Shown: one piece after another, positions 1 through 64,000 of the stretch
Layout: each line of letters opens with the position of its first letter
How positions within the stretch are numbered: position 1 is the first letter of the stretch
NCBI GenBank assembly: GCA_001657315.1
Contig: LYSV01000007.1
Coordinates: 1 to 64,000, forward strand
Source of the DNA: Flammeovirgaceae bacterium BBD 1991-12
GTDB lineage: Bacteria; Bacteroidota; Bacteroidia; Cytophagales; Cyclobacteriaceae
DNA length: 64,000 bases
Direction of reading: 5' to 3'
Notes under the pieces: model-generated
What the model saw: the letters and a program-made list of their open reading frames with translations, nothing else
Databases searched by the model: none
Told to the model about the DNA's origin: nothing
Program-made: the position numbers and the translations under genes

Positions 1-461
1 TCCGCCGTTGGGTTATCTATATCACCCGTAACGGGATTGAACTGATCACCAAAGGTAAGATCAGCAAAATTCACATCGCGGTTAAAAAACCCGGCCTGCA
101 GCCCCGGACGGAAGGTCAGCCACTCATTGATGTAAAGCTGATAGGCATATTGCAGCGCTACACTGGTAGATCTCAGCCCTTGCTGACCTTCACGGTCACG
201 CATGAGCAGCAACCCCACACCGGAGTTCTTATCTTCAAAAAAGTAGTCAAAATAAGCCGACAGGGTAACAAAATTTGCGTCAATGGACGGCCATTGGTTT
301 CTGTAGTTTATACCTGCCCTGGCCTGCTGCGTAGAGCCGGCAAAGGCAGGGTTCAGGTAAAGGGGAGCTGCATAAAACTGGGAGAATTGCGGATCCTGAG
401 CAGTTACTGTAAGTGGCAGCGCCAGCACTAGTATCAGAGGTAAAAGGAACGCTTTTCTCAT
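1..461 (-). CDS. PorP/SprF family type IX secretion system membrane protein (partial, C-terminus off the window)
   Basis: Outer-membrane beta-barrel family that works with the type IX secretion and gliding machinery. The frame stays open from ATG at 461 to the window edge and encodes about 153 residues. It starts with a signal peptide ending TVTAQ, then DPQFSQFYAAPLYLNPAFAG, which is the hallmark opening of PorP/SprF proteins. A further family-like stretch, NYRNQWPSI, follows near residue 55. The family is usually about 300 residues, so roughly half is missing. It is divergent from the large type B sorting-domain protein at 668, a pairing that is common in Bacteroidota, where PorP-like proteins sit beside their presumed surface cargo. 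The family call is firm; the specific partner is inferred from position. Confidence 0.9.
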   Translation of the reverse strand, partial: MRKAFLLPLILVLALPLTVTAQDPQFSQFYAAPLYLNPAFAGSTQQARAGINYRNQWPSIDANFVTLSAYFDYFFEDKNSGVGLLLMRDREGQQGLRSTSVALQYAYQLYINEWLTFRPGLQAGFFNRDVNFADLTFGDQFNPVTGDIDNPTA

Positions 462-667
462 GCAGTAGGTGTAAATTGAATAAGGCAAGGTATAAATTAA
501 AATGTTATAAATAACAGAACCAAAAATATGGAAAGTTACTTTTTACCATAACGGCATTTTGTCTTTTATTGTATAAATTAGTGATTGTCACCCACAAAAA
601 TTTTCACACTGATACAATCAGGACCGATTTTTGCAGTTATTTATTTTGAACAAAGTATAGAACAAAA

Positions 668-3600
668 ATGTCCCACCTTAGGCTTCTCAGGGTTTGTCTG
701 GTATTCTTTTTTTCAGTTGGTGGCTTGTTGGATCTTGCAGCACAGAGCTACTCGGGTATTAACTGGTACTTTGGTAATAACGACAACAGCCTGCGCTTTG
801 CAAGGCCAAACCTAACCCCTGAAAACATAACACTACCCAATGATTTGGGAGTAGGAGGCGGAGCAGTAGCCACAGACCCTGTAAGTGGCGAACTGTGGTT
901 TTATACGGACGGCATAAATGTATATGACAGAACGGATGCCCTGCTCACCAATCTGATCAACGGCAGCTCTACACGTAATCAATCAGTGGCAATATGTGAA
1001 AACCCTGGTAATCAGGATGAATTTTATTTGTTCACAATTGATAATACAGGTACACTGCGCCGATCAGTATTTGATAAAAATGAATTCAGGCCAGGGTCAC
1101 AATTTCCTGAGCCTCCGGGGGGGAATTTCACCTCTATCAATAACCTTATACCTACTGTCACTGGTCCCTTATCCGAGGGTATGATCATTTTGCCCAATGC
1201 TACATTAGATGGTTTTTGGTTGATCACTCAAACCCAGGGGGGTGATATTAACGTAACACAATTGGACGGAACTGCTACATTCAATACCACTATATTTCCC
1301 ACCGCTCTGACCAATGTTAACAACTTCTCCTTTAACGCCACCACGGGAAGGTTGGCGCTGACCTCATCCCTGGCTGGGGAAGGTGTTGAGATCCTTGACT
1401 TTGATCCCGCCACAGGTGTGATCTCAGCTTCTGGTATCGATCTTTCAGCGTTGGTATTTAATGGCGTTTATGATACTGAGTGGAACAACAGCGGTCAATA
1501 CCTCTATGTTTCCGGCAACTTTGGTCAGCCTCAGGACAGCCTGACCAGAATTGATATTGTTAATGTGCCGCCGGTCAGCGAAACGATACAAACATTTGAT
1601 GTAGTCAATAGTTTTGGCATTCAAATAGCGCCAGACAGTGCCATATATCACCTTTTTGAAGACAGTAACGGACTCTTTCGGGTAGGTCGGATCAATGGTC
1701 CGGATAGCCCTGATATAGGACAGGTATTGTATGATCCCAGGCCTTTCGTAGATATCGATCCACAAAATCAATCTATCAATGATATTGACTTTGCTGCCAG
1801 ACAGTTTCCGGCATTTCTTCCTTTGATTGAACCGACCTTTACAGTTGATTTCTCATGGTTTGGAAGTTGCCAGAACGAAGAAACTTTCTTTTTCCCTGAG
1901 ATAAGTGAAGTGGCCGATAGTGTTGTTTGGGATTTTGGTGATGGAAGTAACAGTGGCGCCCTGTCACCGGTTTACACGTATAGCGACGCTCAGAATTACA
2001 CGGTAATACTGACAGCATTTGTCAATGGTGTAGCCCGCCAGGCTTCCGAGGCCGTGATCATCAACCCTTTTGATCTAACTATAGATGTAGTAGATGATAC
2101 AACGTTTTGCCGGGAATTTTTCCCTCCTCCCTATGGATCTACCGGAACTGCCAGTGTTGAGGCCACTATTAATGGGACCGCCAGTTCAGTTACCTGGTTC
2201 AACGGGCTGATAACTCAGTCCGGCCCTACACTTGCCCCGGATTCAGCTGGAATCTATTGGGTAGTAGCCACCGACGGCTCAGGGTGTAGCACCTCCGAGG
2301 CCGTAACGGTAAACACATATGGTGAAGATGAGCAGCGTGGTTTTGTATGGTACTTTGGCGACAATGCAGGTATTGACTTTAATCCGATTTCAAATAATCA
2401 ACCGGTTACCAACGTGCCCTTCGGAGACCCGAACATTTTCAATGGAGGCAATCAGATGAATGCCCCGGAAGGTTGTGCAATTTATTGCGATCCCAATGGT
2501 CAGCCTCTTTTTTATTCTGACGGCAATGATGTGTATGACAGAAAAGGGAATCTACTCACTCCGACAGATAAACTGGGCGGAAGTAACGGATCCAGTCAGT
2601 CTGTGCTGATTGTGCCGGCTGAAGACCAGAATCCCACCTTATACTATATATTCACCACACAGGAAATCTACAATACCAGCAATGAGTATAACCTGAGATA
2701 TGCCATCTTTGACCTCAAAGGGAATAACGGCCTGGGTGAGCTGATCAGGAATGAAGATAATGAAATAAGCACGTTACTCTGTACAGGCATCACCGAGCGA
2801 ATCACGGGCTCGGAAAATTGGGTTATTGTACATGAACTGGGTAACAACAACTTCAAAGCCTTCCCGGTTGGGGCCAATGGCGTTGGCAATGCCGTAATCT
2901 CCAATGTAGGCCGTGTTCATGATACCAACCGCGAATCACAGGGCTATATGATCCTCGGTGAAAATGACCGGCTTGCAGTTGCCTACTCAGAAAATGACAA
3001 TCAAAATTATGTGGAGCTTTTTGACTTCGATGCCGCCACGGGAGCCATTACTGAGTTTATTGAGCTCGACTTCAATGATCCTGACAGAGTAGGAGGACCA
3101 CCACCTGTCAGTGGACAGGTCTATGGTTTGGAAATTAGCGGTTCCAACATCTTTGCCACCATAAAGGGCAATGCGGGCAGCCAGATCTACTTGTGGCATC
3201 TGGACTCGGCCAGTGGTAGTGCGGCTGACCCCACTTACATACGCGATTCTGTAGAAGTGGTAGACATCTCCAACCTGCCGGCCGGAGTGCAACTGGGGGC
3301 AATTGAAACCGGTGCTGATGGCGTGCTTTACATTGCCATGGACAACTTAACAGGCCCGGGGGAACAGCAGGTTGCTACCATAACCAATCCCGGCACACGA
3401 TATGGCGACCCGGTGCCCCAGGCAGGAACCTTTGGACTGGCGCCGGGAACAAATAGTAAACTGGGGCTCCCCAATTTTATACAGGATCCTTTTGGCAATG
3501 ATCAGACTCCCTCTATAACCCCTACCAATGGATGCTCGGGGGATGATTTCACCTTCACGCTTCAAAATGCTCTCGATGAGAGTCTCGAGTTATATCAGTT

Positions 3601-5173
3601 GAATATTTACGACCCAAATAACATACTGGTACAGTCCCAAACATTGTCACAGGATAACCCTTCAGTGACATACACATTAAGCGATCCGGGGGAATACACC
3701 ATGGAATTGACCGTCGTTCCACAATGCTCCGGTTTTAGTCCTGAAACCACTCCACAAACCTTTGTGGTCAATCCCTTACCGGAGGTACAGGAGCCTATTC
3801 AAACTATCAACATACCCTCCTGCGGAATAAATGATGGTTCCGCAGAGGTGGTCTTCCTGACAAGCGGCCAGTTGTCATATACCGTAACCGGTCCTGTATC
3901 GTATCCTTCTGCCATAATATTTAGCAATGGAAACACCAGTGTAAACATTCCTGGATTATCAGCGGGTTCATATACAATAGATGTTACAAATGACGCTACC
4001 GGATGCTCACAGTCTTTTCCGTTCTCGCTTAGTAACCCGGTAACCTATACAGTAACGGCTGTAGAATCAAAGCCTGCTGAATGTGACAATACAGGGGGAG
4101 AGATCACCTATGCTGTAAGTGGAGCCGGGGCACCGGCAAACTATACATGGGAACTGAGAAGACAAAATGACAATGCTCTCGTTGCAGATGGTGATCAGAA
4201 TGACCTCAGTTTTGTTATTTCGCCGGTAGATGCTGGTGATTATAACTTTGTATTTGAGGATAACAGCAATTGTGTAACCATAACAGCCGTGAATGTTTCC
4301 AGACCGCCTGCTATTCAACTATCTGTTAACCCTGGACCTTTGCCAGCCTGTGATAACGAGGTGATTCAGGTGGATATAAGTTCAACCAGTGTAGAGTTGG
4401 TCAGGGTGACCACCCTGGACGGCAGAGTCGCAACAAACGTTACAGTAGCCGGAGCCAATGAATTCCTTGAAGTTACAAATCCTGGTGTTACAAGTGAATC
4501 TATAACGTACGCCGTTACAGCTGTGGGTGATGGTATAACCACATGTGATACTACAGCATTTGTAACCATATCGTTTGGTGAGTCTTCCCCGAACCCATTC
4601 GATTCCAGATATGCATTATGTCCATTTGAACAGGACCCTGAACGAAGATTTGTTATGCTCGAAAGCCCTCCAGGTGGATTCAGTTCGGTGGTCTGGTTTG
4701 ATCGGGATGGAAATGAGATTACCAATAATACGCCCGGCTATCGTTTTTCTGCGGCAGGAGATAGCCTTATTATTGAAAACATTGGTCAGATAAGCGCTGA
4801 GTTGACAAATCCATTCGGCTGTATAACAGAAGCTGACATTAATATCGTCCAGGACTGCCAGGGCCGTGTGAACGCTCCCACAGCATTTTATCCGAGCAGT
4901 CAGATCTCCAACAATCAGCAATTTGTCGTTTTCCCATTCCTCGTACTTCCTGATGATTTTGAGATCTTTATCTTCAACCGCTGGGGTGAGATGATCTTCC
5001 AGTCCAGCGATCTCGAGTTTATGCGCACCCAGGGCTGGAACGGCGGATACGACAATGACCCTTCAAGACCAGTACAGGGAGGAACCTACGCCTATCGCAT
5101 CAACTTCCGCAGCCAGTTTGAGCCTGAAAAAGGCTTACAGGAGCAGCGGGGTGGAGTTACCTTGATCAGGTAG
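668..5173 (+). CDS. Large secreted PKD-domain protein with T9SS type B (gliding motility-associated C-terminal) sorting domain
   Basis: A 1501-residue secreted surface or adhesin-like protein. Residues 1-26 form a signal peptide ending LDLAAQ. Two related modules begin at about residue 29 (INWYFGNND) and 555 (FVWYFGDNAG); each carries a FYTDG/FYSDG-NDVYDR motif and looks like a beta-propeller half, so the N-terminal part appears internally duplicated. A PKD domain with VVWDFGDGS lies around residues 415-470. Ig-like repeats rich in Thr, Val and Asn follow. The last 95 or so residues (NAPTAFYPSS, IFNRWGEMIFQS, GWNGGYDN, GGTYAYRI) are a type B sorting domain that directs export by the type IX system. 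It is divergent from the PorP/SprF gene at 1-461, which may encode its membrane partner. Ligand or function is unknown. Confidence 0.9.
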   Translation: MSHLRLLRVCLVFFFSVGGLLDLAAQSYSGINWYFGNNDNSLRFARPNLTPENITLPNDLGVGGGAVATDPVSGELWFYTDGINVYDRTDALLTNLINGSSTRNQSVAICENPGNQDEFYLFTIDNTGTLRRSVFDKNEFRPGSQFPEPPGGNFTSINNLIPTVTGPLSEGMIILPNATLDGFWLITQTQGGDINVTQLDGTATFNTTIFPTALTNVNNFSFNATTGRLALTSSLAGEGVEILDFDPATGVISASGIDLSALVFNGVYDTEWNNSGQYLYVSGNFGQPQDSLTRIDIVNVPPVSETIQTFDVVNSFGIQIAPDSAIYHLFEDSNGLFRVGRINGPDSPDIGQVLYDPRPFVDIDPQNQSINDIDFAARQFPAFLPLIEPTFTVDFSWFGSCQNEETFFFPEISEVADSVVWDFGDGSNSGALSPVYTYSDAQNYTVILTAFVNGVARQASEAVIINPFDLTIDVVDDTTFCREFFPPPYGSTGTASVEATINGTASSVTWFNGLITQSGPTLAPDSAGIYWVVATDGSGCSTSEAVTVNTYGEDEQRGFVWYFGDNAGIDFNPISNNQPVTNVPFGDPNIFNGGNQMNAPEGCAIYCDPNGQPLFYSDGNDVYDRKGNLLTPTDKLGGSNGSSQSVLIVPAEDQNPTLYYIFTTQEIYNTSNEYNLRYAIFDLKGNNGLGELIRNEDNEISTLLCTGITERITGSENWVIVHELGNNNFKAFPVGANGVGNAVISNVGRVHDTNRESQGYMILGENDRLAVAYSENDNQNYVELFDFDAATGAITEFIELDFNDPDRVGGPPPVSGQVYGLEISGSNIFATIKGNAGSQIYLWHLDSASGSAADPTYIRDSVEVVDISNLPAGVQLGAIETGADGVLYIAMDNLTGPGEQQVATITNPGTRYGDPVPQAGTFGLAPGTNSKLGLPNFIQDPFGNDQTPSITPTNGCSGDDFTFTLQNALDESLELYQLNIYDPNNILVQSQTLSQDNPSVTYTLSDPGEYTMELTVVPQCSGFSPETTPQTFVVNPLPEVQEPIQTINIPSCGINDGSAEVVFLTSGQLSYTVTGPVSYPSAIIFSNGNTSVNIPGLSAGSYTIDVTNDATGCSQSFPFSLSNPVTYTVTAVESKPAECDNTGGEITYAVSGAGAPANYTWELRRQNDNALVADGDQNDLSFVISPVDAGDYNFVFEDNSNCVTITAVNVSRPPAIQLSVNPGPLPACDNEVIQVDISSTSVELVRVTTLDGRVATNVTVAGANEFLEVTNPGVTSESITYAVTAVGDGITTCDTTAFVTISFGESSPNPFDSRYALCPFEQDPERRFVMLESPPGGFSSVVWFDRDGNEITNNTPGYRFSAAGDSLIIENIGQISAELTNPFGCITEADINIVQDCQGRVNAPTAFYPSSQISNNQQFVVFPFLVLPDDFEIFIFNRWGEMIFQSSDLEFMRTQGWNGGYDNDPSRPVQGGTYAYRINFRSQFEPEKGLQEQRGGVTLIR

Positions 5174-5180
5174 CCAGAGT

Positions 5181-5307
5181 TTTCACCGCGGAGGCGCGGG
5201 AGACGCGGAGTTTTTATCAAACCTGGGATTGTTTTCTGTAAACCGAAGAAGTTGCTTCACTTGTATCCTCGTGCTATCTTGGCGCCATTCGCGCCTCTGC
5301 GGTGAAA
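5181..5307. repeat. Inverted repeat flanking the 5' part of the GxxExxY gene
   Basis: The arm at 5181-5198 (TTTCACCGCGGAGGCGCG) is the reverse complement of 5290-5307 with one mismatch in 18. The right arm lies inside the N-terminal part of the GxxExxY reading frame, just ahead of the conserved ITKEEYN segment. My recollection is that short GC-rich repeats of this type often sit upstream of GxxExxY genes in unrelated bacteria; that link is not shown by this sequence alone. Confidence 0.6.
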
Positions 5308-5612
5308 AAATAACTAAAGAAGAATATAACAGCCTTTCAAAAGAAATATTAGATGCCTCCATTGGTGTACATAAAGAAATGGGTCCCGGCCTACTTGAAT
5401 CCGTATACGAACTATGCCTTTTAAAAGAACTACTTTCCAGAGACATTTTAGTGACAAGACAGGTATCTATTCCTCTGTTTTACAAAGGAGGGAAACTGGA
5501 GAAAGAGTTCAGAATTGACCTCCTTGTGGAAAACGAGATCATCATCGAGATAAAAGCAGCGGAGATCCTCTTGCCAGTTCATGAAGCCCAAATTATTTCC
5601 TATTTGAAGTAA
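5229..5612 (+). CDS. GxxExxY family protein, truncated by an in-frame stop (likely decayed)
   Basis: Member of the PDDEXK-like GxxExxY family, whose function is not established. Conserved parts are GPGLLESVYE (the naming motif), RIDLLVENEIIIEIKA (the nuclease-like core) and HEAQIISYLK. The frame stops at TAA 5610-5612, right after YLK. The same frame continues open to TGA at 5694-5696 and reads AEKRLGFLINFNVPLLKQGF, which is exactly the C-terminal block expected in this family. A single change, for example TTA (Leu) to TAA, would explain the truncation. The 5' end is also doubtful: the only start codon for the long form is TTG at 5229, and residues before ITKEEYN are encoded by repeat DNA. 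It is either a recent pseudogene or a shortened protein. Confidence 0.75.
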   Translation: MFSVNRRSCFTCILVLSWRHSRLCGEKITKEEYNSLSKEILDASIGVHKEMGPGLLESVYELCLLKELLSRDILVTRQVSIPLFYKGGKLEKEFRIDLLVENEIIIEIKAAEILLPVHEAQIISYLK

Positions 5613-5738
5613 GCGGAAAAAAGATTGGGTTTTTTAATAAATTTCAATGTACCATTGCTCAAACAAGGCTTCAAAAGATTTGTCAATGGTTTTTGAAACA
5701 AACTCTTAGACCAGTAACTCAAGACTCAGCACTACTTA

Positions 5739-6560
5739 ATGGTTGTATTTCCCAATGCCAAGATCAATATCGGTCTGAATATACTATCCAAACGGGAGGA
5801 TGGCTATCATAACATCTCTTCCTGCTTTTATCCCATTCCGTTCTGCGATGTACTGGAAATTGTTCCGTCCGTGGATTTCAGGTTCACCAGCTCAGGAATA
5901 GCGATCGATGGTAAGCCAGAGAATAATTTGTGTGTGAAAGCCTTCCAGCTTCTGCAGCAACATCATGACATCGGAAATGTAAACATCCACCTGCACAAGG
6001 TTATTCCCATGGGGGCAGGACTTGGAGGAGGTAGTTCAGACGCTACGTTTACCCTCAAGGCACTTGATAAATTATTTGATCTTAGCCTGTCCATTGCACA
6101 ATTACAGCAATACGCTTCCCAACTCGGTAGCGACTGTCCCTTCTTCGTCAAGAACACAACGGTTATGGCAGAAGGTACTGGAACGGAATTCAGACCCTGC
6201 CCTGTTGACCTCAAAGGCAAGTATATGGTGCTGATCTATCCTGACCTTCACATCTCCACCCAGGAAGCCTACAGCGGCGTAAAACCTGTACAACCTGAAA
6301 TAGAGTTGGAAGATATTCTAAAGGAAAAGCCACTTCAGGAGTGGCCAACACAGGTGAAAAATGATTTTGAAGACTCAGTAGCCGCCAACTATCCGGTTAT
6401 TGAAGAGCTTAAATCAACACTCTATGATCAGGGAGCACTGTATGCAAGCATGACCGGCTCCGGATCAGCCATATACGGGATCTTTGAGGAGAAAACTGAA
6501 CTTAACCTCCATTTGTCAGGGATCGTATGGGAAGGCACCCTGGCTTCGGAGGTCTCCTGA
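5739..6560 (+). CDS. ispE: 4-(cytidine 5'-diphospho)-2-C-methyl-D-erythritol kinase
   Basis: Phosphorylates CDP-methylerythritol in the cytoplasmic MEP route to isoprenoid precursors. It is a GHMP kinase of 273 residues, slightly shorter than the usual 280-300. The N-terminal substrate motif FPNAKINIGLNI is present, as is the glycine-rich ATP loop GAGLGGGSSDA around residues 92-102 and the C-terminal GHMP motif SMTGSGSAIYG near 238. The start ATG gives the expected short N-terminus (MVVFPNAK). It lies alone on the plus strand after the decayed GxxExxY gene and converges on the L,D-transpeptidase-like gene. Confidence 0.95.
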   Translation: MVVFPNAKINIGLNILSKREDGYHNISSCFYPIPFCDVLEIVPSVDFRFTSSGIAIDGKPENNLCVKAFQLLQQHHDIGNVNIHLHKVIPMGAGLGGGSSDATFTLKALDKLFDLSLSIAQLQQYASQLGSDCPFFVKNTTVMAEGTGTEFRPCPVDLKGKYMVLIYPDLHISTQEAYSGVKPVQPEIELEDILKEKPLQEWPTQVKNDFEDSVAANYPVIEELKSTLYDQGALYASMTGSGSAIYGIFEEKTELNLHLSGIVWEGTLASEVS

Positions 6561-6589
6561 AAGGGTAGGCTGAATATGAGCTGATCAGT

Positions 6590-7339
6590 TCAGTAGGTTG
6601 TTCTCGTAACTGAATGCCTCCCATTGTTCAAAAATCCGATGCTGGGGAGGCTTTTGGTCTCATTAAAGTGATCATAGCCTTCTTTCAAATCTGCCCACAA
6701 ACCCAACTTATCCGGGTCTGAACTGTGCCGGGCTCTCAGGTCCCTGTATTTGGCTTCTGTCATCCGGGCTGGAAAAATCGTTACCGGAATGGTCCTTTGA
6801 CCACTGCTCCTGGCTTCAACACAAAAAACATACAGTTCCTTGATCTTGTCATCCGTTATGGGAAGGCACCCGATGGTAACGCAGGCCCCATGAATGAAAA
6901 TATCACCTCCCGGATTCTGATTGCCCAGAATACGATCAGATCTGTTGGGATAGTTCAGTCCCAGGGAAAGGTAAAATGCACTATGAGGATTGAACCTGTC
7001 AATATGATAATAGCCCTCCGGGATCTGGCGGTCACCTTGTTTTCTTTTCGGACCCAGTTGACCAGAAGTTTGACATACGTCATATTCCCGGATCAGTTTG
7101 TACGGCACATCAGAAGCACCTCTGGCCCACAGCTCCAGTTTTTTCTCAGCTTTGAAAGCCCTAAGATAAATATTCAGACCTTCCTTATTGATCGCGTTTT
7201 TAATCAGCACCGCATTGATTGCAGATTCTTTGTCATTGTACGCCTGCCTTACTCTGGGATATCTCTTTTGTTCCTCCCGAAATGAATCATGGGAGAACGC
7301 AAGCAAGGAAAGGAGCAGAACAAGGGTAAAACTTTTCAT
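6590..7339 (-). CDS. L,D-transpeptidase-like (YafK/DpaA-type YkuD domain) exported protein
   Basis: Cell-envelope enzyme of the YkuD fold acting on peptidoglycan peptides or on their links. The protein has 249 residues with a signal peptide (MKSFTLVLLLSLLAFS). The catalytic signature is IFIHGACVTIGCLPITDD around residues 148-165, with the His and the Cys of the IGC motif. This HG-x-C-V-S/T-IGC form matches the YafK branch rather than the classical SHGC form. YafK/DpaA of Escherichia coli removes lipoprotein from peptidoglycan, so either cleavage or transpeptidation is possible here. No clear operon partner: the next gene upstream on this strand begins 120 bases away. Confidence 0.85.
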   Translation of the reverse strand: MKSFTLVLLLSLLAFSHDSFREEQKRYPRVRQAYNDKESAINAVLIKNAINKEGLNIYLRAFKAEKKLELWARGASDVPYKLIREYDVCQTSGQLGPKRKQGDRQIPEGYYHIDRFNPHSAFYLSLGLNYPNRSDRILGNQNPGGDIFIHGACVTIGCLPITDDKIKELYVFCVEARSSGQRTIPVTIFPARMTEAKYRDLRARHSSDPDKLGLWADLKEGYDHFNETKSLPSIGFLNNGRHSVTRTTY

Positions 7340-7459
7340 AACTTATTCCAACTGTGTGAAGCGGGCTCTGGCTTTATCGATCAACGACAAACGTAATGTA
7401 ATTCGTATATCAGCCATTTTAGCATCCGAAACCTTTAATGATGATCCTGACCACACATT

Positions 7460-8224
7460 TCATTCCCTTACTACATAATTCACCTTGTCCACGCCAGTAT
7501 TTCCTGTCTCAGCATGATAAGCATATACGATCAATTCATAACTACCTGTACCGTTTACCTCAGCAATACCTTCAAATACATTGGGTGAATACAATCGCAT
7601 ATCAACTTCCCCCACAGTTTCACCATCCCTTTTCAGAATACCCCTGACTTCCATCTTGTTGGCATCCCACAGGCCTCCATCATTGATTGTACATCCACAC
7701 ATCATAACAATATTGGCCTGTACGGATATGCTCCTATCGGTCAGGGATTTTAGTGAAATGAACTGATGGGTACGCGGCTTGAGCAGGTCTACAATAAAGC
7801 CTGGGATCTCGATAACGATGCCATCTCCGAGAACATGTTTGCCCGGGATCAACCATAGCTCAGTAGCGGCTTCCACAGTGGCCTGCTTTTGATTAACCGG
7901 AGCAAAGACCTCCACACGTACGAAAACAGGCTCCTCCAGATCCAGTTCAGCCATGAACTTTGCCGTATTCTCATCGGCCAGCTTTGTATTCCTGTCTCTG
8001 AGGGTGTTCATGATGACCTTGGTGCTGCCGGTACTGCCAGCTGTTATTCCCTGTGACAGGATCTCATCAGTGAGTTTGTTCCTGATGATGACATGTGCTC
8101 CTCCCACCGATGTCCCGATAAACTTGGCATCTTTGGCCCTGGCCCGTACGATAATCTTTGTGGGAATGGCAAACAGACTATAACCCACAGCGATAAAAAC
8201 CATAAGAAGAAATACTCTTTTCAT
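7460..8224 (-). CDS. Hypothetical exported protein
   Basis: Protein of 254 residues with a clear signal peptide (MKRVFLLMVFIAVGYSLFA). I do not recognise the family. The mature part is rich in beta-strand-like Val/Ile/Thr and contains a CGC tripeptide near residue 178. It has two related-looking halves with phrases about strand length, for example VFVRVEVFAP and YELIVYAYH, suggesting one or two Ig-like or C2-like folds. It is on the same strand as the L,D-transpeptidase-like gene, 120 bases upstream of it, and may be co-transcribed. The ATG at 8224 is preceded by an AT-rich stretch next to the MITE-like element at 8265. Confidence 0.6.
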   Translation of the reverse strand: MKRVFLLMVFIAVGYSLFAIPTKIIVRARAKDAKFIGTSVGGAHVIIRNKLTDEILSQGITAGSTGSTKVIMNTLRDRNTKLADENTAKFMAELDLEEPVFVRVEVFAPVNQKQATVEAATELWLIPGKHVLGDGIVIEIPGFIVDLLKPRTHQFISLKSLTDRSISVQANIVMMCGCTINDGGLWDANKMEVRGILKRDGETVGEVDMRLYSPNVFEGIAEVNGTGSYELIVYAYHAETGNTGVDKVNYVVRE

Positions 8225-8264
8225 TTTTTACAGACTTTTATACCCTAATCAATTCCATTTAATC

Positions 8265-8696
8265 TTAACGTGAAATTAGGGATAAGGAAGATTTAAAACC
8301 CCCTCAAAACAAATCAAAATACGTCTTTGTTTTTGGATAGGTTTAGGGCCGGGAAGCCGCGGCCTGTCTCCGCTGAAGCTACGCGCAGGTCCACAGGACT
8401 CCGTGAGTAGGCTGTCTCCTGAAACGGGGGACTGCTTCACTCTACTGTCCTACCTACGAAGTGTTTTTGCAAAAAACTGATTATCAATGTTCAGTTTGCA
8501 AGTTCCGGTATCAACTCACCCTCGTTCAAACTTCGTCTGAACATTCCCTCTCTAAGCTTAGAGAGGGGATATTCCACCTTCGGTGGAATTGGGGTGAGTT
8601 GACACATGCCAGCCCACTTCAAGCATTTTTTGAATATTCCGTTCTCTGTGACGATAATAGTCCTTTTTGGGAATTATTATCCTGAGTTCACGTTAA
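8265..8696. mobile_element. MITE-like non-coding element with terminal inverted repeats
   Basis: A 432-bp segment with no credible gene, filling the gap between two minus-strand hypothetical genes. Its ends are related inverted repeats: TTAACGTGAAATTAGGGATAA at the left (8265-8285) and, reading in from the right (8696 downwards), TTAACGTGAACTCAGGATAA. The first ten bases are identical and the rest match with two substitutions and a one-base gap. Both ends carry TTAA, which could be target duplication. The interior has a GC-richer block (8345-8460) and the cloverleaf hairpins at 8511-8602. The right end stops three bases from the stop codon of the 8699-9289 gene. No transposase is present, so any mobility would be non-autonomous. 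This is inferred from structure only. Confidence 0.45.
8511..8602. repeat. Cloverleaf of three hairpins closed by an outer stem
   Basis: The outer stem pairs TCAACTCACC (8511-8520) with GGTGAGTTGA (8593-8602), extendable by C-G. Inside are three hairpins in a row: 8524-8542 (8 bp with one mismatch, TTC loop), 8546-8567 (a perfect 22-base palindrome centred on AAGCTT), and 8571-8589 (ATTCCACC, TTC loop, GGTGGAAT). All pairings are exact as read. The form recalls REP-like or palindromic dispersed repeats. It is not a tRNA because the arms, loop sequences and CCA region do not fit. Confidence 0.75.
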
Positions 8697-8698
8697 AT

Positions 8699-9289
8699 TT
8701 ATTCAAATACTGATTTACGCCATGCTTCCATCATGGCCTTTCCCTGTTCGTCATCCATGTAGACTATATTTAACGAAAATTCTTTCTCCCCGAACAATCT
8801 GCTGAACATCTTCGTTGTCATCCTCATCCCGTTGGGAAAGCTTATCCCGACCTCAAACTCCCGGAACAAAAGTCCACCAATACTTGCCGTAGCAGACGAT
8901 GAGTCCAGTTTTACCCCTGGCATCTGAGATTGGTAGGTTTCATAGACAATTTCATTGACCGACTGCCAGGATTCATCATAATTTCCGTCAATCTCAGCAT
9001 CAAAAGGTTGCCAATTTGCTTCCATATAGTTGAAGTTCCCGTTTTTGAATACAAAAATGGTGTGCGACTGATTGATTACTTCCCCTTCGTAGGTATCTTC
9101 TATGGCTTCCAGACCCTTGTTCTGCATCTTTTTCCACTCCTTTGGAGGAACAGAGGTAAAATCAGCCGGGATCCCTATTTTCCATCCAAAATCCTCGTTG
9201 TAAAATTCCTTTTTTGCAGGATCCTGCTGTCCGTAATGATTACTGAAACTGAAAATCGAGATTATGAAGGGAATGAGCAATCGTTTCAT
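8699..9289 (-). CDS. Hypothetical exported protein
   Basis: Protein of 196 residues with a signal peptide (MKRLLIPFIISIFSFSNHYGQ). I cannot assign a family with confidence. The opening of the mature part (FYNEDFGWKIGIPADFTSVP) and the pattern of short strands resemble small PsbP/Mog1-like single-domain proteins that bind to or coat envelope partners; this is a weak structural guess. The stop codon lies directly against the right end of the MITE-like element, so any insertion there left the gene intact. The gene is 89 bases downstream of the membrane protein at 9379-10416 in the same direction. Confidence 0.6.
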   Translation of the reverse strand: MKRLLIPFIISIFSFSNHYGQQDPAKKEFYNEDFGWKIGIPADFTSVPPKEWKKMQNKGLEAIEDTYEGEVINQSHTIFVFKNGNFNYMEANWQPFDAEIDGNYDESWQSVNEIVYETYQSQMPGVKLDSSSATASIGGLLFREFEVGISFPNGMRMTTKMFSRLFGEKEFSLNIVYMDDEQGKAMMEAWRKSVFE

Positions 9290-9378
9290 AGAGGCATGTG
9301 AGGTTTAATGTATAAAACAAGGTAATTCCGACTACCATCCATCAGGAATGGAGGTAATCAGGATATAGCATTTCATGA

Positions 9379-10416
9379 TCATTTACCCGGATCCACATGA
9401 TCTTTTAGCGAGCTTTCAAGCCTCTCCTTTTCATCAACATAAAACGCAATGGAACTGAACACTTTCCTTAGTCCGTAAAACCGGTGAAGTACCTGATCGG
9501 ACCTAAGGTGCAAAACCATATTGGGGCTTTCCAGGCTACCCATCGGACACAGTCTTATGATTTTTTTGTCTTCAGGAAGCTCCCCGTAAATGACTTTTAC
9601 CTCTTTTATCTCCTTCAGGGGGATTGTGGCTTCTCCAAAAATACCATATCTGAGTTCCAGGTACTCATTAGCCACTACTATTGGCCTTTTACTCATGGAC
9701 CTCATCAAGCCAAATACCTGCAGCCCACTGTAGACACTCAGGCCGGACAATACCCACGCAGCCGTTTCACTCCATGTTTGGAGAAGGATATGAAAAACAA
9801 AGGTCTCCGATATCACCAGGAAAATAATGGCCCCAAGCACAGCCTGTGTGCCACTGTCTTTATGATAGGAAAATTCATTTTTCCGGAGTGTCCCTTTTTT
9901 CCAATGCGCAAACCCGTAGTAAAACACGGCTATTTCCGTGGTGAACACAGTACTAAGCCTTTTGGGAAGGACTTCAGATGCTGCATTCCTTAACGCTGTG
10001 AAAAAGTCATGGGCCTGTCCCTTCTGAATTCTGTACAGTTGCCTCGTCCTGTAGAGTTTTATCATGACTACGGTCAAAACCATTAACTCAACGGCAGGAA
10101 GAATCCATTTTTTCACCTGGGTGAGGAAAAACTGATGATCTGAGGGGATGATCATACCCGCCACCAAAATTCCAGTAATGAACAATGGGATGACCGTGAA
10201 CCGGGGGATCGCCGTTTTTCTGATCAACAGAAAATAAATTAACGGAATAGTCAAAACAAGGTCAAACGTAATGCCAGGGGACAGCTCTCCCGGATGCTCC
10301 ATAAACCAGGGTGACTTCACCAGGACGATCATCAGCATCACCATGACGAAAGGGATCCCAAAGGCCAGGAGATAGCTGAGTTGAAAGGTTTTATTCATCA
10401 CTATAAATCTATTCAA
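9379..10416 (-). CDS. Hypothetical integral membrane protein
   Basis: Protein of 345 residues with about six predicted membrane segments: residues roughly 15-33, 48-64, 72-89, 104-122, then a pair near 193-240. The last 100 residues are soluble and resemble a membrane-attached PH-like domain (YLELRYGIFGEATIPLKEIK, then a strand-rich region), a layout seen in Bacteroidota membrane proteins of unknown role. ATG at 10416 is used, though the Met at residue 7 (MNKTFQ) is an equally good start. It lies 21 bases downstream of the EamA transporter gene, so they may be co-transcribed. No catalytic motif was found. Confidence 0.6.
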   Translation of the reverse strand: MNRFIVMNKTFQLSYLLAFGIPFVMVMLMIVLVKSPWFMEHPGELSPGITFDLVLTIPLIYFLLIRKTAIPRFTVIPLFITGILVAGMIIPSDHQFFLTQVKKWILPAVELMVLTVVMIKLYRTRQLYRIQKGQAHDFFTALRNAASEVLPKRLSTVFTTEIAVFYYGFAHWKKGTLRKNEFSYHKDSGTQAVLGAIIFLVISETFVFHILLQTWSETAAWVLSGLSVYSGLQVFGLMRSMSKRPIVVANEYLELRYGIFGEATIPLKEIKEVKVIYGELPEDKKIIRLCPMGSLESPNMVLHLRSDQVLHRFYGLRKVFSSIAFYVDEKERLESSLKDHVDPGK

Positions 10417-10437
10417 GAAAGTGCCCTTTACCTCAAA

Positions 10438-11334
10438 TTATCCACTCATCGCCTTTCTCTTGTAATACTTATTAAATGCCGGGTAGCTCAGCACTGATGC
10501 CAGGATGATCAGGGTGCCAAGGTAAAAACCGGGCTGCATTTTTTCTTTTTCTCCAAAAATAAGCAACGCGAGAATGATCCCGTACACCGGCTCCAGGTTC
10601 ACGGTGAGATTGATCAAAAATGCAGATAATCGCTTCATTAACTCTACCCAAACAGAATAGGCATACACCGTACAAATCACCGCCAGAACAATGATATAGA
10701 GCCAATCCAGTCCTGTGGGTACCAACTTCAGCTGTCCGCCTGAAAACCAGGTGGTATAGATGGGGAAAAATGCCGCCGTCCCGGCGCAGGCTCCTATCAT
10801 TTCATAGAAGGTGATCATATAGGGATTGTGCCGTTGTGTGAACTGTCCGTTGATCACAGAAAACAAGGCAGCGAGAAAGGCGGAGATCACCGCCATAGTA
10901 AGGCCCAGGGCGTGATCAAATTCAAAACGGAAGATAACGTACAACCCCACGATCACGATCATTCCCAAGCCTACTTCAAACATTTTGATCTTCCGTTTGG
11001 TTATCATAGGCTCCAGAAAACTTGTCCAGAGCGAGCAGGTAGCCATACCCGCCAGGCATACCGAGGCATTGGATACCCTTGCCGCTGCAAAGAACAGGAT
11101 CCAATGAGCAGCAATAAGGACGCCCGTTCCCAGGATCTTCAAAACAGGGAACACTCCCAGCCGGAAGTCCTTTCTCCCATAAAGCAGAAGCAGCCCCAAG
11201 GTAATAAAGGCGATCAGAGTTCTGTAAAATACCAACTCGACGGAAGGGATGGAGATCAGGAGCCCCAAAATAGCAGTAAAGCCCCATATCCAAACGATAA
11301 AATGGAGCTTAATATAGTCACGTACCACACTCAT
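10438..11334 (-). CDS. EamA/DMT-family transporter
   Basis: Inner-membrane small-molecule exporter of the drug/metabolite transporter superfamily, 298 residues with ten expected helices made of two EamA repeats. The second repeat ends with the usual family block NLTVNLEPVYGIILALLIFGE around residues 240-260, and the C-terminus is short and basic (YYKRKAM). The substrate cannot be read from sequence. Its start is three bases from the stop of the LptF/LptG permease gene (11337), so the two form a tight operon, although the jobs are not obviously linked. Confidence 0.85.
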   Translation of the reverse strand: MSVVRDYIKLHFIVWIWGFTAILGLLISIPSVELVFYRTLIAFITLGLLLLYGRKDFRLGVFPVLKILGTGVLIAAHWILFFAAARVSNASVCLAGMATCSLWTSFLEPMITKRKIKMFEVGLGMIVIVGLYVIFRFEFDHALGLTMAVISAFLAALFSVINGQFTQRHNPYMITFYEMIGACAGTAAFFPIYTTWFSGGQLKLVPTGLDWLYIIVLAVICTVYAYSVWVELMKRLSAFLINLTVNLEPVYGIILALLIFGEKEKMQPGFYLGTLIILASVLSYPAFNKYYKRKAMSG

Positions 11335-11336
11335 GA

Positions 11337-12410
11337 CTAACGGGGAACGTATTTATACATAAGCAGGGATATACCGCCAAACACAATATTCGGTATCCAT
11401 ACCCCTATCATAGGGTGAAGCCCCCCCGCTTCTGCCACTGTTTTACTCAGAATAAAAAACAGGATAAAAAGAAAGGAAAGAAAAAATCCGAGTGCAATCT
11501 GAAAACCTGCCCCACCCCTTGTCTTACGGGCAGAAACGATCACCCCCATGAACGTGAGGATCAAAATGGCAAAAGGGGAGGTAAAACGGGTATATTTTTC
11601 CACCTGGTACACCTCTACGTTGCTGGCTCCACGGAGGGTCAACTTCCTGATCTCATCGTTCAGCTCGTCGATGGTCATACCATCATAGTTGCGATATTTG
11701 TTTTCAAATTCATTGGGATGGATCGCCAGCGTGGTATCCATTTCCTTGCCCTCCTCAATAAGCTCTTCCATACCATCCATCTCATGCTTCTTCCATGTGG
11801 TCAGTTTCCACTTGTCCTTCTCCTTATCCCACGTGATCCGGTTGGCAGAAAGTTTGGATAAAAGCTGCGTGCCTTCCACCTTTTCCAGCGTAAAGTTATA
11901 CCCTACATCTGACTGGTTATTGTAGCTGCGCATATACAAGTAGGTATCCGGCGCTACCTGCATGTGAATGTTGGTCTGATCGAAATAGTACTTGCTTTTC
12001 AGGTATTCGATCTCAAAAGCCAGCCTTGACTTGTTAGAGTTGGGGATCACCCAGCCGGTAAGTACAAAGCTAACAGCAGCAATGATCATGGAACCGATGA
12101 AATAAGGGATAAGCATCCTGCGAAAGGACACCCCACTGCTCAGGATGGCAATGATCTCCGTACGGCCGGCCATTTGCGCGGTCACAAACACTGTGGCAAT
12201 AAAGGTGGTCAGCGGGGTAATGAAATTCGCGATCCATGGAATGAAATCAACATAATATCCGAGGATCTGTTGGGTAGTGACCCCGGCTTTCACAAATTTC
12301 TCGGTCTTCTCAGTAATGTCGATGACCAGAATGATCGCCACAATAATGAGCACTGTGAAAACGAATGACCCCAGGAATTTCCTCAATATGTATTTATCAA
12401 TAAGTTTCAT
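11337..12410 (-). CDS. LptF/LptG family permease (lipopolysaccharide export)
   Basis: Inner-membrane component of the Lpt system, which extracts lipopolysaccharide from the inner membrane. It has 357 residues, the usual length. The opening MKLIDKYILRKFLGSFVFTV is typical of the YjgP/YjgQ family. Three N-terminal helices are followed by a periplasmic beta-jellyroll part of about 180 residues, then three C-terminal helices (FAILILTFMGVIVSARKT, LGFFLSFLFILFFIL, GVWIPNIVFGGISLLMY). Whether it is LptF or LptG cannot be decided. It lies downstream of tgt with an 86-base gap that carries heptamer repeats. Confidence 0.9.
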   Translation of the reverse strand: MKLIDKYILRKFLGSFVFTVLIIVAIILVIDITEKTEKFVKAGVTTQQILGYYVDFIPWIANFITPLTTFIATVFVTAQMAGRTEIIAILSSGVSFRRMLIPYFIGSMIIAAVSFVLTGWVIPNSNKSRLAFEIEYLKSKYYFDQTNIHMQVAPDTYLYMRSYNNQSDVGYNFTLEKVEGTQLLSKLSANRITWDKEKDKWKLTTWKKHEMDGMEELIEEGKEMDTTLAIHPNEFENKYRNYDGMTIDELNDEIRKLTLRGASNVEVYQVEKYTRFTSPFAILILTFMGVIVSARKTRGGAGFQIALGFFLSFLFILFFILSKTVAEAGGLHPMIGVWIPNIVFGGISLLMYKYVPR

Positions 12411-12432
12411 AATGTCTGTTCCCTGTTCTATG

Positions 12433-12492
12433 TCAAAAGTTCAAAGCTGGTGATGAAATTTGAACGCAGAACTTTGAACATCGAATTGCGAA
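12433..12492. repeat. Heptamer-periodic repeat between tgt and the LptF/LptG gene
   Basis: Six consecutive 7-base units ending in GAA fill 12451-12492 (TGATGAA, ATTTGAA, CGCAGAA, CTTTGAA, CATCGAA, TTGCGAA). Two units of opposite sense (TCAAAAG, TTCAAAG) lie at 12433-12446. GTTCAAAG (12439-12446) and CTTTGAAC (12472-12479) form an inverted pair. The array ends five bases from the tgt stop codon. Confidence 0.6.
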
Positions 12493-12496
12493 CCGA

Positions 12497-13627
12497 TCAT
12501 AATTTAGTGCTGACCTTTTTTACCATTGTCGTTTTCCAATCAAAAAATGTGCCTTTTTCTATCTGTTTTCTGGCTTCTGTCACCAGCCAAAGGTAAAAAG
12601 TAAGATTATGTATACTTGCTATTTGTGCTCCTAAAATTTCCTTACTAAGGACGAGATGCCTCAAATATGCTTTTGAATAAAATGTATCCACATATCCTCC
12701 CAGCGCCGGGTCCAGAGGACTCAGGTCATCTTCCCATTTTTTATTCTTTATATTGATGATCCCCTCGGTGGTAAACAGCATGCCGTTGCGGCCGTTCCGG
12801 GTGGGCATCACACAGTCGAACATATCTATGCCCATGGCAATACACTCCAGGATATTGGCTGGCGTCCCTACACCCATAAGGTAACGGGGTTTATCAGCAG
12901 GCAGAATATCGCAAACAAGCTCCGTCATTTCATACATCATGTCCGCCGGCTCACCCACGGAAAGCCCTCCTATGGCATTTCCCTCCCTTTCAAAACCGGC
13001 AATAGTTTCAGCCGACTGTGCTCTCAGATCTTTATATACACTGCCCTGAACAATAGGGAACAACGTCTGAGAATAGCCATATTTACCCCCCGTGGTGTCA
13101 AATCGCTGACAGCAGCGCTCCAGCCAGCGGTGGGTCATGTGCATCGATTCTTTGGCGTAATCATACTCGCAGGGGTAGGGAGTACACTCGTCAAAGGCCA
13201 TGATTATATCCGCGCCAATGGTTCTCTGGATATCCATCACGCCTTCCGGAGTAAAAACATGTGTAGAGCCATCAATGTGCGATTTGAACGTTACACCTTT
13301 CTCATTGATCTTTCTTGAGTCTGCCAGGGAGTATACCTGATATCCTCCGCTGTCCGTAAGCAAGGGCCTTTCCCAGCCATTGAACAGGTGAAGCCCTCCG
13401 GCCTTTTCAATAATATCCAGCCCGGGCCTCAGGTACAGATGATAGGTATTCCCCAGTATGATCTGCGCCTTTATATCATGCTCCAACTCACGCTGATGAA
13501 CGGCCTTAACGGACCCCGCCGTGCCTACCGGCATAAAAATAGGGGTCTGAATGACCCCATGATCAGTAGTAATGGCACCCGTCCTGGCCTTACTGCCTTT
13601 ATCCTTACGCTGGATCTCAAATTTCAT
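12497..13627 (-). CDS. tgt: Queuine tRNA-ribosyltransferase (tRNA-guanine transglycosylase)
   Basis: Exchanges guanine 34 of GUN-anticodon tRNAs for the queuosine precursor in the cytoplasm. The ATG at 13627 gives MKFEIQRKDKGSKARTG and a 376-residue protein, the standard size; a longer frame from 13711 would add 28 unrelated residues and is not favoured. Motifs seen: GNTYHLYLRPG, the catalytic LTDSGGYQV loop near residue 93, GGLSVGEP, and the nucleophile region FDCVMPTRNGRNG. The four-ligand zinc site usual at the C-terminus (CxCxxC...H) is not evident here; the corresponding part reads INIKNKKWEDDLSPLDP, a loss that some bacterial forms tolerate. It is followed by an LptF/LptG permease gene. 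Confidence 0.95.
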   Translation of the reverse strand: MKFEIQRKDKGSKARTGAITTDHGVIQTPIFMPVGTAGSVKAVHQRELEHDIKAQIILGNTYHLYLRPGLDIIEKAGGLHLFNGWERPLLTDSGGYQVYSLADSRKINEKGVTFKSHIDGSTHVFTPEGVMDIQRTIGADIIMAFDECTPYPCEYDYAKESMHMTHRWLERCCQRFDTTGGKYGYSQTLFPIVQGSVYKDLRAQSAETIAGFEREGNAIGGLSVGEPADMMYEMTELVCDILPADKPRYLMGVGTPANILECIAMGIDMFDCVMPTRNGRNGMLFTTEGIINIKNKKWEDDLSPLDPALGGYVDTFYSKAYLRHLVLSKEILGAQIASIHNLTFYLWLVTEARKQIEKGTFFDWKTTMVKKVSTKL

Positions 13628-13711
13628 AACAAGCCGCAAAAATAGATTTTTATTCCGTTCCTGGCCTAATCGTGGGAATTCAAAAAGTTGATACGTTCCC
13701 TTCATAAACAA

Positions 13712-13740
13712 CCTTACTAAGCTTTAAAAGCTTAGTAAGG
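13712..13740. repeat. Perfect 13-bp hairpin in the divergent tgt / glycosyltransferase spacer
   Basis: CCTTACTAAGCTT (13712-13724) and AAGCTTAGTAAGG (13728-13740) are exact reverse complements with a 3-base loop. It is located between two divergent genes, so it is not an ordinary end-of-gene terminator. It shares the TTACTAA/TTAGTAA outer stem with the hairpin at 62284-62315. Confidence 0.7.
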
Positions 13741-13815
13741 TTTCAGGCATCGAGTACTTCACGGCTGACTATTACATAATTCACTTATATTTGCCCCCTT
13801 TTATAAAACTGTAGT

Positions 13816-14922
13816 ATGGCCATTGGTACTTTTTTGCTCATTGCTTTTTCTATAGCAGTAGTTATTCAATTGATTTTTATGATCCTTTTCATGCTGGCTT
13901 TCAGCAGGTACCGACCACCTTCCAATACACCGGCCGAGCCTGTTTCTGTGCTGGTTTGCGCCCAAAATCAGGAGGAAAACCTGAAAAAGCTAATTCCTGC
14001 CCTGTTGGATCAGTCCCATCCTGAATTTGAAGTGATCATTGTTAATGATCGGTCCCACGACGGTACCTATGAGTTACTGGACGGGAAAAGCAGGGAGAAT
14101 CCAAAAGTAAAAGCTGTACACATTGACCGGAAGCCTGACCATGTGGACGGAAAGAAGTATGCCGTTACGTTAGGCGTAAAAGCAGCCGGGTTTGAGAACA
14201 TTGTGCTCACAGATGCGGATTGTGTGCCTTTTTCAAATATGTGGCTTACCAAAATGGCAGGTGCTTTTAACAAGGACACCGAAATAGTACTGGGTTATTC
14301 CGGTTATGAAAAGCAAAAGGGATTTTTGAACTACTTCATACGTTTCGAAACACTCTGGACGGCCATTCAATACCTTGGTCTGGCGCTTTCCGGGTTCCCC
14401 TACATGGGAGTAGGCCGTAATCTGGCCTGGGCCAAAGGGCTTTTTATGAATGCCAAAGGCTTCAACGGCTATCAACAAGTGACCGGGGGGGATGATGACC
14501 TGTTTGTTAACCGTCACGCTCGTGCCGGCAACACAGCTGTCGTTCTAGGGAGTGAAGCCATGACCGTATCCCAGCCAAAGACCTCGTGGCAGGCTTTTTT
14601 CAGGCAAAAACTCAGGCACCTGAGTGTGGGCAAACACTACTCCATGCGCAGCAGGGCCATTCTTTCCATATTCTCTATAAGTCATATCCTGAGCTGGCTA
14701 TTGCCAGTAGCCCTGTTACTACTCGGAATTGATCCGTATTTAGTAATAGGCCTCATTCTGATCAGAACTTTAGTGGTATATCTGACGTTAATTATTGCGT
14801 GCAAAAAATCAGGAGAAAAGTTCGAATTGTGGGGTTTACTCATTTTAGATTGTATTTTTGTACTGTATTACAGTTTGGCAGGCATCTCGGCCTTATTCAC
14901 AAAGAAGGTTAAATGGATTTAA
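13816..14922 (+). CDS. Membrane-anchored family 2 glycosyltransferase
   Basis: Transfers a sugar from a nucleotide-sugar to an unknown acceptor at the cytoplasmic face of the inner membrane. The 368-residue protein has an N-terminal helix (residues 5-30), a GT-A domain with VSVLVCAQNQEENL at residue 43, a DAD metal motif (LTDADC, near 136), a GGDDD motif near 226 and QKLRHLSVG near 270. Two or three C-terminal helices follow. The layout resembles processive polysaccharide synthases. The last ten bases overlap the start of the sigma-factor gene, so the two are translated together, which suggests shared regulation rather than a shared reaction. Confidence 0.88.
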   Translation: MAIGTFLLIAFSIAVVIQLIFMILFMLAFSRYRPPSNTPAEPVSVLVCAQNQEENLKKLIPALLDQSHPEFEVIIVNDRSHDGTYELLDGKSRENPKVKAVHIDRKPDHVDGKKYAVTLGVKAAGFENIVLTDADCVPFSNMWLTKMAGAFNKDTEIVLGYSGYEKQKGFLNYFIRFETLWTAIQYLGLALSGFPYMGVGRNLAWAKGLFMNAKGFNGYQQVTGGDDDLFVNRHARAGNTAVVLGSEAMTVSQPKTSWQAFFRQKLRHLSVGKHYSMRSRAILSIFSISHILSWLLPVALLLLGIDPYLVIGLILIRTLVVYLTLIIACKKSGEKFELWGLLILDCIFVLYYSLAGISALFTKKVKWI

Positions 14923-15521
14923 AAAAGCAGTTCTCGGATAAAGCGCTGGAGGATTTCAAGTTAATTGATCAGGCAGTAAAGGAAGATGACGAACAGGCTT
15001 TTGCCATGCTGATGGAACGGTACAAAAGACCGGTATATCACATGGTACTTAAAATGGTACGGAATGTGGATGATGCCGAAGATCTTACCATAGAGGCTTT
15101 TGCCAAGGCATTCAAAAATCTGCACCGTTTCAAAAAGGACTATACCTTCAGCACCTGGCTTTTCAGGATAGCTACCAACAATGCCATTGACTTTATCCGT
15201 AAAAAAAGGCTGGAAACGATGAGCCTGGACACATCCTTTACTGATGACAGTGGTGAGGCAGTACAGATAGATGTGGAAGACAAAAATCTCAATCCGCAGG
15301 AAGAGGCCATTAAAAGTCAGAAGATAGAATTGATCCAGCTTTTTGTCACAAAACTTCCCGCAAAATACCAGCGCCTGGTCAAATTGCGATATTTTGAAGA
15401 GTTGTCATATGAGGAGATCGCACAGGAACTGGATGCTCCCCTCGGAACGGTGAAGGCTCAGCTTCACAGGGCCAGAGAGTTGATGTATGATCTGGTCAAG
15501 AATAAAAAAGAGCATATCTGA
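14913..15521 (+). CDS. ECF-type RNA polymerase sigma factor
   Basis: Directs RNA polymerase to a specific promoter set. It has 202 residues with both ECF regions: sigma2 around residues 30-100 (MVRNVDDAEDLTIEAFAKA, then FSTWLFRIATNNAIDFIRKK) and sigma4 around 145-195 (LPAKYQRLVKLRYFEELSYE, then TVKAQLHRARE). The start ATG lies inside the end of the glycosyltransferase gene (10-base overlap). No anti-sigma factor follows; the next gene is a GNAT acetyltransferase 36 bases on. The regulon is unknown. Confidence 0.93.
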   Translation: MDLKKQFSDKALEDFKLIDQAVKEDDEQAFAMLMERYKRPVYHMVLKMVRNVDDAEDLTIEAFAKAFKNLHRFKKDYTFSTWLFRIATNNAIDFIRKKRLETMSLDTSFTDDSGEAVQIDVEDKNLNPQEEAIKSQKIELIQLFVTKLPAKYQRLVKLRYFEELSYEEIAQELDAPLGTVKAQLHRARELMYDLVKNKKEHI

Positions 15522-15557
15522 CAATTTGCATACTGGTTAACAATTGCTAATCCAACA

Positions 15558-16007
15558 TTGCCTGTGAAAAGGATCTCCGTTCTTGAAGGAACTATTGAAG
15601 AGGTGGTGGCCCTTTCTCAGCAGATACCTGAATTTCAGGATCCATATGGCACAGAAGAATATCACCTGAGATTATCCGGCAAACAACACCTTATCCTTAT
15701 CGCCACATGTGATGAACAGCCTGCAGGATTTAAAGTGGGTTACAATAAAGAAAGTGACGGTTCATTCTACAGTTGGATGGGAGCTGTACTGCCGGGATTC
15801 CGGAAGCTGGGCATAGCTCAGAAACTACTGGATGAGCAAATAATATGGGCAAGATCCTATGGTTATCAGTGCATCAGGTTCAAGACCCGTAATCATCTTA
15901 AGTCCATGCTCAGCTTCGGGCTGAAAAATGGTTTTGATATCGTAGCAGTGGTCAAATATCCTGATGTACGTGACCACAGGATCGTCCTGGAAAAGGCATT
16001 GGTGTAA
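15558..16007 (+). CDS. GNAT family N-acetyltransferase
   Basis: Acetyl-CoA-dependent acyltransferase of about 149 residues. The core shows SWMGAVLPGFRKLGIAQKLL (the acetyl-CoA loop in Q/RxxGxG/A form) around residues 72-93 and RFKTRNHLKSMLSFGLKNGF, a typical last-helix block, near 115-135. The nominal start is TTG at 15558; GTG at 15564 is an alternative, and no ATG fits. It lies 36 bases after the sigma-factor gene and may be co-transcribed with it. Substrate unknown. Confidence 0.82.
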   Translation: MPVKRISVLEGTIEEVVALSQQIPEFQDPYGTEEYHLRLSGKQHLILIATCDEQPAGFKVGYNKESDGSFYSWMGAVLPGFRKLGIAQKLLDEQIIWARSYGYQCIRFKTRNHLKSMLSFGLKNGFDIVAVVKYPDVRDHRIVLEKALV

Positions 16008-16020
16008 TTCCGCTGCAGCT

Positions 16021-16049
16021 AAAAAAAGAGGCTGTATAAAAACAGCCTC
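16021..16049 (-). terminator. Rho-independent terminator for the solute-binding protein gene
   Basis: GAGGCTGT (16028-16035) pairs exactly with ACAGCCTC (16042-16049). On the minus strand the hairpin is followed by a run of seven T (16027-16021), which fits the end of the gene at 16133-16999. On the plus strand a second, weaker CCTCT/AGAGG pair followed by TTTTTTT (16071-16077) could serve the GNAT gene. Confidence 0.75.
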
Positions 16050-16132
16050 TGCAAGCAAAGAGGTTAGTACTTTTTTTAATTGTTTTAAATATAATAATTC
16101 CTGGTGATAAGTCCATGACGATCACCCATCAA

Positions 16133-16999
16133 CTATTTCGCCGTTTGCAGCAGCTTCACTCCAGTGTCCCCAAGATGTTTTGTAAGTATTTTCTTGTAAG
16201 CTGTGGTATTGGTATATCCCCCGTTTGCCTCAAAAAACTCCTTCATCAGCGGTTGCCAATCGCTGTTCATTGGCATAATAAAACCAAACTGCTCACTGCT
16301 TTGATCCCCTACAGGGTGTCGCTTGACGGGCCTTCTTCTTTGCATAGCATCCAGGTAAAAGGCAAGATCGAGGTAAGCGAAAGCCGCCTTGTCCGTCATT
16401 ACTTTTTGAAGCGCCTCCTGACTGGAAGCTACGTAGTTGATCTGCATTGAGCCAAAATGTCTCTTTTTGATATCGAGCAGCCTCTTTTCATTGGTCGTAC
16501 CCTTGGGGGCATAGGCAGTCAGCCCCTTAAAAGTCTCCTGTATCTTACTCATATCCGCAAGTGTGGGTACTGCGGCTTGTGTCACTAAAATTGAGAAGTT
16601 GGTAATGAAGGGAGGACTGAATTTTACTTCTTTCTTACGGGAATCCCGGATGGTGATGTTTCCCAATCCGATCACTCCGTCCTTGCTGGACCTGACCTTA
16701 CTGTACATACCACTAAAACTGGAGCCATCGCCTACATATTTTGAGGCTAGCTGCACACCATGCTTTGTATTAACATAATTGACAAAATCATTCATGATGT
16801 CCACGCAAATACCGGTAAGCTTTCCGTTGCTGTCCTTGTAAACAAATCCGGGGGTTTCTACATAGGCCAGGGAAATGGTTCCGGAACCCGAAGATTTCAC
16901 GGCAGACCATTTGTCACCAGAATACTGGCCCCACGCTGAAGCACAGGTACAGGCCAGTATCACCATAATTGAAAATTTTAAGGATCGTGTAGTTTTCAT
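16133..16999 (-). CDS. Family 3 extracellular solute-binding protein (orphan)
   Basis: Periplasmic binding protein of the amino-acid (SBP family 3) fold, 288 residues, with a signal peptide ending CASAWGQ. Family features: GKLTGICVDIMNDFVNYV near residue 60, IGLGNITIRDSRKKEVKFSP near 112, and the second-lobe block AYLDLAFYLDAMQ near 210. No permease, ATPase or sensor domain lies nearby, so the protein either works with transport parts encoded elsewhere or has a separate sensing role. A 430-base gene-free stretch lies upstream and a terminator downstream, so it is probably monocistronic. Confidence 0.85.
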   Translation of the reverse strand: MKTTRSLKFSIMVILACTCASAWGQYSGDKWSAVKSSGSGTISLAYVETPGFVYKDSNGKLTGICVDIMNDFVNYVNTKHGVQLASKYVGDGSSFSGMYSKVRSSKDGVIGLGNITIRDSRKKEVKFSPPFITNFSILVTQAAVPTLADMSKIQETFKGLTAYAPKGTTNEKRLLDIKKRHFGSMQINYVASSQEALQKVMTDKAAFAYLDLAFYLDAMQRRRPVKRHPVGDQSSEQFGFIMPMNSDWQPLMKEFFEANGGYTNTTAYKKILTKHLGDTGVKLLQTAK

Positions 17000-17430
17000 A
17001 ATTAGGGGAAGTTATGAGTTTATAGTTGAATTAATTGATAGTCAGCACTTTACAAATTAAAGCAACCAACTACAGACGGTATTAATTTACCTGGTTTCAA
17101 AGAAAAACCAAACAAATCATTATCGTGAAGAATCCGAATCATCAACAGCTCAGATGCCTTCAGCAATCCACAGAAATGCACAGAAGCATACCCTCAATAT
17201 ACAGGTGGCCTCTGCTATCCACGCGGACAAGTGCAGCATTGCAGCCCAATGCTACCTTTTCACCACACTGATACGAAAAGGCTGTCCGGTATGGATTTAT
17301 GGCGTTTGAAGCCAGGAAGGTAACCACAGAATACACGGCTCGTTTTTTCAGCTATTTGAAGAACGGTATTTAAGCAGTTTAAACCGTTGCGCATTAAGAA
17401 ATAGGATTACGGCGCGTATCTTAATGGTCT
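17000..17430. other. Gene-free stretch
   Basis: 431 bases between the solute-binding protein start and the end of the enoyl-CoA hydratase gene. No convincing reading frame, tRNA or repeat family was found. A weak hairpin (AACGGT at 17362-17367 with ACCGTT at 17383-17388) lies near the hydratase stop and could act in termination, but it lacks a T run. Confidence 0.5.
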
Positions 17431-18204
17431 TCACCATTCTATCTTCTCCCTATTCAGGAAAGAGGCTATTCCTTTTTGACAATCCTTGCTGGCCCTCGCT
17501 TTGGCATTCATTTCAGCTGCATAGTTCAGCCCGTCCTCCAATGTCATGGATTGTACCTCTGCAATCATTCTTTTGGTGAAAGCCATAGACTGTCCGCTAT
17601 TCTTCGTTATCAGCATATTGGTAAATTCCCCGATCTCACGGTCAAGGTCTGCGGCATCCGTCACCTTGTTGATCATTCCATAGCGTTGAGCATCAGCAGC
17701 GGAGACCAATTCCCCTGTGAGTAAAAGCTCCCGGGCACGTGCCTCACCCAGTTTTCTTAACAGAAAAACCTTTACAATGGCAGGTACGAATCCTATCCGT
17801 ACTTCGGTGTAACCAAATTTTGCTTCAGGAACGGCAAAGGAAAAATCACAAACCGTAGCCAATCCACAGCCTCCGGCTATCGCATGACCGTTGATCCGGG
17901 CTACAACTACCTTATCAAGTGTATAGATCTGCTGAAAGAGCTCTTTGAGATGTATAGAATCCTGCAGATTCTCTTTATAGGTGTTTTTTTGCAGTTTTTG
18001 TAACGAGGCCAGATCCGCTCCGGCGCAAAACACGTCACCATTGGCCCTTAGTACAATCACCTTTACCTCATTACTCTCAGAGGCACTGGTAAAAGCCTGC
18101 TTCAACTCACTCACCATCTGGTCATTTAGCGCATTCCGCTTGTCCGGCCGGTTCAGTGTAATGTATCCCGTTCTGTCTTCGATATCAAACTGTACAAATT
18201 CCAT
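17431..18204 (-). CDS. Enoyl-CoA hydratase/isomerase family protein (methylglutaconyl-CoA hydratase-like)
   Basis: Crotonase-fold enzyme of 257 residues acting on acyl-CoA thioesters in the cytoplasm. The oxyanion-hole segments are FCAGADLASL near residue 60 and NGHAIAGGCGLATVCD near 105. The catalytic-loop region is FGYTEVRIGFVPAIV near 130, with Glu at the position used by hydratases. The overall pattern is closest to the LiuC-like methylglutaconyl-CoA hydratases of leucine breakdown, though no other leucine genes lie nearby, so this assignment is tentative. It begins nine bases after the comEC stop and is the last gene of a phoH/GNAT/comEC operon. Confidence 0.88.
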   Translation of the reverse strand: MEFVQFDIEDRTGYITLNRPDKRNALNDQMVSELKQAFTSASESNEVKVIVLRANGDVFCAGADLASLQKLQKNTYKENLQDSIHLKELFQQIYTLDKVVVARINGHAIAGGCGLATVCDFSFAVPEAKFGYTEVRIGFVPAIVKVFLLRKLGEARARELLLTGELVSAADAQRYGMINKVTDAADLDREIGEFTNMLITKNSGQSMAFTKRMIAEVQSMTLEDGLNYAAEMNAKARASKDCQKGIASFLNREKIEW

Positions 18205-18213
18205 GCTATAAGG

Positions 18214-20298
18214 TTAAATTATCACTTGCAGGGCTCCCTCGTGAAAAACAGAGTAGTAGTTCAGTCCCCGCTCCTCTGCCTGCTGCTTTAGAATATCTGC
18301 CCTCGATCGGTACAGTGAGCCGTCCAGGATCAGCAGACCAAAGTCAAAGTTGTCCCTGAGCCAAGCAATGTCTTTCCGGCAACCTCGGCCATAAACAAGG
18401 TAATCCACCTGTGGCTTTTCCGTAAAAGTCAACGTTGGATGCAAGCCGTTCAGTACGGCTATCTTTTTTCCTCCAACCACCATTATCTTCAAACCTTTCA
18501 GACCGGATGAAGCACCAGTTCTTATATCCCACGCATTTACGGCTGACATGAGATGATTCGGGGCAATATGGAACCCTTTTTTATTGCTGTTTTGTGCCAA
18601 AACACTGTCTGTCCATAATGTGGACTTTCTTTGTGAAATGAGGTCAATAGCGGTATGACCACTGATCCTGTAAAATGTAATGCTGTCTTTGGAAAGGTTA
18701 TGGTAGGTCCTCATTCCTGCCGACATAAGGAAAAGCGCCGCAAAAAACCCAAACAGGGAAAACAGCGGGAATCGTTTGTACACAAGAAACAATGAGAGGA
18801 AAAGCGTAAATCCAATGATATACCATTGCTGTTCAGGCGTAATGTAGAGGTCAGTAACATGACTGTAGGGGATCTTTTCAATACCCAATACAATAAAATT
18901 GACCACTGAAACCACGCCTTTTAGCATGTAACCTATTGCACCGGCTATCACCGGTATGATGCTGAACAACAATAAGGAAAGACCACCTACCAAAATGAGG
19001 AACGCACCCGGAATGACCACCAGGTTGGTTATAAAAAACAAAGACGGAAACTGATGAAAGTAATACAACCCTAAAGGAAAAGTAGCCAGTTGAGCTGCTA
19101 TGGAAACCGCCGTGATCGACCAGACTTTATCCAGAAACCAGCTTTCTGTCGACAAGAGATTATAGATCTTCGGTTGTAGAAATACGATACCCAGGACCGC
19201 CATGTAGGAAAGCTGAAAGCCCACTGACATGATCAGCCACGGTTGTACAACAAGTAATAAAAGCGCTGAAGCTGCCAGGGTGTTGTAAATATTCGTTTTT
19301 CGGCGGCTGGTTTTGGCAATCGACAGAAAGGAAAACATGGTTGCTGCCCGTAATACAGATGGCGTAAAACCTGTCATCATGGCGTACCCCCAAAGGACCG
19401 TCAGGCTCACCAGGGCCAGTATCCACCGGCCGTATTTGTCATTCTGAAGCCCGTGTAACAAAAAGGAAATCAGAAGGTAAATAATGCCCAGATGAAGTCC
19501 GGAGACGGCCAGCACGTGCATGGCTCCCGAAGCCGCATAAGCATTCATTATTTCATTGTCCAGTCCATCCTTTATCCCCAGGACCAGTGCCAGCGCTATG
19601 CTCCTTTCCCGCTCACCAGGAATGTAATGTGTGAATTGATCCTGTGCCCAGTCCCGTAGCCTGTAACTCAATGCGATCACCGGATTTCCCTGATCAGACG
19701 CTATTTTTTTAAAACCTTTACGTATAAAGTGCTGATGATAGATGTTTTTGAAGGCCAGAAAACGTTTGTAGTCAAATTCACCCGGATTTTGCGGGGGATA
19801 CAGTTTCCGCGGAGCGCCTGACATCAGCAGTACGTCACCATAGCCCGGCAGTGTCATGCCCTTTGACAGATACAAATAGACCCTGCCGTTGGAAGGTTTC
19901 CATACACCTGAATCCCTGACAGCCAGTACACGCCCCAAAAAACGATGGGTGGCAGGTTTTTCCTGCCCATTGTCAGCTACCACCACCTTGTATGCTGAAA
20001 CATCACTGTAATGAACAAGGTGATTTTCTTCATTCCTCCCATCAAAAAGGATGGAATTAAGATAACCCAGTGAAAAAAATGAGGCAAAGGAAAAAACAGC
20101 CAGCACCAGATTGAATGTATGGAACCTCCTGCGTGTAAGAAAGAACCAAAGCGTGACATAGGTTCCTATGAATACCAGGCAAGTTGTTAACGCGTGTTTT
20201 ACAGTGGCAAGCTGAGGAAAGCAGATAGCTGTGACGATGCCACAAATGAAAAAGAAGGTAACCCTGACAAGCGCGTATGGAGTCCAGCGGATCCCCAC
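18214..20298 (-). CDS. ComEC/Rec2 family DNA-uptake channel protein
   Basis: Inner-membrane channel proposed to carry single-stranded DNA during natural transformation. It has 694 residues. N-terminal helices lead into a DUF4131-like periplasmic part with the RVYLYLSKGMTLPGYGDVLL segment, then the competence domain with ALALVLGIKDGLDNEIMNAY and ASGAMHVLAVSGLHLGIIY at about residues 220-270. Many helices follow. The C-terminal 150 residues lack the metallo-beta-lactamase motifs (HxHxDH) of long ComEC proteins, as is common in Bacteroidota. The start codon is GTG at 20298, two bases after the GNAT gene. Nothing else for competence is seen here. Confidence 0.9.
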   Translation of the reverse strand: MGIRWTPYALVRVTFFFICGIVTAICFPQLATVKHALTTCLVFIGTYVTLWFFLTRRRFHTFNLVLAVFSFASFFSLGYLNSILFDGRNEENHLVHYSDVSAYKVVVADNGQEKPATHRFLGRVLAVRDSGVWKPSNGRVYLYLSKGMTLPGYGDVLLMSGAPRKLYPPQNPGEFDYKRFLAFKNIYHQHFIRKGFKKIASDQGNPVIALSYRLRDWAQDQFTHYIPGERERSIALALVLGIKDGLDNEIMNAYAASGAMHVLAVSGLHLGIIYLLISFLLHGLQNDKYGRWILALVSLTVLWGYAMMTGFTPSVLRAATMFSFLSIAKTSRRKTNIYNTLAASALLLLVVQPWLIMSVGFQLSYMAVLGIVFLQPKIYNLLSTESWFLDKVWSITAVSIAAQLATFPLGLYYFHQFPSLFFITNLVVIPGAFLILVGGLSLLLFSIIPVIAGAIGYMLKGVVSVVNFIVLGIEKIPYSHVTDLYITPEQQWYIIGFTLFLSLFLVYKRFPLFSLFGFFAALFLMSAGMRTYHNLSKDSITFYRISGHTAIDLISQRKSTLWTDSVLAQNSNKKGFHIAPNHLMSAVNAWDIRTGASSGLKGLKIMVVGGKKIAVLNGLHPTLTFTEKPQVDYLVYGRGCRKDIAWLRDNFDFGLLILDGSLYRSRADILKQQAEERGLNYYSVFHEGALQVII

Positions 20299-20300
20299 CT

Positions 20301-20735
20301 TTAAAGGGTTCTGGTCATTTTCTGATGCTCAATGCCACATTCCAAAAATCTTTCTCCTTCCTCTCTGAAACCATATTTTGTATACAGCGGCATGGCATTT
20401 ACCTGAGCGTTAAGGTACAATCGCCGGACGTTTGCAGCACGGCTCGAAATATGATCGATCATAGCCTCCATCATCTTACCAGCCACCCCTTTTTTTCTGA
20501 ACTCTGAAAGGGTGGCAAATCTCTCCAGCTTACAGCCCTCTTCAGTAAGGCGCCACCGGCAGGTACCGGCAGGGATTCCGTTGGCCAGTGCCAGAAAATG
20601 ATGGGATAAACTATCAAATTCATCAAATTCATCCGCTCTGTCAATCTTTTGTTCTTCAATATACACGGCCTCTCTGATGCGAAAGCCTTTTTTCAGATCA
20701 TCTTCATTGTCTATATGGAATACCTCAATATTCAC
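20301..20735 (-). CDS. GNAT family N-acetyltransferase
   Basis: Protein of 144 residues with the GNAT acetyl-CoA loop FRKKGVAGKMMEAMIDH around residues 82-98 and the late block LNAQVNAMPLYTKYGFREEG near 110-130, which is typical of the ElaA-like/YjcF-like branch. It starts at GTG 20735 and overlaps the end of phoH by 11 bases, so it is translationally coupled to it. Two bases separate it from comEC. The substrate is unknown. Confidence 0.85.
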   Translation of the reverse strand: MNIEVFHIDNEDDLKKGFRIREAVYIEEQKIDRADEFDEFDSLSHHFLALANGIPAGTCRWRLTEEGCKLERFATLSEFRKKGVAGKMMEAMIDHISSRAANVRRLYLNAQVNAMPLYTKYGFREEGERFLECGIEHQKMTRTL

Positions 20736-21684
20736 CGTCTTCCTTACCGTTTTCTATCCTGTCATAGGCGGCGATAATATCCTTAACGATCCTGTGGCGG
20801 ATCACGTCCTTGCCCGTGAGTTCCACAAAACCAATTCCTTCTACATCCTTCAGAATGTCGGCAGCCTCTATCAGACCGGACTTCTGCTTCTTGGGAAGGT
20901 CTATCTGAGAGGTATCGCCGGTGATGATAACCTTTGAGTTGGGCCCCATACGCGTCAGGAACATCTTGATCTGCATAGGAGTGGTATTCTGGGCCTCATC
21001 CAGCAGGATAAATGCATTGTTCAGGGTCCTTCCCCGCATATAGGCCAACGGCGCGATCTCGATCACATTATTCTCCATGTAGTACTTCAGCTTTTCAGCA
21101 GGGATCATGTCATAAAGAGCATCGTAAATAGGTCTGAGATAGGGATCCAGCTTTTCTTTCAGATCACCGGGTAAAAAGCCCAGCGTCTCGCCTGCCTCTA
21201 CCGCCGGACGGGTGATAATGATCTTTTTCACCTGTTTGTTTTTCAGCGCTTTCACAGCGAGGGCCACGGAAATGTAGGTCTTACCTGTACCGGCCGGGCC
21301 CAAAGCAAAGACCAGATCATTGTCCTTCACCGAATAGACCAGTTTCTGCTGATTCAGCGTTTTAGGTTTGATGGTGAAGCCGCGCGTTCCGTAGATAAGC
21401 ACCTCCTCCTTCTCAGGAAGACCCTCCTCCGCCTCCTTGGAAAGATAATTCTGAACGTTCTCCGCTGTTACCTTGCCATATTTATGATAATGCTGTACGA
21501 GTGAGTTAATAATGTCATTGATCTTAAGAAGATCTGTGCTGGAGCCCTTTATACGTATTTCGTTGCCACGCGAAACAATTTTGCTTTTTGGAAATGCTGA
21601 AGCTACCTCGTTGATGTTTTTGTTTTCTACTCCCAGAAAGTCAAGAAGCGATACATTTTCAAGTGTAATGACTTTTTCTACCAA
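20725..21684 (-). CDS. PhoH family ATPase
   Basis: Predicted RNA-associated ATPase of 319 residues, conserved in most bacteria and often linked to RNA processing or stress. It has an N-terminal KH-like part (SKIVSRGNEIRIKGS), Walker A GPAGTGKTYIS near residue 134, the TRPAVEAGETLGFLPGDLKEK helix region, and Walker B FILLDEAQNTT near 225. The frame begins at TTG 21684 (giving MVEKVITLENVS); no ATG fits. It is the first gene of a four-gene minus-strand operon ending with the enoyl-CoA hydratase. Confidence 0.93.
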   Translation of the reverse strand: MVEKVITLENVSLLDFLGVENKNINEVASAFPKSKIVSRGNEIRIKGSSTDLLKINDIINSLVQHYHKYGKVTAENVQNYLSKEAEEGLPEKEEVLIYGTRGFTIKPKTLNQQKLVYSVKDNDLVFALGPAGTGKTYISVALAVKALKNKQVKKIIITRPAVEAGETLGFLPGDLKEKLDPYLRPIYDALYDMIPAEKLKYYMENNVIEIAPLAYMRGRTLNNAFILLDEAQNTTPMQIKMFLTRMGPNSKVIITGDTSQIDLPKKQKSGLIEAADILKDVEGIGFVELTGKDVIRHRIVKDIIAAYDRIENGKEDGEY

Positions 21685-21850
21685 ACGCTATTTAATTTTA
21701 GATACAATTTTTAATGGGTAAAATTTAGTTAATTTTGGCCAGACAAAAATACACAATTAACCAATGCTGGTCAAAATCTATCCTGTCAGGCAAGGGTTAA
21801 TTGATAAATCGTTTACCTTAAGTTAACGTGATTTTCATCGCTGACAGCAC

Positions 21851-22624
21851 ATGGCCATAATCACATTTTTATCTGATTTCGGGCAGAGTGACCATTATGT
21901 GTCAGCAGTAAAGGCGAAGATCCTTTCCATCAATTCCGGCATTCACATTGTAGATATCAGCCATCACATTCAATCCTGCGACATAGCCCACGCTTCCTAT
22001 GTTCTCCGGTCCGTTTTTCGAGATTTTCCGCAAGGTACGGTCCATATGGTGGCTGTGAATTCCATAGGACAGCAGGGTGACAAGTATATAGCGCTCGAAC
22101 TGGCCGGGCATTATTTTGTTGGTACCGATAATGGTCTTTTTGGCCTTATCAGTGAAGAGGACGCCCGGTTTCAGGTAGACATTAACTCCATTAATCCTGT
22201 GCAAACCACCTTTCCGGCGAAGCTGATCTTTGCTCCGGCTGCCGCCAAACTGGCCTGCAACACCTCCATTCAGGACCTGGGCAAGTCACTACCGAATTAC
22301 AAAAAGATGCTTGGAAGGCACCTGAAGGCCAATAAAACCCTGATCTCAGGGCATGTCATACGTGTGGATCACTATGGCAACCTCGTTTCCAATATTGACA
22401 AAAGTACCTTCGACATTTTGAGCAAGGAGAAAAAATACAACATAACCTTTGGCAGGGAAAACACAAGCCGGATCAATGACAGCATCAACAGGGTAGAGGC
22501 CGGAGACCTGTTTGTGATCTTCAACGATCTTGGTTTTCTGGAGATCGGGATCAACCAGGGAAATGCTTCTGAACTACTTGGACTGGGTTATGATAGTCCG
22601 GTGATGATAAACTTTGACGAATAA
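21851..22624 (+). CDS. S-adenosyl-L-methionine hydrolase (SAM hydroxide adenosyltransferase, DUF62 family)
   Basis: Cytoplasmic enzyme of the chlorinase/fluorinase superfamily; most bacterial members split SAM into adenosine and methionine rather than halogenating it. It has 257 residues. The N-terminal signature ITFLSDFGQSDHYVSAVKA includes the nucleotide-binding Asp, and HYFVGTDNGLFGLI follows near residue 88. The C-terminal domain has VIRVDHYGNLVSNI near 170. There is no halide-loop insertion to suggest fluorinase activity. Its TAA and the ATG of the next gene share a base (TAATG at 22622), so the two are translationally coupled. Confidence 0.9.
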   Translation: MAIITFLSDFGQSDHYVSAVKAKILSINSGIHIVDISHHIQSCDIAHASYVLRSVFRDFPQGTVHMVAVNSIGQQGDKYIALELAGHYFVGTDNGLFGLISEEDARFQVDINSINPVQTTFPAKLIFAPAAAKLACNTSIQDLGKSLPNYKKMLGRHLKANKTLISGHVIRVDHYGNLVSNIDKSTFDILSKEKKYNITFGRENTSRINDSINRVEAGDLFVIFNDLGFLEIGINQGNASELLGLGYDSPVMINFDE

Positions 22625-22923
22625 TGCTCATAAGGATTGTAAGAATGACCTTTCAGGAAGATAAGGTGGAGGATTTTATAGAGGTATTCAACCAAAGCAA
22701 GGACCTGATCCTCAACTTTGAGGGATGCAGGCACCTTGAGCTTCATCAGGATTACCATCAACCCAATATTTTTGCTACCTACAGTATCTGGCAGAATGAC
22801 GCGTCACTTGACAATTACAGGCATTCCGAACTGTTTGAAGCAGTATGGGCAAAAACGAAACCATTGTTCAGGGAAAAACCTTTCGCCTTTTCCAACCGGC
22901 TGTATATGAAAGTTGGTTCCTGA
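22624..22923 (+). CDS. Antibiotic biosynthesis monooxygenase (ABM) domain protein
   Basis: Small ferredoxin-like protein of 99 residues in the ABM/YgiN group, which includes quinol monooxygenases and haem-degrading enzymes. Typical features are the opening IRIVRMTFQEDKVEDFIEVF, FEGCRHLELHQD near residue 33, and a HSELFEAVWAKTKPLF helix near 70. The start codon overlaps the stop of the SAM hydrolase gene. Whether it is catalytic is unclear. Confidence 0.85.
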   Translation: MLIRIVRMTFQEDKVEDFIEVFNQSKDLILNFEGCRHLELHQDYHQPNIFATYSIWQNDASLDNYRHSELFEAVWAKTKPLFREKPFAFSNRLYMKVGS

Positions 22924-23070
22924 CGAAGTTTCCAGTATTGAATGATGTGAAGAAGATTTGACATTTTAGTAGTTGTTCCCTTATATTGGAATTGACCCGT
23001 AAAAGCAGGCTGACTGTACGCTATTACACAGTCCCAACAAAATGACTCCCCCACACGTTGAAAATTCATT

Positions 23071-23442
23071 ATGACGGTATTTTCAGAAAAAAAAAGAAAG
23101 AATAAAATACAGTCAGGCAGCATGTTTGCAATGCTGTTCGCCATTTATTTTATGCTTTGCGGATGCGGCCTCTCCATTCTGCTGGAACTTGGTGATATTC
23201 ACCTTCATGGGCTCAGGAGTACTGTTGAACTTATGAATCAGCTGGAAGAAACGCTGCCCACTGATGATACCCCGGAAGAAAAAAAGGAACTTTCAGATAC
23301 TGCGGACTGGTATTTAAGATCTGCCGATCATCACGAAAAGGCAAACTTCCATACCGCAGACCTTACCCCGGTATCTCTTTCTCACCAATTTGCCATTAAG
23401 GAGTACGATTCTGAGATCGTGTCTCCACCACCGGAGGTTTAG
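23071..23442 (+). CDS. Hypothetical single-pass membrane protein
   Basis: 123 residues with no recognised family. A basic N-terminus (SEKKRKNKIQ) precedes one helix (MFAMLFAIYFMLCGCGLSIL, residues 18-37), then an acidic, probably periplasmic tail with several His (HLHGL, SADHHEKANFH). It lies 91 bases before the SulP transporter gene on the same strand and could be an accessory to it; this rests on position only. Confidence 0.5.
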   Translation: MTVFSEKKRKNKIQSGSMFAMLFAIYFMLCGCGLSILLELGDIHLHGLRSTVELMNQLEETLPTDDTPEEKKELSDTADWYLRSADHHEKANFHTADLTPVSLSHQFAIKEYDSEIVSPPPEV

Positions 23443-23533
23443 GCACTCGATACCTTACTTTCAAACACTGTTATACCATTAATCTGTAACTTTATATACA
23501 GACTTTTACATTATATCCCAAACCAAAACATAC

Positions 23534-25174
23534 ATGTTATCTCATATAAAATCCGATTTACCAGCCGGATTGGTAGTTTTTTTAGTAGCCGTTCCGCTAT
23601 GCCTGGGCATTGCCCTCGCTTCAGAAGCTCCACTGTTTTCAGGTATTATTGCCGGTATAGTAGGTGGAACAGTTGTTGCGCTCATTAGTGGTTCACGTAT
23701 TGGTGTCAGCGGACCGGCAGCAGGACTGGCGGTCATTGTAGCAGATTCCATTGCCAAACTGGGCACAAACGCAGAGGGCGTATTCGATATGGAAAGAGGC
23801 TTTGGCCTGTTTCTTTCAGCTCTTGTTATTGCCGGAGTTTTTCAGCTTATCCTGGCATTTTTAAGGGCCGGGATCATTGGGTATTATTTTCCCAACTCGG
23901 TCATCAAAGGCATGCTGTCCGGCATTGGCATTATCATCATTCTGAAACAGATCCCGCATGCCCTGGGGCATGATGTCATCCCGGACGGATTCCTGGGGTT
24001 CTTTCAGAAAGATGGTGAGAACACGTTTACGGAGATCATAGTATCACTCCAGAATATTAACCCTGCCGCTGTGATCATTACGGTTATTTCCATGGTCATA
24101 CTGATACTTTGGGAACAGAATTTTATGAAAAGGATAAAGTTCTTTCAGATTGTCCAGGGGCCCCTTGTGGTAGTACTGGCCGGTATTCTGCTTAACAGAT
24201 ATTTCTTCATTACAGACGGCTTACATTTGGATACTGACGAAATGGTGAACATACCACTTCCTGATGAGGCCGGAGGATTCGTTGGCCTGTTTGCTTCTCC
24301 GGACTGGAGTGAGGTATTTACCTGGAACATCTTTTTGGTGGCATTCACCCTGGCCATAGTAGCCAGCCTTGAAACGCTGCTATGTGTGGAGGCTACAGAT
24401 AAGCTCGATCCTGACAAGAATGTTACCCCTACCAACCGCGAGCTTCTGGCCCAGGGAGCGGGGAACCTCGTTTCGGGTCTGATCGGCGGACTTCCGGTGA
24501 CACAGGTTATAGTGAGAAGCTCAGCAAATATACAGTCCGGGGGAAAAACCAAAATGGCGGCTTTCACCCATGGTGTGCTGCTGCTGTTCAGTGCCATGTT
24601 CATACCCGATATTCTGAATATGATCCCCTTGTCCAGCCTCGCGGCTATCCTGTTCCTGGTGGGTTTTAAGCTGGCAAAGCCTTCCCTTTTCAGGGAAATG
24701 GCTGGAAAAGGTAATGCCCAGTTTTATCCATTCCTCATCACCATATTGGGAATTGTATTTACCGACCTGCTCATTGGCATAGGGATAGGGTTGGCTGTAG
24801 CCATTTTCCTGATCCTGTATAAAAACTTCACCACTCCCTTTAGCTTTAAGGAAGATCATCAACCGGGAAAACCCATTGAGATCAAGCTGAGTGAAAATGT
24901 GACGTTCCTGAATAAGGCAGGGATCATGCAGGCACTGAATGTCATACCTTCCGGCAGCGAGGTGATCCTGGATGCCACGGCATCCAAGTACATTCATCCT
25001 GACGTGGTAGAAATACTCGACGACTTTAAGATACACGCAGAAAAAACAGGGATCATGCTGGAAATAAAAGGTGATTTTCATGAAGAGCGACTGAACCACC
25101 TTGACCTGCTCAAAAATTCAGTGTCCGATTCCAATCAGCAAAAATCCTATATTGAAAGTGTATTCAGGTCGTAA
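23534..25174 (+). CDS. SulP family inorganic anion transporter
   Basis: Inner-membrane permease for sulfate or bicarbonate, 546 residues. The N-terminal signature is VFLVAVPLCLGIALASEAPL around residues 15-34, with further helices rich in small residues (SGPAAGLAVIVADSIA, ATLLCVEATDKLDP region, and QVIVRSSANIQSGGKTKMAA near 325). A C-terminal STAS domain occupies about 440-530 (VTFLNKAGIMQALN, VILDATASKYIH). Sulfate or bicarbonate cannot be told apart from sequence. It is 3 kb from the sulfatase-rich PUL but on the opposite strand and not part of that operon. Confidence 0.92.
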   Translation: MLSHIKSDLPAGLVVFLVAVPLCLGIALASEAPLFSGIIAGIVGGTVVALISGSRIGVSGPAAGLAVIVADSIAKLGTNAEGVFDMERGFGLFLSALVIAGVFQLILAFLRAGIIGYYFPNSVIKGMLSGIGIIIILKQIPHALGHDVIPDGFLGFFQKDGENTFTEIIVSLQNINPAAVIITVISMVILILWEQNFMKRIKFFQIVQGPLVVVLAGILLNRYFFITDGLHLDTDEMVNIPLPDEAGGFVGLFASPDWSEVFTWNIFLVAFTLAIVASLETLLCVEATDKLDPDKNVTPTNRELLAQGAGNLVSGLIGGLPVTQVIVRSSANIQSGGKTKMAAFTHGVLLLFSAMFIPDILNMIPLSSLAAILFLVGFKLAKPSLFREMAGKGNAQFYPFLITILGIVFTDLLIGIGIGLAVAIFLILYKNFTTPFSFKEDHQPGKPIEIKLSENVTFLNKAGIMQALNVIPSGSEVILDATASKYIHPDVVEILDDFKIHAEKTGIMLEIKGDFHEERLNHLDLLKNSVSDSNQQKSYIESVFRS

Positions 25175-25361
25175 AACATATGGAAATACAGCAGGTATCC
25201 ATACCATACACTCCGCCTTCCGGGTTTGGCGATATATGATGTACTTCGGTTGTCCTGTTTCCTTTACCAATTAAAGTTCGCAGGTGATGCCAGCCTGTGT
25301 TGGCAAGATGATTTTTGTTTTATTCAACTAAATTTAAAAAGTATACGTTATTTAGGAAGGT

Positions 25362-27059
25362 ATGAGCGGTACCAGGATCAAAGAAAAGAGAAATCGGATG
25401 ACAATAGTAAAAAGAACACTGATGATCACAGGTCTGTTGACTTTTATGTCCATAGGCCTGATATCATTTACCAACCCCGGCAAACGTTATTTTGAAATAG
25501 CCAAGAACCTCGACATTTTCGCCACACTGTTCAAGGAGGTGAATACACTGTATGTGGATGAGATCAATCCCAACAAGGTGATAAAAGTGGGGATTGACGC
25601 AATGTTAAGATCACTTGACCCGTACACCAACTATATTCCTGAGGATGACATAGAGGACTTCCGTACACAAAGTACGGGACAGTATGGTGGTATAGGAGCT
25701 GTTACCAGCACACTGGACGGCAAGATCAAGGTAGTAATGGTAATGGAGGGCTACTCCGCTCAAAAAAATGGCCTCAAAATAGGTGATGAGGTAATAAGGA
25801 TCAACGATGTAGAGGTCCATAACCTTACCCGGGAGGAAACCAGTGAGCTGATGAAAGGACAGGCCGATACCCCGGTAAGTTTGACTGTGAAGCGCTACGG
25901 CATGAAGGAACCTCTGATCCTGAATTTCAAAAGGGAGAAAATAACGGTAGATAACGTGCCTTACTTCGGTATGGTAGCTGAAGATGTGGGTTATGTAAAG
26001 CTGACCGAGTTCAAAATGCAGGCTGGTAAAGAGGTCAAGAATGCGGTAACTGAATTAAAAAAGCAAGGTGCCGAAAAGGTCATTCTTGACCTGAGAGGCA
26101 ATCCCGGGGGATTACTTATTGAAGCGGTGAACATTGTGAACATATTCGTTCCGAAGGGCAAAGAGGTAGTATCCACCAAGGGGAAGGTTACGGAAAACAA
26201 CGCCGTTTACAAAACCCTTAATGCCCCTGTGGATACTGAGATCCCACTGGCCGTGCTGATCAACAGTGCCAGTGCTTCAGCTTCTGAAATTGTGGCCGGC
26301 ACCATACAGGATTACGACCGTGGATTGGTGGTAGGCCAAAAATCATTCGGAAAAGGCCTTGTACAGATCACCAGGCCACTATCCTACAACTCTCAGTTAA
26401 AGGTGACCACTGCCAAGTATTACACCCCAAGCGGCAGATGTATACAGGCGCTGGACTACAGCCACAGGAATCCTGACGGCAGTGTGGGTAAGGTACCTGA
26501 CAGCCTGAAACGTGAATTTAAAACTGTTAATAACCGGTCAGTATTCGATGGAGGAGGTGTGGATCCGGATGTTTTGGTAGAAAAGGAGACACTTGCTTCT
26601 ATCGCTCATTCTCTTTACGTAAAGGGACACATTTTTGATTACGCTACAAAATACTTTTATGAACACCCTGATAAAGCTGACTTGAAAAACATTGAACTGA
26701 CGCCCGCCGAGTATGAAGACTTCAAAGAATGGTTGAAAGATAAGGACTATAGCTACACCACCAGTGTGGAACGCAACCTTGACCGTCTTATGGAGAGGGC
26801 AAAAGAAGAAAAGTACTACGAGAAGATCAAGGAGCAGCTGTATTCTCTTGATGCGACCGTGATCAAAAGTAAGGAAAATGATCTCGACGATTTTAAGGGG
26901 CAGATCATAAAACTTCTGGAGGAAGAGATCGCTTCCCGGTATCATTTTGAAAAAGGATCTATAGAAACCTCTTTCGATGATGATCCCGATATCATTCAGG
27001 CTGTTGATCTGCTGGGAAACTCCCAACAATATACAAGGCTTCTGAGCACTGAAAATTAA
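25362..27059 (+). CDS. CtpA-type S41 family carboxy-terminal processing peptidase
   Basis: Envelope serine protease of 565 residues with a signal-anchor (MTIVKRTLMITGLLTFMSIG; Met13 is an equally likely start). The order is an N-terminal helical part, a PDZ domain at about residues 100-180 (GLKIGDEVIRINDVEVHN), and an S41 core with VILDLRGNPGGLLIEAVNI near 240. The Ser/Lys dyad lies in SASASASEIVAG near 305 and GQKSFGKGLVQ near 325. A helical C-terminal tail of about 150 residues follows. Such proteases trim secreted or membrane proteins and take part in cell-wall enzyme turnover. The stop codon abuts the ATG of the next gene (TAAATG). Confidence 0.93.
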   Translation: MSGTRIKEKRNRMTIVKRTLMITGLLTFMSIGLISFTNPGKRYFEIAKNLDIFATLFKEVNTLYVDEINPNKVIKVGIDAMLRSLDPYTNYIPEDDIEDFRTQSTGQYGGIGAVTSTLDGKIKVVMVMEGYSAQKNGLKIGDEVIRINDVEVHNLTREETSELMKGQADTPVSLTVKRYGMKEPLILNFKREKITVDNVPYFGMVAEDVGYVKLTEFKMQAGKEVKNAVTELKKQGAEKVILDLRGNPGGLLIEAVNIVNIFVPKGKEVVSTKGKVTENNAVYKTLNAPVDTEIPLAVLINSASASASEIVAGTIQDYDRGLVVGQKSFGKGLVQITRPLSYNSQLKVTTAKYYTPSGRCIQALDYSHRNPDGSVGKVPDSLKREFKTVNNRSVFDGGGVDPDVLVEKETLASIAHSLYVKGHIFDYATKYFYEHPDKADLKNIELTPAEYEDFKEWLKDKDYSYTTSVERNLDRLMERAKEEKYYEKIKEQLYSLDATVIKSKENDLDDFKGQIIKLLEEEIASRYHFEKGSIETSFDDDPDIIQAVDLLGNSQQYTRLLSTEN

Positions 27060-27995
27060 ATGATCAGGCAGGTCAGGCAGGTCAGGCACAGGGTAATCCG
27101 TTTTTCGTTTTTTGGATTAGCGGCCATTTTTGTTTTTCAGCTTACTTCCGGCTGTTTCAGTTTTAGAATGAGCCGGAAGGAAATGGATAAGTATTTTGCG
27201 AACAAACCTGTAAAACCTGCTGTCACTGATATCCATGTGGATGATCGTACCATCCGTTATGTAAGCACGGGTACAGAAGACAGACCCACGGTCTTCTTCT
27301 TTCACGGAGCACCGGGTTCATGGTCAGCTTTCATTGATTATTTAGCGGATAGCTCGCTAATTGATCGTGCCTGTCTCGTATCAGTGGATCGCCCCGGATA
27401 TGGTCATTCCGATTTTGGAAAGAGTGAATACTCACTAAAAAGACAGGCTGAATTGGTGAAGCCTATTCTTTCACAATATGCCGGCACACCCAATATCCTC
27501 GTGGGGCATTCTCTGGGAGGGCCCGTAATCGCCCGTATTGCCATGGATCACCCCGATCTGGTGAATGGCCTGATCATGGTGGCGCCTTCCATCGACCCGG
27601 ACCTGGAACCCAATGAGGACTGGTTCAGGGCTCCGCTTTATACCCCCTTGCTTCGGTGGCTGCTACCCCGGTCATTCCGGGTAACCAATGATGAGATCTA
27701 TTTCCTGGAAGATGAACTGGTCGAAATGCTACCTCTTTGGCAAAACATCAAAGTGCCGGTCACAGTGATCCAGGGAGGTAAAGACAAGCTTGTTCCTGCC
27801 GGAAATGCCGATTTTGCTCAAAAGCGGCTGGTAAACGCCCCAAAGGTAGATATCATTTTGGAAGAGGACATGAACCATTTTGTTCCGTGGAACCGGCCGG
27901 ATCTTATAAAATCGGCTATTTTGAATCACCTTTCAGAACAAAATGAATTTAATAGTGCTTCCCTTGTGGGAATGCGTTCATTGGAATGTAATTAA
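27060..27995 (+). CDS. Alpha/beta hydrolase, probable lipoprotein
   Basis: 311-residue esterase-like protein. The N-terminus has a hydrophobic helix ending LTSGC (lipobox, Cys near residue 31). The alpha/beta hydrolase core shows the oxyanion motif FFHGAPGSW near 80, the nucleophile elbow VGHSLGG near 148, an acid-loop Asp in GGKDKLVP near 242, and the catalytic His in DMNHFVPW near 272. The first codons are a 9-base tandem repeat (CAGGCAGGT, nearly three copies, 27065-27091). Its ATG directly follows the S41 peptidase stop, so the two are probably coupled. The substrate is not evident. Confidence 0.85.
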   Translation: MIRQVRQVRHRVIRFSFFGLAAIFVFQLTSGCFSFRMSRKEMDKYFANKPVKPAVTDIHVDDRTIRYVSTGTEDRPTVFFFHGAPGSWSAFIDYLADSSLIDRACLVSVDRPGYGHSDFGKSEYSLKRQAELVKPILSQYAGTPNILVGHSLGGPVIARIAMDHPDLVNGLIMVAPSIDPDLEPNEDWFRAPLYTPLLRWLLPRSFRVTNDEIYFLEDELVEMLPLWQNIKVPVTVIQGGKDKLVPAGNADFAQKRLVNAPKVDIILEEDMNHFVPWNRPDLIKSAILNHLSEQNEFNSASLVGMRSLECN

Positions 27996-28156
27996 CATCA
28001 AAAATTATGCGGTCTTTTACTTTAAACCCTGATAAGTGCAAGACCGGGAAAATTCATAAAACGGCTCAGTCGCCCAAACAAAAGCCGGGTGTCCTTGTGG
28101 ATGAGGCTGTACAATCGGGCGCCCAACGGTATTGCCAAAGCACAGAGCAAAATCCT

Positions 28157-30088
28157 CTACCAAAACCTCTCGTAGTAAAGTGGCCGACCATCATGCATAA
28201 ATAAATACAACTCGGCAGCGTCAAGGGCAAGAGCGATATAGCCTTTTTCTTTTTTCCGTACTTTAAACATTTCGGCTACATCATCGTGAAAGTACACCCC
28301 AACAGACCTTTCCATGTTCAGGATGTGGTACATAGCCTGCCATGTCAGGTAAGGGTTTTCGTGCCAGATCATAGCACGAAGGAGCCTGGCGGCCTTTTTA
28401 TCCTTGCCCTGTTTAAACAAAATAGCTGCTATTTCGATGGATACGGGTGGGGAATCATCTTCCAGAGCTCTTTTCAGGATATTAAGGTCTCTTTTTGCGT
28501 GTTTATGCAATCCCAGTCCCACCGCGGCCCAAAACCTTATGAATTTGTTGCCTGATTGCAAATATTTTAACTGCTCTTCACTGGTGCCTTCCTTGCCTAC
28601 CAGAGACGCTACCCTGTAGATCTCTTCAAAAGGATAGTACGGGCTTTGGCGGAATTCATGAAGCGTGGTTGACTTTGATATCTCCATGGCCTCATATTCC
28701 GGAATGAACATGACATCTTTGGACGCGAGCAGGTGACGGTCCAAGGCTTTTCGCATTTCTGCCAACTTATTTCCATAAGCAGGGTCCCTTGCCAGGTCTT
28801 TGATCTGCCAGGGATCATCCTTGATATGGTAGAGAGATTCTATTGGACGGTTGCCAAACATAGCAGATTGTAACGTGTCGAGCTTTCCCTTCCAGGCGTA
28901 GTTTCTCATGAGCTGCCGGCTTTGGGAAAAGTCAAAGTATTTTTGCCATTTTGCCTCGGGAAGGTCAGGGCGGAATATTCTAGTGTAGATGTATTGCCCA
29001 TCGGTAATTGATCTCGACAGGTCCGGGGCCTCACCACTGCGGTCTACGGAACTAACAATGTAGTTTCGCGACTCTTCCGGTACTGTGCCTATAAAAGGAC
29101 GTCCCTTCATATACCGGGGAACGGGAATACCTGCAATACTAAGCATAGTGGGGGCAAGATCCTCGAAGCACACAGGCTCAGTCATGGTCTCTCCCATCTT
29201 CCAGGGCACCATATGACGATACTTTTCCGGTACCCACACGGCAAAAGGCACGCGGTAACCCAACGACGTTGGCTGGCCCTTGCTCCTTAACGACCCGCCC
29301 CCATGGTCTGAATAGAAAAAGATCAGGGTAGACTCTTTTAAGCCCTCTTTTTCAAGGCGTGTCAATAAGGTGTCAATTTCTTTATCTACCTTTTTCAGGG
29401 CATTGTAAGTACGGGAAAGCTCTTTTTGCAATGCCGGGGTGTCTTTGTAAAAGGCCGGCAATTCTATGTCTGCCGCGGCGATCCTTTCATTAGGTGCGAG
29501 GTGATCCAATACCTGCTCTTCGTAAAGAGGGTAGGGATTGGTGAATGTCCTGGATTGGTGTGTGTTATTAAAATTAAAGACCGAGAAGAAAGGCTGCCCT
29601 TCCGCCCGGCTCCACCAACCCGCCTCCTGAGAGTTTTCATCCCAGCTTGACCGGGTCATTGGCCAATGCTCAGCGTGATTATAATCGGTTTTGTAGTTGT
29701 TGGTGGTATAGTACCCGGCCTCTCTTAGGTATTTCGGAAATCCCTCAATATGACCAGGTATGGGAAATAAAGAACGGTGATGCCCTGTACCATACTCATA
29801 CGTACGCGTGCCTGTGATAATGGTATACCGGGAGGGAGAGCATAGGGCTCCGGTAGAGAAAGCGGCATCAAAGCGTACGGCTTGTTCCATGAAATTGTCC
29901 ATAGCTGGAGTTTTTACGGTTTTGTTGCCGTAAGCGCCCAGGAATTGTGGGGACATGTCTTCTATGACCAGCCATAGGACGTTGGGCAGGTCTTTTTCTT
30001 TTTGTTGCTGGCAAAGACCTTGTAGTGAAAGAAAACCTAAAAAGAAGGCTGTTACAACCATCCATAAAACACCTCTTTTTGACGTCAT
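28157..30088 (-). CDS. S1 family sulfatase with C-terminal HEAT-like repeats
   Basis: Secreted or periplasmic formylglycine-dependent sulfatase, 643 residues from the ATG at 30088 (signal peptide ending LQGLCQ). A longer frame from 30286 would add 66 residues encoded by repeat-like DNA and is not favoured. Metal-site residues lie in VIEDMSPQ near 42. The maturation motif is CSPSR with catalytic Cys83, so a sulfatase-maturing enzyme elsewhere in the genome is required. FFYSDHGGG follows near 260. The last 120 residues form short helical repeats (RFWAAVGLGLHKHAK, SIEIAAILFKQGK, LTWQAMYHILN) of HEAT type. It is the last gene of the PUL operon. The general look recalls the heparan N-sulfatase-like branch, but the sulfate position removed is unknown. 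Confidence 0.9.
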   Translation of the reverse strand: MTSKRGVLWMVVTAFFLGFLSLQGLCQQQKEKDLPNVLWLVIEDMSPQFLGAYGNKTVKTPAMDNFMEQAVRFDAAFSTGALCSPSRYTIITGTRTYEYGTGHHRSLFPIPGHIEGFPKYLREAGYYTTNNYKTDYNHAEHWPMTRSSWDENSQEAGWWSRAEGQPFFSVFNFNNTHQSRTFTNPYPLYEEQVLDHLAPNERIAAADIELPAFYKDTPALQKELSRTYNALKKVDKEIDTLLTRLEKEGLKESTLIFFYSDHGGGSLRSKGQPTSLGYRVPFAVWVPEKYRHMVPWKMGETMTEPVCFEDLAPTMLSIAGIPVPRYMKGRPFIGTVPEESRNYIVSSVDRSGEAPDLSRSITDGQYIYTRIFRPDLPEAKWQKYFDFSQSRQLMRNYAWKGKLDTLQSAMFGNRPIESLYHIKDDPWQIKDLARDPAYGNKLAEMRKALDRHLLASKDVMFIPEYEAMEISKSTTLHEFRQSPYYPFEEIYRVASLVGKEGTSEEQLKYLQSGNKFIRFWAAVGLGLHKHAKRDLNILKRALEDDSPPVSIEIAAILFKQGKDKKAARLLRAMIWHENPYLTWQAMYHILNMERSVGVYFHDDVAEMFKVRKKEKGYIALALDAAELYLFMHDGRPLYYERFW

Positions 30089-30289
30089 ACTTGCCGGTGG
30101 CTGTGTGCAGGCTGATGGGAGACCAAGGATCTGCAGGCTCGCTGGACGTGGGTTAGGTGGTATACACATTTTCGTTGCTCGACAAAGTAGATTCCCCACA
30201 GGATCCTGCGGACTGCTCTCTCTCAATCTCCCCGCAAGGCTGTCAGGAATGACGTTTTTTGTAGTTTTTAATTTCATTAAGATCATATC

Positions 30290-31750
30290 TTACCCTTTCT
30301 TTTTTACCGGAAATGACGCCTTGATCTTTTTCAAATGCCGGTCAAGTTTTGCTTTCATCTTACGGACCCTGGCAGGTTCTTTATCTGCCAGGTTATCTTG
30401 TTCCCCGGGGTCAGTGGCAAGGTCGTAAAGTTCGTAGTGTTCATCTTCGTAAAAGCAGATCAGCTTCCAATTATCTTCCCGTATAGCCGACGCAGGCTTG
30501 CCCCGTTGGGGGCTGTAATGGGGGGAATGCCAGTGAAGTGGCCCACGATGCCAGGCCTCTCCTTTTACCAGGGGCAGGAAGCTTTTGCCATCCCGGTGTT
30601 GCCTGGGTTTTAAGGGTAGTCCGGCCATTTCCAGCATAGTCGGGTAGAAATCATGACTGATGACCGGTTCATTGATGACTTTGCCTGCCTGCTGTGCCGT
30701 CACTGGTGGATAGTTCACGATCAGGGGCTCCCGGATACCGCCTTCATAGATCCATCCCTTGCTTCCCCTCAAGGGAAGGTTGCTGGTTACGCCATACCAT
30801 GGGGCAGAGAGACCTCCATTGTCGGAAAAAAAGAAGATGGCAGTGTTTTCGTAAAGATCCAGGGCTTTCAACTTGTCAATCACCATGCCCACCACGGAAT
30901 CCATGGCATAAACCATGGCGGCATAGGTGGTGTCACTTTGGTTTTGCCGTACCAAGGCACCACTGTCCCTGATAAATTTGCCTTTGGCTGGCAATGACTT
31001 TTCTTTTCTTCGTTGTTCAAATCGATCAATAAGGAATTGCGGGGCCTGCAAGGGGGTATGGACGTTGTACATTGGGAAATAAATGAAAAAGGGCTGCTCC
31101 GGTTTGTCCCGAACATGTGCTTCCAGGAAGCCTGTAACTTCATGTCCGAGCCGGAACGGTAAATACTCCCCCTCCGGTCCATCTTCCAGGCGGGGGTTTT
31201 TATATGGAGAAAAATAGCTGGTGGGACGTCCCATAGACCAGCCTCCCTCATTCTCCTCAAACCCCTGCGCCACAGGCCAGTATTCTTCTGTTTCTCCCAG
31301 GTGCCACTTGCCGGCAAAGTAGGTGGCATATCCATTTTCCCGGAAAGCTTCAGCCATGGTGATCTCCTTCAGGGCGAGCTGGTCTGCGATCCTTGGCTGG
31401 GCCAGTGCCAGGTCTTTCCTTTTTTCACTTTGCGAAAAGCCGATCCAGTTGGTGATATTGATCTCAGCCCGGGCGGGGTCTTTGCCGGTCATGATGCTGG
31501 CGCGTGTCGGGCTGCAAACCGGGTTGGCGGCATAGGCATCGGAAAAGCGCAGACCACTTTCTGCCAGAGCATCTATGCGCGGCGTGAGATGAAAATCACT
31601 ACCATAAATCCCTAAATCGGCCCATCCAAGGTCATCGACAAGAATAAAGATCATGTTGGGGCGGTTGTCCTGGGCGTTGCATTCTGGTGGAAATGAGAGA
31701 AGAACCAGCACTGCAGGGTAAAGCAACTTTTTTGACACTGTGTAATGCAT
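30290..31750 (-). CDS. S1 family sulfatase (arylsulfatase A-like)
   Basis: Exported formylglycine sulfatase of 486 residues with a signal peptide ending ECNAQ. The metal-binding pair lies in FILVDDLGWADLGIYG (Asp39, Asp40), and the maturation motif is NPVCSPTRASIMTG with catalytic Cys79. FAGKWHLGE is near 145 and FFSDNGGLSAPW near 305, both standard for the A-type sulfatases. The C-terminal subdomain is complete. It sits nine bases after the GH2 gene and 201 bases before the next sulfatase, within the PUL operon. The role is desulfation of the imported or surface-bound glycan; regioselectivity is unknown. Confidence 0.93.
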   Translation of the reverse strand: MHYTVSKKLLYPAVLVLLSFPPECNAQDNRPNMIFILVDDLGWADLGIYGSDFHLTPRIDALAESGLRFSDAYAANPVCSPTRASIMTGKDPARAEINITNWIGFSQSEKRKDLALAQPRIADQLALKEITMAEAFRENGYATYFAGKWHLGETEEYWPVAQGFEENEGGWSMGRPTSYFSPYKNPRLEDGPEGEYLPFRLGHEVTGFLEAHVRDKPEQPFFIYFPMYNVHTPLQAPQFLIDRFEQRRKEKSLPAKGKFIRDSGALVRQNQSDTTYAAMVYAMDSVVGMVIDKLKALDLYENTAIFFFSDNGGLSAPWYGVTSNLPLRGSKGWIYEGGIREPLIVNYPPVTAQQAGKVINEPVISHDFYPTMLEMAGLPLKPRQHRDGKSFLPLVKGEAWHRGPLHWHSPHYSPQRGKPASAIREDNWKLICFYEDEHYELYDLATDPGEQDNLADKEPARVRKMKAKLDRHLKKIKASFPVKKKG

Positions 31751-31759
31751 TTTGCTTTT

Positions 31760-34552
31760 TTAAAGTGGTTGGACAGGCGCAACCAGGTCGCTCAGTACAC
31801 CCGGTTCTACGGCCTGGTTGGGTTGAAATTCCGAGCCTTGCATATAGCGGATCAAACTGTTACGCAGCTGGCGTGCGGCATGACGGCTGGACAGGTCCGT
31901 GGCCAGGTCTATAGAGGTGAAAAGAAGCTTGCCGGAGCCAACTGAGGCTTCGAAGATCGCGCCCAGGCTGCGATTGGAAACAAAATTGTCTACTACTCTT
32001 ACAATGGGGTCAACACCTGTTCCATCAAGGGGGATGGCTTTAGAGTGGATGTTGAGGTCCCACCATTGCCAATCCGTATGAAAATCGGTAGGAAAATCCG
32101 CCAGTGCCAGGTGAGCAGGATCACACAAGATCCCCATGGTGCTGGGCTGGTCCGGAAAATGTACCGGGCTCCAGAACACAGGTACAAACCTTCCCTTGAC
32201 GCCTGTCAGCGTATTGTAATCCGGGTTTAACAACACCTTTTCGCCGGCTTGCAGGGCTTTCTGTGCCTCTTGCAGGGAGCGTGTATACACAATGTCCCCA
32301 GTGCCTGCCTGCTCTGCAGGATACACCCAAATATTCCATTGATTTGTGTATAAGGAATCACCCAAAGTAAGGTGTATGCTTAGCCGGGCGGCTTCGGAGA
32401 CCTGAAGGTTGGCCCGGATGCTCCCTAGCGGTGTGGCATTACCCAATGGTATATCTCTATCTGTTAACTCTCCTGAAGCGAGTTCCTTATCCTCGTTGAG
32501 GATCTTCCATTTTAACGTCGCTCTTTTTATTTCTTCCTTGAAATTGGCTACTTCTACGGCAGCTTTGAAGGTCTCCCCTGCTTCGTAAACCGCTTTATCA
32601 AACCTAAGCAGAGGTACCACCGGTCCACTGAAATTTCGGAACTCTCCCGGTGTAATGATCCCCTTAGACTCCCAAAAGGCATTCACCAGTCCTACCAGTG
32701 CGGTACCCTGTCCAGGGAAATCCTGTAGTTGCAGTAACTGGAATCCATCGAACCCCGGTGTTTTGAGTGCCCGTTCTATTTCTTCCTTATAAAGAATAGC
32801 GGCAAGTTTACCGGAGGCCATGGTGAAATCCTGTGCCAGGTGAGCGAGACCTTTCTTTTCGAGTTCATTTTTTACAGCGATGAAATTCAGAGGCTTGAGC
32901 ACACCGGTATACCTCTCAATCTCCTTCATATCCGGGAAAACGGCATACTGCCCTATTTCATGAGAGATGACCGGTACGGATATATGATCAATGGCACTGC
33001 TATAGTCTTTGTTGAAGTGCGGTACCTGATCGTTGAATACTCCCTGTCCTCTTATCCATCCTTTATCAGTCCACTGGGTTACAAAGTAATCATCCTGTGG
33101 CTCCGGACGGGTGCCCAGAGGTCTTTGAAATGAAAAGGTAGTGGTCATATAAAGATGACGGGGGTCTTTTTCTTTTAATGCGCGGACCGTGCTGTTCATC
33201 CATTCGGCATCGCCCTGTAACTCATTCCCCAGGGCCATCAACAGGAATGAAGGATGATTACCATAAGCTTCCAGCAGCCTTTCTGCCTCTTGCTCAAGAA
33301 AGCGTGAGGTGGCCGGATCTTCATTGACCCGGAGGCTCCAGTGGGGGAGCTCTACCTGAAAGTAAAATCCGGCTTCATCAGCGGCTTCAAAAGCTGCCTC
33401 AGGCGGGCACCATGAGTGGAATCTGAAGTGATTGAGACCAAAGGATTTCGCCTTGTTGATCAATTCCAGCCATTCTGACTTTTCCATGTAAGGGTATCCA
33501 TGCAAAGGAAAGATCGCACATTCCAATGTACCCCTCAGGAAAATCCGGTTACCATTGAGCTTTAGCACTCCATCCGTATTGTCCAAATCCCTCACCCCGA
33601 AACGGACCGTGTGCTCATCCAGTAGTTGGCCATCAACTTTCAGGCTGATCTCCAGGTGGTACAGGTTGGGATCGAATTCGTCCCACGGCTCCATGCCGTC
33701 CGGCATATCCATGGTAAAAGAGTATTCAGCTTCGCCTGTTTTTATTTTTACATTATGGCTGCCTTCCGTCAATTTTTCACTGTTCGAGGTTCGGATGCTG
33801 TAGAAGAGTTTTCCGGAAGATGATCTCCCGGGGCCATTGTCAAGCCGGGTGACCACCTCCAGTTTTTTCCTTTTTAGATTGGGGTAGACCTGTACCGCAG
33901 AAATAACCATTGCATCGTGAGCTTCCAGTGACAACTCCCCAATGACCCCATTCCATTTGATCTGTGTATGGTTGGTATAAGCATGGGCCATGTCCTTTCC
34001 CTGTGGATCGGGATATTTTTTACCTTCTACATTGATCAGTGGAAATAGATTGGAGTTGTCGATCCGTAAAGTGATGGTATGCTCTCCTTGTGCCAAATCA
34101 CCTGGGAGCTTATACCTATGCGGTACGATGAGACTGTTTTGACTGCCTAACGGGATTCCATTGATCCATACCTGTGACTCCCATAGGACGCGCTCTAGCT
34201 TGAGCTCTAGCTCTTTGCCCGCCCAACTGTCAGGGATGCTCACTTTACGTTGGTACCATGCCGGGCCTGTGTATTGATGCTTCCGGGTGAGGTGGGACAA
34301 CACAAAATTGTTGATAGCCGGTTCCAATGAAGAGGGTGTTCCCAGTTCTGCATCGTCCAATGTTCCCGGTAGGGAGATAGAAGCCCCTGTTAACACTGAT
34401 TCATACCATTTTTCCTGTATTCCCCGGTCAAGGCTGTCGAGTATAATGGTCCAGTTCCCGGCTAAGGAAAGCCCAGGGGGTTGTGGCTCACTACAGCAAA
34501 GAAGTAGTAAGAACCCTGAAAAGAGGTGTAGGTGAATAAGCAGTTTATTCAT
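31760..34552 (-). CDS. Glycoside hydrolase family 2 lipoprotein (beta-galactosidase/glucuronidase-type)
   Basis: Exo-acting retaining glycosidase, 930 residues, with a lipoprotein signal (FLLLLCCSEPQ, Cys near residue 20). The order is a jelly-roll sugar-binding domain (AWYQRKVSIPDSWAGKELEL near 98), an Ig-like sandwich, and a TIM barrel with the acid/base in ALGNELQGD (about residue 442) and the nucleophile in SHEIGQYAVFP (about 532). A long C-terminal part includes an amidotransferase-like domain (GILCDPAHLALADFP near 810). It is a clear paralogue of the GH2 gene at 38036-40897. Exact sugar specificity cannot be read; beta-galactose or a uronic acid are the main options. Confidence 0.9.
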   Translation of the reverse strand: MNKLLIHLHLFSGFLLLLCCSEPQPPGLSLAGNWTIILDSLDRGIQEKWYESVLTGASISLPGTLDDAELGTPSSLEPAINNFVLSHLTRKHQYTGPAWYQRKVSIPDSWAGKELELKLERVLWESQVWINGIPLGSQNSLIVPHRYKLPGDLAQGEHTITLRIDNSNLFPLINVEGKKYPDPQGKDMAHAYTNHTQIKWNGVIGELSLEAHDAMVISAVQVYPNLKRKKLEVVTRLDNGPGRSSSGKLFYSIRTSNSEKLTEGSHNVKIKTGEAEYSFTMDMPDGMEPWDEFDPNLYHLEISLKVDGQLLDEHTVRFGVRDLDNTDGVLKLNGNRIFLRGTLECAIFPLHGYPYMEKSEWLELINKAKSFGLNHFRFHSWCPPEAAFEAADEAGFYFQVELPHWSLRVNEDPATSRFLEQEAERLLEAYGNHPSFLLMALGNELQGDAEWMNSTVRALKEKDPRHLYMTTTFSFQRPLGTRPEPQDDYFVTQWTDKGWIRGQGVFNDQVPHFNKDYSSAIDHISVPVISHEIGQYAVFPDMKEIERYTGVLKPLNFIAVKNELEKKGLAHLAQDFTMASGKLAAILYKEEIERALKTPGFDGFQLLQLQDFPGQGTALVGLVNAFWESKGIITPGEFRNFSGPVVPLLRFDKAVYEAGETFKAAVEVANFKEEIKRATLKWKILNEDKELASGELTDRDIPLGNATPLGSIRANLQVSEAARLSIHLTLGDSLYTNQWNIWVYPAEQAGTGDIVYTRSLQEAQKALQAGEKVLLNPDYNTLTGVKGRFVPVFWSPVHFPDQPSTMGILCDPAHLALADFPTDFHTDWQWWDLNIHSKAIPLDGTGVDPIVRVVDNFVSNRSLGAIFEASVGSGKLLFTSIDLATDLSSRHAARQLRNSLIRYMQGSEFQPNQAVEPGVLSDLVAPVQPL

Positions 34553-34651
34553 TTTTGATTAATTCTTAGTTCCATTCACAGGCCAGCGCTCACCCCTTCA
34601 GGGGGTTAAGAGTGCGATGGATATGATTAAGGATGTTAATTTTAACTTTGA

Positions 34652-37600
34652 TCAAACAGTCCGTGCAACACTATTCTTACCGGACTCGATCTTACGCAAT
34701 TCATCATCACAAGCCAGTTCTTTATGCAGGAAGACCCCCATTTGATACCTGTCATTCTTTAAAGCTTTGTCAAATGCACTGATCGCTTTTTTTGTTTTTC
34801 CCAGGCCTAATTCTCCCAGGCCTATCATGTAGTGACAGTGGTTCCGGTTACGAATATTCAGGTCTTCATCCCAGATCAGCAGGTCAGGCAGTGAAACGGC
34901 GAAATAATCTATTTTCACTTCGTCGAAAAGGTGTTTCTCGCCGTAGTCGATCAGGCGGTTAAATCTTCCTTTTGCTTCATCCATTCTGCCCAGTTTTTTT
35001 AAAGCCAGCCCCTGGTAAAATATCTTGTCAGGCGGCTGATCGTTGTAGAACATGGCCGGGCTTGGGTCAGACAGGCCTTTTGCGGCCATCTCCCAATGGC
35101 TTTGAGCACTTGTACTATCGCCCATTAGTTCGGAGGCACAGCCGAGCCAATAGTCTATATCATTTTCCTGTGCCCCGAAGAGCTTCCCTTCTCCCAGGTT
35201 ATGTGGGTAGATTTTGGCCTGCTGCAAGTGGCTTATGGCCTTTTCATACTGGGATTTTACTATTGCTTTTTTGGCAATCTCCACCTGAGCCATAAGGTAT
35301 TGGGCAGGCACTTTGCCTTCACCACCCTCCCATGGCTGGAATTTCCGGCCCATGATCAATTCCAGTGCCTTTTCATGTTCATGGAGCAGGTTGTAGAGGG
35401 TCACCCGCTCAAGGTAGAGGTCGTCGCGTTGCTCTACCAGGGATGGGTTTTCCTCTAAAAGTGCAAGACGTTCTTTTACGTCTTTATTGAGTTTTTTATG
35501 TAATTGATCCAATTCCATCAAAACCCGTGCGTCTGAATGGTCCAGCTCAAAGGCTTTGGACAGATATTCCAGCGCTTCATCCTTCCGATGCAGTTTGTTA
35601 TAGTAGACCAACGCCAGGTTCCGGGACACCACCGGGTAGGTATCGTCCAGTTCCACAGACTTTTTCCAGCATTCCAAAGCATCATGATATTGTTGATTGG
35701 CATACCAGAAGTTGCCCAGGTAGTAGAGCGCTTTGCTATCCGATGGGTCCCATGCTATTGCCTTTTCCAATACTACTACCTCCTCCAATCGATTGGGGAA
35801 ACAGTGGTCCGGGGACATTTTGGAAGCCAATTCAAAGAAATATTGGGCCTGTTCCGTTTCATCCAACATGAGGCAATTGTTTCCCATGAAATAGTACACC
35901 ATGGGATAAACACATGACCGTTCGTCTGAATACCATCTCAGTACAAGATTAGCCTCTTCATACAGGCCCGCGTGGCTGTAGTCCAGGGCATATTCAACAT
36001 AATTGTGAACATAGTCCCTGGAAAGCGCTTTTAATTCGGTTTTGATGGTCAGATCCTGGTTGATAAAATACTTTTCATACCTCACCCCGAAATTGAATTT
36101 ATCATACTGCAGCGATTCTTCGATCCATTGTAGTGCTTCGGCTTTGCGATTCAGTTTCCGGAGCAGTATCACCTTTAGGTGACGAGCTTTATGATTGAGC
36201 CAGTTACGTACCAGCGACTTTTCAACAAGTTCCAGGGCTTTTTCATAATTGCTCCTTTGGCAATCAATTTGCGCCAGATGAAAATATCCTGCATCTTGCC
36301 ACGCTGTGTTCCAGCAGGCTTTGAAGAAAGCATCATAGGCGGCGTCCTGTTTTTCCTGGTATTTCAGCGCCACTCCCAGGTTAAAGTAAGGTTCGCCATT
36401 ATAGGGGTTGGGATTACGCGCTGTAAGGGTGTCGATCGCTTTTTGAAAATGATGCGCCGCCTCGTTAAACTTCCCCTTTTTCAGCAGGTAAAGCCCCAAT
36501 GCATTATTGTTCCTTACATCGCCCGGCTCCCTGTTCAAAGCTTCCTGGTAGTATTCTTTGGGGTTATAGGTGGCATGCCTGTATTGCTCCAAATGCATAC
36601 CGGTCAAATACAACTGTTCCGTAGAGGTGATGTCTTTTGGGGCTTTAGCCGGTTTGGCTGGTTCAGGCGGGGGTTGCAAAGAAGGTTTTTTAGGCTGCCA
36701 GCACACAAGCTCCCGGCCGGTGTGGTCTTGCACACTAACCTCCAGTTCCTGTAAGGTGATGTCACCCACTGTGGCAGTAAGAGTACAGTCATTGAACGGG
36801 CTTAAATCAATGTTTTTATCCAATAACACCTTTTCCATACAGCAGAGCATGACCCGGCTACGAGGATACCCGGCAGTGACATGGATCTTAATAGAGGCTG
36901 CTCCTTCTACCACATCGAGGTTAACGAGGGCCTCTTTTGTGGCATTTTTCACCCTACCCACATTCCTGTAAGGCATAAAATACTGTTTGAAGCTACGCTC
37001 TTCGTAGGGTTGTATCCATGAAAAGTCCGGTTGATTATCCGTGTAGACGCCACACATCATTTCTATGTATGGCCCGTTGTGATCGGTCAGATTCCTGTCC
37101 CAGGCATGGCCAAAATGTCCATTTCCCCAGGTCCACTGTTTTTTACCGGGGGAAATATGATGGTCGGCCACGTGAAGGAGTCCGGCCTGTGTATCTTCTT
37201 CATACCCCCCTACAAAGTCATAGTCCGATTTGATGGCCATGTAGGAGGTGGGTACAGGGATGTTCTTGTAGCGGGATATGTCTACCCCGGCGGAATAATC
37301 CACTTTGTAATAAGTGCCTTTGGCTATGGGGAACCTGGATACGTCCCGCTTTCCATGGTCAAACACAGCGTTTACATCCGGCGGAAAAACAGAATAATAA
37401 TGGTCATTCACGGCTACCGCGGGGTTGGCCCACCAGAGAAAAGTCTGGGGATGAGGTGTGCGGTTGTAAAGGTGGGCTTTTACCTCCAGGTAGGCCTTAT
37501 CCGGGTAAAGGGTGAAACCTGCCATCCCTTTGGTGCGGAACATTCTCTCCACCTCGTTCACCCATACGGTTTTACTACCGTCCCTATTTTCTTCAATATA

Positions 37601-37999
37601 GCAATCCGTAGGATCAAAAGTACTGGGACGGTGATGCTGTGGCCAGTTAAACTCAATACCCCCTGAGATCCATGGGCCGGTAAGGCCGACCAGGGCGGGT
37701 TTTATTACTTCATTATAATAAACGAAATGCCGTTGGGCGATCTTGTCATAGGCCATTTGGATCCTTCCACCCAGGGCTGGAAGTACCATTATCTTTATAA
37801 AATCATTTTCGATGAAAACGACTTCCCATTCTTTATCGGTTTTTTGGTGGCTGATCTTCTCAATTACGGGGTGTGGGTATACTACACCGCTGCTGCCCTG
37901 GTATACCCTTTTTTCAAGGAATATGGGGTATTTTTCCGGTTCACCCACTTCGTAGGTCGGGATGACCAGATTTTCCTTCCATGCTTTAACTGCTTTCAT
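34652..37999 (-). CDS. DUF5107 domain protein with long TPR array, cytoplasmic
   Basis: 1115 residues and no signal peptide (MKAVKAWKENLVIPTYEVGE), so it is probably the only soluble cytoplasmic enzyme candidate encoded by the PUL operon. Residues about 40-350 form the DUF5107 domain, a galactose-mutarotase-like beta-sandwich (ALGGRIQMAYDK, SGGIEFNWPQHHRPS, HLYNRTPHPQTFLWWANPA, WTWGNGHFGHAWDRNL). From about 450 to the end, tetratricopeptide repeats occupy most of the protein (NNALGLYLLKKGKFNEAAHH, YLGNFWYANQQYHDALECWK and others). The biochemical role of DUF5107 is not established; mutarotase-like folds in PULs point to carbohydrate binding or cleavage. It lies between the two GH2 genes. Confidence 0.9.
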   Translation of the reverse strand: MKAVKAWKENLVIPTYEVGEPEKYPIFLEKRVYQGSSGVVYPHPVIEKISHQKTDKEWEVVFIENDFIKIMVLPALGGRIQMAYDKIAQRHFVYYNEVIKPALVGLTGPWISGGIEFNWPQHHRPSTFDPTDCYIEENRDGSKTVWVNEVERMFRTKGMAGFTLYPDKAYLEVKAHLYNRTPHPQTFLWWANPAVAVNDHYYSVFPPDVNAVFDHGKRDVSRFPIAKGTYYKVDYSAGVDISRYKNIPVPTSYMAIKSDYDFVGGYEEDTQAGLLHVADHHISPGKKQWTWGNGHFGHAWDRNLTDHNGPYIEMMCGVYTDNQPDFSWIQPYEERSFKQYFMPYRNVGRVKNATKEALVNLDVVEGAASIKIHVTAGYPRSRVMLCCMEKVLLDKNIDLSPFNDCTLTATVGDITLQELEVSVQDHTGRELVCWQPKKPSLQPPPEPAKPAKAPKDITSTEQLYLTGMHLEQYRHATYNPKEYYQEALNREPGDVRNNNALGLYLLKKGKFNEAAHHFQKAIDTLTARNPNPYNGEPYFNLGVALKYQEKQDAAYDAFFKACWNTAWQDAGYFHLAQIDCQRSNYEKALELVEKSLVRNWLNHKARHLKVILLRKLNRKAEALQWIEESLQYDKFNFGVRYEKYFINQDLTIKTELKALSRDYVHNYVEYALDYSHAGLYEEANLVLRWYSDERSCVYPMVYYFMGNNCLMLDETEQAQYFFELASKMSPDHCFPNRLEEVVVLEKAIAWDPSDSKALYYLGNFWYANQQYHDALECWKKSVELDDTYPVVSRNLALVYYNKLHRKDEALEYLSKAFELDHSDARVLMELDQLHKKLNKDVKERLALLEENPSLVEQRDDLYLERVTLYNLLHEHEKALELIMGRKFQPWEGGEGKVPAQYLMAQVEIAKKAIVKSQYEKAISHLQQAKIYPHNLGEGKLFGAQENDIDYWLGCASELMGDSTSAQSHWEMAAKGLSDPSPAMFYNDQPPDKIFYQGLALKKLGRMDEAKGRFNRLIDYGEKHLFDEVKIDYFAVSLPDLLIWDEDLNIRNRNHCHYMIGLGELGLGKTKKAISAFDKALKNDRYQMGVFLHKELACDDELRKIESGKNSVARTV

Positions 38000-38035
38000 T
38001 ATGACTGTTTTATGTTAACAGAATTATTTTTTATC

Positions 38036-40897
38036 CTATCCTTTTGCTTTTAAGCTGCCAGTAAACAATCCCATGATCTCCGCTTCGCTTAATGTTACTC
38101 CCGGGTCAAAGTCGCTACTGGCCATGTATTTTTCCAGGCTATACCTCAATTGCCTGGCTTCTATCCTTTTGTCAAGACCGGTGTGCAGGTCTATTCCTGA
38201 CACCAATAATTTACCTTTACCTACTTTGACCTCGAAGACCAGCGCTAACCGGCGGTTGGTGAACCAGTCGTCGATCACGCGTACAATCGGTTTTAGGGCC
38301 GGATCGAATTCATCGAGTAGTATTGCTTGCGAATGGCTCATGGCATCCCACCACTGCCAATTGGAGTGGTATTCCGTAGGAAAGTCACCCAGGGCAGGGT
38401 GACCGGGATCGCACAAGATGCCAAGTGTGTGTGGTTTTTGTTTACTGGTGTAGGCCGTGTTCCAAAAAATGCTGGAAAAACCAATGCCTACATTACCCCC
38501 CTTACCAGGCTTCACGGATCCTTTGGATGCTGCCAGTAAAACGGTGCCTCCATCCTGGAGGTAATGTAAAATTTCATTGTCCAGTACATTGACTACCCGG
38601 TAAGTATGTTGCTTTTCGATCTTCTCTTTTTCAACCGGGTAAACCCATATATCCCACGCGTTGGTATGCCCGGCTACCTCCACGGTAAGTATAAGCTTCT
38701 GAGCTTCCTTAACCACAGACAGACTTTGTACTATCTCACCCAGTTGTATTCCATTGCCCAAAGCAATGTCCGTGGCCGGGAAGTTCCCTCTTGCGATTTC
38801 CCTCCCATCTGTTTTGACAAGCCGCCATGATGAGCTGATACTTTTTAATTCCTTTGCTCCAAAATGTGCGACTTCGACCGTAGCATGTAAAGTGTCACGA
38901 TCGAGGTATACCCGTTTCTTTAGTCTGACAAGGGGAACCGTTTCATTGCAAAACCGGCGGTATTCCTCTGGCGATATGTATCCTTTTTCTTCCCAAAACG
39001 CATCGAGGATACCTATCAAAGCCGTGCCCTGCCCGGGAAAATCGTGGAGGTCCAATAACTGGAACCCGGCAAGGTCCCGGGTCCTGAGTGCGGCTTCGAT
39101 ATCCGCTTTGTAGCATAGCGCCTGTAATTTTCCCGAAGCCAGCAGGAAACTGTCGGCCAGGTGTCCCATGTGATTTTCCTCCAGCGTTTCCTTGAAAATT
39201 TCGAAGTTTTTAGGCTGTAACACGCCGGTGTATTTAGGGATCTCTTTATAATTCGGGTAGGCGCACCACTGCCCTATTTCGTGGCTCACAAACGGCACGG
39301 GAGTATTCTGGACGACATGGCTGTAGTCAAACACCGTTTGAGGAGGCTGGCTGTTGATCACGCTCTTCAAGCCTTGCCCCCAGCCCTGTATCCGCGCCTG
39401 GGCATGATTATAATAGTCCATGTTGTCGATGTAGGGCCATCCGGCGCCTCCCGTATAAACCCTTCGATTGTCCTGCTTCTTAAAGTGCCCGACAAACTCC
39501 TGCAAATATTCCTTTTGACGTTTGCCTCCCGGTTCGTTGCCGTAGGCCATCATACAAAACGAGGGGTGATTGCCATAGGCTTCCAGTATGTCATTGGCTT
39601 CCTTGTATAGCCACTGGTCAATGGGTTTTCCATCGCCAAGGGTTGAGGTGCGACTATTGGCCCAGCTTGAGGCTTCTACCTGCAGGTAAAACCCCATTTC
39701 ATCGGCAGCGTCAAAGGCCGCTTTGGGCGGGCACCAGGAATGAAAGCGCATGTGGTTCAGCCCATGGGATTTACAGATGGTAAATATTCTTTTCCACGCT
39801 TCCTTGTCAGTAGGAGGATAACCCGTTTTTGGAAAAATAGCACATTCCAGTGTGCCTCTTAGAAAAATGGGCCTGCCGTTTATAATGAATCGTTTCCCCT
39901 CTACCTTAAATTCCCGCATACCAAAGGTCTCTTCCCTTTTGACGGTCCCGGCCTGGGTAGTCAGTGAGAGGTGCAGGGTGTAAAGGTTGGGATTGAATTC
40001 ATCCCATAACAGGACGGAATCCCCCATAAGATAGTCTACCTTGATTTCTCTTTCCTGGTTGAAAGTGATCTCTTTCACCTGTTTAGGCAATAGGTTGTCA
40101 GGATTCTCCTTAGTGCTGGCTGCAATCACCAATTGGCCCTTTTGGGTCTCACCCGTAATGTTTTTTATCTGGGCTATGACCCCTACTTTTTTCCCGGTTA
40201 CGTCCGGGTACAGTTGAACCTTGTCAATGATTACGGGGGCTGTAGCTCGCAAGGCCATATCGCCCACTATTCCGTTCCAATTGGATTGGGTATTATCCGT
40301 GATGCTGTGGGCGCTGGCGCCGGGATCGATCTCTTTGATCCTGTTGTCTACCTGGATGGAAATGGTGTGCCTGCCGGGCCCTACCCCGGCAGGAAGGGCA
40401 TAGATGTGCGGCGTTCCCAGGCTGTTTTGCATGCCAAGGTAATGATCGTTTATCCACACATGGGTTTCCCAATGGGGACGTTCCAGCACCAACTCTATGT
40501 ATTTGCCTTCCCAGTGGGCAGGAATATCAATCTCTTTTTGGTACCAGGCAGCCCCTGTATATCGTTTTACAGGTTGTAACCAGAAGGGTATTTTGAGGTT
40601 TTCCTGTGTCCTGTAGCGCGCATATTTTTCGTCAAAAAACCACGAGCTGTCAAGTATTTCGCCGGTCCATTGGGTTTGTAAGGTTATCTCATATCCCAGA
40701 CCATTTTCAGCCATCGAGCCCGGTAGTTTTATTGTACTAGCCAGTTTTTTTTCATACCATCTTTCTGTGATCCCTACGTCCAGCGTATCCATGGCAAACA
40801 GCCATTGGCCGGAAAGGTCAATATGCGCACTTTTCTGCTCGCTACAGGAAAGCAGCAAATTAAGTAAAACGATGTATGCCGGTAGTTTAAGTTTCAT
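38036..40897 (-). CDS. Glycoside hydrolase family 2 lipoprotein (paralogue)
   Basis: 953-residue retaining glycosidase with a lipoprotein signal (LNLLLSCSEQ, Cys near 18). The domain order is the same as in the 31760-34552 gene: sugar-binding jelly roll (AAWYQKEIDIP near 155), Ig-like domain, then a TIM barrel with the acid/base in MAYGNEPGG (about residue 454) and the nucleophile in SHEIGQWCAYP (about 539), then a C-terminal amidotransferase-like part (GILCDPGHPALGDFP). It differs by an insertion near residues 75-110 and a longer acid/base loop. It begins nine bases after the MFS-sulfatase gene. The two GH2 enzymes probably cut different linkages or differently decorated sugars of the same glycan. 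Confidence 0.9.
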   Translation of the reverse strand: MKLKLPAYIVLLNLLLSCSEQKSAHIDLSGQWLFAMDTLDVGITERWYEKKLASTIKLPGSMAENGLGYEITLQTQWTGEILDSSWFFDEKYARYRTQENLKIPFWLQPVKRYTGAAWYQKEIDIPAHWEGKYIELVLERPHWETHVWINDHYLGMQNSLGTPHIYALPAGVGPGRHTISIQVDNRIKEIDPGASAHSITDNTQSNWNGIVGDMALRATAPVIIDKVQLYPDVTGKKVGVIAQIKNITGETQKGQLVIAASTKENPDNLLPKQVKEITFNQEREIKVDYLMGDSVLLWDEFNPNLYTLHLSLTTQAGTVKREETFGMREFKVEGKRFIINGRPIFLRGTLECAIFPKTGYPPTDKEAWKRIFTICKSHGLNHMRFHSWCPPKAAFDAADEMGFYLQVEASSWANSRTSTLGDGKPIDQWLYKEANDILEAYGNHPSFCMMAYGNEPGGKRQKEYLQEFVGHFKKQDNRRVYTGGAGWPYIDNMDYYNHAQARIQGWGQGLKSVINSQPPQTVFDYSHVVQNTPVPFVSHEIGQWCAYPNYKEIPKYTGVLQPKNFEIFKETLEENHMGHLADSFLLASGKLQALCYKADIEAALRTRDLAGFQLLDLHDFPGQGTALIGILDAFWEEKGYISPEEYRRFCNETVPLVRLKKRVYLDRDTLHATVEVAHFGAKELKSISSSWRLVKTDGREIARGNFPATDIALGNGIQLGEIVQSLSVVKEAQKLILTVEVAGHTNAWDIWVYPVEKEKIEKQHTYRVVNVLDNEILHYLQDGGTVLLAASKGSVKPGKGGNVGIGFSSIFWNTAYTSKQKPHTLGILCDPGHPALGDFPTEYHSNWQWWDAMSHSQAILLDEFDPALKPIVRVIDDWFTNRRLALVFEVKVGKGKLLVSGIDLHTGLDKRIEARQLRYSLEKYMASSDFDPGVTLSEAEIMGLFTGSLKAKG

Positions 40898-40906
40898 TTT
40901 GGCTAT

Positions 40907-43840
40907 TTATAGTGAAAGGCTTTGCTTCCAATGATCATAGTCAGTCGAGAGCTGTTCTACGATGCCCTGGGATTCCTCTGCCCGGTTATTTTGTTCGCTT
41001 TCGTCCTCTTTTAAGTTATACAAATAGGTTCCGGCCGGCAGGTGAATGCTCCGGTAAAAGTTATCCTGTTTTACCACGTGTAGTTTCCAATCCCCCTTGC
41101 GGATGGCCCACTCATTACCGGTATCCCAAATGAGTTGGTCATGGTGGTTGATACCTTTTCCATTGACCAATGGAAATAGACTTTTACCATCAATGCGAAG
41201 GGTGTCAGCAGCTTTTGAACCCGCGGCCCGTAAAAGGGTAGGCAGTATGTCCATGTGGGAGACGGGCTCGTGTATTACAGTGCCACCCTCCAGTTTACCG
41301 GACCACGACAGGGTGAAGATGGTGCGGATGCCTCCTTCCTGCAGGATGTATTTATGGCCTTTGAGTTTACCGTTATTGGCATAGGTGTTCTGGGAACCTC
41401 CATTGTCTGATACCAGTACGATCACAGTGTTGTCAAGCTTTCCTGTTTCTTCCAGGGCATCCAACACACGACCAATGTTGTCATCCAGACAATCCAGATT
41501 GGCGAGGTAGCGCTTCCGGCCCACAGGATCTTCCTCCTGTCGCCAGCAGGTTCTTGCATGGTAGTCTATGAAAGACTCTTCAGAGGGATCCCATTCGGGG
41601 AATTTTTCAATCCCGTATTTATCCAGGTACCGCTGTGGGGCCTGGTAAATGGGATGGTGAACGGCGTTGAAGGATAGCTCCATGAAAAAAGGGCGTTCAT
41701 CCCCTTGCCGCCGGACCTGTTTTATGGCCTCATCAGCAAAAAGGTCTGTTAAATAACCCTGGAAATCTTCCTTCTGCCTGTTTCTCCATAATGGACCGAA
41801 CTGTGACATCAGATCATCCTGGTGCCCTTCCACCCAGTTATCCTTTTCCGTGAGCTTAAAATAGTCGTGCCGGTGAGCGCAGAACCCCATAAATTCTTCA
41901 TAGCCATGATTCAAGGGGAACTCCCGGTGAGCGGTAGGGTCTTCTACCTTGCTGTTATTGTCCAATACCTGGGCGTAATGTGTCTTTCCAATTTTAACGG
42001 TACGGTAGCCTTCTTCCTGTAGAATCTCGGGAAGTGTGACTTTTGATGTGGGGAAGATGTTGCCACCATAGTAGTACGTACCCCACCGCTGCGGGTAGGA
42101 GCCGGTAATAATACCCTGACGGGAGGGGCTGCATATCGGTGAGGTGGCATACCCGTTGGTGAATCGTATCCCACTCTTTGCTATTCTATCCATCGCGGGA
42201 GTATTGACATCATCGGCGCCGCCATAGGCACCATAATCGGCATAGCCCTGGTCATCCGTGATGATGAGAAGTATATTAGGTTTCTCATTTGATACCCTGG
42301 TCACTTCATGGCATTGAGTGAATAACACCAGAATGCCCAATAGGTAGACCAGCTTTTTCGCCTTTTTTATATCCTCCCGCGAGGTGGCTGGTGCCAGCTT
42401 CTCTTCTATTTGTTCCAGAGTCTTTCCTTTTGTTTCAGGCAGCTTTCTTTTGATGAATAAAAAGCCCATGACGCAGATCAGGCTGTAGCCCCAAAAGGTA
42501 CCATAGGCACCTAACGCGCTATTAAGTAATGGGAAAGTGTAGGTGAGTATAAAAGAGGCCACCCACAAGGATAGTGTAGCTACAGACATGGCTAGCCCAC
42601 GTACTCTATTTGGAAATATCTCTGACAGCACGACCCAGGTTACCGGCGCCAGTGACATCGCATAGATGGAAATAGCCGCCACCACGAGTAGCAATACGGG
42701 TAGGCCATTCCATTGAAAGTAGTATGTAGTACCTAAAATGATATAGACTACTGCCAACCCACCGGACCCCAGCAGCATTAGTGATTTTCGTCCCCACTTA
42801 TCTACAGTTTTCATCGCTACCAAAGTAAAGGCCAGGTTAACGCTACCGGTGATCACGATGTTGAACAACATGTCGCCTACACTGTACCCGGCAGACCGGA
42901 AGATCTCTTCAGCATAATTAAAAATAATATTTATCCCGCACCATTGCTGAAAAACGGCTAATACGATACCCAGCCAGAGGACAGGTCTCAGGGTTGGAGT
43001 GGTCAGGTGACGGTAAGACACTTTTTCACTTTGAGCGTCAAATGATGCCCGGATGTTTTCCATTTCATGTTGGGCATAGGTGTTGTTGCCAATTTTACTT
43101 AACACTTGCAGGGCTTCGTTTTCGCGATGTTGTTTGGCTAAAAATCGTGGGCTTTCCGGAACCAGCAACATCAGGACAAAGAAAAGGGCAGCCGGCACCA
43201 GCTCTGCCCAGAACATCCATCTCCAGCCCGTTTGCCCGTTCCATGACTCAAGGATGGCCATGGGTGAGGCATCAGCGGGCACAGGTTCAGCGATCAGCCA
43301 GTTGATGATCTGCGCTGCCAGGATACCTACCACGATCGTAAGTTGATTGATCGCTACGAAGCGCCCCCGCAGTGCGGCAGGGGCGATTTCCGCGATGTAC
43401 ATGGGCGAAATGGTGGAGGCGAGGCCTATGCCAACCCCGCCAATAAGGCGATAGATGATAAAGACATAAAGGCTATTGACCATACCGGTACCAAAAGCGG
43501 ATAGGATAAACAGGAGGGCGGCAATGAGCAGAGGTATTTTACGGCCTAGCTTATCGGAGATAATGCCTGAAAAAGCGGCCCCGAAAATACATCCAACCAA
43601 TGCGCTGCTCATAGCCCAGCCCTGGAGTGAGGGGATATCACTGATCCCAAAAAACAATTCGTAAAAGGGCTTGGCGCCGCCGATCACCACCCAGTCGTAA
43701 CCAAAGAGCAATCCCCCCATCGCCGAAACGAAGGCCAGCGACAGGATATAGCCCATACGGTAGTTATTACTCCCCAAGGTGGTATAGAGAGTTGCATTGT
43801 CATCTGGCTTGTTATTGGATATATCCTCTGGTTGCTCCAT
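40907..43840 (-). CDS. MFS sugar transporter fused in frame to an S1 sulfatase
   Basis: One continuous frame of 977 residues. Residues 1-480 form a complete sugar-porter-type MFS protein: 12 helices, DKLGR near 96, PESPRF at 228-233, DKWGRK near 347, and PETKGKTLEQIEE at 468-480, where such transporters normally end. A short linker (481-491) leads to a hydrophobic stretch (497-509) ending in Cys510 (LVLFTQC), which looks like a lipoprotein signal or a thirteenth helix. Residues 520-977 are a full sulfatase with ILLIITDDQGYADYGAYGG and the maturation motif ICSPSRQG (catalytic Cys570), then LVSDNGGS. No ATG occurs between the domains. The fusion would tether desulfation to inner-membrane import, on the periplasmic face. 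Signal peptidase II might separate the two halves after translation. Confidence 0.93.
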   Translation of the reverse strand: MEQPEDISNNKPDDNATLYTTLGSNNYRMGYILSLAFVSAMGGLLFGYDWVVIGGAKPFYELFFGISDIPSLQGWAMSSALVGCIFGAAFSGIISDKLGRKIPLLIAALLFILSAFGTGMVNSLYVFIIYRLIGGVGIGLASTISPMYIAEIAPAALRGRFVAINQLTIVVGILAAQIINWLIAEPVPADASPMAILESWNGQTGWRWMFWAELVPAALFFVLMLLVPESPRFLAKQHRENEALQVLSKIGNNTYAQHEMENIRASFDAQSEKVSYRHLTTPTLRPVLWLGIVLAVFQQWCGINIIFNYAEEIFRSAGYSVGDMLFNIVITGSVNLAFTLVAMKTVDKWGRKSLMLLGSGGLAVVYIILGTTYYFQWNGLPVLLLVVAAISIYAMSLAPVTWVVLSEIFPNRVRGLAMSVATLSLWVASFILTYTFPLLNSALGAYGTFWGYSLICVMGFLFIKRKLPETKGKTLEQIEEKLAPATSREDIKKAKKLVYLLGILVLFTQCHEVTRVSNEKPNILLIITDDQGYADYGAYGGADDVNTPAMDRIAKSGIRFTNGYATSPICSPSRQGIITGSYPQRWGTYYYGGNIFPTSKVTLPEILQEEGYRTVKIGKTHYAQVLDNNSKVEDPTAHREFPLNHGYEEFMGFCAHRHDYFKLTEKDNWVEGHQDDLMSQFGPLWRNRQKEDFQGYLTDLFADEAIKQVRRQGDERPFFMELSFNAVHHPIYQAPQRYLDKYGIEKFPEWDPSEESFIDYHARTCWRQEEDPVGRKRYLANLDCLDDNIGRVLDALEETGKLDNTVIVLVSDNGGSQNTYANNGKLKGHKYILQEGGIRTIFTLSWSGKLEGGTVIHEPVSHMDILPTLLRAAGSKAADTLRIDGKSLFPLVNGKGINHHDQLIWDTGNEWAIRKGDWKLHVVKQDNFYRSIHLPAGTYLYNLKEDESEQNNRAEESQGIVEQLSTDYDHWKQSLSL

Positions 43841-43858
43841 TCCTTACTACCTGCTTTT

Positions 43859-45427
43859 TTAGTTTGTTTTTACCTTTCCTGTCAGGGTGGTAACTGACCT
43901 TGCCGGTATTGTTAACTTATTACCCTCTACTTTCTCATAGTCCAGGGTGTGTAGTTCAGAAGTAATGTACTTCCTGTCATATTGAATGTTTTTATCATGG
44001 ATCACGATCGTTTTTTCCATGCTGGATTGATTGATCAGAAGCACGACCACCTTTCCGTGGCTTTCATCATGATAAGCGGACACCAACACGTTTTCCTGTG
44101 TCACCTCGTGGGTGAAGTTTGTGCCTACGCGACGCATACCCGGCCTGATGAATTGTGAAAAGTTGCCAAAAGTCCAAAGCAGCCTGGATCCATGGAATTT
44201 CCCGTCATTCTTCATGGCAGTCCGGTTGTAAAGGTCATGTTCATCACCGGTATCCAGGTAGATCAACCCGTCTTTATAATCAAAAGTAGTAAGGGCAGTC
44301 CACCATTGCCAGGAGGAGGCCTGGGCCAGAACAATGTCTGCATGGATCACACGGGCAACGTAGAGGGCCGTATTCATACCCAGGTCTCGCTCATGACCGC
44401 TGCCGATCTCATCCGTTTTTTCCAGGATACAGAATTCAGACTGCCAGTAGCCGAGTTCTTTGTCTACAGACCGGCGCTTTTCGTCCAGTGCCTCGCGGCT
44501 GGTGACCAGCTTTTCTACAGGCCACGTGGTAAAGTAGCTATGACCTGAAATCGTCTTTTTTACATTAGGCAGGTCTCCAATGTACAGGGGAGACTCCTCT
44601 GCAAAGAAGGCCTCTACCTGGTTGCCTTGTAGCGGCTTGTCCTGTTCGCCGGTAAGGTAAGCGATACTGCCAGCTTCCCCGATCACGATTTGGGTATGAA
44701 GATTACGCTTTTGCAGGCTTTCTGACAAGTATTTCGTAAATGAAAAGATCTCTTCATTGGTAGCCGGTGTGCCTTCCTGGTTGCCATTGGACCAGTCCCA
44801 TTGCGGTTCATTGACTGGACTCAGGTAATCGAAATGTATGTCTTTTTGGTTTTGAAAGTAACTGATCACTTCTGCCAGGAAGTCCGCGTAGTCATCCATC
44901 TTGTCTTCCTGGATGTTCATGTGAGGATCTTCCTTTATGGAATATGCCTTTTGATTAGTGGACCAAAAAACGGGAGGAGCAATGGTAAAAGCCAGGAATT
45001 TTTCAACCCCCCGGGCTTTTGCGGCTTGCAGGAACCATTGCTGGCCCGGCTGTTTGGTCCAGTCGTATTGGCCGTTTTCGTTCAAAAAACACCCGACCCT
45101 TCTCCATTCATTTTTTATATCGGAGTTATCCCCTTGTTCTGTTGATCCCGCACCTATGTAAAAACGCCAAAGTGAGAGACCGATGCCCTTTGGGTTTCCT
45201 TTCTCGTCATATTCCTGGCTAAACAGCAGGTCGGCGATCTTCTCCCGCTTATGCATAGGCCAGTTTTTCCCGACAAACTGTGTTCGCCAGGCATCGGAAG
45301 CCCCAAAACCTTCCATGATCTGGTACCGGGTGTCCAGGTCTACCTTTAATTCTTGCTGTGCCTGTGTAAAGGTACAGGGGAGGACGAATAACAGGATAAC
45401 CAGTAACCCCTTCGTTACAGCTATCAT
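43859..45427 (-). CDS. Glycoside hydrolase family 30 enzyme (endo-galactanase-like)
   Basis: Secreted retaining glycosidase, 522 residues from the ATG at 45427, which follows a strong GGGAGGA ribosome site; a TTG-initiated frame from 45463 is less likely. The signal peptide ends TFTQAQ. GH30 hallmarks are IMEGFGASDAWRTQF near residue 38, LSLWRFYIGAGS near 85, the acid/base Glu207 in LSPVNEPQWDWS, and the nucleophile Glu331 in YWQSEFCIL. The C-terminal beta domain is short and complete (ITSELHTLDYEKVEGNKLTI). The closest described activity I can recall for this type is endo-beta-1,6-galactanase; that is a guess about substrate, not a demonstration. It is the fifth gene of the operon, four bases after the GH30 paralogue. 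Confidence 0.9.
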   Translation of the reverse strand: MIAVTKGLLVILLFVLPCTFTQAQQELKVDLDTRYQIMEGFGASDAWRTQFVGKNWPMHKREKIADLLFSQEYDEKGNPKGIGLSLWRFYIGAGSTEQGDNSDIKNEWRRVGCFLNENGQYDWTKQPGQQWFLQAAKARGVEKFLAFTIAPPVFWSTNQKAYSIKEDPHMNIQEDKMDDYADFLAEVISYFQNQKDIHFDYLSPVNEPQWDWSNGNQEGTPATNEEIFSFTKYLSESLQKRNLHTQIVIGEAGSIAYLTGEQDKPLQGNQVEAFFAEESPLYIGDLPNVKKTISGHSYFTTWPVEKLVTSREALDEKRRSVDKELGYWQSEFCILEKTDEIGSGHERDLGMNTALYVARVIHADIVLAQASSWQWWTALTTFDYKDGLIYLDTGDEHDLYNRTAMKNDGKFHGSRLLWTFGNFSQFIRPGMRRVGTNFTHEVTQENVLVSAYHDESHGKVVVLLINQSSMEKTIVIHDKNIQYDRKYITSELHTLDYEKVEGNKLTIPARSVTTLTGKVKTN

Positions 45428-45467
45428 TGGTTGATGGTCCTCCCTGGTCAAAATTGTGCTCAAGTTA

Positions 45468-47102
45468 CTATTTTAGTTTACCTACCAGCGTTGTTATGGA
45501 TCGAGGACCCACAACTATGTCTTCGATCGATACTATTTCAGCCTCGAGGTTTTTCGTGGCTGAAGTCGTATAAAGTGTGACCTCATCTCCTTCAAATTCA
45601 AAGTCGTCTCCGTAGTTGCCTATGGCTATTCTTCTTTGCGCGTCCGTATAGTTGATCATGACCATGACAAGCTGGCCTTCACCCTGGTATCCTGATATCA
45701 TAAATGATTTGCCGGCATCCTCGGCAGACGGGAATTCCGGATCGGACACATTTATCCGGGTCATACCGGGCCTTACAAAACGGCTGAAATTACCCAATGT
45801 CCATAGGTTTTTTTGTATTTCAAAGGTACCGTCAGTCTGTGACGGCCCGTCTGTATTCGGTTTCCAGAGGAGAAGGCTAAACCGGTCAGGATGATCCTGG
45901 AATTCGGAGTTATTCATTGCTGTCCAGTAGCTCCATCCTGTGGCGTTGGCATGTACCAGATCGATATGGATGATACGTGCCAGCCAGAGGGCGTAATCCA
46001 TTGGGGTGAATTGTGTCCAATCTCCTCCCTGTCGATAGTCAGCTCCAAGCAGGCTATACTCTGTCTGCCAGAATTCCAGGGTTGGGTCCACTGCGTTCAT
46101 TTTGGAGAGTAACTCTTTCCTGTGATTGATGGAAACGCCTACTGAAGGATTGAGCCAATAACTATGGCCGGCCACATATTTCGACATGCTGGACAGGCTT
46201 CCCACACTATTACTTCCCCCGCCGTAAAATTCTTGCAATTGATCTGAAGCTTCCGGATCGTTATCCTGCTCATAGAGCTCACGCAACGTCCCGGCCTCGG
46301 GAAGCATGATCTTGCTCCTGACTCCCAGCGCTTCGAACTTTTGATCGATCAGCCGGGTGATATCGGCAATTTCCTTGTTGGTTGCATAGGAACCGGACTG
46401 CACGGCGCTACCCACTTCGAATTGCCATTCATACTGTGGTTCGTTGAATGGAGTAAGTATTATAACAGGGTAACCTTCATCTTCTAAATGCTTTGTGACA
46501 GTAGCTAAATGGGTGGCAAAGTCTTCATAGTTGGACGGTTCGAGGTTATACCCCTCAACGCCCTCGGTACGGAATGTGAACCCATTCTTAGTCATGAAGT
46601 AAGGTGGAGAGTTTGTCCATAAGGTAACATAGGGCACACCGTAGTCCCTCGCCTTTTGCAAAAACCATCGCGAGCCTTCCTGCCTGGTCCAGTCGTAGGA
46701 GCCGTCTGCATTCAGAAAGCTTTCCGTTTCACGCTTCCAGTGATTGGAGGCATAACCGCTATTGACCTGGTCGGCAGCGCCCTCGCCTATGTTAAACCGC
46801 CACATCGTAAGTGCGATCCCCTCTGGGTTGCCTTCAGCGTCCATTTCATCACTGAACAGGAGTTTAGCCATCGGTTCTTTGGAAACATCCGGCCACCTCC
46901 CGACCCACTCGGCTGACCAGGCATCGGACGCGCCGAAGTGGTGTATGGTCTGGAATCGTTCATTTAACCGGACTTGTATTTCGTCTCCCTTACTAATAAA
47001 CCTTGGGTCCATGGGGTCGGTGCGCTCGTCCTCGCAGCTTACGAGGAAGCTCAGAAGGAAAAGACAAGCCAGACCGTAGTATATGAAGTGTGCTTTATTC
47101 AT
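45468..47102 (-). CDS. Glycoside hydrolase family 30 lipoprotein (paralogue, probably surface-exposed)
   Basis: 544 residues from the ATG at 47102 (MNKAHFIYYG), with a lipoprotein signal ending VSC and an acidic stretch after Cys23 (CEDERTD), a pattern linked in Bacteroidota to outward-facing surface lipoproteins. A longer frame from 47189 adds 29 residues that overlap the SusD gene and is disfavoured. Family motifs are HHFGASDAWSAEWVG, LTMWRFNIGEGAAD, the acid/base Glu221 in TPFNEPQYEW, and the nucleophile Glu348 in FWQTEYSLL. It is clearly homologous to the 43859-45427 enzyme but with long loops. As the first enzyme gene after susD it probably makes the initial endo-cuts on the surface. Confidence 0.9.
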   Translation of the reverse strand: MNKAHFIYYGLACLFLLSFLVSCEDERTDPMDPRFISKGDEIQVRLNERFQTIHHFGASDAWSAEWVGRWPDVSKEPMAKLLFSDEMDAEGNPEGIALTMWRFNIGEGAADQVNSGYASNHWKRETESFLNADGSYDWTRQEGSRWFLQKARDYGVPYVTLWTNSPPYFMTKNGFTFRTEGVEGYNLEPSNYEDFATHLATVTKHLEDEGYPVIILTPFNEPQYEWQFEVGSAVQSGSYATNKEIADITRLIDQKFEALGVRSKIMLPEAGTLRELYEQDNDPEASDQLQEFYGGGSNSVGSLSSMSKYVAGHSYWLNPSVGVSINHRKELLSKMNAVDPTLEFWQTEYSLLGADYRQGGDWTQFTPMDYALWLARIIHIDLVHANATGWSYWTAMNNSEFQDHPDRFSLLLWKPNTDGPSQTDGTFEIQKNLWTLGNFSRFVRPGMTRINVSDPEFPSAEDAGKSFMISGYQGEGQLVMVMINYTDAQRRIAIGNYGDDFEFEGDEVTLYTTSATKNLEAEIVSIEDIVVGPRSITTLVGKLK

Positions 47103-47122
47103 TGTTATCAAATTCAAATCCA

Positions 47123-48700
47123 TCAATATCCGGGGTTTTGCACCACGCGTCCCTGGGTAAGCTGTATCTCTTCGGGCGGTATGGGCCACAACAAATGCTT
47201 GTTGATATCGAAGTTGATACCTTTATCCTGTTCTTCGAAGGTGTTGGTGGTCTCGAAAGGATCGTTGTTTTCATCCAAATTGTATCGCACAAATGACCCC
47301 TGCTGGCCCATGACGAGGGCCAATCGTGGTGTGCTGTTTATCTTTTGACGCCGTAGGTCGTAGAGGCGATGCTGCTCCAGCGCTAGTTCCAATCTTCTTT
47401 CTTTCCAAATAGCGTCCCTCAGCGCATCTCCAGAGAGGGACTGGTCGGTATTGAGGCTCACACGGCTTCTTACCTGTTCCAATGAGGCGAGTGCCGCGGA
47501 GGTATTGTTATTAAAAAAGGCGGCTTCCGCATGGATCAGGAGCAGGTCGGCGTAACGGATATGCAGCCAGCTCAAAGGGATCTGCCCGCGTTGGTAAGGA
47601 TCAGGACGCTGGGCTACAGGTACGTATGTTTTCCTGCTGGTCCTGCCCGACTTATTCTCATCGGGTTTGCCATCAAACTCCGTAACGTCAGGGTCGCCGA
47701 ATACCGGTTCTCCATGCCTGATGATGGTGGAACGCAGGCGGATGTCATCTCCTTCATCCAAAAAGGCCTGCTCCAGGTGACTGGTAGGGGACCCCCATCC
47801 CCAGCCCTGGTCGCCCCGGCTGCCCTGGGTGATGGTGAATTGCCCTCCAATATCCGGGAACGTCTGGTCGGTGATGTACTCTACTTCGAAGATGGATTCT
47901 GGCCCGTGGTGGTTATTCACATTCCAAACGTTGGCAAAATCAGGCTCTAATTGGTATTCTCCTGAGTTGACCACGTTTTCCGCCATGGTTTGTGCCTCTG
48001 ACCATTTCTCCTGAAAAAGATACGCTTTGGCGAGGTAGGCCTGTGCTGCGCCACGCGTGGCCCGGCCCATGTCCTGGGCTGCATAGCTGCTTTTCAGGGG
48101 CAGTGCTTCTGCAGCGTCGGACAGGTCGGCTTCGATCTGGTCCCAAACCTCCTGTTCAGTGGCCCGGGTGCGATTCAGTACCTCTGCTTCCTGGAGTTCG
48201 GCATAAGTGGTTACTATAGGAACGCCTCCGTAGTTTTTAACCAATTCAAAATAGAAGAAGCCCCGCAGGAATTTTGCCTCACCCAATAGGCGTTGCTTCA
48301 CCTCTTCATCCATCTCTACTTCAGGTACCCTCTCGAGGGCAATATTTGCACGGGTAATGCCAATGTAGTTATGTTCCCAGAAGCTATTGATGTAAGTAGA
48401 CCCCGGGAATACATTGTAATGGGCTATCCCGGTGATGTCGGGGCGTGGCTGGATAGTATTTCCAGACCACATATCATCCGTGGCCATTTCACCAATGGCC
48501 CTGAAGAAATTAATCTGGTGCCAGCTTTCTCCATTCACTTTTTCATAGATACCGTTCACAAAACGGGTTGAAGCTTCCTCATCCACGAAGAAATCATCCA
48601 ATTCCTGCCTTGCCCGGATGGGCTGGTCGAGGAAATCATCGGTACAGGATGTGAAAGTGGTGATCACCAGTACCATCAATATTTTATATGTATTTTTCAT
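47123..48700 (-). CDS. SusD/RagB family glycan-binding lipoprotein
   Basis: Surface lipoprotein that captures oligosaccharides and caps the SusC channel. It has 525 residues from the ATG at 48700 (a TTG two codons upstream is the only longer option). The lipobox Cys19 is followed by TDDFLDQP, a typical SusD opening. TPR-like helices hold the family segments (FLRGFFYFELVKNYGGVPIV near 142, LLIHAEAAFFNNN near 400, and WKERRLELALEQHRLYDLRR near 450). It begins 21 bases after the SusC stop, as expected for an obligate pair. Specificity is not readable. Confidence 0.95.
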   Translation of the reverse strand: MKNTYKILMVLVITTFTSCTDDFLDQPIRARQELDDFFVDEEASTRFVNGIYEKVNGESWHQINFFRAIGEMATDDMWSGNTIQPRPDITGIAHYNVFPGSTYINSFWEHNYIGITRANIALERVPEVEMDEEVKQRLLGEAKFLRGFFYFELVKNYGGVPIVTTYAELQEAEVLNRTRATEQEVWDQIEADLSDAAEALPLKSSYAAQDMGRATRGAAQAYLAKAYLFQEKWSEAQTMAENVVNSGEYQLEPDFANVWNVNNHHGPESIFEVEYITDQTFPDIGGQFTITQGSRGDQGWGWGSPTSHLEQAFLDEGDDIRLRSTIIRHGEPVFGDPDVTEFDGKPDENKSGRTSRKTYVPVAQRPDPYQRGQIPLSWLHIRYADLLLIHAEAAFFNNNTSAALASLEQVRSRVSLNTDQSLSGDALRDAIWKERRLELALEQHRLYDLRRQKINSTPRLALVMGQQGSFVRYNLDENNDPFETTNTFEEQDKGINFDINKHLLWPIPPEEIQLTQGRVVQNPGY

Positions 48701-48721
48701 CGTCAATTCCTTTTATGCGTA

Positions 48722-51700
48722 TCAGAAAGTAACATTTAATCCCAGGAGTAGTGTCCTCGATAAGGGATAGGAACCAAAGTCAATCCCATACCCGGATATA
48801 ATATCTCCTCCCTGTATCACTTCGGGATCAAAACCGGTGTACTCCGTGAAGGTGAGCAGGTTTTGAGCGGAAATGTAAAACCGCAGTCTCTGGATAGATT
48901 TGAGAGGCAATGTATACCCCACCTGGATGTTTTTAAGTCTTACGAATGTGCCGTCCTCGATAAGAAAATCAGAAGGTACCTGGAAGTTACCATTCTGATC
49001 GAGATTGGTCAGTCTTGGGATGTCCGAGTCGGGGTTGGTCTCGCTCCAGGCGTCACTGAACAGCCCCTCGGCTACATTGACGTCCTGTACTCCGGAAAGC
49101 CTGAATATCCGGGTATAGTTAATGACTTCATTGCCGAAATTCCCGTACCATTGCATGGAAAGGTCCCAGTTTTTATAACCCAGGTCAATGTTGACACCAG
49201 CCGTAAAATCAGGAAATGGATTTCCTAAAATGGTAAGGTCACCTTCGTCATTAATCTGGCCGTCTCCATTTTGGTCTACAAAACGGATGTCCCCGGGCTG
49301 TGCATTGGGCTGGATCAAGGTGCCGTCATTGGTAGTATGAGAATTTATCTCGGTTTGACTTCTGAAGATCCCGTCCGTTTTAAAGCCGTAAAAGGCCCCT
49401 GTGACACTGCCTACCTCCATGATCTTAAGGAAGCGGTTGCCAAGGTCTTCGCGTTTGGTCAGTAAGATCTGGTCATTGCCGGGAGCGATTTCGTCCACGA
49501 TGCTTTCGTTTGTGGTAACGGTCACGCCAACATTGTAGGTAAAGTCACGGATATTGTCACCGTAGTTTAGCGCTATGTCCCAGCCTTTGGATTCGAAGCT
49601 GCCGATGTTTTGCCATACAAGGCCGGGTACACCGGTATAGTTAGGCAATTCCACCGGGAAGAGCAGGTCTCTGGAGTTCTTAACATACCGCTCCACTGAA
49701 AATCCTAAGCGACTGTCCCAAAGCTCACCTTCCAAACCGATATTAATGTCTTCCACCGTTTCCCATTTCAGCTCTTCATTGCCAAACTGGGCCAGGAAGT
49801 TGGTGACCACTCTTTCACCACCAAAAACATAAAAGCGATCATCCACGGCAAAAAACCTTCCATCGGCAGGTACATTTTGATTCCCGATCTGACCATAACC
49901 TGCCTTAAGCTTGAGAGAGCCGACGAACGCAGGTGAAAAGAAGTCCTCTGCCGCTATATCCCAGGCGGCGGAAACACTAGGGAAGGTACCCCAGCGGTTA
50001 TTTTCAGGGAAGGTAGACGATGCATCCCTTCGGACGGCAGCCGTCAGGAAATACCGGCCTTTGAAGTCGTACATAACACGGCCGAGGTAGGAGAACAAGG
50101 TACGAACGGTTTCTGTACCCCTTACTCCCTGTTCGGTGAAAAAGGGGTGCCTGTCAAGGATGGTACCGGTAGCTGCATCCACATACCGCAATTCCGGTTT
50201 CAGGCCGGGTACATCTTCGCGGTGTGCCTGTACCAGGTTATTCCTGAACTCCTCGGCTACCACCCCTGCCATAGCCGTGATAGAATGATCTCCGATGACT
50301 TTTTGATAAGTAACAGTATTATTCCACACCCAGTCAAACCTGGAATCGAATCTTCTCCGTACATCATTCACCAACCGCTGTTCGTTTGGGTCGATGTCAA
50401 ATTCAGGTCTGAAAACATCCCTTCGCTGGCTTGTGAAATTTATGCCAAATTGTGTTCTTAAGGTAAGTCCGTTGATAGGCTTGTACTCAAAGGCTGTATT
50501 GGAAAACAGGCCAAAGAAGCGGGTTTCGTCAAATTGCCGAGCCACCGCAGCTACAGGGTTGGGGACCGCATTCCTTGACCTTGCATAAATGCTAAACTCA
50601 TTTCTGCCCACTCTTTCATCCGTAGGGATGAACACATCGGTGATTGGGTCTATTCGCAGCATATTCCACAATTGGTTGGGCGTAGTTTCCCAATGCTCGT
50701 ACCGTGGGCTAAGATCTTGCTGGAATTTGAGTTTATCGTTAATATGATAATCGATGTTGAACCGGCCTGTGATCCTTTTCCACCAGCCCTGGTCATAATA
50801 GTTGGATTCCTGGTCGAATAAGCTGAGGCTACCGGCAAAGAGCAGATCTTCTTTCCCACCGTTAATGGACAGGTTGTAGTTTTGGATAGGGGCGTAATCC
50901 CGGATCACTTCATTCCACCAATTGGTACCTTCACCAAATTCCCCGGGATTTTCATATAGCGGTATATCACCATCGTTAATTCGTCGCTGGTTGACCACAT
51001 TAGCATATTCAGTGGCGTTGGCTGAAGGGATCTCCTGGAAATTCATCAAGCCATAAGACCCGTCAAATTGTATGGTGCCTGTCTGCCCGGCACTTCCTCT
51101 TTTGGTAGTGATCAGGATCACGCCGTTGGATCCACGAGAGCCATAGATAGAAGAAGCCGATGCGTCTTTTAAGATCTGCATATCCTTGATGTCGTTTGGA
51201 TTCAGGAAGTTGAGATTGGAGCCTGTAGGTAAGGGTATTCCATCCACAACAATCAGCGGGTCCGTACCGCCGCCCCTTCCGGTTACTACACCCCGGATCA
51301 ATACCCTCGGTGCGGCGCCCGGGGCGCCTCCGCCGGAAATAACCTGTACCCCTGCGACTCTTCCCTGCAAAGTTTCGGATACATTACCCGTTACCATCCG
51401 GGTCAGGTCCTCACCATCCACGGATACTATGGAACTACTAATGGATTTTTTGGATGACTCTCCATAGCCTATCACCACGATCTCCTGTAGCCTGGTAATA
51501 TCCGGGGTTAGAGAAATATCGATTACCGAACGGTTGGCCACTTCGATCTCTTCCGTGACAAACCCGATCATACTTACGATCAGCACAGCATTACCGCCGG
51601 CATTGAGCTGGAACTTTCCATTGACATCGGTGACCGTGCCATTTACAGTACCTCTTTCCAGAATGTTTACCCCGGGAAGAAGCTCACCGTCTTCTGATGA

Positions 51701-51811
51701 CGTGATGACCCCTGAAACGGTTTGCTGCTGAGCGTAGGCAGGAGCCACCAGCAGCAGGGCGATAAAGATCCCTGCGAAGGTCAGCACTCGTGTGTTGTAA
51801 AATGTTTTCAT
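48722..51811 (-). CDS. SusC/RagA family TonB-linked outer membrane transporter
   Basis: 22-strand outer-membrane channel that imports glycan fragments with energy from TonB. It has 1029 residues: a signal peptide ending APAYAQ, a carboxypeptidase-like regulatory domain (residues 33-105, GVITSSEDGELLPGVN), a plug (GEDLTRMVTGNVSETLQG, then the SusC signature SASSIYGSRGSNGVILITTK near 210), and the barrel ending LLLGLNVTF. The length is normal and no frame break is seen. It is located between the SusE/F-like gene and SusD, all in one direction, and defines the PUL. Confidence 0.96.
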   Translation of the reverse strand: MKTFYNTRVLTFAGIFIALLLVAPAYAQQQTVSGVITSSEDGELLPGVNILERGTVNGTVTDVNGKFQLNAGGNAVLIVSMIGFVTEEIEVANRSVIDISLTPDITRLQEIVVIGYGESSKKSISSSIVSVDGEDLTRMVTGNVSETLQGRVAGVQVISGGGAPGAAPRVLIRGVVTGRGGGTDPLIVVDGIPLPTGSNLNFLNPNDIKDMQILKDASASSIYGSRGSNGVILITTKRGSAGQTGTIQFDGSYGLMNFQEIPSANATEYANVVNQRRINDGDIPLYENPGEFGEGTNWWNEVIRDYAPIQNYNLSINGGKEDLLFAGSLSLFDQESNYYDQGWWKRITGRFNIDYHINDKLKFQQDLSPRYEHWETTPNQLWNMLRIDPITDVFIPTDERVGRNEFSIYARSRNAVPNPVAAVARQFDETRFFGLFSNTAFEYKPINGLTLRTQFGINFTSQRRDVFRPEFDIDPNEQRLVNDVRRRFDSRFDWVWNNTVTYQKVIGDHSITAMAGVVAEEFRNNLVQAHREDVPGLKPELRYVDAATGTILDRHPFFTEQGVRGTETVRTLFSYLGRVMYDFKGRYFLTAAVRRDASSTFPENNRWGTFPSVSAAWDIAAEDFFSPAFVGSLKLKAGYGQIGNQNVPADGRFFAVDDRFYVFGGERVVTNFLAQFGNEELKWETVEDINIGLEGELWDSRLGFSVERYVKNSRDLLFPVELPNYTGVPGLVWQNIGSFESKGWDIALNYGDNIRDFTYNVGVTVTTNESIVDEIAPGNDQILLTKREDLGNRFLKIMEVGSVTGAFYGFKTDGIFRSQTEINSHTTNDGTLIQPNAQPGDIRFVDQNGDGQINDEGDLTILGNPFPDFTAGVNIDLGYKNWDLSMQWYGNFGNEVINYTRIFRLSGVQDVNVAEGLFSDAWSETNPDSDIPRLTNLDQNGNFQVPSDFLIEDGTFVRLKNIQVGYTLPLKSIQRLRFYISAQNLLTFTEYTGFDPEVIQGGDIISGYGIDFGSYPLSRTLLLGLNVTF

Positions 51812-51843
51812 TAGGTTTTTAAATTAAATAAAGGGTATGCCTT

Positions 51844-53271
51844 TTACTTCCTTACTGCCTTTATAAGGCCAAGGTGAGTATCAAGCGTAAAGTCATAGGT
51901 GCCGTGAGCTCCTTCCGTAAAGACAAAGTTTTCACCTCCGTTGAGAACGGCTTTGGTAGGAGCCACTCCGCTGTCAAACCTCCAGAAAGGGGACCACCCG
52001 GCTGGGTTGGCATTCAAAATAAATCCGTTACTTCCACCGTTACCTGGTTCGTCGAACAGTTCTATTTCTGCCGTAAATCTGTGAGGGTTTTCCGGGTCTG
52101 GTGTGAGAGGCTTTCCTGACATGAAATGCCAGCATCGCGTGCTTTGGTCCGCATTGTCCACACACGTGCTACTGCCGTTCACGGTTACACCCGTGCCCAA
52201 CAGAAATACTTCTGCATAAGTGTCGCCCACTGGTGTGTACTGTTCCAACGTGTAGGACAAGGAACGCAGGTCTATCGTCACAGTATAATAGCCTTGTTCC
52301 GGTAAAAACACAGGAGCTATGGCCACGTCACTACTTAGGGCCAGCTTCCCTGCTTCGGCATCAGCACCGAAGGTAAAAGGCTCGAAGGAAGTGGCCTGTG
52401 GAATGAAACGCACTTCAGTATTCGTACCGGTGGAATAATAGACTACGCTAAATACAAAACCCTGATCCTCCGGAGCGGGCGCATCATCCATTTGCAGCGG
52501 CACACCGAAAAGATCATTATTCAGCTCAGCGGCGGTAGCCACATCCGCCAAATACATGGTGTTGAACTGGAGGGTTTCAATGATACTCACGGTCACACTG
52601 GCATTGGCTGTATTTCCGGAGGTATCAGAAACGGCCAGCTCATAGGTGTAGGTGCCTACCTCGTCCACGTCAAGGGCACCGGTATATTTGTATGCTGTGT
52701 CGTCAAGGGTAATAGATTCGTTTATCCCTTCTCCCGTTATAGTAAAGTTACTCAACCCCCGGTCATCGGACAGGTCAATATCAAACGTGATCTCCTTATC
52801 CGGGCTGATCTGTGCCGAAGAGCCATCAATCGGTTGGTTGATGACAATAACCGGGTCCGTAACATCCTGGTCAAGCGTTACTACGAAATCCAGTGAATTG
52901 GATACATTACCGATGTTGGTGGCAGTAATGTTAATGGTATGCTGTGAGAGAAACTCAGACTCTTCCGGCACCTTAAACTTATAGTTGAGCTGAAAGCTTT
53001 TTTGCGACTGGTCCTGTGCAATGATTTTATCCAAATGCCAGGGGCTATACTGGAGCCGGACAGTACTGATACCTGCCTCATCTTGTATTTCGGCTGAAAA
53101 TACCACGGTACTTCCTGGTACCGCCGACTGGTTCACCACGGCGTTCATAAACCCTGGGGTGCTGTCCACGGTCGGCGTTTCGTCGTCATCACATCCCGGT
53201 AAGAAGGGGATACCTGCCAATAACAGCAGTAGCAAGAAGACGCTTTTTAATTGGTTGTATAGATTTAACAT
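51844..53271 (-). CDS. SusE/SusF-like surface glycan-binding lipoprotein (first gene of the PUL)
   Basis: 475 residues from the ATG at 53271 (TTG at 53277 is a less likely start). The lipobox is FLPGC with Cys27 followed by DDDE, an acidic run that suits export to the outer surface. Two Ig-like or cadherin-like domains occupy about residues 40-230 (VVFSAEIQDEAGISTVRLQY; FDIDLSDDRGLSNFTITG). The C-terminal half matches the SusE/SusF starch-binding-like domains (RFTAEIELFDEPGNGGSNGF, then WSPFWRFDSG, ending DFTLDTHLGLIKAVRK). Its role is to bind polysaccharide near SusCD. It stands upstream of susC, whereas such genes normally follow susD. Confidence 0.8.
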   Translation of the reverse strand: MLNLYNQLKSVFLLLLLLAGIPFLPGCDDDETPTVDSTPGFMNAVVNQSAVPGSTVVFSAEIQDEAGISTVRLQYSPWHLDKIIAQDQSQKSFQLNYKFKVPEESEFLSQHTINITATNIGNVSNSLDFVVTLDQDVTDPVIVINQPIDGSSAQISPDKEITFDIDLSDDRGLSNFTITGEGINESITLDDTAYKYTGALDVDEVGTYTYELAVSDTSGNTANASVTVSIIETLQFNTMYLADVATAAELNNDLFGVPLQMDDAPAPEDQGFVFSVVYYSTGTNTEVRFIPQATSFEPFTFGADAEAGKLALSSDVAIAPVFLPEQGYYTVTIDLRSLSYTLEQYTPVGDTYAEVFLLGTGVTVNGSSTCVDNADQSTRCWHFMSGKPLTPDPENPHRFTAEIELFDEPGNGGSNGFILNANPAGWSPFWRFDSGVAPTKAVLNGGENFVFTEGAHGTYDFTLDTHLGLIKAVRK

Positions 53272-53302
53272 AGACAATTTATTATATTAGACATATAAAA
53301 AG

Positions 53303-53316
53303 ATTGAAATTTCAAT
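53303..53316. promoter_or_regulatory. Candidate operator palindrome in the PUL / AraC divergent spacer
   Basis: ATTGAAATTTCAAT is a perfect 14-base palindrome lying 32 bases upstream of the first PUL gene and 139 bases upstream of the araC-type gene. On the minus strand its TTG is followed after 17 bases by TATGTCTA, a poor match to the Bacteroidota -33/-7 promoter (TTG, TAnnTTTG). The rest of the spacer is very AT-rich. A role as operator or promoter element is inferred from position and symmetry only. Confidence 0.35.
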
Positions 53317-53454
53317 AATATGGCGCTGCTACTTAAATATTCATTATTAACTGAATAACAGAGCTTTATATATTTTAAATATCAAATTCAGACATAATAA
53401 GGTTAAAATTACACAGTTAAAAGGCCTCACTCAATAGACAGAATTATTCAAAAC

Positions 53455-54345
53455 ATGGACAGTTTTACACAAAAGAGAGAAGGTTTCATGGGGCAGAAAA
53501 TGGTCGTCCTGCCCAAGAATATACTTAAGACGGTACGCAGCAATCCGATGGCCAGGTTACTCTACACCACGGATATTGGATTCTATCCCTATGCCCTTAA
53601 TCACTACAGAAGCCGGACGCAGGGAGCCGGAGAATACATACTGATCTACTGTGTAGAGGGTAAGGGCACTGTGAAGCTGGGACAGGAGGCACATACGATC
53701 ACCCCCAACCATTATTTCATTATTCCTAAAAAGCAGGGGCACAGTTATCAATCTGACTCTGAACACCCGTGGAGTATTTACTGGATCCACTTTGACGGCA
53801 AGCTGGCTGACCTTGTCTACGGTAAATTCACGCTGCTACAGCCAGGGCCATCAGGCATTCCTATGGAAGAGGAAAGGATAAGACAGTTTGAGAGCCTTAT
53901 TGAGCTCCTGGAACGAGGCTATTCCCAAAACCACATTGAATATGCCACTTTCCTGCTTTTTCATCTCATCAGTACTTTTATATTTCACGAAGAGCACTTC
54001 TTCACCCATCGAAAGCTGGAAAGGGACACACTTACAGAGCAGATCATCGATTTCCTTGGGCAGAACCTTCACACCAGCCTGGAAGCCGGTGACCTGACCG
54101 GTAAGTTCAATATGTCATATTCCGGTCTGCATGCGGCTTTTAAAAGACAGACAGGTTATTCTATCATGAACTTCTTTTATATGATGAAAGTGCAAAAAGC
54201 CTGTGAGCATCTTAATTTTACTGACCTAAGTGTGAAGGAGATCGGTTTTAAGCTGGGATTCAATGATCCTCTTTATTTTTCCCGGTTCTTCAAAAAAAAC
54301 ATGGGGTTATCCCCTTCGGAATACCGGAAGGACCTGGTGGGGTAA
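53455..54345 (+). CDS. AraC family transcriptional regulator of the PUL
   Basis: One-component DNA-binding regulator of 296 residues. The N-terminal cupin sensor spans about residues 35-135 (YILIYCVEGKGTVKLGQ, then YFIIPKKQGHSYQ and WSIYWIHFDG). The C-terminal double helix-turn-helix covers about 190-293, with LTGKFNMSYSGLHAAFKRQTG, then VKEIGFKLGFNDPLYFSRFF and GLSPSEYRKD. It is divergent from the PUL operon and the only regulator in the region, so it probably activates the operon in response to a sugar imported into the cytoplasm. This differs from the hybrid two-component or SusR-type sensors often seen with large PULs. Confidence 0.93.
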   Translation: MDSFTQKREGFMGQKMVVLPKNILKTVRSNPMARLLYTTDIGFYPYALNHYRSRTQGAGEYILIYCVEGKGTVKLGQEAHTITPNHYFIIPKKQGHSYQSDSEHPWSIYWIHFDGKLADLVYGKFTLLQPGPSGIPMEEERIRQFESLIELLERGYSQNHIEYATFLLFHLISTFIFHEEHFFTHRKLERDTLTEQIIDFLGQNLHTSLEAGDLTGKFNMSYSGLHAAFKRQTGYSIMNFFYMMKVQKACEHLNFTDLSVKEIGFKLGFNDPLYFSRFFKKNMGLSPSEYRKDLVG

Positions 54346-54353
54346 CTTGAGTA

Positions 54354-54419
54354 GTTATTGAGTTATTGGCTATTAGGTTAATAAATTCTTAATAACCTAA
54401 TAACCAATAACTTAACAAC
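54354..54419. terminator. Long AT-rich hairpin between convergent genes
   Basis: A stem of up to 27 pairs joins 54354-54380 to 54393-54419 with two mismatches and one G-T pair, closing a 12-base loop. It lies 8 bases past the AraC stop and 6 bases before the glutamine synthetase stop, so it may act as a two-way terminator. The arms are themselves built of roughly 8-base repeats (GTTATTGA, GTTATTGG, CTATTAGG). There is no U run of the classical sort. Confidence 0.5.
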
Positions 54420-54425
54420 CAAATC

Positions 54426-56585
54426 CTACCTCAAAAACAACATCTCACGATATTTTACCAGAGGCCAGTCTTCATCATCCACCAACAGCTCCAGTTTGTC
54501 TACTGCGTAGCGGATCTTTTCAAAATATTTTCCCTTTACATCATCACAATATGCTATGGCCCTTTCTCTGTTGTCTTCTATCTTGTTGGCCCGTTTGCGC
54601 TCCTCGGTCATGTCGTGTATTCCCTTGTTCAGGGTTTCTATGTAATCCGTGATCTTACGGATATTCACCAGTATCTCGTCATTGTTGATATTCAGGCTTT
54701 TCAATCCATTGGCATTGTTTATCAGCCTGTTTTGATAGGCGATAGCTGTAGGAATGATATGATTCAGCACCAGGTCCCCCATTACCCGTGACTCTATCTG
54801 GATCTTCATGATGTAGGCCTCCCAGTTGATCTCATTCCTCGCATCCAGCTCAACGTCATTCAGCACTTTGTGCCTTTTAAATATCCGACGCGACTTCTCG
54901 GAGAGGTAGGCATCCAGCGCTCTGGGTGTATCCCTGATGTTGGACAGTCCTCTTTTTTCTGCTTCCTTCACCCATATCTCAGAGTAACCATCACCTTCAA
55001 AACGGATCTTTTTTGAGTCTTTTATATATTTTCTTAACACATTGACCACCCCTATCTTCCTTTCAGCTCCCTTGTTCATCTCCTTTTGGACCTCGCTGTA
55101 AAACTGTGTTAGCTGCTCTGCTACGATGAGGTTAAGTATGGTCATTGGCGCTGCAATATTGGCACTACCTCCTACGGCCCTGAACTCAAACTTGTTTCCG
55201 GTAAAGGCAAAAGGTGAAGTACGGTTTCTGTCGGTATTGTCAATAATGATAGGAGGTATTTTATCAATACCCAGTTTCATGTACATGTTATCACCTTTTT
55301 CCACTTTTATGTTACCATTTTTTTCCAGCTCATCCAGCACCGAAGTAAGCTGGGAGCCAATGAATACGGACATAATGGCCGGAGGCGCTTCATTGGCGCC
55401 AAGCCGGTGATCATTACCGGCAGAGGCAATACTGGCGCGCAGCAGATCAGCATGGTCATACACAGCCTTGATCGTATTTACCAGAAATGTGAGAAAGACA
55501 AGATTATCCCTGGCGCTGGAGCTGGGTTGGAACAAATTCACCCCGGTATTGGTCATCAGTGACCAGTTATTGTGCTTACCGTTACCGTTGAGCCCTGCAA
55601 ATGGCTTCTCATGAAACATAACACGCAGATCATGCCGCTCCGCCACCTTGTTCATAACATCCATGAGCAATTGATTGTGATCTGTGGCCACATTGATCTC
55701 CTCAAAAGCCGGAGCTACTTCAAACTGACTGGGCGCCACCTCGTTGTGCCGTGTGCTCACCGGAATGCCCAGCTTGAGCAGTTCGATCTCAAAATCCTTC
55801 ATAAAGTCATAGATGCGTGGAGGAATGGAACCAAAATAGTGGTCATCCAACTGCTGTCCGCGAGCGGGATTATGCCCGAAAACAGTACGGCCTGCCATCA
55901 CCAGGTCCGGACGGCTGTTATAGAGCGATTTGTCCACCACAAAATATTCCTGCTCACAACCCAGTGAGGGTTTCACCCTCGTTACTTTCCTGTCAAACAA
56001 CTGGCAGACCTTTGTTGCCGCCCTGTCCACAGCTTCCACTGCTTTTAACAGTGGGGCCTTATTGTCCAGAGCCTCACCGGTGTAGGAAACAAAAACCGTA
56101 GGTATGCATAGCGTAACCCCATAGACAAAGATAGGTGAGCTGGGATCCCACGCTGTATATCCACGGGCCTCAAAGGTACTTCTGATCCCTCCGCTGGGAA
56201 ATGACGAAGCGTCCGGTTCCTGCTGCACCAATTCATTTCCCTTGAACTTTTCCAGGCCTATTATATGATCAAAAAAGGTATCGTGTTTCTCTGCAGTTGT
56301 GCCGGTAAGGGGCTGGAACCAATGTGTAAAATGAGTAGCTCCTTTTGACATAGCCCATGATTTGGCTGCCGAGGCTATGGCATCAGCCGTTTCCATATCG
56401 ATCTTCAGGCCTTCATCAATGGCCTGTCTTACTTTTTTGAATATGTCCGGTGACAGGAGCGCTTGCATCTTTTTCAGATCAAAAACATCCTGACCAAAGT
56501 ATTCCGATATTTTTCCGGGTAACTCTACCTTAACCGTGGGCCGGTTATTGGCCTGGTTCAGTGCGTCGAAACGTAGTTTTGCCAT
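54426..56585 (-). CDS. glnN: Type III glutamine synthetase
   Basis: Makes glutamine from glutamate, ammonia and ATP in the cytoplasm. It has 719 residues from the ATG at 56585 (MAKLRFDALNQANNRP), which matches the usual GSIII N-terminus and length of about 725; a frame from 56648 adds 21 residues and is disfavoured. GSIII features are KVELPGKISEYFGQDVF near 20, KGATHFTHWFQPLTG near 82, GCEQEYFVVD near 214, KPFAGLNGNGKHNNWS near 325 and NRTSPFAFTGNKFEFRAVGG near 435. It is large and hexamer-of-dimer type, unlike GSI. It is a single gene with a possible leader hairpin (56709-56729). Confidence 0.96.
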   Translation of the reverse strand: MAKLRFDALNQANNRPTVKVELPGKISEYFGQDVFDLKKMQALLSPDIFKKVRQAIDEGLKIDMETADAIASAAKSWAMSKGATHFTHWFQPLTGTTAEKHDTFFDHIIGLEKFKGNELVQQEPDASSFPSGGIRSTFEARGYTAWDPSSPIFVYGVTLCIPTVFVSYTGEALDNKAPLLKAVEAVDRAATKVCQLFDRKVTRVKPSLGCEQEYFVVDKSLYNSRPDLVMAGRTVFGHNPARGQQLDDHYFGSIPPRIYDFMKDFEIELLKLGIPVSTRHNEVAPSQFEVAPAFEEINVATDHNQLLMDVMNKVAERHDLRVMFHEKPFAGLNGNGKHNNWSLMTNTGVNLFQPSSSARDNLVFLTFLVNTIKAVYDHADLLRASIASAGNDHRLGANEAPPAIMSVFIGSQLTSVLDELEKNGNIKVEKGDNMYMKLGIDKIPPIIIDNTDRNRTSPFAFTGNKFEFRAVGGSANIAAPMTILNLIVAEQLTQFYSEVQKEMNKGAERKIGVVNVLRKYIKDSKKIRFEGDGYSEIWVKEAEKRGLSNIRDTPRALDAYLSEKSRRIFKRHKVLNDVELDARNEINWEAYIMKIQIESRVMGDLVLNHIIPTAIAYQNRLINNANGLKSLNINNDEILVNIRKITDYIETLNKGIHDMTEERKRANKIEDNRERAIAYCDDVKGKYFEKIRYAVDKLELLVDDEDWPLVKYREMLFLR

Positions 56586-56708
56586 GGTGGTATTAAGTTG
56601 TTTGGTTTGCAGGCTCAAATCTATTAAATTTTTGAGCAGATGGGTCATTTCAATTGCAGCATATTCATGGTATTGTCCAGGACACGTGATCGTGAATTAA
56701 GGGTGAGG

Positions 56709-56729
56709 TTGTTCCACCCCCCGGAACAA
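56709..56729 (-). promoter_or_regulatory. Possible leader hairpin upstream of the glutamine synthetase gene
   Basis: TTGTTCC (56709-56715) and GGAACAA (56723-56729) are exact reverse complements with a 7-base C-rich loop, 124 bases upstream of the glnN start in its presumed leader. No known riboswitch shape was recognised and function is speculative. Confidence 0.3.
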
Positions 56730-56785
56730 AACCTGTAGGAACCGTTCCCAGGCCTGGCGAGGCTACAACATAAGGCTGGAGAAAA

Positions 56786-56812
56786 CAAAAAGCCGGGAAC
56801 GTCCCGGCCTTT
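56786..56812 (-). terminator. Rho-independent terminator of the M57 protease gene
   Basis: GCCGGGA (56792-56798) pairs with TCCCGGC (56802-56808) across a 3-base loop. Reading the minus strand, the stem is followed by TTTTTGTTTTC, fitting the end of the gene at 56871-57728. On the plus strand TTTT also follows, so it could work both ways. Confidence 0.8.
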
Positions 56813-56870
56813 TGATCAGTAGTGACAGCTTCTTTTTAAATAGAATTAATTATATGAGTAACAGGTCTGG

Positions 56871-57728
56871 TTAATAAAGGAACTCGAGTGCTACCCTGTC
56901 AAAATTTCCGAACTCACCATCTTCGTTTGAGCTAAAACAGGCAAGCATTATCGAATTCAGGTCAGCGCCTGTGGGAGTGCCCGGTATGTGGACAGCACCC
57001 ACGCTTCCGGCACCCTCATTACCACCACTGCCACACGAAATCGACCGGTTAAAGTAATCCGTATGACGCAGACCAACGCAATGACCGATCTCATGCGTAA
57101 TAACATGTTCTACTACGTTGGTGCCGAAATTGCTTGTACCGGACTGGATCTGAACCCACTTGTAGGGAGCCCCGCCGCCTGGAAAGCCGGCACGTCCTCC
57201 TCCGGAACCACTAACACGATAAACCACTATATCAAAGGGACTGTAGTTAGTACCAAAGGTAAGGGTAAAGTTAAGGTTGATGTTCAGGGCATTGAAGTTA
57301 TTCACCGCCCACTGAAGTGCTGTTTGCATGGTAGCATCCAAGCCGTTGGAGTTATTACCAGTGTAGCCGATAACATTGATCGTACGCCCCTGACTTACAA
57401 GATTGTTGGTACGGTACTGCTCGAATTTAGGCTCACCTTTGACATAGTCGCTGGCCAGCATATTTTCAAGGTCCTTCTGGCTTACCACCAGGTCACCCTC
57501 CAGCAGATACAGACCATTCTCTTCCTGCGGATCAAGCATTTCCCTGCCATTGGTAGTGGTGATATCACTTACATCAAATCCAAGAGAGGTGAACTGGGCC
57601 TTTACTTCTTCAGAAATTGTGATCTCGTCTGCGGGCCCGATGTTTTCCGTATCGTTACAGGATGTGAAAAAACCAAAGGAGATCACGAGCGCTAACGTCG
57701 AAGTTAGCTTCGATTTTACATTTTTCAT
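56871..57728 (-). CDS. M57 family (dual-action HEIGH) metallopeptidase lipoprotein
   Basis: Zinc-dependent protease of 285 residues with a lipoprotein signal (GFFTSCNDTE, Cys24). The zinc motif is HEIGHCVGLRH at residues 212-222 (three His and the catalytic Glu), flanked by FGTNVVEHVIT before and DYFNRSISCG after. This is the form that gives the M57 family its name. The N-terminal part (SEEVKAQFTSLGFDVSDI, then GLYLLEGDLVVSQKDLENML) looks like a propeptide. It probably acts on the cell surface or periplasm. It is monocistronic, with a terminator at 56786-56812, and divergent from the S8 protease gene. Confidence 0.88.
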   Translation of the reverse strand: MKNVKSKLTSTLALVISFGFFTSCNDTENIGPADEITISEEVKAQFTSLGFDVSDITTTNGREMLDPQEENGLYLLEGDLVVSQKDLENMLASDYVKGEPKFEQYRTNNLVSQGRTINVIGYTGNNSNGLDATMQTALQWAVNNFNALNINLNFTLTFGTNYSPFDIVVYRVSGSGGGRAGFPGGGAPYKWVQIQSGTSNFGTNVVEHVITHEIGHCVGLRHTDYFNRSISCGSGGNEGAGSVGAVHIPGTPTGADLNSIMLACFSSNEDGEFGNFDRVALEFLY

Positions 57729-57849
57729 TTTGCTTGGGTTTAGGTTGGTGTCACTACTGATGACGGGTCGAATATATGGCGGTCAGGTCTTAAAAAAAAC
57801 TAAATATTGCGACTTTTATTACATGACTAATTTTATCCGAAGGTAACGG

Positions 57850-57880
57850 TTGAACAAGAGAATTTTAATTGGAACTTTTG
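57850..57880 (+). promoter_or_regulatory. Candidate Bacteroidota-type promoter of the S8 peptidase gene
   Basis: TTG at 57850-57852 and AACTTTTG at 57873-57880 are separated by 20 bases, close to the -33 TTG / -7 TAnnTTTG arrangement of Bacteroidota sigma-A promoters (first T of the -7 box is A here). The expected start of transcription, near 57887, is about 37 bases before the ATG. Confidence 0.4.
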
Positions 57881-57923
57881 AGGTAAGGACATAGAATATT
57901 ATGTCATAACCTAAACCCGTCAG

Positions 57924-60776
57924 ATGTCTTACCGAATACTGCGTATAGTTGTAGTCCTGTTCCTGCTATGTTTTAACGGAACTTTCAACATACTGTGCAG
58001 CCAGAGCCAATGGCCCCGTTTTGCCAAAAAGGAAGATACGGGCGCCAATGCAAAAATATGGCCCGAGAGCAACAAAAGTCAATATTTGATCACCTGCAAA
58101 GGTAAAAGAGAGTCCCTTCGGCAACCAGACACTGAGATACTGCGTCGCCTGGATGAGACACACTATATTATCGAAACCGGTGATACCAATCTGCTCCACA
58201 ACAGCAAAGTCCTGTTCGAGACCAACACCCTTTGGAAACTTAGTGACAGGTTATATCAGAAGCATATTCAAGGCAATAAAATACGGGGTCATGTGAATAT
58301 TATGACTACCGATGAGGACAGTTTCTTACATGAGCTTACCCAACGGGGAGTAGAATTCGAGATAATCGACAGATATAATTATATATGGACACTGTTCATA
58401 AAAAAACCTACCGACCTGGACAAACTTTCCATGACCTCCGGTGTACGATCGATTGACCGGGGAGAAGTTACACCTGTGGTAGAATCACCTCTGCGGGATT
58501 TTAACTATAATGTTAACCATATCAATCGCATAAGAAACCGGACACCCTCAATAAACGGGGCCGGATTAACTGTATCTATAAAAGAACAATTGTACGACAT
58601 CGGGGACGTTGATTTCAGGGGAAGGCACATCGACAGTGATATCAGTGCCACAGAGATATCCAATCACTCTACCGAGATGGCTACCATTGTGGCAGGGGGA
58701 GGGAACTCATCTTTCCGGGGCCAGGGAATAGCCTGGGGGGCGCGGCTCACCTCTTCCGACTTTGAGAGCGCACTGCCTGACAATGACAGTGATTACGCTG
58801 GTTTGAATGTGTCCGTACAAAATCATTCCTATGGTACCCTGCCTGAAAATTTTTATGGTGCTTCTGCCAGGGCCTATGACCAAAGTGCCAACAATATCCC
58901 CGAGCTTTTACATGTCTTCTCTGCAGGCAACAACGGATCTTTTACCCCACAGGAAGGGCCATACAGTGGCGTAGAGAGCTTTGCCAACCTCACAGGCAAT
59001 TTTAAAATGGCCAAGAATGTCCTCGTCGTTGGGGGTGTTGATACACTGGTAGCGGTTGTGGATGATATCTCCAACGGTCCTGCATTTGACGGTCGCGTAA
59101 AGCCGGAGCTGGTCGCCTACAGCCTGACCGGTTCCTCATCATCAGCGGCCATCGTTTCAGGTGTGGCCCTGTTGCTGCAACAAAAGTACAAGGAACAACA
59201 CGGTGTATTGCCACCTTCTGCTCTGGTTAAGGCCCTTCTGATCAATTCTGCAAATGACACAGGCCCAAAAGGCGTTGACTATTCTTCGGGTTATGGCAAC
59301 GTGAACAGCTACCGGGCCTTTATGAGCCTTGAAGAAAACCGGTTCTTTCGGGGTGAAATCTCATCTGGTGAGACAAAACAGTTTATACTGGACATACCGG
59401 AAAATACCAAAAATCTCAAAGTGACACTGGTCTGGAATGATCCGGCTGCCGAGGTGAACTCTGATAAGGCACTGGTCAATGACCTTGACATGATACTAAC
59501 CCACGAGACTTCAGCCATTCGCTATCTGCCCTGGGTGCTGAATCCATTTCCTCACGTTGATTCCCTGAATCTGCTTCCAAAAAGAAAAGCTGACCATTTA
59601 AACAATATTGAGCAGATCAGCATTGAGGATCCTGCCTCAGGCATCTATAGAATTGAAGTAAGCAGCTTTGACGTTTCTACCCCTTCACAGGGCTTTTTTG
59701 TCGTTTATCAATGGGACCTTACAGATCAATTTACCTGGACACACCCAACGGGAAGCGACAACCTGCCACAGGACGGGGAATTCCAGAGCTTCTTTCGTTG
59801 GAGAAGCACCTTTGATGTTCCTGCCGGACGGCTGGAATACTCACTGGATAACGGGGATACATGGACGCTTATCAGCGATGCCGTTGACCTTTCAAAAGGG
59901 TACTACTCCTGGTCGCCGCCGGAGATCCATACACTTGCTATGGCCAGAATGTCTATCAATGACGGTCTGTTCGAAACGGAGGAATTTGTGATCTCACGCC
60001 CGCTGAGGGCCCGTGTGGGCTTCAACTGTGCTGATTCTGCTATGCTGCTGTGGCCGGGACTGCCGGAAGCCACAAAATATGTGATCAGCACTCCCGGCGC
60101 CAAATACCTTGAGGATGTCATTCATACCGGTGATACGGCTGTCATACTAAGAAAATCCGAATATCCGCAAACGGATCTCACAGTCATACCATTCTTTGAA
60201 GATAAACCGGGCCTTCGAAACCTGACATTCAACTATCCTGCTCAGGGAGTAGGTTGCTACATTACCGGCTTTTTTGCCAATCTCAATCCCGGTACCGGTG
60301 CAGATCTCACGCTCAATCTGGGCACTGCTTATCGGGTAAAAGATGTTACCTTTCAACGCCTTGAAGAAAGTGGATTTTCAGATATTCAAACCTTCAATGC
60401 CCCGGTAAGCACCACGATGTTTTATACTGACAATGAGGCTAAGGACAGAGAAAATATCTACAGAGCACGGATCCGTTTTGATGAAGATGGAGAGATCTAC
60501 ACGGAAAATGATACTGTCTTTTTCCTGAAAACAACAGTGGCCGTGTTGTTCCCCATCCCTGCTCAGCAGTCCGGAGAGCTTAACATTTTCCTGAAAGACT
60601 TTGGTGAGGAAGATATCATTTTTCATCTATTCACACAACAGGGACAACAGCTACTCGAGCGTAAGCTGGCGAAAGAGAGAGATAATATACCCCTGTTCCC
60701 CTACAAGCCGGGATTTTACCTTTACGAGGTCATTTCCGGAAATGAGAGGCAAACCGGACGGCTTGTGATCTATTAG
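57924..60776 (+). CDS. S8 family (subtilisin-like) secreted serine peptidase with T9SS type A sorting domain
   Basis: 950 residues with a signal peptide (VVVLFLLCFNGTFNILC). The catalytic domain spans about residues 200-490: a VSIKEQLYD segment where the usual catalytic Asp of DTG aligns with Glu221, His248 in NHSTEMATIVAGG, the oxyanion Asn in SAGNNG near 333, and Ser405 in GSSSSAAIVSG. A P-domain-like beta region follows (LDIPENTKNLKVTLVWNDPA near 495), then Ig-like modules. The C-terminus (FPIPAQQSGELNI, then GFYLYEVISGNERQTGRLVIY, of which the last 20 residues are the core) is a type A sorting domain, so the enzyme passes through the type IX system to the surface. Confidence 0.9.
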   Translation: MSYRILRIVVVLFLLCFNGTFNILCSQSQWPRFAKKEDTGANAKIWPESNKSQYLITCKGKRESLRQPDTEILRRLDETHYIIETGDTNLLHNSKVLFETNTLWKLSDRLYQKHIQGNKIRGHVNIMTTDEDSFLHELTQRGVEFEIIDRYNYIWTLFIKKPTDLDKLSMTSGVRSIDRGEVTPVVESPLRDFNYNVNHINRIRNRTPSINGAGLTVSIKEQLYDIGDVDFRGRHIDSDISATEISNHSTEMATIVAGGGNSSFRGQGIAWGARLTSSDFESALPDNDSDYAGLNVSVQNHSYGTLPENFYGASARAYDQSANNIPELLHVFSAGNNGSFTPQEGPYSGVESFANLTGNFKMAKNVLVVGGVDTLVAVVDDISNGPAFDGRVKPELVAYSLTGSSSSAAIVSGVALLLQQKYKEQHGVLPPSALVKALLINSANDTGPKGVDYSSGYGNVNSYRAFMSLEENRFFRGEISSGETKQFILDIPENTKNLKVTLVWNDPAAEVNSDKALVNDLDMILTHETSAIRYLPWVLNPFPHVDSLNLLPKRKADHLNNIEQISIEDPASGIYRIEVSSFDVSTPSQGFFVVYQWDLTDQFTWTHPTGSDNLPQDGEFQSFFRWRSTFDVPAGRLEYSLDNGDTWTLISDAVDLSKGYYSWSPPEIHTLAMARMSINDGLFETEEFVISRPLRARVGFNCADSAMLLWPGLPEATKYVISTPGAKYLEDVIHTGDTAVILRKSEYPQTDLTVIPFFEDKPGLRNLTFNYPAQGVGCYITGFFANLNPGTGADLTLNLGTAYRVKDVTFQRLEESGFSDIQTFNAPVSTTMFYTDNEAKDRENIYRARIRFDEDGEIYTENDTVFFLKTTVAVLFPIPAQQSGELNIFLKDFGEEDIIFHLFTQQGQQLLERKLAKERDNIPLFPYKPGFYLYEVISGNERQTGRLVIY

Positions 60777-60852
60777 CGATCAGGTTCTTCAGGAAAGCAG
60801 GCTTTTTTTCTGGTTGCTGTGATTGGATCCCGGTAAAAACGTGGAGGGTACT

Positions 60853-60996
60853 GGAAGTTGGAAGTCAGAAGTTGGAAGCTGGAAGTGGGAAGTGGGAAGT
60901 GGGAAGTTGCTTCCAATTTCTCACTTCCAGCCTCAATATTAATCTCTGTATACCCTATGCGCTATGCGCTATGCTCCATGCTCCATGCCCCATGCC
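60853..60996. repeat. Two heptamer arrays between convergent genes
   Basis: Eight back-to-back 7-base units of GGAAGTT type fill 60853-60908 (GGAAGTT, GGAAGTC, AGAAGTT, GGAAGCT, three GGAAGTG, GGAAGTT). After about 45 bases that include opposite-strand units (CACTTCC), six units of CTATGCG/CCATGCC type fill 60955-60996. The second array ends three bases before the stop of the DUF4407 gene. Unit length is exactly seven in both. Confidence 0.75.
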
Positions 60997-60999
60997 CAG

Positions 61000-62052
61000 T
61001 CACGTTCCATTCAGTTTCATGTCGAGCGTTTCGGTCACAAATTCCTTTTCTGTCTGTGCCAGTTCCTCGCTGCGTTTCTTTATCTCAGCATGTATAAAGG
61101 CCTTGTCTTCCAGTGCACTGGTTTCAAAACGGTACTCCACCGTTCCCAACAAGTGATCGTAAGGCCCCCGGCCGGAGATCAGTTTGACAAAAATGGGGGC
61201 AGTCTCAATGGCTATAAAAAGCAAAATGATAAAGGCATTGGCCCACCAGATAGCGTCGCTCCTTTCGGTCAATCGGCTTAGGGCATCTATCCGCGCTGCA
61301 GGACCTCCAATTTTTTCTTTTTCCAATGTAGCCAGCTCGTAAGCCGCTGCAGAGTCCAGGCGGGCTACCTCTGCTGTTTTATTTTTTATCAATGCGCCAT
61401 GACTGGCTTTCAGATCATCTAATTCTGCCTCTACCCGGTCGGCATCTGCTTTTTTTATCCGGTAGATAGGTCCGGCATTTCTTCTGCGTGTGCCTCCGGT
61501 GCCGTCTGCTTCCTCCTGTGCTATTCTCGCCAGCTCATCCCGTCTGGCAGTTTTATCGGCAATATCCTGACTGAGATCTTCCAACTCAGCCATTAACGCA
61601 GCCCTTGAGCCCGCATACCGGTCACGCACCTCCTGCTCCTGACGTGCATACAACTCCTGTTCCATTACCGTTAGCTCACCCGCGATCTCCTTTTCGAAAA
61701 TCTTAAGCTCAAGTGGCTTAGCGATCACAATGGAAATAAGCAATGCCAGAATGATCCTTGGCAAAGCCATGCCAAACTCATTAAGTGTATTGCCCGACTT
61801 ACGCATACTGGAAACGATGTACCTGTCCAGGTTAAAGATCATCAGTCCCCAGACCAACCCAAGCGGCACAGCGAGCCATACACTATCAAAAACGGTAAAC
61901 AGCGCATAGCCTGCTGCAAGTGCTGCAAACAACCCTGTAAAAAAGATAGTTGCACCGATGCCGGTGTACTTACTCGTATCCGTGGGGCATTCCTTGAGCA
62001 ATCCGGTATCAGCCCCGGAACAATACCAGAAAAATGTTTTGACCTTTTCCAT
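61000..62052 (-). CDS. DUF4407 domain membrane protein
   Basis: 350 residues from the ATG at 62052 (MEKVKTFFWYCSGADTGLLKE), the usual DUF4407 opening; a Met eight codons upstream is less likely. It has three helices near residues 35-80 and 100-125 (IGATIFFTGLFAALAAGYAL; ALPRIILALLISIVIAKPLEL), then a long charged coiled coil of about 130 residues (VMEQELYARQEQEVRDRYAG onward), then a final helix near 265 (NAFIILLFIAIETAPIFVKL). The function of the family is unknown. No operon partner; it converges on the S8 peptidase gene through the heptamer arrays. Confidence 0.85.
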   Translation of the reverse strand: MEKVKTFFWYCSGADTGLLKECPTDTSKYTGIGATIFFTGLFAALAAGYALFTVFDSVWLAVPLGLVWGLMIFNLDRYIVSSMRKSGNTLNEFGMALPRIILALLISIVIAKPLELKIFEKEIAGELTVMEQELYARQEQEVRDRYAGSRAALMAELEDLSQDIADKTARRDELARIAQEEADGTGGTRRRNAGPIYRIKKADADRVEAELDDLKASHGALIKNKTAEVARLDSAAAYELATLEKEKIGGPAARIDALSRLTERSDAIWWANAFIILLFIAIETAPIFVKLISGRGPYDHLLGTVEYRFETSALEDKAFIHAEIKKRSEELAQTEKEFVTETLDMKLNGT

Positions 62053-62447
62053 GAAATTCAAACGAACGGTTATCAAAAATATTTTTGTGTGGCAAGATCA
62101 GTGCCATGGCCTTTTGGAACGGTTAAAGCCCAAATAAGCTATAAAATGGTCCGATTATGAACAGTTACAGTGTACGATTATAAAATACGGGGTTTGGTTT
62201 CTGGTAGAGTGTTGATGGTTAGCCATACGTTGTCTGGCTACCAAACCAGAAATAAGAAACCCGTTGCCCGTTAAACGAGCTATCATTACTAACCTGACCA
62301 AGCAGGTTAGTAATGCGTCGTTAACATTAATAACACAGGACACATACTACCGGTACTTTCTTCCCTTAAACTTTTACACTGACTTTACTTTTTAGTTACT
62401 CAGGATTTGCATTCAGACAGTAGCTTTCGCAACAAAAGATTACGAGC
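62053..62447. other. Divergent intergenic region, 395 bases
   Basis: No gene or tRNA recognised. It contains the perfect hairpin at 62284-62315 and a larger, imperfect pairing of TTTCTGGT with ACCAGAAA around 62198-62253. It must hold the promoters of the DUF4407 and PAP2 genes, but no convincing -33/-7 pair was identified. Confidence 0.5.
62284..62315. repeat. Perfect 13-bp hairpin in the divergent DUF4407 / PAP2 spacer
   Basis: CATTACTAACCTG (62284-62296) and CAGGTTAGTAATG (62303-62315) are exact reverse complements with a 6-base loop. The outer TTACTAA/TTAGTAA pairs match those of the hairpin at 13712-13740, which also lies between divergent genes. Confidence 0.7.
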
Positions 62448-63140
62448 ATGACCTACGCTGAAAAGCACCACCTTCACATCACAGGCCTGATCACTGTTCC
62501 ACTTTTTTTATTGTTCCTTGTTCATGACAAGGGTGATATTGTTCTGGCGATCAACAGCTTGCATCATCCCGTTCTGGACGCAGTTTTTATTCATCTGACC
62601 CAACTCGGCGACGGCATCACATTTCTGTTTCTGGCGCTGATACTGCTCACTGTTAAATTCCGGTACACACTCATTACGGCTCTTACCGGTGGGGTCCACG
62701 CACTTGTAGTAGGAATTATGAAAAAGGGATTTTTTTCCCACGTTCCAAGACCCCGTAATTTCTTTGACGCAGAGGCAGGATTAAATTTACTTAATAATGT
62801 AGATGTTCATGGCTGGATGTCATTCCCGTCAGGTCATACAGCCACAGCCTTTGGTATGGCTCTGTTGATCTCCCTTATAGCAAAAAACAGGATAGCAACT
62901 GTTTTATTTATGACAAATGCCCTGCTTATCGGTTTTTCGAGAATGTACCTGCTCCAGCATTTCTACGCTGATGTGTTCTCCGGACTGGTCATTGGTTTCT
63001 TGTCTACCCTATCCGTTTGGTGGGCCTTCGAACAGATAAGTCTGCCAGCATGGGCTAATCGCAGGTTGATGATCCCCATTATTTTTCCAAATCCCGGTCC
63101 GAATTCGAAGAAAGCTCCGGAACCGAAACCCTCTTTCTGA
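62448..63140 (+). CDS. PAP2 family phosphatase, integral membrane
   Basis: Acid phosphatase of the type 2 phosphatidic acid phosphatase family, 230 residues with about six helices. All three active-site motifs are present: KKGFFSHVPRP near residue 90 (KxxxxxxRP form), FPSGHTA near 126 with the catalytic His, and SRMYLLQHFYAD near 163. Typical substrates are phosphatidic acid, undecaprenyl pyrophosphate or lipid A phosphates. The last 62 bases overlap the 3' end of the opposite-strand GT39-like gene. The final 30 residues (NPGPNSKKAPEPKPSF) are encoded in that overlap. Confidence 0.9.
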   Translation: MTYAEKHHLHITGLITVPLFLLFLVHDKGDIVLAINSLHHPVLDAVFIHLTQLGDGITFLFLALILLTVKFRYTLITALTGGVHALVVGIMKKGFFSHVPRPRNFFDAEAGLNLLNNVDVHGWMSFPSGHTATAFGMALLISLIAKNRIATVLFMTNALLIGFSRMYLLQHFYADVFSGLVIGFLSTLSVWWAFEQISLPAWANRRLMIPIIFPNPGPNSKKAPEPKPSF

Positions 63141-64000
63141 AGATCACGGTGGTATGTCCCTCGAAAAGGTCTTTTTGCTCAAATACAGGCTGCAACGCTT
63201 CATTTTCATACAGATCGGTAGCTTTATCCCTTCTGCTTAGGATCAATATATTCTCTGAGCTCCTGGTGAGTTGGTTGAGTTCCTGATCCGATCCGATCTT
63301 AAGTATCGGTTTTTCATGGTAAAAAAGAAAAGAGGGGTTAAACCTGCCATAATAATAAACCTCTCCGGCAAAATCCTGAAAGATATCGCGACTGGTGATT
63401 ACCGGATTCTTCTGATCAAGCTGCGGGAATATTCTGAAAACCACGAGCAGAAAAAACATGATAAATGACCCCGTAATGGCATATATGATCATGCTGTATT
63501 TTTTTAGGATAAGGTATAGGATCCCAAAAGCAGCACCTACAGGCAGGATCAATACATAAAGTGCCAAATGGCTTAATTCCGTTATAGCATCATCCTGTCT
63601 GATACCCAACCATGCGGCTACAGACATGAGTATACTAAGTGAAAGCAATACCAAAAGACTGACCAGCGGTCGGTCACTAAGCTGTGCCACATTGAGTCGC
63701 TGATCCAGATAGTAGCCGATGACTACGGCAAGGAACGGTAAAGACGGGGATATATAGTTTGGCAGTATAGTCCTTGAAAAGGTAAAAAAGATCAGAATAG
63801 AAGCTCCGTAGCATAGTGCATACAAAAGAAAAGTGTTTTCTTTTCTCGTTTGCCACGTAAGCTTTACCGCCTGTACAATAAACACACTGCATGGCAATAG
63901 TGCTGCCAGCGCAATAACAGGAGCTGCCAGCGGAAACCCGCCATGGCCTTCCATGGTAGAAGTGAACCTGCCTACATTATGCTTCAGGAAGAATTCCTCC
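63079..64000 (-). CDS. GT39-like (ArnT/PMT-type) membrane glycosyltransferase (partial, N-terminus off the window)
   Basis: The frame is open past the last base; at the window end it reads EEFFLKHNVGRFTSTMEGHG, a typical loop of family 39 membrane transferases, followed by several helices (FPLAAPVIALAALLPCSVF, ILIFFTFSRTILPNYISPSL and others). Such enzymes move a sugar from a polyprenyl-phosphate carrier to lipid A or proteins on the periplasmic face. About 307 C-terminal residues are seen out of the usual 500-550. The end overlaps the PAP2 gene by 62 bases in the opposite direction. The Met near 63954 is not the start. Confidence 0.82.
   Translation of the reverse strand, partial: EEFFLKHNVGRFTSTMEGHGGFPLAAPVIALAALLPCSVFIVQAVKLTWQTRKENTFLLYALCYGASILIFFTFSRTILPNYISPSLPFLAVVIGYYLDQRLNVAQLSDRPLVSLLVLLSLSILMSVAAWLGIRQDDAITELSHLALYVLILPVGAAFGILYLILKKYSMIIYAITGSFIMFFLLVVFRIFPQLDQKNPVITSRDIFQDFAGEVYYYGRFNPSFLFYHEKPILKIGSDQELNQLTRSSENILILSRRDKATDLYENEALQPVFEQKDLFEGHTTVIFRKRVSVPELSSNSDRDLEK

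Follow-up and report, generated by a model that had tools for sequence, protein, structure and literature searches.

The question raised by this locus is whether a sugar importer and an exported sulfatase are joined in one polypeptide, and what such a polypeptide would become in the cell. The sequence analysed, hereafter the window, comprises the first 64,000 nucleotides of contig LYSV01000007.1 of Flammeovirgaceae bacterium BBD 1991-12. Positions 40907-43840 of its minus strand form a single open frame of 977 codons, which runs from an ATG at 43840 to a TAA ending at 40907 and contains no internal stops. Pfam analysis of the translated frame identified two full-length domains, a Sugar_tr domain at residues 36-481 (positions 2-451 of the 452-position profile; E 1.4e-112) and a Sulfatase domain at residues 521-874 (positions 1-300 of 301; E 4.9e-57). 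The importer half scores 360.3 bits against TIGR00879, for which the cut-off is 237.8, and its closest solved structure is the D-xylose:H+ symporter 4ja3 (E 5.2e-97), while that of the sulfatase half is the exo-4S-kappa-carrageenan sulfatase 6prm (E 3.4e-56). The formylglycine maturation motif of S1 sulfatases (PF00884) is C-x-P/A-x-R. In the window Cys570 stands within CSPSR (residues 570-574, positions 42119-42133), where the orthologues described below carry CNASR or CDASR. The occurrence of two full-length domains in one open frame is far beyond chance. The halves are delimited as follows:

42395-43840, minus strand: XylE-like MFS sugar porter half (PF00083), residues 1-482, from Pfam, the 4ja3 match and five orthologous importers
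40907-42310, minus strand: S1 formylglycine sulfatase half, residues 511-977 and the stop codon, from Pfam, CSPSR and the 6prm match

The fused gene is flanked by genes of carbohydrate metabolism on the same strand, in the order SusC, SusD, two GH30-like proteins, the fusion, a GH2 protein, a DUF5107-TPR protein, a second GH2 protein and two more sulfatases. The principal neighbours, together with a regulator gene, are:

53455-54345: AraC-type regulator gene
48722-51811, minus strand: SusC (Pfam)
47123-48706, minus strand: SusD (Pfam)
43859-47189, minus strand: two GH30-like glycoside hydrolases, upstream of the fusion (PF14587)
38036-40897, minus strand: GH2 protein resembling exo-beta-1,4-galactosidase, the next gene of the cassette (Pfam; NCBIfam NF049890, 1232.7 bits, below the cut-off of 1500)
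34652-37999, minus strand: DUF5107-TPR protein, a cassette member (Pfam; present in 5/5 orthologous loci)

Adjacent SusC and SusD genes, accompanied by carbohydrate-active genes on one strand, mark a polysaccharide utilization locus (PUL) in the Bacteroidota, and this arrangement is found in the window. The neighbouring genes point to a sulfated galactan-like substrate. The initial annotation had described an unbroken importer-sulfatase fusion, with both domains complete, inside a PUL, and each of these points is borne out: by the 977 codons without a stop, by the near-full-length profile matches, and by the SusC/SusD pair, GH30s, GH2s and sulfatases on a single strand.

Orthologous loci were found in five genomes, those of Aestuariivivens marinum (L068/L158), Carboxylicivirga sediminis (L090/L159) and three further members of the A. 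marinum family (L155-L157), the loci of the two named species having come from among the best 80 of 468 confirmed loci in a scan of genome contigs. Their sulfatases are 64-70 % and their importers 63-69 % identical to the corresponding halves of the window protein. In all five, the sulfatase gene comes immediately after the importer gene, the two being separate and each having its own stop and start. The distances between the importer stop and the sulfatase ATG are 8, 9, 8, 5 and -4 nt, and the ATG invariably opens a lipoprotein signal with its Cys at residue 15-21. In one of the A. marinum-family genomes (G827; L156) importer and sulfatase occupy one frame, interrupted by just one TAA, and the window protein aligns straight through from residue 27 to 976. 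DUF5107 and GH2 genes occur downstream of the pair in 5/5 loci. The DUF5107-TPR protein, with approximately 1100 residues and 61-66 % identity in all five (L155-L159), is a constant member of the cassette, while in one of the five (L155) the GH2 protein, 63 % identical to that of the window, occupies the same place adjoining the sulfatase. In the 5-7 kb read on the upstream side of the five pairs, no homologues of SusC, SusD or GH30 were detected, and the wider PUL is thus not common to these relatives.

The orthologous sulfatase is sparsely distributed. It was detected in one of 395 genomes of the class, namely the window's own (E limit 1e-120), in four of 349 genomes of the A. marinum family, A. 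marinum included, and in one of 71 genomes of the C. sediminis family, which is C. sediminis itself (E limit 1e-110 in both families). None was found in the other sampled genomes of the window's genus, to which Fulvivirga sp. M361 and Fulvivirga bin PL25a appear to belong. As the genes are separate in all five orthologous loci, the fusion is the derived state and seems to be confined to the window's genome. Homologues encoded by two genes with a normal sulfatase start, which the initial annotation had named as an observation against the fusion in close relatives, are thus present in 5/5 orthologous loci, but these are not close relatives and the window sequence is not thereby wrong.

With the whole fused protein as query, no uninterrupted frame across the joint was found outside the window's own genome in samples of 58, 390, 395 and 266 genomes, which overlap and were searched with strict E limits and few candidates scored per genome, so that diverged fusions could be missed. 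Across these four overlapping samples and the five unfused orthologous loci, an importer-sulfatase fusion was found in one genome only. Two rows spanned the joint with one stop inside, G018 and the above-mentioned G827. The first (also L011/L038) was rejected as a fusion, with a TAG separating the importer from an in-frame downstream sulfatase that is approximately 30 % identical to the fused sulfatase and 47 % to a neighbouring sulfatase of the window (30290-31750). Two longer reported frames were likewise rejected, as the DNA encodes a separate importer of 477 aa in G106 (reported frame 1054 aa) and of 463 aa in G145 (1574 aa). The G106 importer ends at a TGA, which is followed by five further in-frame stops and, 174 nt on, by the start of a separate 510-aa sulfatase; a reported open-frame length can therefore bridge stops. 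No report of an importer-sulfatase fusion was found among the titles listed for open-licence papers.

Other combinations of these genes were also encountered. In six of the nine loci inspected (L012, L039, L041, L043, L052 and L060), a different sulfatase, sharing 25-31 % identity with that of the window, is encoded upstream of the same importer at a distance of less than 350 nt. These loci were not counted as orthologous, and they indicate that importer and sulfatase genes became paired in more than one order. In L160 a more distant importer is succeeded by another, separate sulfatase gene. The window's own genome encodes, on contig 191 (L169:1825-4611), a 928-aa protein that joins a sulfatase (residues 46-438) in frame to an aldose 1-epimerase (577-913), both enzymes of the polysaccharide-locus type. 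This second type of fusion is also present in G013, of the same genus, as an uninterrupted frame of 919 residues with 76 % identity, which suggests that such fusions can be stable in the genus. A paralogous sulfatase on contig 121 (L170:22-1941), 48 % identical over residues 513-976, has an F5/8 type C domain at its C-terminus.

The DNA at the joint, ...GAG AAG CTG GCA CCA GCC ACC TCG CGG GAG GAT ATA AAA AAG GCG AAA AAG CTG..., is translated as EKLAPATSRED-I491-KKAKKLVYLLGILVLFTQC510, and three elements can be distinguished:

42371-42394, minus strand: spacer APATSRED, residues 483-490, corresponding to the importer stop and intergenic bases of relatives
42368-42370, minus strand: ATA codon, Ile491, aligned with the sulfatase start codon of the orthologues
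42311-42370, minus strand: putative former lipoprotein signal, residues 491-510, IKKAKKLVYLLGILVLFTQC, now internal, from the alignment of five orthologous N-termini and hydropathy

The importer tails of relatives extend 8-27 residues past an ETKGK motif, with 11-14 residues in 78 of the 104 counted, a count that includes the same locus under two ids and from which 39 of 143 rows were excluded (no ETKGK-like motif in the piece; some readings began before the upstream stop). The old importer stop is thus likely to have been inside the spacer. Counted from the ATA codon, Cys510 is residue 20, within the range of the orthologues. When the window protein is aligned from residue 491 with the five orthologous N-termini, the lipobox Cys is invariant in 6/6 sequences and the hydrophobic stretch falls onto the orthologues' lipoprotein signals. 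The segment combines KKAKK, LVYLLGILVLF and the Cys, yet has Gln at position -1, as do two of the 129 candidate signals in the fetched loci. The two proteins with such signals, in L010 (from the window's own genome) and L063, continue in sulfatase-like fashion (PNILLIL and PNIIVFLV). A Met-started signal at an N-terminus is absent from the sulfatase half, the signal being internal with no ATG, GTG or TTG in place. The joint is read as an importer tail followed by what appear to be a former intergenic spacer and a former lipoprotein signal, the start of which is now ATA. An internal lipoprotein-like signal that had lost its start had indeed been proposed, and the ATA at codon 491, the Cys at codon 510 and the aligned orthologue signals all agree with that proposal.

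The C-terminus of XylE-type porters is cytoplasmic, and five K/R residues (486-496) precede the hydrophobic core, from which the sulfatase would be expected in the periplasm. The KKAKK charges thereby support the placement on the periplasmic face that had been suggested from the sequence. The core comprises only some 11 residues, with a best 11-residue hydropathy mean of 3.0 and a best 19-residue mean of 1.27, while the porter segments above the 19-residue cut-off of 1.35 reach 1.36-2.40. Such a short core suits a cleavable signal, and a cut at Cys510 is thus slightly favoured over a stable tether; processing by LspA is nonetheless uncertain, as Gln at the lipobox -1 position is rare. Cleavage at Cys510 by Lgt and LspA, which would yield importer and lipoprotein sulfatase in a 1:1 ratio, may be the somewhat better expectation, with continued tethering of the sulfatase to the importer having a chance just short of even. 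A fold model built from an 11-row alignment (mean pLDDT 67.2, pTM 0.50), with pLDDT below 50 for residues 483-518 and a low-confidence helix at 488-509, was not used as evidence of topology.

An error of assembly or sequencing, the genome in reality having two genes like its relatives, would account for the absence of the fusion from all other sampled genomes and for the two genes in 5/5 orthologous loci, and the source is a draft assembly comprising 8,586,047 bases in 282 contigs, of which the window is contig 222. In a scan of 1176 single-base edits across codons 471-519, with a canonical start required at least 13 codons before the Cys, 707 edits gave an importer stop without a canonical start for the sulfatase and 23 gave both. 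However, 21 of these 23 leave an importer of 511-512 residues, the tail of which extends approximately 38 residues past ETKGK in comparison with at most 27 in relatives, and in the other two the nearest start lies 28 or 35 codons ahead of the Cys, which is residue 15-21 in the orthologues. The closest approach by a single edit, a deletion for which the start is a GTG 28 codons before the Cys, is unlikely to be the true sequence. Since both between-gene signals, the importer stop and the usual sulfatase start, are missing, correcting a single base does not easily bring back the usual layout; an orthologue-like arrangement would require two errors, or one error combined with a non-canonical start, and an artefact is considered improbable. 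The sulfatase might also still be initiated separately, at ATA491 or CTG497, alongside some fused product, as the ATA stands where relatives have ATG and at the right distance to the Cys. AUA is, however, a very weak start codon in bacteria, and from codon 479 to codon 510 the in-frame ATG, GTG and TTG codons are limited to TTG501 and GTG505, which lie inside the hydrophobic core and are too near Cys510 to open a signal peptide. The sequence GGGAGG, noted in the initial annotation, is only 2 nt from ATA491, and Shine-Dalgarno sequences are generally not recognised by Bacteroidia ribosomes (PMC9976891; also PMC6847099); GGGAGG thus provides no evidence of a start, and a role as a ribosome site is not supported. 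Furthermore, G rather than A is found at -3 and -6 of ATA491, while A at these positions favours initiation in F. johnsoniae (PMC6847099). Separate initiation of the sulfatase therefore looks unlikely, and the chance that it operates beside the fusion is slight.

Loss of the usual sulfatase start could alternatively be the first step of gene decay, with the fusion a non-functional read-through, and both the restriction of the fusion to a single genome and the presence of more than 20 other sulfatase places in that genome, which might compensate, would fit this explanation. Against it, the frame is open across the whole sulfatase, and the residues invariant in six sequences include C-x-x-S-R and other active-site positions. 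From alignment column 37 onwards, the window sulfatase differs at 19 of 255 columns that are invariant in the other five sequences; on the same measure, two other divergent orthologues differ at 22/258 and 15/251, and the counts for the three closer orthologues are 3-7 of 239-243. In the importer half the window differs at 9/225 otherwise invariant columns and the others at 1-12 of 217-228, such that these changes are more numerous in the window's sulfatase half (19/255) than in its importer half (9/225). There is no excess of odd changes at invariant sites and, in this comparison, no clear sign of sulfatase decay, and this explanation, too, is held to be improbable. The fusion is known from one genome, and no close relative for dating it or testing selection on the fused form was found in the sampled genomes. 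A further alternative accepts the fusion and its origin in an operon pair that lost its stop and start, but has the lipoprotein signal turned into a membrane anchor. The product would be a single-chain machine, in which a 12-helix importer carries a periplasmic sulfatase on a thirteenth membrane segment and desulfated sugar is handed over at the importer mouth. The topology allows this, as KKAKK would be cytoplasmic, the spacer could plausibly serve as a soluble linker, and importer and sulfatase adjoin in 5/5 orthologous loci; yet the core of some 11 residues is rather short to act as a stable anchor, Cys510 has been retained, and the arrangement is known from one genome. The importer-enzyme unit of the initial annotation thus stands insofar as the topology allows it, but with the signal-length core and the retained Cys510 a permanent tether is not the most probable result, and such a machine, although credible, is unlikely.

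The preferred reading is that the locus is probably a derived, in-frame fusion of a packed operon pair, which has lost the stop and start between its genes and encodes one precursor, somewhat more likely than not cut at Cys510. A tight pair within a PUL, a sugar porter followed by an S1 sulfatase lipoprotein, would have become one gene through loss of the importer stop codon and the sulfatase start codon in this lineage. The ribosome would produce a single 977-residue precursor, the KKAKK-hydrophobic segment of which would re-enter the membrane and send the sulfatase to the periplasm, with Lgt and LspA then processing the precursor at Cys510. The periplasmic sulfatase could remove sulfate from oligosaccharides or sugars, and the importer take up the released sugar. 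The sequence most likely reflects a genuine, derived gene fusion, found in one genome and made of ordinary parts joined in an unusual way. The locus may thus represent an operon pair caught fused, with the unfused state preserved in relatives, one of which (G827) is in one frame but for a single stop. It raises the questions of whether Lgt and LspA can process a lipoprotein signal behind twelve membrane helices, and whether an enzyme fixed to an importer helps a polysaccharide degrader to keep its products. Should the product stay joined, it would, as far as is known, be a new architecture for carbohydrate uptake.

Each part of the window protein has well-described counterparts. The importer matches the XylE-type MFS sugar porters (PF00083; PDB 4gby, 4ja3) over their full length (E 5.2e-97), but while XylE ends soon after its last helix, the window importer continues for 495 residues with an exported enzyme. 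Similarly, the sulfatase shares with the S1 sulfatases near 6prm and with S1_19 (9hh3) the full sulfatase domain with C-x-P-x-R, whereas the five orthologous S1 sulfatases have an N-terminal signal in front and that of the window a 12-helix importer. The five-locus MFS-sulfatase cassette corresponds to the window in its orthologous importer and sulfatase, their order, and the DUF5107 and GH2 genes that follow, but differs in having two genes, an N-terminal sulfatase signal, and no SusC/SusD or GH30 in the upstream stretch read. FbcH of Bradyrhizobium is a cytochrome b/c1 precursor in which a polytopic protein and an exported protein are connected by an internal signal and separated by a signal peptidase cut. 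The window protein resembles it in that an internal signal links a polytopic membrane protein, within one frame, to an exported one. FbcH, however, belongs to a respiratory complex and is cut by signal peptidase I, while the window combines an importer with a lipoprotein enzyme, in one genome.
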